A DNA stretch of 33,256 bases from a bacterium (GTDB lineage: Bacteria > SM23-31 > JAUVVT01), in the NCBI GenBank assembly GCA_030616165.1, contig JAUWXV010000010.1, positions 1 to 33,256 on the forward strand. The letters are read 5' to 3'. The position numbers and the translations under genes were made by a program. The notes under the pieces were generated by a model, which was given only the letters and a program-made list of their open reading frames with translations, did not search any database and was not told where the DNA came from. Positions 1 through 33,256 of this stretch are shown here, one piece after another. Positions within the stretch are counted from its first letter, which is position 1, and every line of letters starts with the position of its first letter.

Positions 1-77
1 GAAAAGGATTAAAAGTATCGTTTAGGGTTGGTAGAAACTATAAGGGAGAATGTGCTATAGATGTTGAAGTAATGTAA
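1..77 (+). CDS. C-terminal fragment of a CDS entering from outside the window; cold-shock-domain-like tail
   Basis: Frame starting at base 3 reads KGLKVSFRVGRNYKGECAIDVEVM*, resembling the end of a CSD fold (KVxFxVxxxxKGxxAxxV). Only 24 residues are visible. Confidence 0.35.
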   Translation, partial: KGLKVSFRVGRNYKGECAIDVEVM

Positions 78-90
78 ATTTTAATAAATT

Positions 91-213
91 AGGGAACAAA
101 CTACTTATTTCTTGACAATATGGTTAGAAAATTATACATTTTCGCACATCTCGAACGTTTTATAGACGAATGCACTCACCAAAAAAACGGGGAAGAAAAC
201 TAAAAAATAAATT
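91..213 (+). repeat. Degenerate dispersed element, copy A (possible Y1/REP-associated transposase 3'-end remnant)
   Basis: agggaacaaactacttatttcttgacaa...atgcactcaccaaaaaaacggggaagaaaactaaaaaataa aligns along its length with 796-920. Confidence 0.5.
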
Positions 214-225
214 TTGAGTTAAAAA

Positions 226-690
226 ATGAGCTTTAATGTATTTATAAGTTATAGTACTAAAGATATCGAAAAAATAATTCCACATTTGGAGCGTTTCAGG
301 ACAATTGATGGAGTTAAGACATTTTTTGCAGATGAATCATTAATTCCGGGAAGTAAAATAAGCAATGAAATTACTAAAGCAATAAAAGAATGCGATGTTT
401 TTCTTCTATTCAATAGTTCATCAGCTAAAAAATCAAATTATGTACAGCAAGAAATAGGAATAGCAATAGCAAATAATAAAAATATTATTCCTATTGTTCT
501 TGATGTTTCAAAGCCAGAAGCAATGTTGATGGGTGTTAATTATCTTGACCTATCCGATAAGAAGAAATATGATGCTGAAATAAAACGTTTACATAATTTC
601 ATTATTTCAAAAGTTGAAAAAAAGAAACAAGACCAAGCTGTTTTAGTATTGGCTTTGTTGATATTAGCTCTCTTAATGTTGAAAGATTGA
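226..690 (+). CDS. TIR-domain protein with C-terminal transmembrane helix
   Basis: 154 aa. N-terminal MSFNVFISYSTKDIEKI, FFADESLIPGSKISNEITKAIKECDVFLLFNSSSAKKSNYVQQEIGIA match TIR-fold motifs. Hydrophobic C-terminus AVLVLALLILALLML. Confidence 0.85.
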   Translation: MSFNVFISYSTKDIEKIIPHLERFRTIDGVKTFFADESLIPGSKISNEITKAIKECDVFLLFNSSSAKKSNYVQQEIGIAIANNKNIIPIVLDVSKPEAMLMGVNYLDLSDKKKYDAEIKRLHNFIISKVEKKKQDQAVLVLALLILALLMLKD

Positions 691-694
691 AATA

Positions 695-795
695 ATGGTT
701 AATAAAACAAAATTCAAAGAAACTGAAATTGGAGTAATCCCTCAAGATTGGAATGTAAAAAGTATTTCTGATATTTCATCCTATTTCGGTCATTT
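695..795 (+). pseudogene. Truncated type I restriction specificity subunit (HsdS) N-terminus
   Basis: ATG at 695 gives MVNKTKFKETEIGVIPQDWNVKSISDISSYFG, the characteristic HsdS start (KFKETEIGxIPxDWxVxxxxDI). Similarity stops at the repeat beginning near 796; the ORF ends at 865. Confidence 0.65.
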
Positions 796-920
796 CGGGG
801 ACACAATACTTATTTCTTTACAATTTTGCTATAAAATTATAAATTTTCGTATGGCACAATTGTAAGGAGTATTAGTCGCATGCTTTCACCAAAAAACCGG
901 GTAGAAAACCAAAAAAATAA
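796..920 (+). repeat. Degenerate dispersed element, copy B
   Basis: cggggacacaatacttatttctttacaa...catgctttcaccaaaaaaccgggtagaaaaccaaaaaaataa parallels copy A at 91-213. Confidence 0.5.
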
Positions 921-1335
921 AAACAAATACGTATTATGTCCTTACATTCCCCATTCATAAATCATAAATTTCCAAATTTAAATAATCCGTGTAATCCGTG
1001 CAATCTGTGGATACTTCTTATCTTTGCCTCTCTCTGTGTTCTCTGTGGTTTAAATAATTAATTTTTTCCTTGACTTCTCATCATTAATTTGTTATATTAT
1101 TATATAACAAAAATTGGAAATATTATAATATATACCAACACTAATAATTTTTAAATGAAAAATGCCCTTTTTTTCGAATAAATATTACCTTTAACCCTTG
1201 AATATAAATAAATTAACCCCTGGCACAAAATTCCCAAAAATCCTCATATATGGGAAAAATGGGAATTTTGATACTTTTTTCCCACAAAAATAGAGTAAAT
1301 TTTCCCATTTTTTAACATGCATTTTAATAATACAA

Positions 1336-2211
1336 TTATTTCAGGGCGGACACCAATTTTTCTTTAACCTTTTCGACAGGCATATCTTTTCCCGTCCAGA
1401 TTTTAAAAGCCTCTGCCCCTTGGAATATTAGCATATCGAGCCCGCCAACAGCAACAGCGCTTCTCTTTTCAGCCATCTTCTGAAGGGCGGTTCTTAGTGG
1501 ATTATAAACAAGGTCATAAACTATTTGGTCCTCATGCAAATCATTCTCATTATTAATAATAGACTTATGAACATCTGGCGTCATACCGACAGGTGTAGCA
1601 TTAATGATAAGTTTTGAATTTCTTATTTTCTCATCAAGATTATTTACTTCATCCAATAGATTAAATGAAATATCTACAGATTTTACTTCCCATAACTTTA
1701 TAAGTCTTCTCAAGTTATCTATTTTATCCTGTATAACATCGAGAATTACAATAGATTCCGGCTCAAACCTATAAAGAAGTGAATACAACACAGCCTTTGC
1801 TGCTCCTCCAGCGCCAAAAATTATTACCTTTTTCCCTTTAATATCATCTTTATACATTTCAAATGTCCTGAAAAATCCCCTGTGGTCAGTATTGTATCCA
1901 ATCGTCTTTCCATTTATAATCTTGACTGTATTAACTGCACCCATTTTTTTTACTTCTTCATCAACATCATCAAGAAGTTTTATAACCGATTCCTTAAAAG
2001 GCATAGTAACGTTAAATCCTACAGCCCCTGCCGACTTTAATCCAATCACAGCCTTTTCAAGCTCTTCTGGCTTAACCTCAAACGGAAGATAAACCCAATC
2101 CATAGAATGATACTCAAATGACAGATTATGCATCAAAGGGGATAGCGTATGTTTTATCGGATATCCTAATAATCCACAGAACTTTGAATATGTATAAATT
2201 CTTTCTTCCAT
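1336..2211 (-). CDS. aroE: Shikimate dehydrogenase
   Basis: 291 aa. GLLGYPIKHTLSPLMHN, GFNVTMPFKE, GAVNTV, NTDHRGF, IFGAGGAAKAV, INATPVGM, VYDLVYNPLRT. Confidence 0.96.
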   Translation of the reverse strand: MEERIYTYSKFCGLLGYPIKHTLSPLMHNLSFEYHSMDWVYLPFEVKPEELEKAVIGLKSAGAVGFNVTMPFKESVIKLLDDVDEEVKKMGAVNTVKIINGKTIGYNTDHRGFFRTFEMYKDDIKGKKVIIFGAGGAAKAVLYSLLYRFEPESIVILDVIQDKIDNLRRLIKLWEVKSVDISFNLLDEVNNLDEKIRNSKLIINATPVGMTPDVHKSIINNENDLHEDQIVYDLVYNPLRTALQKMAEKRSAVAVGGLDMLIFQGAEAFKIWTGKDMPVEKVKEKLVSALK

Positions 2212-2306
2212 AAATTTCCCCTTTTAGCTAAGTCAGAATTTTATTAAAGTTTAAGTTTTCAAATACGGGATTTGTAAGAAAATATTTGTAAATTAATAAA
2301 TTATAA

Positions 2307-2840
2307 TTAACTTGAAATGAGTGAAATTATTTCCTCAGCGATTTTCTCCGGATTTTTGCCCACAGTTTCAATAATAAAATTTGCGGTTAGATAACCCGGC
2401 TCTCTTTTTTCGAAAAGGGGTGAAATTTTATTTATAAACTCATCCTCACTTGACAATGTTTTATCATCCTTCTTTAGAAGCGGTCTATCAGTACAATCCT
2501 TGACTCTCTTATAAATTTCCTCCGGAGTTACTTTTAGATAGATAAGTACTCCCTTGCTTTTCACAAATCTTTGGTTTTCTTCATTCATCAACGCACCTCC
2601 ACCAAGAGAAACTATTCTGCTTTCGGAGTCAGAAACCTTACGAAGAATTTCCCTTTCCAATCTCCTGAAATATGGCTCTCCAAATTCTTTGAATATATCA
2701 GAAATAGCCCTGTCTTCATTCTTTTCTATCAGAATGTCAAGGTCAATGAAATCGTAATCCAACTTTTCAGCAAGGATATTACCAATTGTAGTCTTACCGC
2801 TCCCCATAAAACCTGTTAAATATATTAACTTATTCCTCAT
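2307..2840 (-). CDS. aroK: Shikimate kinase
   Basis: 177 aa. P-loop LTGFMGSGKTTIG, DxD FIDLDILIE, VSLGGGAL, DRPLL. Confidence 0.95.
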   Translation of the reverse strand: MRNKLIYLTGFMGSGKTTIGNILAEKLDYDFIDLDILIEKNEDRAISDIFKEFGEPYFRRLEREILRKVSDSESRIVSLGGGALMNEENQRFVKSKGVLIYLKVTPEEIYKRVKDCTDRPLLKKDDKTLSSEDEFINKISPLFEKREPGYLTANFIIETVGKNPEKIAEEIISLISS

Positions 2841-2919
2841 ATTTACTTTAAAATTTTGGTTCTTCAGAAAATTTGTTCGTATTAAGAGGACATAATTGTT
2901 TTTGGATTTGATTCTCGTT

Positions 2920-3052
2920 TTGTCATTTCGAGTCCCGAATACTCGGGAGGAAATCTTATTCTTTATGTCATAGATAAAACATCAGAAAAATGAGATTTCT
3001 CAACTCCGTCTCAACGCAAATGTGGGGGGACTCCGCTCAAAATGACATATAG
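2920..3052 (+). repeat. Dispersed imperfect inverted-repeat element
   Basis: gtcatttcgagtcccgaatactcgggaggaaatctt opposes tgagatttctcaactccg...gctcaaaatgaca; the ends are inverted (TGTCATTT...AAATGACA). Confidence 0.6.
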
Positions 3053-3083
3053 AAATTGAATTTGTAAAATTACTATATACAAA

Positions 3084-3503
3084 TTAAACTAAACTTTCCA
3101 AAGCGAGGATATAACTTTTTGGACCGAAACCTGAAATTTGTCCTTTGCAAACAGGTGCAATAACAGACTTTAACCTAAAAAATTCCCGTGCATGTACATT
3201 TGATAAGTGGACTTCTATCGTTGGTATTTCCACAGCAGAAATCGCATCCCTTATGGCGATACTGTAATGTGTAAATGCTCCGGGATTTATTACAATGAAG
3301 TCTGTATTGCCAACAGCGGAATGAATTTTATCTATTATTTCCCCTTCGTGATTTGATTGAAAAAGTTCAACTTCGACTTTATTTTTATCAGCCCATTCTT
3401 TTATCATTCTGTTTATATCATCAAGAGTGCTTTTCCCGTAAATTTCTGTCTCCCTTTTGCCTGTTAGATTCAAATTTGGACCATGTATTATTAATGTTCT
3501 CAT
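3084..3503 (-). CDS. aroQ: Type II 3-dehydroquinate dehydratase (start trimmed to [10 protein letters not shown])
   Basis: [69 protein letters not shown]. The longer ORF to 3527 adds MQKEGFVI from an adjacent repeat. Confidence 0.95.
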
Positions 3504-3523
3504 AATTACAAATCCTTCTTTTT

Positions 3524-3634
3524 GCAACTTACTTCTTTTGAAAAAGAAGTAGGCAAGAAAACTTACTATTATTCTGAATATTCAGGATAAGTTTAAAGTT
3601 TCTTTGCTTACTTTCTTTGAAAAGAAAGTAAGTT
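3524..3634. repeat. Compound palindromic intergenic element, copy 1 (aroB/aroQ gap)
   Basis: cttacttcttttgaaaaagaagtagg left hairpin, attctgaatattcaggat centre, ctttgcttactttctttgaaaagaaagtaagtta right hairpin. Confidence 0.75.
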
Positions 3635-4724
3635 AATTCTTTGATATATAATTGAACGCTTCTATAATAATATCCTCGGATATATCGTTACGAATAACTA
3701 TTTTCCCTATATCTTCGAGGAGCACAAAGTGAATCTTTCCACTTTTTACTTTTTTATCTCTTGCGATTGCATTCAGGAGGTCTTTTCCTTTAATAGTGTT
3801 AAACTCACTTTTTATATTAAGTCTTTTCAATAAATTTTCCAGTCTCAAGAATTTCTTTTTATCTAAAATTCCGATTTTTTCCGAAATCCAACCAGCAGCA
3901 ATCATTCCGAGAGTAATAGCCTCGCCATGCAGATAAATCTTATAATTAGTAAGGTTTTCAACCGCATGCCCTATAGTATGACCGAAGTTCAGGATTCTCC
4001 TGAGACCCGATTCTCTTTCGTCAAGGTTTACAACGTCTGCCTTTATTTCACAGGAGCGAAAAATTACCTCCTCCATCTTTTTCATATTTTTAAGACTATT
4101 TATATCTTCAAAATTTTCTTCAATAAATGTTAAAAAAGATTCATCTTTTATAGCACCGTATTTTATTACTTCACCCATTCCGGCATTAAGTTCTCTCGGC
4201 GGTAATGTCGTAAGCACGAGAGGGTCGATAAATACAAAAATCGGCTGATAAAATGCTCCGATTAGGTTTTTGCCCAGCCGGTGATTAATTCCTACCTTTC
4301 CCCCTACACTGCTGTCTGTTTGGGCTATTAATGTTGTGGGAATCTGAACAAATTTTATACCCCTCATAAATGTCGAAGCAGCGTAACCGGCAAGGTCTCC
4401 TACAACGCCCCCTCCAAGTGAAACCACAACTGAATCCCTTGAAAAATTTTTTTCTATGAGGCGGTCATAAACAGATTCTAAAACAGATAAAGTCTTGAAT
4501 TTTTCACCAGGCGGAATTTCTATTATCGAAACATCAAATCCTTTATCTTTAATACTTTTTTCAACAATAGCACTGTAGTAATTTTTTACAATGCTGTCTG
4601 TAACAAGTGCAATTCTTTTACCTTTATAATGTTTCTGGAGGAACTCACCGAATCTATTAAGACATTCTTTTTCGATATAAACCGGATAACTTCTCTCTTT
4701 TAAATCTACTTTCAATGTTTTCAT
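3633..4724 (-). CDS. aroB: 3-dehydroquinate synthase
   Basis: 363 aa. LGGGVVGDLAGYAASTFMRGI, PTTLIAQTDSSVGGKVGINH, KNLIGAFYQP, GEVIKYG, LNFGHTIGHAVE, HGEAI. Confidence 0.96.
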   Translation of the reverse strand: MKTLKVDLKERSYPVYIEKECLNRFGEFLQKHYKGKRIALVTDSIVKNYYSAIVEKSIKDKGFDVSIIEIPPGEKFKTLSVLESVYDRLIEKNFSRDSVVVSLGGGVVGDLAGYAASTFMRGIKFVQIPTTLIAQTDSSVGGKVGINHRLGKNLIGAFYQPIFVFIDPLVLTTLPPRELNAGMGEVIKYGAIKDESFLTFIEENFEDINSLKNMKKMEEVIFRSCEIKADVVNLDERESGLRRILNFGHTIGHAVENLTNYKIYLHGEAITLGMIAAGWISEKIGILDKKKFLRLENLLKRLNIKSEFNTIKGKDLLNAIARDKKVKSGKIHFVLLEDIGKIVIRNDISEDIIIEAFNYISKN

Positions 4725-4731
4725 AGTATTT

Positions 4732-4884
4732 TTTTTCTTTTGAAAAGAAAGTATTTTCCGCCTCTGCTAATATACTTTAGGCAGGATAGAAATTTTAAAC
4801 TCATCACTTATTCCCACGAGCACTCGTGGGAATAAGTGATAACAGCAAGTTTTCTTGCTTACTTCTTTTTCAAAAGAAGTAAGC
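4732..4884. repeat. Compound palindromic intergenic element, copy 2 (aroC/aroB gap)
   Basis: Left hairpin near 4732-4752. Perfect 18-bp central palindrome atcacttattcccacgag-ca-ctcgtgggaataagtgat (4803-4840). Right hairpin gcttacttctttt-tc-aaaagaagtaagc (4857-4884). Confidence 0.85.
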
Positions 4885-6028
4885 TTTTAATTTCATCGAT
4901 ACTGTCGCATCCATACTTTTCGAGGAAAGCATTTGCTATAACCAATGCAAGTACAGATTCAGCAATAACAGCAGCAGAAGGAACTGCACAGGTATCAGAC
5001 CTTTCTTTGTGTGCTTTTGCAGGAGACTTCGTAAATATATCTACAGAATTCAACGGAATAGTTAAAGTCGGAATTGGTTTCATTGCAATCCTCACTACAA
5101 TAGGTTCGCCGCTTGTTATGCCGCCTTCAATCCCTCCGGCATTGTTGGTTTTTCTGTAAAACCCCATTTTTCTGCTGTCTTTTGATTTATCATCATAAAA
5201 GATTTCATCGTGCATTTGTGAACCCGAAAGTGATGCTGACTGGAATCCCGCACCTATCTCAATCCCTTTAATAGCAGGAATTGACATCATAGCATGTGCT
5301 ATTTGACCATCCATTCTTCTGTCCCAGTGCACATGACTCCCAAGTCCAATTGGAAGTCCTGATGCAATTATTTCTGCAACCCCGCCAACAGAATCACCAT
5401 TTGCCTTTGCACCATCGATAACATTCATCATCCGCAATTCAGTCTTTTTGTCAAGGCATCTTATTGGAGACTTATCAGCAAGAACATTTATCTCTTTTAA
5501 ATCTATATTCTGCAAACTGAGTGTGCTTCTGACATCTTTTATTTGAATCACATGACTCACAATAAAAATTTCAAACTCCTCCAGAAGTCTCCTCGCTGCT
5601 GAACCAACAGCCACTCGAACCGCAGTCTCTCTCGCACTCGACCTCTCAAGCACATTTCTTATATCATTATGTCTGTACTTGATTGTCCCGGCAAAATCAG
5701 CATGCCCCGGTCTCGGTATCGTCACTTTTTCTATGTCTGATTCTGTGGGTGATATACTCATTGTCTCCTTCCAGTTCTCCCAATCTTTATTCTCTACAAC
5801 AAAAGTAATTGGACTGCCCAGAGTCTTTCCAAATCTTACGCCGGACAAAATTTTAACCCTATCAGATTCAATCTTCATTCTCTCGCTCCTTCCGTATCCA
5901 AGTTGTCTTCTCTTTAATTGCCGGTTAATATACTCCTCCGATAACTCAAGACCAGCAGGCATCCCTTCCAATATGCCCGTTAGTGCTTTACCGTGTGACT
6001 CACCTGATGTTAAGTATCTTATAATCAT
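4859..6028 (-). CDS. aroC: Chorismate synthase
   Basis: 389 aa. [81 protein letters not shown]. The last residues LLLLKKK* lie in a repeat hairpin. Confidence 0.97.
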
Positions 6029-6167
6029 AATATAACTCTATTAAATTTTTATTTAATAAAATATTCAACTTTAACTTCACTAACTATTATCTTTCGAAAA
6101 ATAAAGTAGAATATTAAAAATATAAAGTCGTATATTTATGATAAAACACCGATAAGAACAGTAAGTC

Positions 6168-6222
6168 AGACATTCTTGTCTGACCATAATATCCGAGGGA
6201 CAGACAGGAATGTCTGTCCTAC
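6168..6222. repeat. Dispersed inverted repeat, 'cagacattcttgtctg' family
   Basis: gtcagacattcttgtctgacc...gggacagacaggaatgtctgtcctact; related sequence recurs at 24220-24330. Confidence 0.55.
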
Positions 6223-6255
6223 TCCAAAATTTACAAAAGTTAAGATTTTTAGTTA

Positions 6256-6398
6256 AAAGTCCTACTTTCTTCGAAAAGAAAATAGGGAAAGAAACTTTTA
6301 ATTCATCATTAATTTCTTGCATATCAAGGAATATGTGATATCAGTAAGTTTTCTTGCTGATGTGGCAATGCCACCTTCTTTTTCAAAAAAGTAAGTCA
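6256..6398. repeat. Compound palindromic intergenic element, copy 3 (aroA/aroC gap, degenerate)
   Basis: agttaaaagtcctactttcttcgaaaagaaaatagggaaagaaacttttaattcat ... gtaagttttcttgctgatgtggcaatgccaccttctttttcaaaaaagtaag. The aroA stop codon falls inside the right arm. Confidence 0.65.
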
Positions 6399-7657
6399 AA
6401 AAATCCAGGAAATGAAATATCAGCCCATTCTGCATCTTTTATTATTGTACTTCCTTCAGCATTGAGCCCGGCAATCGAGAATGCAAGAGCAATCCTGTGG
6501 TCGCCAAAACTTTCGAGTTCTGCTCCCTTAAGTTTGTTTGGTCCATTTATGATTATTCCATCCGAAAGTTCTTTTACATCTGCCCCCAATCTCTTTAAGT
6601 TTGTTACTACTGCCTTTATTCTGTCTGTCTCTTTAACTCTAAGTTCACCTGCATCTTTGATTATTGTTTCTCCCTCAGAAACAGAAGCCACAATTGAAAG
6701 AATGGGAATCTCATCAATAACTCTCGGAATCGTCTCCCCGGATATTTCAATTCCTTTTAATTCAGAAGACTTTACCAGTATATCCGCTACTGGTTCATTA
6801 TTTATCTCTCTCATATTCTGCATATATATATTTGCTCCCATTCTTTTTAATACATCGATAATTCCGGTTCTGGTAGGATTAACTCCCACATCTTTAAGTA
6901 AAATTTCGGAATTATCAACAATCAGCGCTCCGGCAATAAAAAACGCAGCAGATGATAAATCGCCGGGAATAAAAATTTCTCTTCCTTTAAGTTTTTGCCC
7001 TCCTTCAATTGAAATATTATTACCATTGACAGCCACATTTCCGCCCATATACGCCAACATTCGCTCAGAATGGTCTCTCGATTTGTAAGGCTCAAGAATC
7101 TGCGTAATTCCATCTGCATAAAGGGAAGCAAGCATTATTGAAGATTTCACCTGGGCGCTCGCAATGGGCGAAACATATTTTATAGCCGTGAGTTTTTTGC
7201 CAACAATTATAAGAGGGGCGCAATTATCATCACTTTCCCCTTTAATTTCTGCTCCCATCAACTTTAGAGGATTTGTTATCCTTTTCATCGGGCGATTTTG
7301 AATAGAATTATCTCCGGTAATTGTCGATTTAAACTTCTGACCCGCAAGAACACCGGTTAGAAGCCGAATAGTCGTTCCAGAATTGCCAACATCTATTACT
7401 GTCGAAGGCTTCGATAATCCATAAAGCCCTTTACCGTGTATTATTATAGAGTCATTCTTTTCTTCAAATGAGACTCCAAGTTGTTTTAGACACCTAACTG
7501 CACTCTGTATATCGCCACCTGTTCCCAGGTGGGTTATTATTGTATCACCCTCAGCAATCGAACCAAATATCACTGACCTTATCGAGATAGATTTATCCCC
7601 GGGAATAGATATCTCGCCGCGAATACTTTCTGATTTCTTTATTAATTTATTCATCAA
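6383..7657 (-). CDS. aroA: 3-phosphoshikimate 1-carboxyvinyltransferase (EPSP synthase)
   Basis: 424 aa. IPGDKSISIRSVIFGSIAEGDT, GNSGTTIRLLTGVLAGQ, GDNSIQNRPMKRI, SAQVKSSIMLASLYADG, RDHSERML, GDLSSAAFFIAGA, LRVKETDRIKA, GDHRIALAFSIAGL. Confidence 0.97.
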   Translation of the reverse strand: MMNKLIKKSESIRGEISIPGDKSISIRSVIFGSIAEGDTIITHLGTGGDIQSAVRCLKQLGVSFEEKNDSIIIHGKGLYGLSKPSTVIDVGNSGTTIRLLTGVLAGQKFKSTITGDNSIQNRPMKRITNPLKLMGAEIKGESDDNCAPLIIVGKKLTAIKYVSPIASAQVKSSIMLASLYADGITQILEPYKSRDHSERMLAYMGGNVAVNGNNISIEGGQKLKGREIFIPGDLSSAAFFIAGALIVDNSEILLKDVGVNPTRTGIIDVLKRMGANIYMQNMREINNEPVADILVKSSELKGIEISGETIPRVIDEIPILSIVASVSEGETIIKDAGELRVKETDRIKAVVTNLKRLGADVKELSDGIIINGPNKLKGAELESFGDHRIALAFSIAGLNAEGSTIIKDAEWADISFPGFFDLLF

Positions 7658-7724
7658 AAATTCTAAAAATATACAAATTAATTTAATTTTATATATAACA
7701 TCTTAAATAAGATGATATAAGATG

Positions 7725-7805
7725 CTGTTGAGATTGCCTCGTCGCTACGCTCCTCGCAATGACACGTTATACCTGTCATTCCGAGCGAAGCGTGGGAATC
7801 TCATG
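7725..7805. repeat. Dispersed imperfect inverted-repeat element
   Basis: gagattgcctcgtcgctacgctcctcgcaatgacacg...cctgtcattccgagcgaagcgtgggaatctcat. Confidence 0.6.
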
Positions 7806-7921
7806 AAAAATTATCAATCCTTTTTTTCTAAATTTATAATCATATCGTTTATTTATTTATTACGTTTCATATAGTAAATCTTTTATTTCAATTGAATCTT
7901 TAAAAAATATAAATATTCTAA

Positions 7922-8075
7922 AGGTCGGGTTCGATAAATCGAACCCCTACATTTAATAATATGTTAACATTATATTTGTAGGCAACAATATTGTATAAAT
8001 CATTCCCTAATTTTAAGACATTTAATAACATTAATGTTTTATTTGTAGGGGCTTGATTTATCAAGCCTTATTTAA
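7922..8075. repeat. Dispersed short palindromes flanking an AT-rich spacer
   Basis: gggttcgataaatcgaacccctac at about 7927 and gtaggggcttgatttatcaagcc at about 8046. The second type recurs inverted at 30721. Confidence 0.6.
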
Positions 8076-8089
8076 AAATTTGTTAGATT

Positions 8090-8959
8090 TCAGCCTTTTA
8101 ATTTATTGAGTATTTCTCTAAATCGATTTGCCCTTTCAAATTCGCTTTTTAATTTTTCTTTTCCGATTAGTTCTTTAACCTTTTCAAGTTCTTCGATATA
8201 AATAGAAATCACTTTTTTAATATTATTTTGATTGGTTTCGCAAATATCCTTCCAGATTTTAAATTGACTGGAGGCAATCCTCGTCATATCATAAAATCCG
8301 CCTCCCGAAAGTTTGAAAAAATCACCAGAATCATTATCGAACGAACCAACAGCGTTCATAAGTGCAACTGAAAGCATCTGCGGAAGATGACTAACTGCTG
8401 CTACAATTTCATCATGAACCTTTGGTGTAAGAATCACTGGAATAGAGCCGATTGTTATAATTATATCTCTTAATTTATCTATTATCAAGCGTGGAGTATT
8501 CACGCTTGGTATCAATGCATAAGCCTTGTTAATAAAAATACTCAAGTCAGCAGTATCAACACCGCTCTTCTCAGAACCCGCCATAGGATGACCGCCCACG
8601 AAATATACATTATCCCTAAACTCCTCCTGTGCTGTCTCCATAATTTTTTCTTTTGTGCTCCCTATATCAGTAATAATTGTGTCAGAACTAACCATTTTGG
8701 ACAATATTTTAATATGTTCAATTATAATATTAATGGGAGAAGAGAGTATAATCAGAGAAGAGCCGTCTATCCCTTTATCGATTTTTTCATAAGGAAATCC
8801 CCCGTCAATAATCTTCAATTTTAAAGCTTTTTCTATAGTTTCTTCACGCGAAACGCCGACAATTTTTTTCGACATTCCATATTTTTTAAAAGCAAGAGCC
8901 AAGGAACCACCCATAAACCCAACTCCGATAATTGAAATCTGATCAAAATGAGGTTCCAT
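8090..8959 (-). CDS. tyrA: Prephenate dehydrogenase
   Basis: 289 aa. SIIGVGFMGGSLALAFKKYG, DIGSTKEKI, FVGGHPMAGSEKSGVDTA, LTPKVHDEIVAAVSHLPQMLSVAL. Confidence 0.93.
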   Translation of the reverse strand: MEPHFDQISIIGVGFMGGSLALAFKKYGMSKKIVGVSREETIEKALKLKIIDGGFPYEKIDKGIDGSSLIILSSPINIIIEHIKILSKMVSSDTIITDIGSTKEKIMETAQEEFRDNVYFVGGHPMAGSEKSGVDTADLSIFINKAYALIPSVNTPRLIIDKLRDIIITIGSIPVILTPKVHDEIVAAVSHLPQMLSVALMNAVGSFDNDSGDFFKLSGGGFYDMTRIASSQFKIWKDICETNQNNIKKVISIYIEELEKVKELIGKEKLKSEFERANRFREILNKLKG

Positions 8960-9973
8960 TTAAATTCCTCTTTTTAGAGCGTCTACGATAACCTTAAGTT
9001 CTTCCATCAATTTAAAAAATTGGTCAGGATATAGACTTTGTGCCCCATCAGAAAGAGCAGAGTCTGGATTATTATGCACCTCCACCAGTATGCCGTCAGC
9101 ACCTGCTGCAATTGCAGCCCTTGCCATTGGAATCACCTTATCTCTTCTTCCTGTTCCGTGGCTTGGGTCGGCTATTATTGGAAGATGACTTAACTTTTTA
9201 ACTACAGGTATTGCACTTATATCCATTGTAAATCGAGTATAACTCTCAAATGACCTTATTCCTCTTTCGCACAGAATAATTTGATGATTCCCTCCGAGCA
9301 TGATATACTCTGAAGACATAATCAATTCCTCAATAGTAGAAGCCATTCCCCGCTTCAACAGCACTGGCACACTTACCTTTCCCACCTCTTTAAGCATATT
9401 ATAGTTCTGCATATTTCTTGCACCTATCTGCAGAATGTCAGCATACCTTGCAACGATTTCTATTTGGTTAGAATCCATTACTTCAGTAACCATTAGAAGT
9501 TCGTATTTATCTGCAGCTCCCTTCATATATTTAAGCCCCTCCTCGCCGAGCCCCTGAAAACTGTATGGAGATGATCTTGGCTTAAACGCTCCCCCTCTTA
9601 AAATTTTTGCACCAGCCTCTTTTACAATCTTCGCTATCTCATAAATCTGGTCTTTGCTTTCTACTGAACACGGCCCAGCCATCACAACAATATCATTACC
9701 TCCAATTTCTACTCCATGTATATCGATAACAGTATTTTCAGATTTAAATATTCTTCCAGCCAGTTTATAAGGCTCAGTAATTCTAATAACTTCTCTAACA
9801 CCATCAAGAACCTCAAGATCTCTTACATCAATTCCCCTTTTATCGCCAATTGCTCCAAGAACAGTCCTGCTTGTTCCGGTTGACCTGTGAACATCAAAAC
9901 CTAACTGGCTTAATTTATCAATGACATTTCTTATCTGATTTTCTGTTGCTGTGGGCTCCATTACTACTACCAT
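8960..9973 (-). CDS. aroF: 3-deoxy-7-phosphoheptulonate synthase, type I-beta with N-terminal ferredoxin-like domain
   Basis: 337 aa. VMAGPCSVESKDQI, LRGGAFKPRSSPYSFQGLGEEGLK, QIGARNMQNY, PVLLKRGMASTIEE, CERGIRSFE, IADPSHGTGRRDKV, DGILVEVHNNPDSALSDGAQSL. Confidence 0.96.
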   Translation of the reverse strand: MVVVMEPTATENQIRNVIDKLSQLGFDVHRSTGTSRTVLGAIGDKRGIDVRDLEVLDGVREVIRITEPYKLAGRIFKSENTVIDIHGVEIGGNDIVVMAGPCSVESKDQIYEIAKIVKEAGAKILRGGAFKPRSSPYSFQGLGEEGLKYMKGAADKYELLMVTEVMDSNQIEIVARYADILQIGARNMQNYNMLKEVGKVSVPVLLKRGMASTIEELIMSSEYIMLGGNHQIILCERGIRSFESYTRFTMDISAIPVVKKLSHLPIIADPSHGTGRRDKVIPMARAAIAAGADGILVEVHNNPDSALSDGAQSLYPDQFFKLMEELKVIVDALKRGI

Positions 9974-10018
9974 TTTATACCTCTAATTTTTAATAAAACT
10001 TAAGTAAATTTTAAAATT

Positions 10019-10044
10019 TACAACTTTTTTAAAAAAAGTTGTAT
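10019..10044. repeat. Simple intergenic hairpin related to the compound elements
   Basis: tacaacttttttaaaaaaagttgta, similar to the end hairpins near 12476 and 17330. Confidence 0.55.
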
Positions 10045-10054
10045 AAAAAACTTT

Positions 10055-10321
10055 TTACTCACAATATTTTCTTTCAATATTTCTTGATTCATCAATAATT
10101 CTTTCAAAAAGATTTCTTATATTCTTTTCTTCAAGAGGACCTTTATTTGCAAGAAAAAGCTTTTTAAATATTTCGTCTTCTCTTTCAGCAGAATAAAGTG
10201 GAAGTCTTTTTGGTTTTTTTATTTTTCCAATATTTATAACGCATTTAACTCTTTCATTTAAAAGTTCTAAGATTTTTATGTCAATTTCGTCAATCCTTTT
10301 ACGCCAGTCACCAATATCCAT
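10055..10321 (-). CDS. Chorismate mutase (AroQ class, monofunctional)
   Basis: 88 aa. DWRKRIDEIDIKILELLNERVKCVINIGKIKK...YSAEREDEIFKKL...LFERIIDESRNIE. Confidence 0.88.
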   Translation of the reverse strand: MDIGDWRKRIDEIDIKILELLNERVKCVINIGKIKKPKRLPLYSAEREDEIFKKLFLANKGPLEEKNIRNLFERIIDESRNIERKYCE

Positions 10322-10337
10322 AAAATACCTTCCTTTT

Positions 10338-11132
10338 TTATTTTAATGGACTTTTTAGTTTTTTTACGTAATTTTTTACTTTTTCAGGAAGTTCTTTATT
10401 ATTTTTAAATTTTTCAATAAATTTTATTATTGCGCTGCCAACAACAACACCATTTGAGATTTCAGAAATTTTTTTAACGTCTTCCGGTGTCGAGACACCA
10501 AATCCTACCACATAGGGTTTTTTAAGATTCGATTTTAGACGCATTAAATAGGGCTTAACCTCAGAATATAATTTTCCTCTTGTTCCGGTAGTTCCAGTGA
10601 CAGAAACACAGTAAACAAAATCATCTGATAACTCCTCTATTAACCGTATTCTATTATTTGAAGTGGTTGGCGACACGAGAAATATGGTATTAATTTTATA
10701 TCTCCTTGCCAACTTTTTAATTTCATCTGATTCTTCAGGAGGAAGGTCTGGTATGAGGAGACCATCGATACCAATTTTTTGAGAATCTTTAAAAAATCTC
10801 TCTAATCCATATTTCAAGATAGGATTTAGATAACTAAAAAAAATCAGTGGAATTTTAACATTATTTCTAATTTTTTTAATTGTTTTGAAAATCCATTTTA
10901 AAGTAACACCATTTTCTAATGCAGTATGGGAAGAAGCTTGAATAGTCGGGCCATCAGCCATTGGGTCAGAAAAAGGAACGCCAATCTCTACCAAGTCTGC
11001 ACCTCCATCCGCAAGTGCAGGTATGAGTTCTGCAGTCGATTCAAGCCTGGGATATCCTGCAGTTATAAAAGGTATAAATACCTTTTTATTATTCTTTTTT
11101 ACATCTTGAAAAATTTTAGTTATCCTGTTCAT
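10338..11132 (-). CDS. trpA: Tryptophan synthase alpha chain
   Basis: 264 aa. [90 protein letters not shown]. Confidence 0.96.
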
Positions 11133-12316
11133 AACTTTTTTCCCTCTGCCTCGGCGACTATGTCAACATCCTTATCCCCTCTTCCGGATAAGTTTATAAT
11201 AATATTAGTATTTTTGGAGCACTTTGGAGCGATTTTTACAGCATAAGCGACTGCATGTGCACTTTCCAATGCTGGTATTATACCCTCAATTTCAGTCAAT
11301 ATATGAAATGCTTTCAAGGCTTCTTTGTCGGTTGCACTAGTGTAATCGACTCTTCCGATTTCTTTTAGATAACTGTGTTCTGGTCCTACACCAGGATAGT
11401 CGAGACCAGCAGAAATTGAATGAGGTATCTTTATCTGACCATCAAAATCTTGTAAAATATAACTTTTTGAACCATGAAGAACACCTATATCTCCTCTTGC
11501 AAGAGTTGCCGAATGCTTTTGCGAATTTATTCCCAGACCTCCACCCTCAACACCATAAATCTTTACACTTTTATCCTTTAAAAATGGATAAAAAAGCCCT
11601 AAAGCGTTACTTCCACCACCAACACAGGCAATAAGAATTAGAGAACTATTTCTGTTCTTTTTTATTTGAGTTTTTACCTCTCTGCCGATAACAGATTGAA
11701 AGTCTCTAACCAACAAAGGATATGGATAGGGACCTACCGTGGAGCCGAGAAGATAAAATGTATCTCTAACATTAGTAACCCAGTCTCTTAAAGTTTCATT
11801 GATAGCATCCTTCAAGGTTTTACATCCAGACTTTACAGGTATTACATCAGCCCCAAGCAATCTCATTTTATAAAGATTCAGTTTCTGTCTTTCCATATCT
11901 TCTTCGCCCATATATATAACGCATTTCAAACCAAACTTCGCACAAACAGTAGCAACCGCCAATCCGTGCTGTCCAGCACCTGTCTCCGCTATGATTCTTG
12001 TTTTTCCCATTTTTATTGCAAGGAGAATCTGCCCAATGGTGTTATTAATTTTATGTGCTCCCGTATGGAGTAGGTCCTCACGCTTAAGAAAAATCTTTGC
12101 ACCACCCAATTTTTTTGTTAACCTCTCTGCGAAATAAAGAGGTGTTGGACGTCCTGCATATTTTTCAAGATAATGTTTATATTCTTCTATAAACTTTTTA
12201 TCCTTTTTCGCCTGAAAATATGCCATTTCAAGTTCTTCAAGAATTGGAACCAGAGTCTCAGGAACAAACATCCCGCCAAATTTGCCAAAGTAACCTTTTT
12301 TTCTTTTCATTTTCAT
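11129..12316 (-). CDS. trpB: Tryptophan synthase beta chain
   Basis: 395 aa. [101 protein letters not shown]. Confidence 0.97.
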
Positions 12317-12328
12317 AATTTTTATTTT

Positions 12329-12501
12329 TTCAACTTACTTCTTTTTCAAAAGAAGGTGTCATTTTTACATTAGCAAAAAACTTTCAATTAAGTTTTTCCT
12401 CTTACAAGGAGAAATTTTAAAGATTTTTAATTCCTTGTGAAACAAGGAATTAAAAATAGGTTAAAGTTTTTTTGTGCAACTTTTTTTTCAAAAAAAGTTG
12501 C
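12329..12501. repeat. Compound palindromic intergenic element, copy (trpF/trpB gap)
   Basis: acttacttctttttcaaaagaagg left arm. Perfect 15-bp central palindrome tttttaattccttgt-gaa-acaaggaattaaaaa (12424-12456). Right hairpin gcaactttttttt...aaaaaaagttgc (12476-12501). Confidence 0.8.
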
Positions 12502-13099
12502 AAATTTTAACTATCTCTTCAACTTTCCTTATGTCCTTTTTACCAGGTTTAATCTCAACACCTGACGATATATCAACACCGTAAGGATTGACTTTTGCAA
12601 CCGCAGATGAAAGATTTTCCGGATTTAATCCACCTGATAGTATTATTTTTCCGTATTTTTTGGCTTTAACTGCCAAATCCCAATCAAAAACTACTCCTGT
12701 TCCTCCATATTCACCAGTGACGAGACTGTCGAGTAGGAATGCGCTTGCAGTAAATTTTAAAAAAACATCAAATGAAAAATCTTTATTTACTCTAAATGCC
12801 TTGATAATCCTCTTATTGAATTGCCTGTAGTATTCGGGTGTTTCATCACCATGAAACTGTAAAATATCTATTGGACATCTATTCAAAACATCAATAACAC
12901 TTTCCTTTTTTTCATTAACAAATACGCCAACAGTATTGATAAATGGGGGAAGGCAATCTATAATTTCTTTTGCTTTATCAGGAGATATATATCTCTTACT
13001 TTTCGGATAAAAAATAAATCCTAAAGCATTTACTCCTAATTCTGCTATTTTTACAGCATCATCAACTTCGGTTATTCCACAAATTTTTATATAAATCAA
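12488..13099 (-). CDS. trpF: Phosphoribosylanthranilate isomerase
   Basis: 203 aa. IKICGITEVDDAVKIAELGVNALGFIFYPKSKRYI, GVFVNE, LQFHGDETPEY, FLLDSLVTGEYGGTGVVFDW, LSGGLNPENL, GVDISSGVEIKPGKKD. Confidence 0.95.
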   Translation of the reverse strand: MIYIKICGITEVDDAVKIAELGVNALGFIFYPKSKRYISPDKAKEIIDCLPPFINTVGVFVNEKKESVIDVLNRCPIDILQFHGDETPEYYRQFNKRIIKAFRVNKDFSFDVFLKFTASAFLLDSLVTGEYGGTGVVFDWDLAVKAKKYGKIILSGGLNPENLSSAVAKVNPYGVDISSGVEIKPGKKDIRKVEEIVKICNFF

Positions 13100-13875
13100 G
13101 ATGCTCCCTTTAAAAGTTCCATAAGTTTTTCTCCCGGAGAAGGGCTCTTCAATAAAACTTCTCCTATAAGAACCCCATTAAAACCCTTCTCCTTTAGAGC
13201 CTTTATGTCTTCTGATGTTTTAATCCCGCTTTCACTTATTACCAATGAGTTTGAAGGGAGTAAATCTTTTAAACGGAAACTTGTTTCAAGGCTTACCTCA
13301 AATGTCTTAAGGTCTCTGTTGTTTATACCAATAATATCTATCTTTAGTCCTTCAATTTTTTTTAGGTCATCTTCATCGTGAATCTCCACAACGCACTCAA
13401 TCTTAATAGATTTTGCTACTTTGATAAACTTTTCGAGTTCATCTCTTTCAAGGCATCTCGCAATCAAAAGGATAGCATCTGCTCCAATCTTTTTTGATTG
13501 ATAAATTTGATATTCACTGATTATAAAGTCTTTTCTCAATACTGGCAAATTGACCAGTCTTTTTATCGATGAAAGGTGGAGATCGTCTCCGAGAAAAAAT
13601 TTCTTCTCCGTCAGAACTGAAATTGCAGAAGCTCCATTTCTCTCATAACTCCTTGCAATATTTTCTGGGAAATAGTCCTCAAGAATAACTCCACGTGAAG
13701 GAGAGCCCTTCTTCACTTCTGCAATAACAGAAATACCCTTTTTCTTTAATTTCTTTTTAAGACTTTTTGAAGAAAATTTTTTCCCTTTACTCCTTTTTAT
13801 CGAATCTAATGGATTTCTCCTTTCTTCGAGAAAAATTTCTTCCCTTTTTAACGATAAAATCTCTTCAAGAAACAT
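13096..13875 (-). CDS. trpC: Indole-3-glycerol phosphate synthase
   Basis: 259 aa. VIAEVKKGSPSRG, GASAISVLTEKKFFLGD, LPVLRKDFIISEYQIYQSKKIGADAILLIA, IGINNRDLKTFEVSLETS, VISESGIKTSEDI, GVLIGEVLLKS. Confidence 0.96.
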   Translation of the reverse strand: MFLEEILSLKREEIFLEERRNPLDSIKRSKGKKFSSKSLKKKLKKKGISVIAEVKKGSPSRGVILEDYFPENIARSYERNGASAISVLTEKKFFLGDDLHLSSIKRLVNLPVLRKDFIISEYQIYQSKKIGADAILLIARCLERDELEKFIKVAKSIKIECVVEIHDEDDLKKIEGLKIDIIGINNRDLKTFEVSLETSFRLKDLLPSNSLVISESGIKTSEDIKALKEKGFNGVLIGEVLLKSPSPGEKLMELLKGAS

Positions 13876-13927
13876 AATGTTATTATATTTCTAACTCAAT
13901 TTTTACAATTTTTTTAACAAAAATCTA

Positions 13928-14015
13928 TTACTTTCTTTTGAAAAAGAAAGTAACAAAGAAAACTTTCTATTATTTCTAATTCATCCCGATTACTCGGGAT
14001 GAATTAGAAATGGGT
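13928..14015. repeat. Compound palindromic intergenic element, copy (trpD/trpC gap)
   Basis: ttactttcttttgaaaaagaaagtaacaaagaaaactttc followed by perfect 17-bp palindrome tttctaattcatcccga-ttac-tcgggatgaattagaaa (13973-14010). Confidence 0.8.
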
Positions 14016-14094
14016 AAATTTCTTATGTGCTGATTAGTAAATAAGTTTTTAATATTTTAGTAAATTATTCAAAATTTGCCAAATTTTTGTTATA

Positions 14095-15105
14095 CTACTT
14101 TTTATAAATCTCCTTAAGTTGTTCAAGTTTTTTTAGAGCGGAGCCTGAATCAATAGATTTTTCTGCTAATTGAATTCCATCCTCAATTTTATCTACAATA
14201 CCAGACGTTGCAATTGCTGCAGCGGAATTTATGAGAATCATTTCCCTTTTAGGACCTTTAACACCCTTCAGCACATCAACGGCAGAAGCGACGCTTTTTT
14301 CTATATCACCACCTGAAATCTCATTAATACTTCGTCTCGTAAAACCGAAGTCTTCAGGTTTAACGGTATAAGTCCTGACCTTTCCATCATTCAGTTCAGA
14401 GATTTGAGTTTCACCTATATTTGAAATTTCATCGAGACCATCAAACCCATGCACTACAAAAGACTTGATTGTACCGAGGCTTTTCATCACATAGGCAATC
14501 TTTTCTGTCCACTCTGGACTGAATACTCCCATCAATTGACAGGTTGCTCCTGCTGGATTTGTTAAGGGACCAAGGATATTAAAGACAGTTCTGATTGCGA
14601 TTTCCCTGCGTGGACCAATTGCGTATTTCATTGCCTTGTGCAAAAGTGGTGCAAATAAGAAACCGATTCCGATTTCGTTGAGAGATTTTTCAATGACATC
14701 GAGTTCTGCTTCGATGTTGACTCCCAGTGCATTCAGGAGGTCTGCACTTCCACACCTTGATGATACTGCTCTATTTCCGTGCTTGGCAATTATTACACCT
14801 GCTCCTGCCGCCACAAAAGCAGATATTGTAGAAACATTGAACGTATCCTGCATATCTCCTCCAGTCCCGCAGGTGTCAACAATAATTTTATGATTGGACC
14901 TAATCTTTGTTGCCTTTTCACGCATTACCCTCACAAATCCAGTAAGTTCCTCAACAGTCTCTCCCTTCATCCGAAGAGCGGTTATGAATGAACCGAGCTG
15001 GGCAGGTGTTACTGAACCTGTCATTATCTCATCCATCACCGCACTGGCTTCATTCTCGGTTAGATTATTACCTTCTACAACTTTTTTTATGCATTCTTTT
15101 ATCAT
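14095..15105 (-). CDS. trpD: Anthranilate phosphoribosyltransferase
   Basis: 336 aa. DTCGTGGDMQDTFNVSTISAFVAAGAGVIIAKHGNRAVSSRCGSADLLNALGV, HKAMKYAIGPRREIAIRTVFNILGPLTNPAG, VVHGFDGLDEIS. Confidence 0.97.
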   Translation of the reverse strand: MIKECIKKVVEGNNLTENEASAVMDEIMTGSVTPAQLGSFITALRMKGETVEELTGFVRVMREKATKIRSNHKIIVDTCGTGGDMQDTFNVSTISAFVAAGAGVIIAKHGNRAVSSRCGSADLLNALGVNIEAELDVIEKSLNEIGIGFLFAPLLHKAMKYAIGPRREIAIRTVFNILGPLTNPAGATCQLMGVFSPEWTEKIAYVMKSLGTIKSFVVHGFDGLDEISNIGETQISELNDGKVRTYTVKPEDFGFTRRSINEISGGDIEKSVASAVDVLKGVKGPKREMILINSAAAIATSGIVDKIEDGIQLAEKSIDSGSALKKLEQLKEIYKK

Positions 15106-15127
15106 AACTTTTCCTAAATTTTATATC

Positions 15128-15247
15128 TGCAACTTACTTTCTTTGAAAAGAAAGTAAGCAAAGAAACTTTATACCTATTCATCCAAATACTCGGGGAAAT
15201 AATAGTAAGTTTTCTTGCTTACTTCTTTTTCAAAAGAAGTAAGTAAA
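15128..15247. repeat. Compound palindromic intergenic element, copy (trpG/trpD gap)
   Basis: caacttactttctttgaaaagaaagtaagcaaagaaactttatacc ... imperfect centre ... aagttttcttgcttacttctttttcaaaagaagtaag. Confidence 0.8.
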
Positions 15248-15800
15248 GAAAATTTTTTAGCAGTTTTTTACCACCTTCGGTTAAAAAAGACTCTGGATGG
15301 AACTGGACACCTTCAACAGGATATTTTTTGTGTCTGATTCCCATTACAGTTCCGTTTTTGGTTTTTGCGGAGATTTCAAGTTCATTCGGTAAATCCAACG
15401 AATCAACCGCAAGTGAGTGATATCTTGTTGCGTGAAATGGATTTCTCAATCCTTTAAAAATTGTTTTTCCATCGTGATGAATATATGATAATTTACCGTG
15501 AAGTATTTCTGGTGCATTGATAATTTTTCCACCGAAAACATATCCAATTGCTTGATGACCGAGACATACACCCAAAATCGGAAATCTCTCTTTGAATCGT
15601 TTTATAACATCAATACATACACCGCTGTCTTCTGGTCTTTTAGGTCCTGGAGAGAGTATAATATGTGAAGGATTGATTTTTTCAACCTCATCTGCAGTTA
15701 TACTGTCATTCCTGAAAACTGATATCTCTCCACCAAGTTCACCAACAAACTGAACAAGATTATATGTAAAAGAATCGTAATTGTCAATAATTAAAATCAT
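15219..15800 (-). CDS. trpG: Anthranilate synthase component II (glutamine amidotransferase)
   Basis: 193 aa. IIDNYDSFTYNLVQFVGELGG, SPGPKRPEDSGV, ILGVCLGHQAIGYVFGG, RYHSLAVD, GVQFHPESFLTEGGKKLLKNF. C-terminal LLLLKKK* is from the repeat hairpin. Confidence 0.95.
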   Translation of the reverse strand: MILIIDNYDSFTYNLVQFVGELGGEISVFRNDSITADEVEKINPSHIILSPGPKRPEDSGVCIDVIKRFKERFPILGVCLGHQAIGYVFGGKIINAPEILHGKLSYIHHDGKTIFKGLRNPFHATRYHSLAVDSLDLPNELEISAKTKNGTVMGIRHKKYPVEGVQFHPESFLTEGGKKLLKNFLYLLLLKKK

Positions 15801-17277
15801 AATTTCTACCTTCGACCATTGCTATGGATTTAACAAGTGCTTTTGCCTTATTCACAGTTTCGAGGTATTCTTTTGCTGGCACGGAATCGTAAACGATGCC
15901 AGCGCCTGCTTGAATATAAGCAAACCCACCTGATTGGATAATAGTTCGTATGGTGATGCAAAAATCGAGGTTCCCGAACATGTCAAAGTAGCCAACAGCC
16001 CCGGCATATATTCCTCTTCTTGTGGTTTCGAGTTCGTCGATAATTTCCATTGCTCTGATTTTCGGGGCTCCTGAAACTGTTCCTGCAGGAAATCCCGCCT
16101 TCAAAATCTCTATCTGGTCAACATCTTCCTTTATATTACCAGAAACATGTGAAACAATGTGCATAACATGGGAAAACCTGTCAATTTTCATCTTTTCTGG
16201 AAGTCTAATAGTTCCATATTTACAAATTTTCCCCAGGTCGTTTCTTGCGAGGTCAACAAGCATTATATGTTCCGCCCTCTCTTTTGAGTCTCTGAGTAGC
16301 TTCCTTGCAAGTCTTTGATCCTCTTCGATAGTTACGCCCCTTTTAATAGTTCCAGCAAGTGGTCTTGTGGTTACGATGCCATCTTCTGCCTTAATCAACA
16401 CCTCTGGTGATGAACCAATTATCCTTAGTCCGTCATAATCAAAATAATACATATACGGAGAAGGATTTATTCTCCTTAATGCGCGATAGGTATCAAAAGC
16501 ATCAGACTGAACCTCTGCTTTAAATCTCTGGGATAAAACTACCTGGAAAATATCCCCTTTATAAATATAATCTTTTGCGGATTTTATAGATTCTTCAAAC
16601 TGAATTCGGTCGGTATTTGATTCAAGTTCCAGCCTGCCTCTTTTTACCGATGTATCCTTAAAATCATAAATCTCAAAACTTTTCCTTATTTTATGCAAAG
16701 TCTGCTCTATATTATAAACTGCCTCTTCATAAGATTCCTTAAGATTCTTACCTTTGGCCAAAGCATTGGAAATTATCCTGACGGTATGCTGAAAGTGGTC
16801 AACCGCAAGAACAGTATCCACAAATATAAAATAACTTTCAGGCAAATTAAGGTCATCTGTATTATTATCCGGAACGTCTTCAAAAAATCGAATGACGTCA
16901 TAAGAAAAATAACCAACAGCTCCACTGATAAACCTCGGCAAACCCTCCTGTCGTGAGCCTTTGAATTTCTTCAGGTATTTCTTTAGAATATCAAGCGGGT
17001 TTCCACTCAACCGCTCAATTTTGTTGTCTTCTATCAATTCTATCTTAAAACCTTTGCTTTTGAATATCGCCCTCGGATTGAACCCTATAAACGAATATCT
17101 CCCAATTGAGCCGGGTTTTTCTGCACTCTCAAGCAAAAATGAATATCTGGTGTCTGAACAAACCTTTTTATAAAGTGAAACAGGTGTCTCTATATCGCCG
17201 GAAATTTCGGTATACACAGGAATTACTTCATTATATTCCGCTAATTTTTGAAATTCTTCCCAATCTGGATAATACAT
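15784..17277 (-). CDS. trpE: Anthranilate synthase component I
   Basis: 497 aa. FLLESAEKPGSIGRYSFIGFNP, YIYKGDIFQVVLSQRF, RRINPSPYMYYFDYDGLRIIGSSPEVLIK, TRPLAGTIKRG, EHIMLVDLARNDLGKI, FPAGTVSGAPKIRAMEIIDELE, GGFAYIQAGAGIVYDSVPAKEYLET. Confidence 0.96.
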   Translation of the reverse strand: MYYPDWEEFQKLAEYNEVIPVYTEISGDIETPVSLYKKVCSDTRYSFLLESAEKPGSIGRYSFIGFNPRAIFKSKGFKIELIEDNKIERLSGNPLDILKKYLKKFKGSRQEGLPRFISGAVGYFSYDVIRFFEDVPDNNTDDLNLPESYFIFVDTVLAVDHFQHTVRIISNALAKGKNLKESYEEAVYNIEQTLHKIRKSFEIYDFKDTSVKRGRLELESNTDRIQFEESIKSAKDYIYKGDIFQVVLSQRFKAEVQSDAFDTYRALRRINPSPYMYYFDYDGLRIIGSSPEVLIKAEDGIVTTRPLAGTIKRGVTIEEDQRLARKLLRDSKERAEHIMLVDLARNDLGKICKYGTIRLPEKMKIDRFSHVMHIVSHVSGNIKEDVDQIEILKAGFPAGTVSGAPKIRAMEIIDELETTRRGIYAGAVGYFDMFGNLDFCITIRTIIQSGGFAYIQAGAGIVYDSVPAKEYLETVNKAKALVKSIAMVEGRNYDFNY

Positions 17278-17328
17278 AACTATATTCTTTATGTTAAAAA
17301 ATTAAGATTTTGTAAATTTTTATATTTG

Positions 17329-17487
17329 CAACTTTTTGTGTAAAAAAAGTTGCACAAAAAAACTTTTAATTATTTCTCCTCTTACGAGAAGAAATTTAAT
17401 AATTTATAATTCATCCCGAACATTCGGGATGAATTATAAATAGGTATAAAGTTTCTTTGCCTACTTTCTTTTCAAAGAAAGTAGGTT
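17329..17487. repeat. Compound palindromic intergenic element, copy (hisI/trpE gap)
   Basis: gcaactttttgtgtaaaaaaagttgc left hairpin. Perfect 18-bp central palindrome tttataattcatcccgaa-ca-ttcgggatgaattataaa (17403-17440). Right arm aaagtttctttgcctactttcttttcaaagaaagtagg. Confidence 0.85.
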
Positions 17488-17880
17488 TTGTTTATAAATC
17501 TTATTCTTGTCAAATATTTTTTCTCTGATAATTTCGATTTCTCCTTTATCATTAATCTTCCTGAAAAAACAGGAGAAATAGCCTTCGTGACAGGCGCCGC
17601 CGTGTTGTTTTATTTTTAAAAGAATAGTATCTGCATCACAATCGATTAACAATTGTTTAACTTCTTGAAAATTTCCAGAATTTTCTCCCTTAGTCCAGAG
17701 CTTTTGACGTGAACGGCTGTAATAACACGCTTTTTTTCCTTTCAAAGTTTTAATGAGACTTTCTTCGTTCATATAAGCAACCATAACCACTTCCCCGCTG
17801 TCGATATCCTGTGCTACCGCTGGAATAAGTCCGTCTTTATTGAATTTCAATTGTTTTATTATTTCGATAAAATCTGTCAT
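17461..17880 (-). CDS. hisI: Phosphoribosyl-AMP cyclohydrolase (no HisE domain)
   Basis: 139 aa. VAQDIDSGEVVMVAYMNEESLIKTLKGKKACYYSRSRQKLWTKGENSGNFQEV, DCDADTILLKIKQHGGACHEGYFSCF. Ends NLLSLKRK* inside the repeat hairpin. Confidence 0.95.
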   Translation of the reverse strand: MTDFIEIIKQLKFNKDGLIPAVAQDIDSGEVVMVAYMNEESLIKTLKGKKACYYSRSRQKLWTKGENSGNFQEVKQLLIDCDADTILLKIKQHGGACHEGYFSCFFRKINDKGEIEIIREKIFDKNKIYKQNLLSLKRK

Positions 17881-18030
17881 ATTAATTTATCTCCTCACAA
17901 CGATACCTTTCTATCTTTATCTACATTCAAAAAAGGAATTACTTTTTTTGCGTGCATTACATTTATATTACCTTTTTTAATCAATTTATCAATAATAGAT
18001 TCTTTAGAGCATTTAAGATTTCATTAAATT

Positions 18031-18753
18031 TTAAAGTAAAGAGATTGCTTCCTTCAATGAAAACTTCTTTTCATAAAGTGCTTTGCCAACAATAACACCC
18101 TCCAGTCCCGGTTCATTAAGAGATTTTAAATTTTTAATGTCTTCAATAGACGATACTCCACCTGACGCTATTATTTTTAAATTTGTGGATTCGATAATTT
18201 TATTAACTTCTTCAATATTAGGTCCTGTTAACATACCGTCTCTTTTGATATCTGTGTAAATTATCGTCATTATACCCATCTTTTCCATTTCGACTGCCAG
18301 TTCAATTGCCTTAATTTTCGTGGTCTCTTTCCATCCCCTTATTGCTGTATAACCATTTCTCGCATCGATTCCTGCGATTATCTTTTTACTCCCAAATCTT
18401 TTTAATGCCTCTTCGACAAACTTTCTGTTCTCAACAACAGATGTTCCAACTATTACCCTTTCCACACCAGCAGATAAAGCCCACTCAATATCATTCATAG
18501 TTCTTAATCCACCACCGAGTTCAACAGGAATTTTCAATGTTTTTACAATATCCTCTATTATGTTTATGTTTTGGTTAGAACCATCGATTGTTCTGTCAAG
18601 GTCAACCAGATGAAGCAGTTCAGCACCCTCATTTTCCCACTTCAGCGCCATTTCTAAAGGATTATCGCTGTATTCTTTTATATCCCCTTTTTCCCCCTGC
18701 CTGAGCCTCACACATTTGCCTGAACTTATATCAACTGCCGGTATAATTATCAT
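18031..18753 (-). CDS. hisA: Phosphoribosylformimino-5-aminoimidazole carboxamide ribotide isomerase
   Basis: 240 aa. IIPAVDISSGKCVRLRQGEKG, LHLVDLDRTIDGS, PVELGGGLRTMNDI, VIVGTSVV, IYTDIKRDGMLTGPN, IASGGVSSIEDI, GVIVGKALYE. Confidence 0.96.
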   Translation of the reverse strand: MIIIPAVDISSGKCVRLRQGEKGDIKEYSDNPLEMALKWENEGAELLHLVDLDRTIDGSNQNINIIEDIVKTLKIPVELGGGLRTMNDIEWALSAGVERVIVGTSVVENRKFVEEALKRFGSKKIIAGIDARNGYTAIRGWKETTKIKAIELAVEMEKMGIMTIIYTDIKRDGMLTGPNIEEVNKIIESTNLKIIASGGVSSIEDIKNLKSLNEPGLEGVIVGKALYEKKFSLKEAISLL

Positions 18754-18766
18754 AATATAATTTTCT

Positions 18767-18800
18767 CTTACTTCTTTTAAAAAAGAAAGTGGACTTTTAA
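18767..18800. repeat. Degenerate single hairpin of the intergenic element family (hisA/hisB gap)
   Basis: cttacttcttttaaaaaagaaagtggactttt. Confidence 0.5.
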
Positions 18801-18819
18801 AAAAAAAATTAAATTGTAA

Positions 18820-19404
18820 TTACAACATTCCCTTTGTTGAAGCGATACCTCTTATTCTTTCATTATAAGATACAGCTTCCCTTAAAGCAACAGCAAATGC
18901 TTTGAAAACAGCCTCAATCTGATGATGAGTATCATCTCCATACAAGACCTCGATATGAATATTCATCTTAGCGTTTTCCGCAACAGCCTTGAAAAACTCC
19001 TTAATTAGCATAGTATCAATTCCACCTACATTCTCTTTGAGATAAAATTTATACACCAAACGCCCTCTCCCAGATAAATCGACCACTGCTCTCGCCAAAG
19101 ATTCATCCATCGGAATATATGCAACTCCGAATCTATTAATACCTCTTTTATCTCCTAAAGCCTTATTTATAGCCTGACCAATAGTAATCCCCACATCCTC
19201 TATCGTATGATGAAAATCGACATTTATATCACCTGCGGCTTTCATTTCAATGTCTATAAGGCTGTGCTTTGAAAAAAGTTCAAGCATATGGTCAAAAAAT
19301 CCGATACCGCTGTCGATTCTGCTCTCACCTTCACCATCAATATTAACCAAAACCTTTATCTCGGTCTCCTTTGTTTTCCTTTCTACTTCTCCTTTTCTTT
19401 CCAT
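18820..19404 (-). CDS. hisB: Imidazoleglycerol-phosphate dehydratase
   Basis: 194 aa. SRIDSGIGFFDHMLELFSKHSLIDI, DVDFHHTIEDVGI-type motif NVDFHHTIEDVGITIGQA, DLSGRGRLVY, HIEVLYGDDTHHQIEAVFKAFAVALREAV. Confidence 0.96.
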   Translation of the reverse strand: MERKGEVERKTKETEIKVLVNIDGEGESRIDSGIGFFDHMLELFSKHSLIDIEMKAAGDINVDFHHTIEDVGITIGQAINKALGDKRGINRFGVAYIPMDESLARAVVDLSGRGRLVYKFYLKENVGGIDTMLIKEFFKAVAENAKMNIHIEVLYGDDTHHQIEAVFKAFAVALREAVSYNERIRGIASTKGML

Positions 19405-19426
19405 ATTTTTTCTTTAAATTTATTTC

Positions 19427-19503
19427 ATTCCAAATCTTTGCAGAGCAAAGATTTGGAATAAGTTAAAAGTTTCTTTGCTTACTTTCTTTTCAAAGAAAGT
19501 AAG
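19427..19503. repeat. Partial compound palindromic element (hisB/hisC gap)
   Basis: Perfect 15-bp palindrome attccaaatctttgc-aga-gcaaagatttggaat (19427-19459), then aaaagtttctttgcttactttcttttcaaagaaagtaag. Confidence 0.8.
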
Positions 19504-20604
19504 TTATCCTTCCATAATCTCCTTCAATTTCTCAAGAAAAATATTATTTTCCTCTTTTTTTCCCGCTGTAACCCTGAATGCTCTGGAGAGCATTGGATAT
19601 GATGTTACATCCCTTATTAGTATTCCGTTTTCATAAAGTTTACTGTAAACCTCATTCGGTTCCTTTTCAAGACATTCAAATAATACAAAATTAGCCTGAG
19701 ATGGATAGGGTTTAATTCCCTTAATTTTTTTCAATTCTTTGAAGATATATTCTCTCTGTTCAATTATATATTCTACCCTCTCATTAATTAAATTTTTTGC
19801 TTCGATTAATTTTACAGCCGCAGTTCTTGAGAAAATCCCAATATTATACGGAAGTATAGTCTTTCTAATCTGACCGGTTAGTTCGGGATTTGTGATTAAA
19901 TATCCAATTCTCAGCCCGGCAGCACAAAGCGCCTTTGAAAAAGTTCTCAAAATAATAAGGTTTGGGAATCTTTCAATCAGACCAATTGCCCCATCTGGAT
20001 TATCAGAGAATTGGATATACGCCTCATCAAGTGCCAAAATCCCATCACCAAACTTCAGTATCTCTTCGATATCATTATTATTCAACACACACCCGGTCGG
20101 ATTATTTGGCGAAGGTATAATTGTAAGCTTAGGATTATAATTCTTTCGAGCCGTGACAATTCCGTCAACATCAAATCTAAAATCCTCTGTGAGATTTACT
20201 GTTATCAATTCACCTTCGACTATCTTCCCAAGCAGAGGATAAACTGTAAAAGTAGGTGATGGGATGAGAATCTTATCACCATCGGAAATAGCAGCAAGTA
20301 CGAGCGAAAGAATCATTTCGTTTGAACCATTACCAACGAGAATTCCATCAGGGCTAAAGTTTGCATACTCACCTAACCTCAATCTCAATTCGGCCGGGTC
20401 ACATTCTGGATACCTCCCCCAATCTATTTTTCTAACCGCATCAAATATTTCATCTTTTACCTCATCAGGAATTGGAAAAGGATTCTCATTTTGATTTAAC
20501 TTAATTTCTGCCTCGGACGGTGGATTTTTATATCCCTTTATCTCACGAACACTCCTTTTTATGTTCTCAATTCCAGTTTTCATTTTTAATACAGAAATCT
20601 CCAT
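19504..20604 (-). CDS. hisC: Histidinol-phosphate aminotransferase
   Basis: 366 aa. KLNQNENPFPIPDEV, GRYPECDPAELRLRLGEY, VGNGSNEMI, SPNNPTGC, LALDEAYIQFS, LRTFSKALCAAGLRIGY. Confidence 0.95.
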   Translation of the reverse strand: MEISVLKMKTGIENIKRSVREIKGYKNPPSEAEIKLNQNENPFPIPDEVKDEIFDAVRKIDWGRYPECDPAELRLRLGEYANFSPDGILVGNGSNEMILSLVLAAISDGDKILIPSPTFTVYPLLGKIVEGELITVNLTEDFRFDVDGIVTARKNYNPKLTIIPSPNNPTGCVLNNNDIEEILKFGDGILALDEAYIQFSDNPDGAIGLIERFPNLIILRTFSKALCAAGLRIGYLITNPELTGQIRKTILPYNIGIFSRTAAVKLIEAKNLINERVEYIIEQREYIFKELKKIKGIKPYPSQANFVLFECLEKEPNEVYSKLYENGILIRDVTSYPMLSRAFRVTAGKKEENNIFLEKLKEIMEG

Positions 20605-20618
20605 AGTTTTAAAATAAA

Positions 20619-21908
20619 CTAACCTTTTATTCTAATATTAACAGAATTAGCGTGAGCATCAAGCCCTTCTAATAATGCAAACCTTGAGATACTCTTTGAG
20701 ACTTTTTTCAGTCTTTTTCTTGAATAATAAACGATGCTTGATTCTTTCAGGAAATCGTTCACGCTGAGTGGTGATGAAAACCTTGCACTTCCTCCTGTAG
20801 GGAGTGTATGATTTGGACCAGCATAATAATCACCAACTGCAACAGGGGAATATTTACCTAAAAATATTGCCCCAGCATTTTTTATATAACCTAAAATCTT
20901 GTTAGGATTCTTAATCGACACCTGAAGGTGCTCCGGGGCTATTCTGTTTATAAGGTCAGCACATACGTTCAGATTATCAGAAATTATAATTGCACCATTA
21001 TTTTTTAATGATTTTCTTATAATCTCTTTTCTTTTGAGAATCTTCATCTGAGTTTTTATTTTTTCATTTATCCGATATGCGACATTTTTAGAAATTGTTA
21101 AACAGATTGCCCTTGCGTTTTCGTCGTGTTCTGCCTGCGCGAGAAGTTCAGAGGCGATGTAGTCAGGATTTGAACCATCATCTGCAATCACGACAACTTC
21201 GCTCGGACCTGCAATTACATCTATATCAACATCTCCATATACAATCTTTTTTGCAAAAGAAACATATACATTACCGGGACCTATAATCTTATCAACTCTG
21301 GGAATAGTCTCCGTTCCATAGGCAAATGCAGCAATTGCCTGTGCTCCCCCCATCTTAAAAATTTCTCTGATATTTAATAAGTGACAGGCAGAAAGGATAT
21401 GTTTATTTATCTTTTTTTTAGTATCCGGGGGTGATGCTACATATATATTTTTAACCCCTGCAATCTTTGCCGGAATAACATTCATCAAAACAGATGATGG
21501 GTAAACCGCTTTCCCGCCAGGTATATATATACCTAAACTTTCAATCGGTCTTACAATTTTACCAAGTTTAACACCATTTCCATCTTCATAAATAAAACCC
21601 TTTGCCACTCCTCTTCTATGATACTTTGTTATATTTCTTCTCGCTTCTCTTAATATCTTTAAAAATTCCTTATCAACCTCTTTTACCGAATTATTTATCT
21701 CTTCTTCCGAAACCCTGAGTTCGTTTTTATTCAATACAGCATTATCAAATTTTTTTATGTATCCCAAAAGAGCCTTATCCCCTTTATTCCGCACATTTTC
21801 CACTATATTCTTAACGGTGTTCTCAATATTACTCATAAAGATATTATTATATTCAATGAATCTTTTAACCTTATCAAAATCTTTCTTGTATTCGAATATC
21901 TTAATCAT
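20619..21908 (-). CDS. hisD: Histidinol dehydrogenase
   Basis: 429 aa. [73 protein letters not shown]-type [25 protein letters not shown]-type [37 protein letters not shown]. Confidence 0.97.
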
Positions 21909-21924
21909 AATAAGACTATTCCCA

Positions 21925-22797
21925 TTAATAAATGACCTTGTTTAAAGGATACTCGATGATATCTCTTGCACCTTTCTTTTTAACTTCAGGAATAATTTTC
22001 ATCACCTCTTTTTCATCTACAATAATTTCCACAGCTACCCACCCTTCATCATAAAGATAAGAAATAGTCGGATTTTTCATAGCGGGTAGTATTTCGATAA
22101 CCGACTTCAAATTTTCTTTACTTACATTCATTTTCAGCCCAACTTTCTTTTCAGCCAGAACTGCCCCTTCCACAAGAACAGCGATATTTTCAATTTTCTC
22201 CCTTTTCCATTTGTTCTGCCAGCTTTTTTTACTGGCTATAATCTTTGTTTCGGATTCGAGAACAGTATCAATAATTTTTAGTTTATTTGCTTTAAGAGAC
22301 CTTCCGGTTTCGGAAATCTCAACAATAGCGTCTGCAAGTTCGGGTGGTTTGACTTCTGTTGCCCCCCATGAAAACTCCACTAACGCTTTTACTCCTTTTT
22401 TCTCTAAATATTTCTTTGTAACGTTCACAACCTCTGTAGCAATTCTTTTCCCCTTAAGGTCACTTACGCTGTTAATTTTGGAATCTTCTGGAACTGCAAG
22501 AACCCACCTTACAGGTCTGAAACTCTGTTTCGAGTAAATAAGGTCTTTCACATCAACCACATCTGCACTGCTTTCCAGAATCCAATCTTTTCCCGTAATT
22601 CCCATATCAAAAATTCCACTTTCAACATATCTCGCAATCTCTTGAGCCCGAATTATCATCGCTTCAATCTCTTCATCATCTATAGATGGAAAATACGACC
22701 TCTCTATTACGGAAAATTTAAACCCTGCTTTATTCAAAATCTTTAATGTTGCCTCCTGAAGGCTCCCCTTTGGAAGGGCGATTTTTAACTTATTCAT
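21925..22797 (-). CDS. hisG: ATP phosphoribosyltransferase, long form with C-terminal regulatory domain (start trimmed to [11 protein letters not shown])
   Basis: [89 protein letters not shown] cagggtgaaaat lies before ATG 22797. Confidence 0.95.
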
Positions 22798-22818
22798 ATT
22801 TTCACCCTGATAAAAAAA
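22793..22818. repeat. 26-bp direct repeat, copy 1 (hisG start/RBS)
   Basis: ttcatattttcaccctgataaaaaaa, identical to 23322-23347. Confidence 0.95.
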
Positions 22819-22909
22819 GGTATTTTTAAAATTTAACCACAGATAACACAAAGAAAATATTTAATATCAATGAGTTAAGGGAAATACTATTCTCTCCTCT
22901 CTGTGTGCT

Positions 22910-23326
22910 CTAAATTATTAATCTCTTTATGCCTTTTTTCAATAAATCTACATTAAAATTAATTAATAACCCAATTCTTTTATTCGTTTCTCTCAAATAT
23001 GTTAATAATTGTGCTTCATATATTTTATTGACTGCTTCTACTGCTTTCAATTCTAAGATAACTTTATCTTCTATCATAAAATCTATTCTATGCTTACCTA
23101 AAACTTTGCCTTTATATTTAAGAGTAATCTCTTTTTGGCGTTCATATACAATATCTCTCATTTTGAATTCATGGGATAATGCTTCCTCATATACATTCTC
23201 TAATAATCCGGGACCTAATATTGAATGAACCTCAATCGCACAAGAAATTATCCTTCCTGTTATATCTTTTAAAGGAAATTCTTTTTGAGTACACAGAGTA
23301 TTACTCTGTGGTCTCTGTGGTTTCAT
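22910..23326 (-). CDS. GxxExxY family protein (PDDEXK-like)
   Basis: 138 aa. ISCAIEVHSILGPGLLENVYEEALSHEFKMRDIVYERQKEITLKYKGKVLGKHRIDFMIEDKVILELKAVEAV matches the GxxExxY signature. Confidence 0.9.
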   Translation of the reverse strand: MKPQRPQSNTLCTQKEFPLKDITGRIISCAIEVHSILGPGLLENVYEEALSHEFKMRDIVYERQKEITLKYKGKVLGKHRIDFMIEDKVILELKAVEAVNKIYEAQLLTYLRETNKRIGLLINFNVDLLKKGIKRLII

Positions 23327-23347
23327 ATTTTCACCCTGATAAAAAAA
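23322..23347. repeat. 26-bp direct repeat, copy 2 (GxxExxY start/RBS, overlapping the attenuator U-tract)
   Basis: ttcatattttcaccctgataaaaaaa, identical to 22793-22818. Confidence 0.95.
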
Positions 23348-23377
23348 AACCGCAAACCTATTTTCAGGTCTGCGGTT
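23341..23377 (-). terminator. Intrinsic terminator (attenuator) of the his-trp-aro operon leader
   Basis: RNA reads AACCGCAGACCU-GAAAAU-AGGUUUGCGGUU followed by U-tract: 12-bp stem with one G-U pair, then 7 or more additional U residues. Confidence 0.93.
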
Positions 23378-23398
23378 ATAACTGTTTTCAAATCAAAT

Positions 23399-23500
23399 CT
23401 ATAAAAAAAGGCTCTTATTATTTGGCAGACCTCTACATTTATAGCGCCAATGCCAGCAATAATAATAATGATTTATTAAAGAAAAAAAATTCTTATACAT
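23399..23500 (-). CDS. Leader peptide MYKNFFSLINHYYYCWHWRYKCRGLPNNKSLFL
   Basis: ATG at 23500 with upstream AAAAGGG at 6-nt spacing; UAG at 23401-23399. 10 of 16 residues from F5 to Y20 are Phe, His, Tyr or Trp. Too short for the supplied ORF track. Confidence 0.88.
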   Translation of the reverse strand: MYKNFFSLINHYYYCWHWRYKCRGLPNNKSLFL

Positions 23501-23525
23501 ATTAATCCCTTTTTATCAATGATAT

Positions 23526-23554
23526 ATAATAATAAAATTAATCATTATTGTCAA
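23526..23554 (-). promoter_or_regulatory. Sigma-70-type promoter for the his-trp-aro operon leader
   Basis: Minus strand TTGACA (23554-23549), exactly 17 bp, TATTAT (23531-23526), about 26 nt upstream of the leader ATG. Confidence 0.85.
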
Positions 23555-23647
23555 GCATTTTTTTAAATCATTTTTAAATCATCATGTATGATATATATAC
23601 ATGGTATTAACCACGAGAGTTAATAAAATTAATTAAATAACCAAAGT

Positions 23648-23899
23648 CAGTAGTGTCCGATTAATTTTAAATTTAGATTTTATATCATATTGAAATATAA
23701 TATTTTACCTATACTTTCTATTATAATTGATTTGAACTTAAATAATTAAAATATTGGACATGTCATTCCTGCGGAAGCAGGAATCCAGTATTTTTTAAAC
23801 TTGTTGTGATTATTGAAGTTATGGATTCCCGTTTTCACGGGAATGACATTGTGGTATTACATAATTTTTATTGCATTGTATTTTAACCGGACACCAGTG
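23648..23899. mobile_element. MITE-like or decayed IS with terminal inverted repeats (AGTGTCCGRTTAA-type)
   Basis: cagtagtgtccgattaattttaa (left) versus reverse complement of ttttaaccggacaccagtga (right); about 250 bp, no intact transposase. Confidence 0.45.
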
Positions 23900-24080
23900 A
23901 ACCAAATTGCATCTCAACATTTCTCCCACCAGGCTCATTGTGAGGAATCTTCCCCCCCTCAACTGCGGGGGGGATGACGTGACAATCTTCCTCCCCCCTG
24001 TCATTGCGACCCCGAGAACTCGGGGCGAGTCCTCGGGACGACGTGGTTTCTTAATCCCGAGACCTCGGGGCAATCTCATT
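23763..24080. repeat. Cluster of nested dispersed palindromic repeats
   Basis: gtcattcctgcggaagcaggaatcc; ggattcccgttttcacgggaatgaca; cccccctcaactgcgggggggatgacg; gtcattgcgaccccgagaactcggggcgagtcctcgggacgacgtgg; cccgagacctcggggcaatctcat. Confidence 0.7.
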
Positions 24081-24115
24081 TTTTAGTTAGAATTATTTCG
24101 TGATATTGCCTATCG

Positions 24116-24151
24116 ATCGCTCTGGGTATCATTACCCAGGGCGTGAAATTC
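24116..24151. repeat. 36-bp exact direct repeat, copy 1
   Basis: atcgctctgggtatcattacccagggcgtgaaattc; contains the palindrome ctgggtatcattacccag. Confidence 0.93.
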
Positions 24152-24341
24152 TGGGGACCTCTGCCCCAAAAAATTAAACACTATTAAAATCTGAACTTTT
24201 GTGAATTTTAATATGGTCATACATTCCTGTCTGACCTATCATTATCGTTTATCTTATTATATTTATATTACCTTAATCTGATAATAAACGGTAGAAACCA
24301 GTAGGACAGACATTCTTGTCTGTCCAAATATAAATCTATCT

Positions 24342-24377
24342 ATCGCTCTGGGTATCATTACCCAGGGCGTGAAATTC
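24342..24377. repeat. 36-bp exact direct repeat, copy 2
   Basis: Identical to 24116-24151. Confidence 0.93.
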
Positions 24378-24769
24378 ATTTATCCTTTTATTTGTGCAAA
24401 TTGTAACAAAATAAGGACCAGGCAAGTGATAATCATAGTTTTTTAAACGCAAAAATCCTTGTGCCAGAAAGAACAATTATTAGGGTGAACAAGCCTACCC
24501 TTCGGGTTCACCCCTACGCAAATTTATATTTTTTTTCATAGAATTTTTTACATTACCACAAATAATCCATTACTTCTAAATGATAATCCAATTTTTTATG
24601 CATTCCTTTGGTGAGGTTATGCCAAGATTTGTTTTCTTCTAAACATTTCAGACTCAACTCTTTAATTTTTTCATCCCACTTTATTATTTTTTTATTTTTT
24701 ATTGACAATCTTTGAATGTTGATTTATATTTGATGCGTAGGAAAAAACGTTAGATAATTAGAGGTAAAA

Positions 24770-25210
24770 ATGATGTTAACAGCATTTATAGGATTAATAG
24801 GTGTAATTATAGGTTCGGATGTAACCACAATTCCTCAGTGGATTATAGCAAAAAGAGAACGAGCAGACAAGTTTAGGCTAGCAGCTTTAGAAAAAAGACT
24901 TGCAATACACCAAGAAGCATATGCAATTTGGTTAGAACTCTTAAACGCTCTATCTGAGCCTCTTAACCGTCTGAATGTAGTTGTTAATGCAGAAAAATGG
25001 TGGTGGAAAAATTGCCTTTATCTTGACCAAAAATCGAGAGGGGCTTTCAGGGAATCTTATGTGCTTGTTGATAATTATGAAAATTATGTGAACGATAGTA
25101 AAGAGAAAGAGGTATGGGAAAAAGTTACTAAAACAGGTGAAATTATAGTTAGAGGTGTAGGACTCTCTCCGATGGAAGAAGAAAAAAGAGTTAAAAAAGA
25201 TAAATTATAA
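24770..25210 (+). CDS. Uncharacterised protein with N-terminal membrane helix
   Basis: 146 aa ORF; MMLTAFIGLIGVIIGSDVT hydrophobic N-terminus, helical charged remainder; upstream AGAGGT at suitable spacing. Confidence 0.65.
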   Translation: MMLTAFIGLIGVIIGSDVTTIPQWIIAKRERADKFRLAALEKRLAIHQEAYAIWLELLNALSEPLNRLNVVVNAEKWWWKNCLYLDQKSRGAFRESYVLVDNYENYVNDSKEKEVWEKVTKTGEIIVRGVGLSPMEEEKRVKKDKL

Positions 25211-25477
25211 ACAAGTAAATAGCACATTAAAAAGACCCAACAATTCTCATACACCTTTACAGATGAATAACGTCATGGTCTTATATTGAGACTTGACTTA
25301 CTTATAAAATATCTTAATTCGGATTTAACTTTATTGTATGGTCGGAGAAATGCTCTTATTGAAACTACTAAAGATTTTAGGAAGAGGATTTAGTATGGGA
25401 GAAAATGGAGTTAAACGAAGTTTTTTTTCTGCATATAATTAAATATGAAGTTTAAACTATATTAGAATAGAATTTTC

Positions 25478-26260
25478 TTATATTTGTATTGCATTTTCCC
25501 ACTTATTGTCAAAATGTTTGGTTAAAGTATCCATTAAGTCCTTTACCATATTTTTCTCGAATTGGAATATAAATGACTCTTTTCCTCCAATATCTTTTAT
25601 TCCATGACCAATTATTATAAGATTATTACTTGAAATAATATAACGGTCGTGTAATTCAGATGGATTAGGATATTTTCTAATTTCAACATTTGAGTACTCA
25701 GTTTTAAAATCTGAAACAGCATTAGATAGTCTTCGTGGTCTTTCATTAGTTCGGGCAGTTAAGAATTTGACATTAGTGTTTTTAGAAAACATCTCAAGAA
25801 CATCTAATGTCTTTATTCCGTAATATGGGTCACATATACGAATAATTCCTTTTAAAGTTTTTAACAATTCTGAAAGCTTTTTCCTTGTAGTCCGAGGTTT
25901 ACCTTTTTGAACATGATATATTTCAAGGCCACCTATTGTGATAAGATTTTCAATAAGTCTTTGGCCAAGAATCATTACTTTATATTTTTTAACATTGTCT
26001 TCTCGCTTAGAACGAACTTTATTGCCTGCTCTTGAAAATGCTCTACTAATACTTAGTCTATTTACAGAAATCCCCATACGGTCAAGAGCTTCTGAGATTT
26101 CTTTGAGAGAAAGATACTCCACACCAAAATTGTTTTTTGATATAGTTAGAACAGCTAATCCTAATTTTAATGGAGAATTATCATCAGCTAAATTCTGATT
26201 TACACTACTATCAATTTCCCGAAATCTCTCAATTAGTTTATTATTTGTTGCCACTATCAA
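25478..26260 (-). CDS. PLD-like/HDR-motif protein with N-terminal putative DNA-binding region
   Basis: 260 aa. C-terminal ICDPYYGIKTLDVL...VKFLTART...ELHDRYIISSNNLIIIGHGIKDIGGKESFIFQF resembles PLD-like folds with an HxRY-type motif. N-terminus LSLKEISEALDRMGISVNRLSISRAFSRAGNKV looks like HTH. Confidence 0.7.
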   Translation of the reverse strand: MIVATNNKLIERFREIDSSVNQNLADDNSPLKLGLAVLTISKNNFGVEYLSLKEISEALDRMGISVNRLSISRAFSRAGNKVRSKREDNVKKYKVMILGQRLIENLITIGGLEIYHVQKGKPRTTRKKLSELLKTLKGIIRICDPYYGIKTLDVLEMFSKNTNVKFLTARTNERPRRLSNAVSDFKTEYSNVEIRKYPNPSELHDRYIISSNNLIIIGHGIKDIGGKESFIFQFEKNMVKDLMDTLTKHFDNKWENAIQI

Positions 26261-26272
26261 CTACCTGATAAA

Positions 26273-26665
26273 TTATTCTCTATGAACATAATGCCATTTA
26301 TTATCTTTTTTTATTCTACGAAGTTCTCTTTTCCTAACTAAAGTAATCATTGTCTTCCCTAATGATGCTAAAGGATATAATTGCCCTTTTTCTTTTAAAG
26401 CTTGGAGAATATCTTTTAAATTCTTTTCACTTTTGAAAAAGTTTTCCTGCTTTAATTCTCTAACATAGAAAATTAATCCAGACTTACTTTCACGTTTTTT
26501 TGGTGCAACTGACTTTGCCTTCTTTCCTTTCTTTTTTTTTCTCTTACTTATATCCAACGAATCCGATTTTTGGCTATACATAGAAATGATTTTTGAAATA
26601 TCTTCCACACTTCCATTTACTATTATGTGAGTTCCATTTGGTACTTTGATTTCTGCTTTTGGCAT
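26273..26665 (-). CDS. Uncharacterised basic protein, co-operonic with the PLD-like gene
   Basis: 130 aa, stop 12 nt upstream of the downstream start. N-terminal KVPNGTHIIVNGSVEDISKII, Lys-rich linker, C-terminal winged-helix-like region ENFFKSEKNLKDILQALKEKGQLYPLASLGKTMITLVRKRELRRIKKDNKWHY. Confidence 0.7.
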   Translation of the reverse strand: MPKAEIKVPNGTHIIVNGSVEDISKIISMYSQKSDSLDISKRKKKKGKKAKSVAPKKRESKSGLIFYVRELKQENFFKSEKNLKDILQALKEKGQLYPLASLGKTMITLVRKRELRRIKKDNKWHYVHRE

Positions 26666-26872
26666 ATTTATTCTCCCCTTTAAATTAAACTACATTATAT
26701 CTAATGTTAATAAAATGTTAAATAAAAATCAAGTCTTTTTGAAAATATTTATTTTTTTTTAATTTACAAGAATTAGATATTTGAAGTTCATTTCGTTTGT
26801 TATATGTAGGTAGAGGATTGTATTATTGTTGTTAAAAGCCAATTGTAATTAATGATTATTTTTCCTTATAAA

Positions 26873-27871
26873 TTAAATGTTTTTGAAATATCTATAAGTT
26901 ACACTTAATGCAAAATAAATGCCTAATATTGTAAATAAATAAAATATCCAATAATAAATATTACATAAATAATTTCTAAAAACTGAAACCACTATTAATA
27001 GAATTAACGGATAAATAACACCAAAACCAAAAAGAAGTATAATAGGTTTCTTGATTTTTGCTAAAGATTCATTTTTTTCGGAATCAATGGATTTAATTTC
27101 TATTATATATTGACTTATTCCATCTTTTATATTTTCTATTCCTTCCCATAAATTTCTAAGATTGCTTTCATTTAGACTTACAATTTCAATATCCTCAGAT
27201 TTTTTTAATTTTTTGTATTCATTTTCAATTGAATTTAAAATTTCATCAAACTCTTTTAACTGATTTTCTCGTGAAAAAAAATGATTACCGTTCTTAATTT
27301 GATTATAAATATAAGCAGAAACTTTACACTTAAGTTTGTCAGCTAATTTATATTTTTGACATATTTTAATGGAATATTCTTTATTCATTTCTTCATTAAT
27401 TTCCTTGTCTTTTATTGAGAATTTTCCATATATAGGATTATTTGTACCTTTATATTTTACTGGAAATTCTCTATTCTGAGTAATTTTAATTGAAACTTTA
27501 AAAATTTTAAAAATATTATTTATAAATTCTTTTAATTTTTCTTCAAATTCTTGGTAAGGCAATATATTATCTCGTTTAAATTCTTCTTCTAATTCATTTC
27601 TAAAACTATTATTGATTTCATTTAGATTAGATAGATATCTTCTTAAAAAACTTATCCATTTGAGGTTTTTCCATTCTATAATTGATGGCTTATAATTTTG
27701 TATCTTATTATTTAATTTTTTTTCTAAATCTTCAATTTGAAGCCCATAGTTTCTCTTATTTAGTGATAATGAAATTAGCTTAGTCAAAATAAAACCGCCG
27801 ATTATCGCAACAATTGCAGCAAAACTTTGAGCGGTTGCACTAAAAAACCAGTTAGGGTCAATGTTGTTCAT
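26873..27871 (-). CDS. Uncharacterised membrane protein with long coiled-coil-like region
   Basis: 332 aa. N-terminal TM FFSATAQSFAAIVAIIGGFILTKLI, C-terminal two-TM region PIILLFGFGVIYPLILLIVVSVF...IYYWIFYLFTILGIYFALSV. Confidence 0.75.
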   Translation of the reverse strand: MNNIDPNWFFSATAQSFAAIVAIIGGFILTKLISLSLNKRNYGLQIEDLEKKLNNKIQNYKPSIIEWKNLKWISFLRRYLSNLNEINNSFRNELEEEFKRDNILPYQEFEEKLKEFINNIFKIFKVSIKITQNREFPVKYKGTNNPIYGKFSIKDKEINEEMNKEYSIKICQKYKLADKLKCKVSAYIYNQIKNGNHFFSRENQLKEFDEILNSIENEYKKLKKSEDIEIVSLNESNLRNLWEGIENIKDGISQYIIEIKSIDSEKNESLAKIKKPIILLFGFGVIYPLILLIVVSVFRNYLCNIYYWIFYLFTILGIYFALSVTYRYFKNI

Positions 27872-28141
27872 AACTTTCCCCTATCCTATATTTTTTTTAT
27901 TTTTTCTTTTTAAAATATAGCCACTAAATTAATTTTAATCAATATATTTATCAAATTAAATAAATTTGATTTAAATTGAATCCGGTATTTACTGATGGCA
28001 AAACCCTTCTTAACCTTCGCCATTAAAATTCACCATCAAAAATTTCCCTTGACTTCCCTAAAAAAATATATTATATATATATGTTATTATATTCACTAAC
28101 ATATTATGATTATTAATAAAATAAGTATTGCGGAAAATATT

Positions 28142-28185
28142 TTCTCTGCCTGCCCTGTGGGTGTTCTCTGCCTGCCCTGTGGGTG
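28142..28185. repeat. 22-bp perfect tandem duplication
   Basis: ttctctgcctgccctgtgggtg x2 (28142-28163, 28164-28185). Confidence 0.95.
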
Positions 28186-28277
28186 GTTAAAAAAGTTAAA
28201 AAAAGTGAGACAAATAATGTAATCTCTTGATAATTAAAACCTTAACTGTCTAATCAGTCTCAAATTCACCCCAAAAA

Positions 28278-28318
28278 TGACACAAACTGAGACAAATTGA
28301 TACAAAAATGAGACTTTT
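28278..28318. repeat. 10-bp-phased short tandem motif TGANACAAAN
   Basis: tgacacaaac/tgagacaaat/tgatacaaaa/(a)/tgagactttt. Confidence 0.6.
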
Positions 28319-28410
28319 TCTCAAAAAAACCCTGCTTTTTAAAACTAATTTACACAATTTGCTCCCTTTACAGGACTCCAACTTTCGCATTGTCCGTCAA
28401 AATTTAATCC

Positions 28411-28439
28411 TTGACATTTATATAATATATTTTTATTTT
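28411..28439 (+). promoter_or_regulatory. Putative promoter upstream of the cobalamin riboswitch
   Basis: TTGACA (28411-28416), N17, TATTTT (28434-28439). Confidence 0.55.
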
Positions 28440-28448
28440 CTTTTTGTA

Positions 28449-28613
28449 ATAGGTCCATAATATAGGTTAATAGGGAACACGGTTAAAAACCGTGACGGGC
28501 CCGCCGCTGTGACCGGGTACGAAAACTGCATAAAGCCACTGTCCCGAATTAATCGGGATGGGAAGGTGCAGTGAGTAGGATGAACCGGGAGTCAGAAGAC
28601 CTGCCTATTATAA
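28449..28613 (+). promoter_or_regulatory. Cobalamin riboswitch
   Basis: Conserved core: aataggt...gggaacacggttaaaaaccgtgacgggcccgccgctgtgaccggg...gccactg...gggaaggtgcag...gaaccgggagtcagaagacctgcctatta. Confidence 0.95.
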
Positions 28614-28677
28614 TTAGTTAATTAGTTCTTACCCTCGTGGGCAGGGTTAAAGAGCGGAGTTTGAGGATAAAAAAGGG

Positions 28678-28715
28678 AAATCCCCGGACTTTTAAAGTCT
28701 GGGGATTTTTTTTTT
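28678..28715 (+). terminator. Intrinsic terminator, likely riboswitch expression platform
   Basis: aaatccccggacttttaaagtctggggatttttttttt, 17 bp before the receptor start codon. Confidence 0.92.
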
Positions 28716-28731
28716 AAACAAAGGAGGCGAT

Positions 28732-30645
28732 ATGAAAAGGTGTGTTTTTGTCTTACTAATAGCAGTTCTGCCGACTTCGGTTTTTTCTCAACAAGAAAAA
28801 ACTCCAATCTATAAGGGTGATGAAGTGGTTATAACTGCTACCCGTATAGAAATGCCGCAGAGAGCAATTGGAAGGTCTGTTTCTTTGATATCTTCCTGGG
28901 AATTAGAGCATTATAAGAAAATATCAATATCAAATATTTTAAGGGATATTCCTGGTCTGGATGTTACACAAAATGGAGGAATAGGGCAGCCAAGTTCGGT
29001 CTTCATAAGAGGAGCAAAGTCTGAACATACACTTGTAATGATAGATGGATTAGAGGTGAATGACCCAATATCACCGGGAAGGTCATTCGATTTTGCTCAC
29101 CTTATCCCTGATGGAGTTGAAAGGATAGAAATAATAAAAGGACCGCAGAGCACACTCTATGGCTCAGATGCAATAGGTGGAGTAATAAATATCATAAGCA
29201 AAAAAGGCATAAAAGGGCCGTCTATTCTAATATCAGGGGAGACTGGTTCATACGGTTCATATAGAGAGAATATTCAAACAAGCGGAGCTTCTAACAATAT
29301 TAATTATAATTTATCTTTATCAAGGCTCGACTTCAAGGGATTTTCTGCAGCAGGAGAAAAATATGGCAACAAAGAAAAGGATGGTTACAGCAACACGAAT
29401 CTTTCAGGAAAAACAGGAATAAAATTATCACAAAATTCATCATTTAATCTCATGTTCCGTTATATTAATTCCAAAACTGACCTGGATAATATGGGGGGAG
29501 TATTCGGTGATGACCCTAATTACACTTCAAAAGAAAAACAATTTTATTTAAAAAGTCAGTTTACTGTTGATACATTTAACAAAAAATGGACACAGGTCTA
29601 TTCATTTTCATTTATGGAAAATAAACGCAAATATTTAAATGAGAAAGATACAGTTCATCCTGATGATTTTGTTGATAGTAATTACAATAGTAGATCATAT
29701 AAAATCGATTTCCAGAACAATGTTTTTGCTAATGAAATGAATACACTTGCTTTTGGATTGGAATTTGAGAAAGAAAAAGGGGATTCACGATATTATTCTG
29801 AAAGTATGTGGGGACCTTATGAAGCTATCTTCCCAAATAAGGAAACAAATATTTTAGGGATTTATCTTCATGACAATATGAACATTAACAATACTTTTTT
29901 GCCTACTTTTGGGATAAGATATGATAAGCACAATATATATGGTTCATCAACGACATTTCATGTTGCGCCTGTGTATTTTGTCAATAAATCAAATACAAAG
30001 TTAAGAGCAAGTTTTGCGACAGGTTTTAAAGCACCTTCATTGTATCAATTATATTCTCAATACGGTGATATAAAATTAAAACCGGAAAAGGTAAAAGGCT
30101 TTGATTTTGGAATTGAGCAATACATTTACAAAGAAAACATCTCTTTTTCCGCAGCATACTTTCACAATGATTTTAGTAATATGATTGATTTTGAAAGCAA
30201 CCTATCAAAGTACGTAAATACAGGAAAAGCCCAGACGAGTGGAATAGAAATAGAAATGGCTGTCAGACCGTTGCCTAAAATTTATTTGAAGGTTTTTTAC
30301 ACCCACTTAAAAACGCTTGATAAACTAACAAAAAAAGAACTACTGCGACGGGCAAAAAATAAGGGAGGATTCAACATTAATTATTCAGTCTTTGATAAAA
30401 TCAATCTCAACGCAAACTTAATTTATACCGGCAGTAGATATGATATGGATTATTCAACCTGGCCAGCACAAAGAAAATTACTTGATAAATATACGAAAAT
30501 TGACTTAACTGCTTATTATGACATTTATGAAAATTTGCAGTTTTTCAGCCGAATAGAAAATCTTACCAATCAAGTTTATGAAGATGTAATCGGATACGGA
30601 ACACCTAAAAGGTCAGTCTATTTGGGGTTTAAGTTTATTTATTGA
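28732..30645 (+). CDS. btuB: TonB-dependent outer-membrane receptor, BtuB-like
   Basis: 637 aa. Signal peptide; plug domain DEVVITATRIEMPQRAIGRSVSLIS, ILRDIPGLDVTQNGGIGQPSSVFIRGAKSEHTLVMIDGLEVNDP, GVERIEIIKGPQSTLYGSDAIGGVINIIS; ends in a C-terminal beta-strand with aromatic residues. Cobalamin riboswitch upstream. Confidence 0.92.
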   Translation: MKRCVFVLLIAVLPTSVFSQQEKTPIYKGDEVVITATRIEMPQRAIGRSVSLISSWELEHYKKISISNILRDIPGLDVTQNGGIGQPSSVFIRGAKSEHTLVMIDGLEVNDPISPGRSFDFAHLIPDGVERIEIIKGPQSTLYGSDAIGGVINIISKKGIKGPSILISGETGSYGSYRENIQTSGASNNINYNLSLSRLDFKGFSAAGEKYGNKEKDGYSNTNLSGKTGIKLSQNSSFNLMFRYINSKTDLDNMGGVFGDDPNYTSKEKQFYLKSQFTVDTFNKKWTQVYSFSFMENKRKYLNEKDTVHPDDFVDSNYNSRSYKIDFQNNVFANEMNTLAFGLEFEKEKGDSRYYSESMWGPYEAIFPNKETNILGIYLHDNMNINNTFLPTFGIRYDKHNIYGSSTTFHVAPVYFVNKSNTKLRASFATGFKAPSLYQLYSQYGDIKLKPEKVKGFDFGIEQYIYKENISFSAAYFHNDFSNMIDFESNLSKYVNTGKAQTSGIEIEMAVRPLPKIYLKVFYTHLKTLDKLTKKELLRRAKNKGGFNINYSVFDKINLNANLIYTGSRYDMDYSTWPAQRKLLDKYTKIDLTAYYDIYENLQFFSRIENLTNQVYEDVIGYGTPKRSVYLGFKFIY

Positions 30646-30717
30646 TAAGTAATTAATCAAACTTTTTTAGTATAATTACATATATTAAATTGATATAAAT
30701 TTAACAAAATTTATTAA

Positions 30718-30745
30718 AAAGGGCTTGATAAATCAAGCCCCTACA
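30718..30745. repeat. Dispersed palindrome gggcttgataaatcaagcccctac
   Basis: Inverted counterpart of gtaggggcttgatttatcaagcc near 8046. Confidence 0.7.
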
Positions 30746-30886
30746 AATATAACATTCGTCATTGAATGTTAAAAAGTTGGGGATGTTTTATGCAGGATGG
30801 TTGTCTACAGATGAAATATTAAAACATTACTATTAAATTTAGAGATTCGATTTAAATCAAATAAAAACAAATTACAAAAAATAAAC

Positions 30887-33055
30887 TTACTCTTTCCCCA
30901 AAATAAATACGTATTCAGATGATGTGGATTCGCTGGACACAAGGTCGGTGATTTTAATGGTAAAATCGTATAATCCCTCAGAAAGACCGCTCATATCGAA
31001 TGAAATCCAATTGAAGGTATCTTTTTGTTTGGTGGTTTCAGTTCTTGATGTAGTAATCATCTCTCTTTCTCGAACCCTCTTGTTAGCAATTTCCTTTCCG
31101 ATGGAATTAAAATATTTTGACTTTCCTTCATCATTCGGGCTTCTTTTCTGAATAACATATTCAACCCTATATCGCCCATCGCCATCAGAGTCGAGAGCAA
31201 GATTATATATCTCAAAGTAAGTAAAAATATTCTCATTTTTATTCAAAACAGCACCGGTATGTGGAATTATTTGCAGACCATTTTTGGTAAATTCATTTTC
31301 TATTACAGCGGGTCTAATGTCGTAAGAAAATTCAATATCGCTCATCATAAGTGATTTGCCGGTATAATCTTTGGTTTCAAGCTCTTGATATAACACCCCG
31401 AGCCTTTCACTTACATCACTTTTAAGTTTTAGATATACAATACAATCATCTTTTTCAGGAAGTATTTCCATGTTGATCTGTCCAATATATAAGTCTTTTT
31501 TCAGATTTTTATCCTCATCATAAGTTAAATCAAAATTTCGACTGCCCTGCAAAATTGTGTTATTGTCAAGGTCTTTCAAAATAACAAGTTCGTCAAAGGC
31601 ACTTATTTTATTTTTCTCAATCTTTTCAAACTCTAATTCTTCCAAAGGAAAAGAATAATACAACTCATATCTTGTTTTATCATTTTCTCCTCTGAATGAA
31701 GCCGATGAGACTAATGCGTTCAAAGCCTTACTATCTGTATGATAAACAAATCCTTCGCCGGGAATATTGTTATACATAATCTCTATTCTTTCATGAAAAT
31801 CCGCCATTTGAGTTAGATAGTCCATTTCACTTCGCACTCTGGCAACCCTACCGTAATGGTTCTCACTAAGATTGGACCTTTCTGAATAGAGATTAAGACT
31901 TGTTACAATTAAAGCATCAAGTCCCCCGCCGTATGTTGCTTCTCTCAGGTCCTCGATTAATTCATATCCTTTACCGCCTTTATTTGCAAAATCAAAGAAC
32001 ATTCCGTCTCTATAATCACCAATCTGCCAATAATAAACCCAGGATTCATTGGAATAGACACCAATACCTCCCCCATCCATATACTTTGCATCTGGCTCTC
32101 CATATTTGATATAAATCCTTCCTCTGTCATCATATTTTTCGTAAAAACTGCCTGTTGTGAAATATTCTTTCGCATGTTTGATCCTTTTAAAATGTTCAAC
32201 CAATCTCTCATTAACCTTCGTTTCAGGTTCTGGGTCTTTTTCCATCCAGAACTTTTTAAAGAACTTTCCCTTGTCTTCTGCCTGCTGATATTCCTCTTGA
32301 TCCCTATCTGTAAAGAGCATCCCCACATCTTCAAATATCTCAGCAATTGCATCCTCTTCATTCAGGTTATCAAGTGATGATATAAAATATCCCTCTGCCT
32401 CTTCGAAGTTATCTTCCTCCATCTCTATCTTTGAAAGATGGTAGAGTGCCCTTGGATTTTTCTCTTTTACTTTCATATATTCATCCAGTGCCTCTTTTGA
32501 TTTTTCTGGTTGATTTAAATTACGGTAAACAATACTCGAAAGGATAAGGGCGTCTTTGTAACCTTTATCTGTTTGAATTATTTGATTTAAAAGGGTATCT
32601 GCAAGTGCATAAGTTTCTGGATAGCCCCTGAAAATAAATGCCTCAGCAAGAGAGTATCTTATGTCTAAATTATCGGGTTCAATTTTTAATCCTTTTAAAA
32701 AGTTCTCAACAGACAATTCAAAAAATCTAACTTTTCTCAATGCACGGTAAGGAGTGGCCATCTTTTGCTCAAGTTCTTTTGCTTTCTCAATATATGCTAA
32801 TCCCAAACCTTCACATGCATTGGAAGTCTCCACGATTTTATTTGCTTCATTAAACTTTATTATTGCGTCATCATAAAGCTTATGCTCAAGAAAGAGATAG
32901 CCCTCTTCCACAAGTTCTATAAATCTGTAATCTTTTTCACCTGAAGATATACCGGATGAACTTGTATCAGGTATACTTTTCTGAAGTGAAAATGAAAAAT
33001 TAAAATAAAATAGTGTACAAAATATTAATATAATTAATATTTTAAATCTTATCAT
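30887..33055 (-). CDS. TPR-containing GWxTD-domain-like secreted protein
   Basis: 722 aa. Signal-like N-terminus, TPR-like segments (YLFLEHKLYDDAIIKFNEANKIVE, GLKIEPDNLDIRYSLAEAFIFRG), GRIYIKYGEPDAKYMDGGGIGVYSNESWVYYW resembles the GWxTD family core. Confidence 0.8.
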   Translation of the reverse strand: MIRFKILIILIFCTLFYFNFSFSLQKSIPDTSSSGISSGEKDYRFIELVEEGYLFLEHKLYDDAIIKFNEANKIVETSNACEGLGLAYIEKAKELEQKMATPYRALRKVRFFELSVENFLKGLKIEPDNLDIRYSLAEAFIFRGYPETYALADTLLNQIIQTDKGYKDALILSSIVYRNLNQPEKSKEALDEYMKVKEKNPRALYHLSKIEMEEDNFEEAEGYFISSLDNLNEEDAIAEIFEDVGMLFTDRDQEEYQQAEDKGKFFKKFWMEKDPEPETKVNERLVEHFKRIKHAKEYFTTGSFYEKYDDRGRIYIKYGEPDAKYMDGGGIGVYSNESWVYYWQIGDYRDGMFFDFANKGGKGYELIEDLREATYGGGLDALIVTSLNLYSERSNLSENHYGRVARVRSEMDYLTQMADFHERIEIMYNNIPGEGFVYHTDSKALNALVSSASFRGENDKTRYELYYSFPLEELEFEKIEKNKISAFDELVILKDLDNNTILQGSRNFDLTYDEDKNLKKDLYIGQINMEILPEKDDCIVYLKLKSDVSERLGVLYQELETKDYTGKSLMMSDIEFSYDIRPAVIENEFTKNGLQIIPHTGAVLNKNENIFTYFEIYNLALDSDGDGRYRVEYVIQKRSPNDEGKSKYFNSIGKEIANKRVREREMITTSRTETTKQKDTFNWISFDMSGLSEGLYDFTIKITDLVSSESTSSEYVFILGKE

Positions 33056-33256
33056 ATAATTTATCGTTCCTTGCTATCTCTTTCCTATTATAAAATTTAT
33101 TCAAATGTGATTCTTAAATCAAGTAAAATCTATTAAAAAAACAAACTCTTCAAATTAATAATGCCCTTTTTATATTTTATTTGTAAAAGTATTATCCGGT
33201 ATTAAAATTGTATTTATTCCTTTTTTATATTATTTAAGAGTATTTTTATATCCTTT

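Follow-up and report, generated by a model that had tools for sequence, protein, structure and literature searches.

A putative trp-type attenuator with mixed histidine, tyrosine and tryptophan codons ahead of a his-trp-aro gene array

A stretch of 33,256 nucleotides from an uncultured bacterial lineage (hereafter the window) carries on its minus strand what is almost certainly, judging from its sequence and comparisons, a ribosome-mediated transcription attenuator lying ahead of a his-trp-aro gene array. The assignment is well supported by a divergent relative, antiterminator segments that have changed yet stay complementary, geometry and context, and the attenuator is likely to be of the trp type, with a mixed control region that would sense His, Tyr and Trp. 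Attenuator leaders are textbook sensors for the amino acids of one pathway, and it is established that a leader can read more than one product of the same pathway, whereas this single leader seems to respond to products of both the histidine and the aromatic pathway, which are separate. The novelty is the mixed His/Tyr/Trp leader across two pathways; ribosome-mediated attenuation itself is already known. We lean towards a broader reading in which a trp-type attenuator that had captured the whole his cluster was changed by point mutations into a His/Tyr/Trp OR gate over two pathways, a His+Trp leader over hisI-trpE arose independently elsewhere, and the codon content of leaders forms a fast-evolving, readable record of operon joining.

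Anatomy of the leader region

All coordinates of the leader and the array refer to the minus strand. An earlier, sequence-only reading of the window had proposed a promoter, a leader ORF with a biased composition, an antiterminator and a terminator here, and each of these parts was recovered. The promoter-like TTGACA-N17-TATTAT (23554-23526) agrees with the consensus at 11 of 12 positions and is the best of seven such matches, against 7.5 expected, which gives it little weight alone; at the corresponding spot the nearest relative, genome G001, has TTGACA and then an AT-rich TATAAT-like stretch. A ribosome-binding site, AAAAAGGG (23514-23507), precedes a 33-codon ORF (23500-23399) encoding MYKNFFSLINHYYYCWHWRYKCRGLPNNKSLFL, which is recognised by its sequence, its composition and its counterpart in G001. 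When the ORF was dinucleotide-shuffled, only 0.02% of the shuffles reached ten or more F, H, Y or W codons out of 16. In a screen of 21,201 small ORFs, which took in both strands of every locus then in the comparison, only the window leader and the G001 leader combined such a run with at least two H and at least two W.

Stall-folding places the control codons at H11 Y12 Y13 Y14 C15 W16 H17 W18 R19 Y20 (23470-23441). The competing 1:2 hairpin, a pause or anti-antiterminator structure that starts within these codons as had been claimed, is present in the minimum free energy (MFE) fold at 23465-23415. Segment 2, the antiterminator half in codons 23-25 (23432-23425; AGGTCTGC), is perfectly complementary to GCAGACCT within the 5' arm of the terminator, and the 2:3 duplex AGGUCUGC/GCAGACCU reaches -14.5 kcal/mol (shuffle P 0.004). 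The intrinsic terminator itself, segments 3:4 (23377-23348), has a stem of 13 base pairs, G-U pairs counted, at -18.5 kcal/mol, with a T run behind it, and is the sole strong one on the operon strand from the attenuator to the end of the array. The attenuator region as a whole folds more stably than its dinucleotide shuffles (z -2.65 and z -2.82). The locus combines a short ORF with a start codon and ribosome-binding site upstream of an operon, control codons cognate to the operon's products (H/Y/W against His and Trp synthesis and the Tyr-branch gene tyrA), an intrinsic terminator between the ORF and the first structural gene, an antiterminator that cannot coexist with this terminator and has its 5' half immediately past the control codons, and conservation with compensating changes in G001 and three trp leaders of the same class.

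In the MFE fold the leader's own ribosome-binding site also pairs with CCUUUUUUU beyond segment 2, at about 23411-23405 (AAAAAGG/CCUUUUU). The ribosome-binding site of the G001 leader (L002, about 608-616) likewise pairs past segment 2, through a different sequence (AGGAAGC/GCUUCUU), and such pairing in both family leaders may limit re-initiation. Searches with Rfam covariance models returned no leader family for the attenuator, and no T-box match appeared within 23300-23600 even at E<=10, so that the region does not group with T-boxes or amino-acid riboswitches. A sub-threshold match to the Rfam trpB motif (31 bits against a cut-off of 59) was taken as terminator resemblance. The sole Rfam match in the window is a cobalamin riboswitch at 28434-28622 (119.9 bits), just before a TonB-dependent-receptor-like gene at 28732-30645.

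The downstream gene array and its first gene

The his genes hisG (22797-21925), hisD (21908-20619), hisC (20604-19504), hisB (19404-18820), hisA (18753-18031) and hisI (17880-17461) are followed on the same strand by trpE (17277-15784), trpG (15800-15219), trpD (15105-14095), trpC and trpF (13875-12488) and trpB and trpA (12316-10338). Beyond them lie chorismate mutase (10321-10055), DAHP synthase (9973-8960), tyrA for prephenate dehydrogenase (8959-8090) and a block at 7657-1336 with aroA, aroC and aroB, named by NCBIfam, and aroQ, aroK and aroE, recognised by sequence only. NCBIfam models named the other array genes above their cut-offs or as the clear best match, except for chorismate mutase, whose best model matched over its full length but below the curated cut-off, and tyrA, whose best models also fell below theirs. 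The fused his-trp-aro cluster proposed earlier stands as a same-strand array, but its first gene is not hisG, and hisH and hisF are missing from it; hisF is encoded on contig C202, and prephenate dehydratase and a second DAHP synthase lie outside the array on contig C295. No queuosine genes were seen in the array. G001 differs in that hisH and hisF are inside its array.

The first ORF past the terminator and ahead of hisG is a GxxExxY-family gene (23326-22910; TIGR04256, 142 bits). It is flanked by 26-bp perfect direct repeats, TTTTTTTATCAGGGTGAAAATATGAA, at 23347-23322 and 22818-22793, and the repeat contains the ribosome-binding site and start codon of hisG. Because G001 lacks the gene, the most plausible interpretation is a recent insertion with target duplication. 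The family has six matches in the window genome.

In the window genome, trpE, aroA and aroC are preceded by intergenic gaps of 183, 432 and 354 nt, respectively, which could give room for internal promoters. Palindromic repeats of related sequence, CTTACTTTCTTTTCAAAGAAAGTAAG and GCAAAGAAACTT, occur in many of the gaps across window positions 3500-19500. The single promoter at 23554-23526 would serve the whole array, and it is fairly likely that the attenuator governs the entire his-trp-aro array.

Conservation in the nearest relative

G001, the only other genome of the family among those compared, is the nearest relative of the window genome (HisG 79% identical). These two are the only genomes with the mixed leader, and both are metagenome assemblies. 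The comparison upstream of hisG that the sequence-only reading had suggested came out in its favour: G001 keeps both the terminator and a leader ORF with H/Y/W codons. Its leader, MKNIYFTHIYIHFHYWYWNHKSRGLP, stands directly before hisG, shares an identical AGAGGTCTGCC with the window leader and is followed by an almost identical terminator (ACCGCAGACC...GGTTTGCGGT). The length from M1 to RGLP is equal in the two leaders, with RGLP at codons 23-26 in both. W16 and W18 are common to the two, and positions 12, 13, 14, 17 and 20 swap among H, Y and F, which is what selection on membership in an amino-acid set would look like in sequence.

The G001 array is spread over several contigs rather than one, and is tighter than that of the window. 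Its trpE follows hisI by about 100 nt, trpE and trpG overlap, as do tyrA and aroA, and trpF-B-A-CM-DAHPS-tyrA-aroA-aroC are contiguous on another contig than hisI-trpE. No separate trp leader was found before trpE in either the window genome or G001.

Separate leaders in the class and the origin of the mixed leader

The other sampled family of the class comprises three genomes (G002, G004 and G005), in all of which his and trp are apart and each has its own leader. The hisG leaders of this family are His-rich (HHHHHHHH, HRHHHH and NFHHHYHHVAFRY), and the trpE leaders are rich in Trp and Tyr, with YYWWWY in G005, SYWWYYWY in G004 and AYYYWWNWY in G002; the trpE leader peptides of G002, G004 and G005 read MLGHLSFYSAYYYWWNWYSKILCPQLKRM, MAELKLHKVRESYWWYYWYCKQYEFTDWCD and MILFSVKYYWWWYIMEESAV, respectively. 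In local alignments scored against shuffles, the window leader matched the G002 trp leader at z 8.3, and the G001 leader matched the trp leaders of G005 and G004 at z 8.2 and z 7.3. Overall, the two family leaders scored z 3.6-8.3 against the class trp leaders, placing them with the trp type, and z -0.7 to 0.7 against the class his leaders of the same three genomes, which sets them apart from the his type.

The RNA elements agree with this assignment. Segment 2 starts at codon 23 in the window leader and in the trp leaders of G002 and G004, and at codon 23-24 in G001. Both this placement of segment 2 and the AACCGC core of the terminator are in accord with the trp type. Segment 2 is identical in the window and G001 leaders; in the class trp leaders its sequence varies together with that of segment 3, and complementarity is kept. 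Codon 17 of the window leader, His CAT, aligns with Asn AAT in the G002 trp leader.

From these sequence comparisons, the family leader probably descends from a class Trp/Tyr leader that preceded trpE. Given homology to the trp leaders and none to the his leaders, it is probable that the his cluster ended up between a trp-type leader and trpE, and that this leader then gained His codons. The simplest history would have either the his cluster shifting to a position downstream of the trp leader or the leader being copied to a position before hisG; we infer the direction.

Proposed mechanism and its alternatives

Stall-folding was modelled with the ribosomal A site at each codon, the RNA hidden to 13 nt downstream and the remainder folded up to the terminator loop. 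For the window leader, the G001 leader and those class trp leaders that were modelled, stalls as far as the final control codon are predicted to leave the antiterminator available, in part only at codon 20, whereas stalls some two codons further on abolish it. In the window leader, the competing 1:2 fold has an energy of about -16 kcal/mol for a stall at F5 (-15 to -16.5 for F5/F6), -12.4 at H11, -10.3 at Y13-14 and -6.6 at W16/H17/W18. Because these energies fall along the codons, the late Trp and His codons would be expected to be the strongest sensors and Tyr the next, with Phe inactive. For untranslated RNA, the equilibrium model, which ignores co-transcriptional order, predicts the antiterminator where the mechanism would call for termination.

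In the proposed mechanism, a ribosome pausing within codons 11-20 at a codon for Trp, His or Tyr would mask segment 1 and free segment 2, AGGUCUGC. The freed segment would capture the terminator's 5' half, GCAGACCU, by base pairing, which would let RNA polymerase continue into the his-trp-aro array. With charged tRNAs, the ribosome would advance onto segment 2 and the terminator would form; with no translation, the 1:2 hairpin would sequester segment 2 and the terminator would again form, relying on co-transcriptional order. Since a stall at any cognate codon would suffice, a shortage of His, Trp or Tyr alone would be predicted to raise all downstream genes, as in an OR gate.

The leader had been read earlier as a four-way sensor in which Phe starvation also relieves termination. 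The His, Tyr and Trp parts of that claim held up against the relative, the homology and the stall-folding, but Phe sensing is unlikely, and the modelling suggests that it probably does not occur in the window genome. F5 and F6 do lie within the window leader, and G001 has F6 and F13; yet stalls at F5/F6 leave the 1:2 fold at full strength, F32 sits past the antiterminator segment, and the class trp leaders homologous to this one show no enrichment of Phe. Phe sensing is doubtful because F5 and F6 precede the competing hairpin and the gene for prephenate dehydratase is not part of the array, although the Phe-containing leaders of other lineages described below make such sensing possible elsewhere. 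A somewhat more credible, though still improbable, alternative accepts the attenuator as real and confines its effect to the adjoining genes, GxxExxY and his, with trp and aro expressed mainly from internal promoters. The repeat-filled gaps before trpE, aroA and aroC speak for it. Against it, Trp/Tyr-rich codons in a trp-type leader would be pointless under his-only control, the array is uninterrupted by intrinsic terminators, genes in the G001 array are tighter and overlap, and neither genome retains a separate trp leader before trpE.

Two further alternatives concern the codons themselves. Queuosine reads CAY, UAY and AAY, and the E. coli trp and his attenuators are tuned by tRNA modification, so the bias towards H, Y and N codons, which fall in the queuosine set, might report tRNA modification or a general slowing of translation rather than amino-acid supply. 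We regard this as very improbable: the conserved Trp codons 16 and 18 are outside that set, codon content tracks operon content in four lineages, and the array is without a visible queuosine gene. Chance, in the form of an AT-rich, F/Y-rich ORF beside an ordinary terminator, is given almost no credence. AT-rich DNA does favour F and Y codons, but this explanation is already contradicted by the shuffle test (0.0002), by the uniqueness of the window and G001 leaders among the 21,201 ORFs, by the H/Y/W content kept in the diverged G001 and by the homology to Trp/Tyr leaders.

Leaders in other lineages

A class of about 80 species, represented by G043 and unrelated to that of the window, has a His+Trp leader (typically ...NHWHWW...), a terminator and then hisI and trpE in 28 of the 30 trpE loci examined (L279-L308). 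This leader is apparently of independent origin. Its NHWHWW block is nearly invariant at the DNA level, and its conservation could therefore partly reflect RNA pairing rather than codons. In the phylum of G049, most of 29 loci have His-only leaders before hisG, which is the usual arrangement. The same genome has a Phe/Tyr leader, MKRKLKIFNYFYYYDLFSVVEGER, before an aro cluster (L121:14330-14404), and G268 has a Trp/Phe leader, MKLKGIKSIIYRLWWFFWQGGLHASA, before trpE (L143, minus strand, about 78-159).

A survey of about 90 trpE upstream regions gave five sense and no antisense matches at a strict threshold and 21 sense versus 16 antisense at a loose one; the loose matches being mostly noise, only strict ones were used. 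G268 fell just below the strict filter, and the strict match in G019 seems to belong to a protein-coding gene. Linkage of hisF-hisI-trpE is common in other phyla, and no mixed leader was found before these arrays except in the G043 class. As hisI-trpE linkage often occurs without a leader, joining alone does not imply a mixed leader. Taken together, the lineages support a rule by which leader codons follow operon content.

Significance and comparison with known systems

The sister family with two separate leaders presumably represents the earlier state, and offers a before-and-after pair for regulatory rewiring on operon joining. The rule that leader codons mirror the operon is usable for annotating uncultured phyla, and the conserved NHWHWW leader of another class makes the principle testable in a much larger genome set. 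Ribosome-mediated attenuation is established, with the ilvGMEDA and thr operons of enterobacteria among those listed as attenuated (PMC1183508), trp, ilv and leu leaders known from Actinobacteria (PMC1262725) and his leaders from bacilli (PMC2965389). According to PMC2965389 (2010), leader-peptide systems had been shown only in Proteobacteria and Actinobacteria before that work added bacilli. In line with the earlier remark that no example was known, we found no description of a His+aromatic cross-pathway leader in the open-access literature, which is weak evidence of absence.

One of the closest counterparts is the trpL attenuator of E. coli, other Proteobacteria and Actinobacteria, which has a Trp-codon leader ORF, 1:2, 2:3 and 3:4 stems and a terminator before the operon, and in which the ribosome-binding site of the leader may likewise pair with leader RNA further downstream. 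The window leader differs in its added His and Tyr codons, in hisG as the first biosynthetic gene, in having no Rfam match and in its uncultured lineage. Like the poly-His leader hisL, it precedes hisG and has His codons in the effective control region, but only two of the codons in its 16-codon stretch are His, interspersed with Tyr and Trp, and it is not homologous to the His-rich leaders of its own class. The enterobacterial ilvGMEDA leader reads Ile/Val/Leu and the thr leader Thr/Ile, so that there, too, a single leader reads several operon-linked amino acids; these come from linked branches within a single family of pathways, whereas the window attenuator joins the separate histidine and aromatic pathways. 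The NHWHWW leader of the G043 class also reads both His and Trp ahead of a his-trp gene pair, but in another sequence, another operon (hisI-trpE-trpG recognised) and another lineage.
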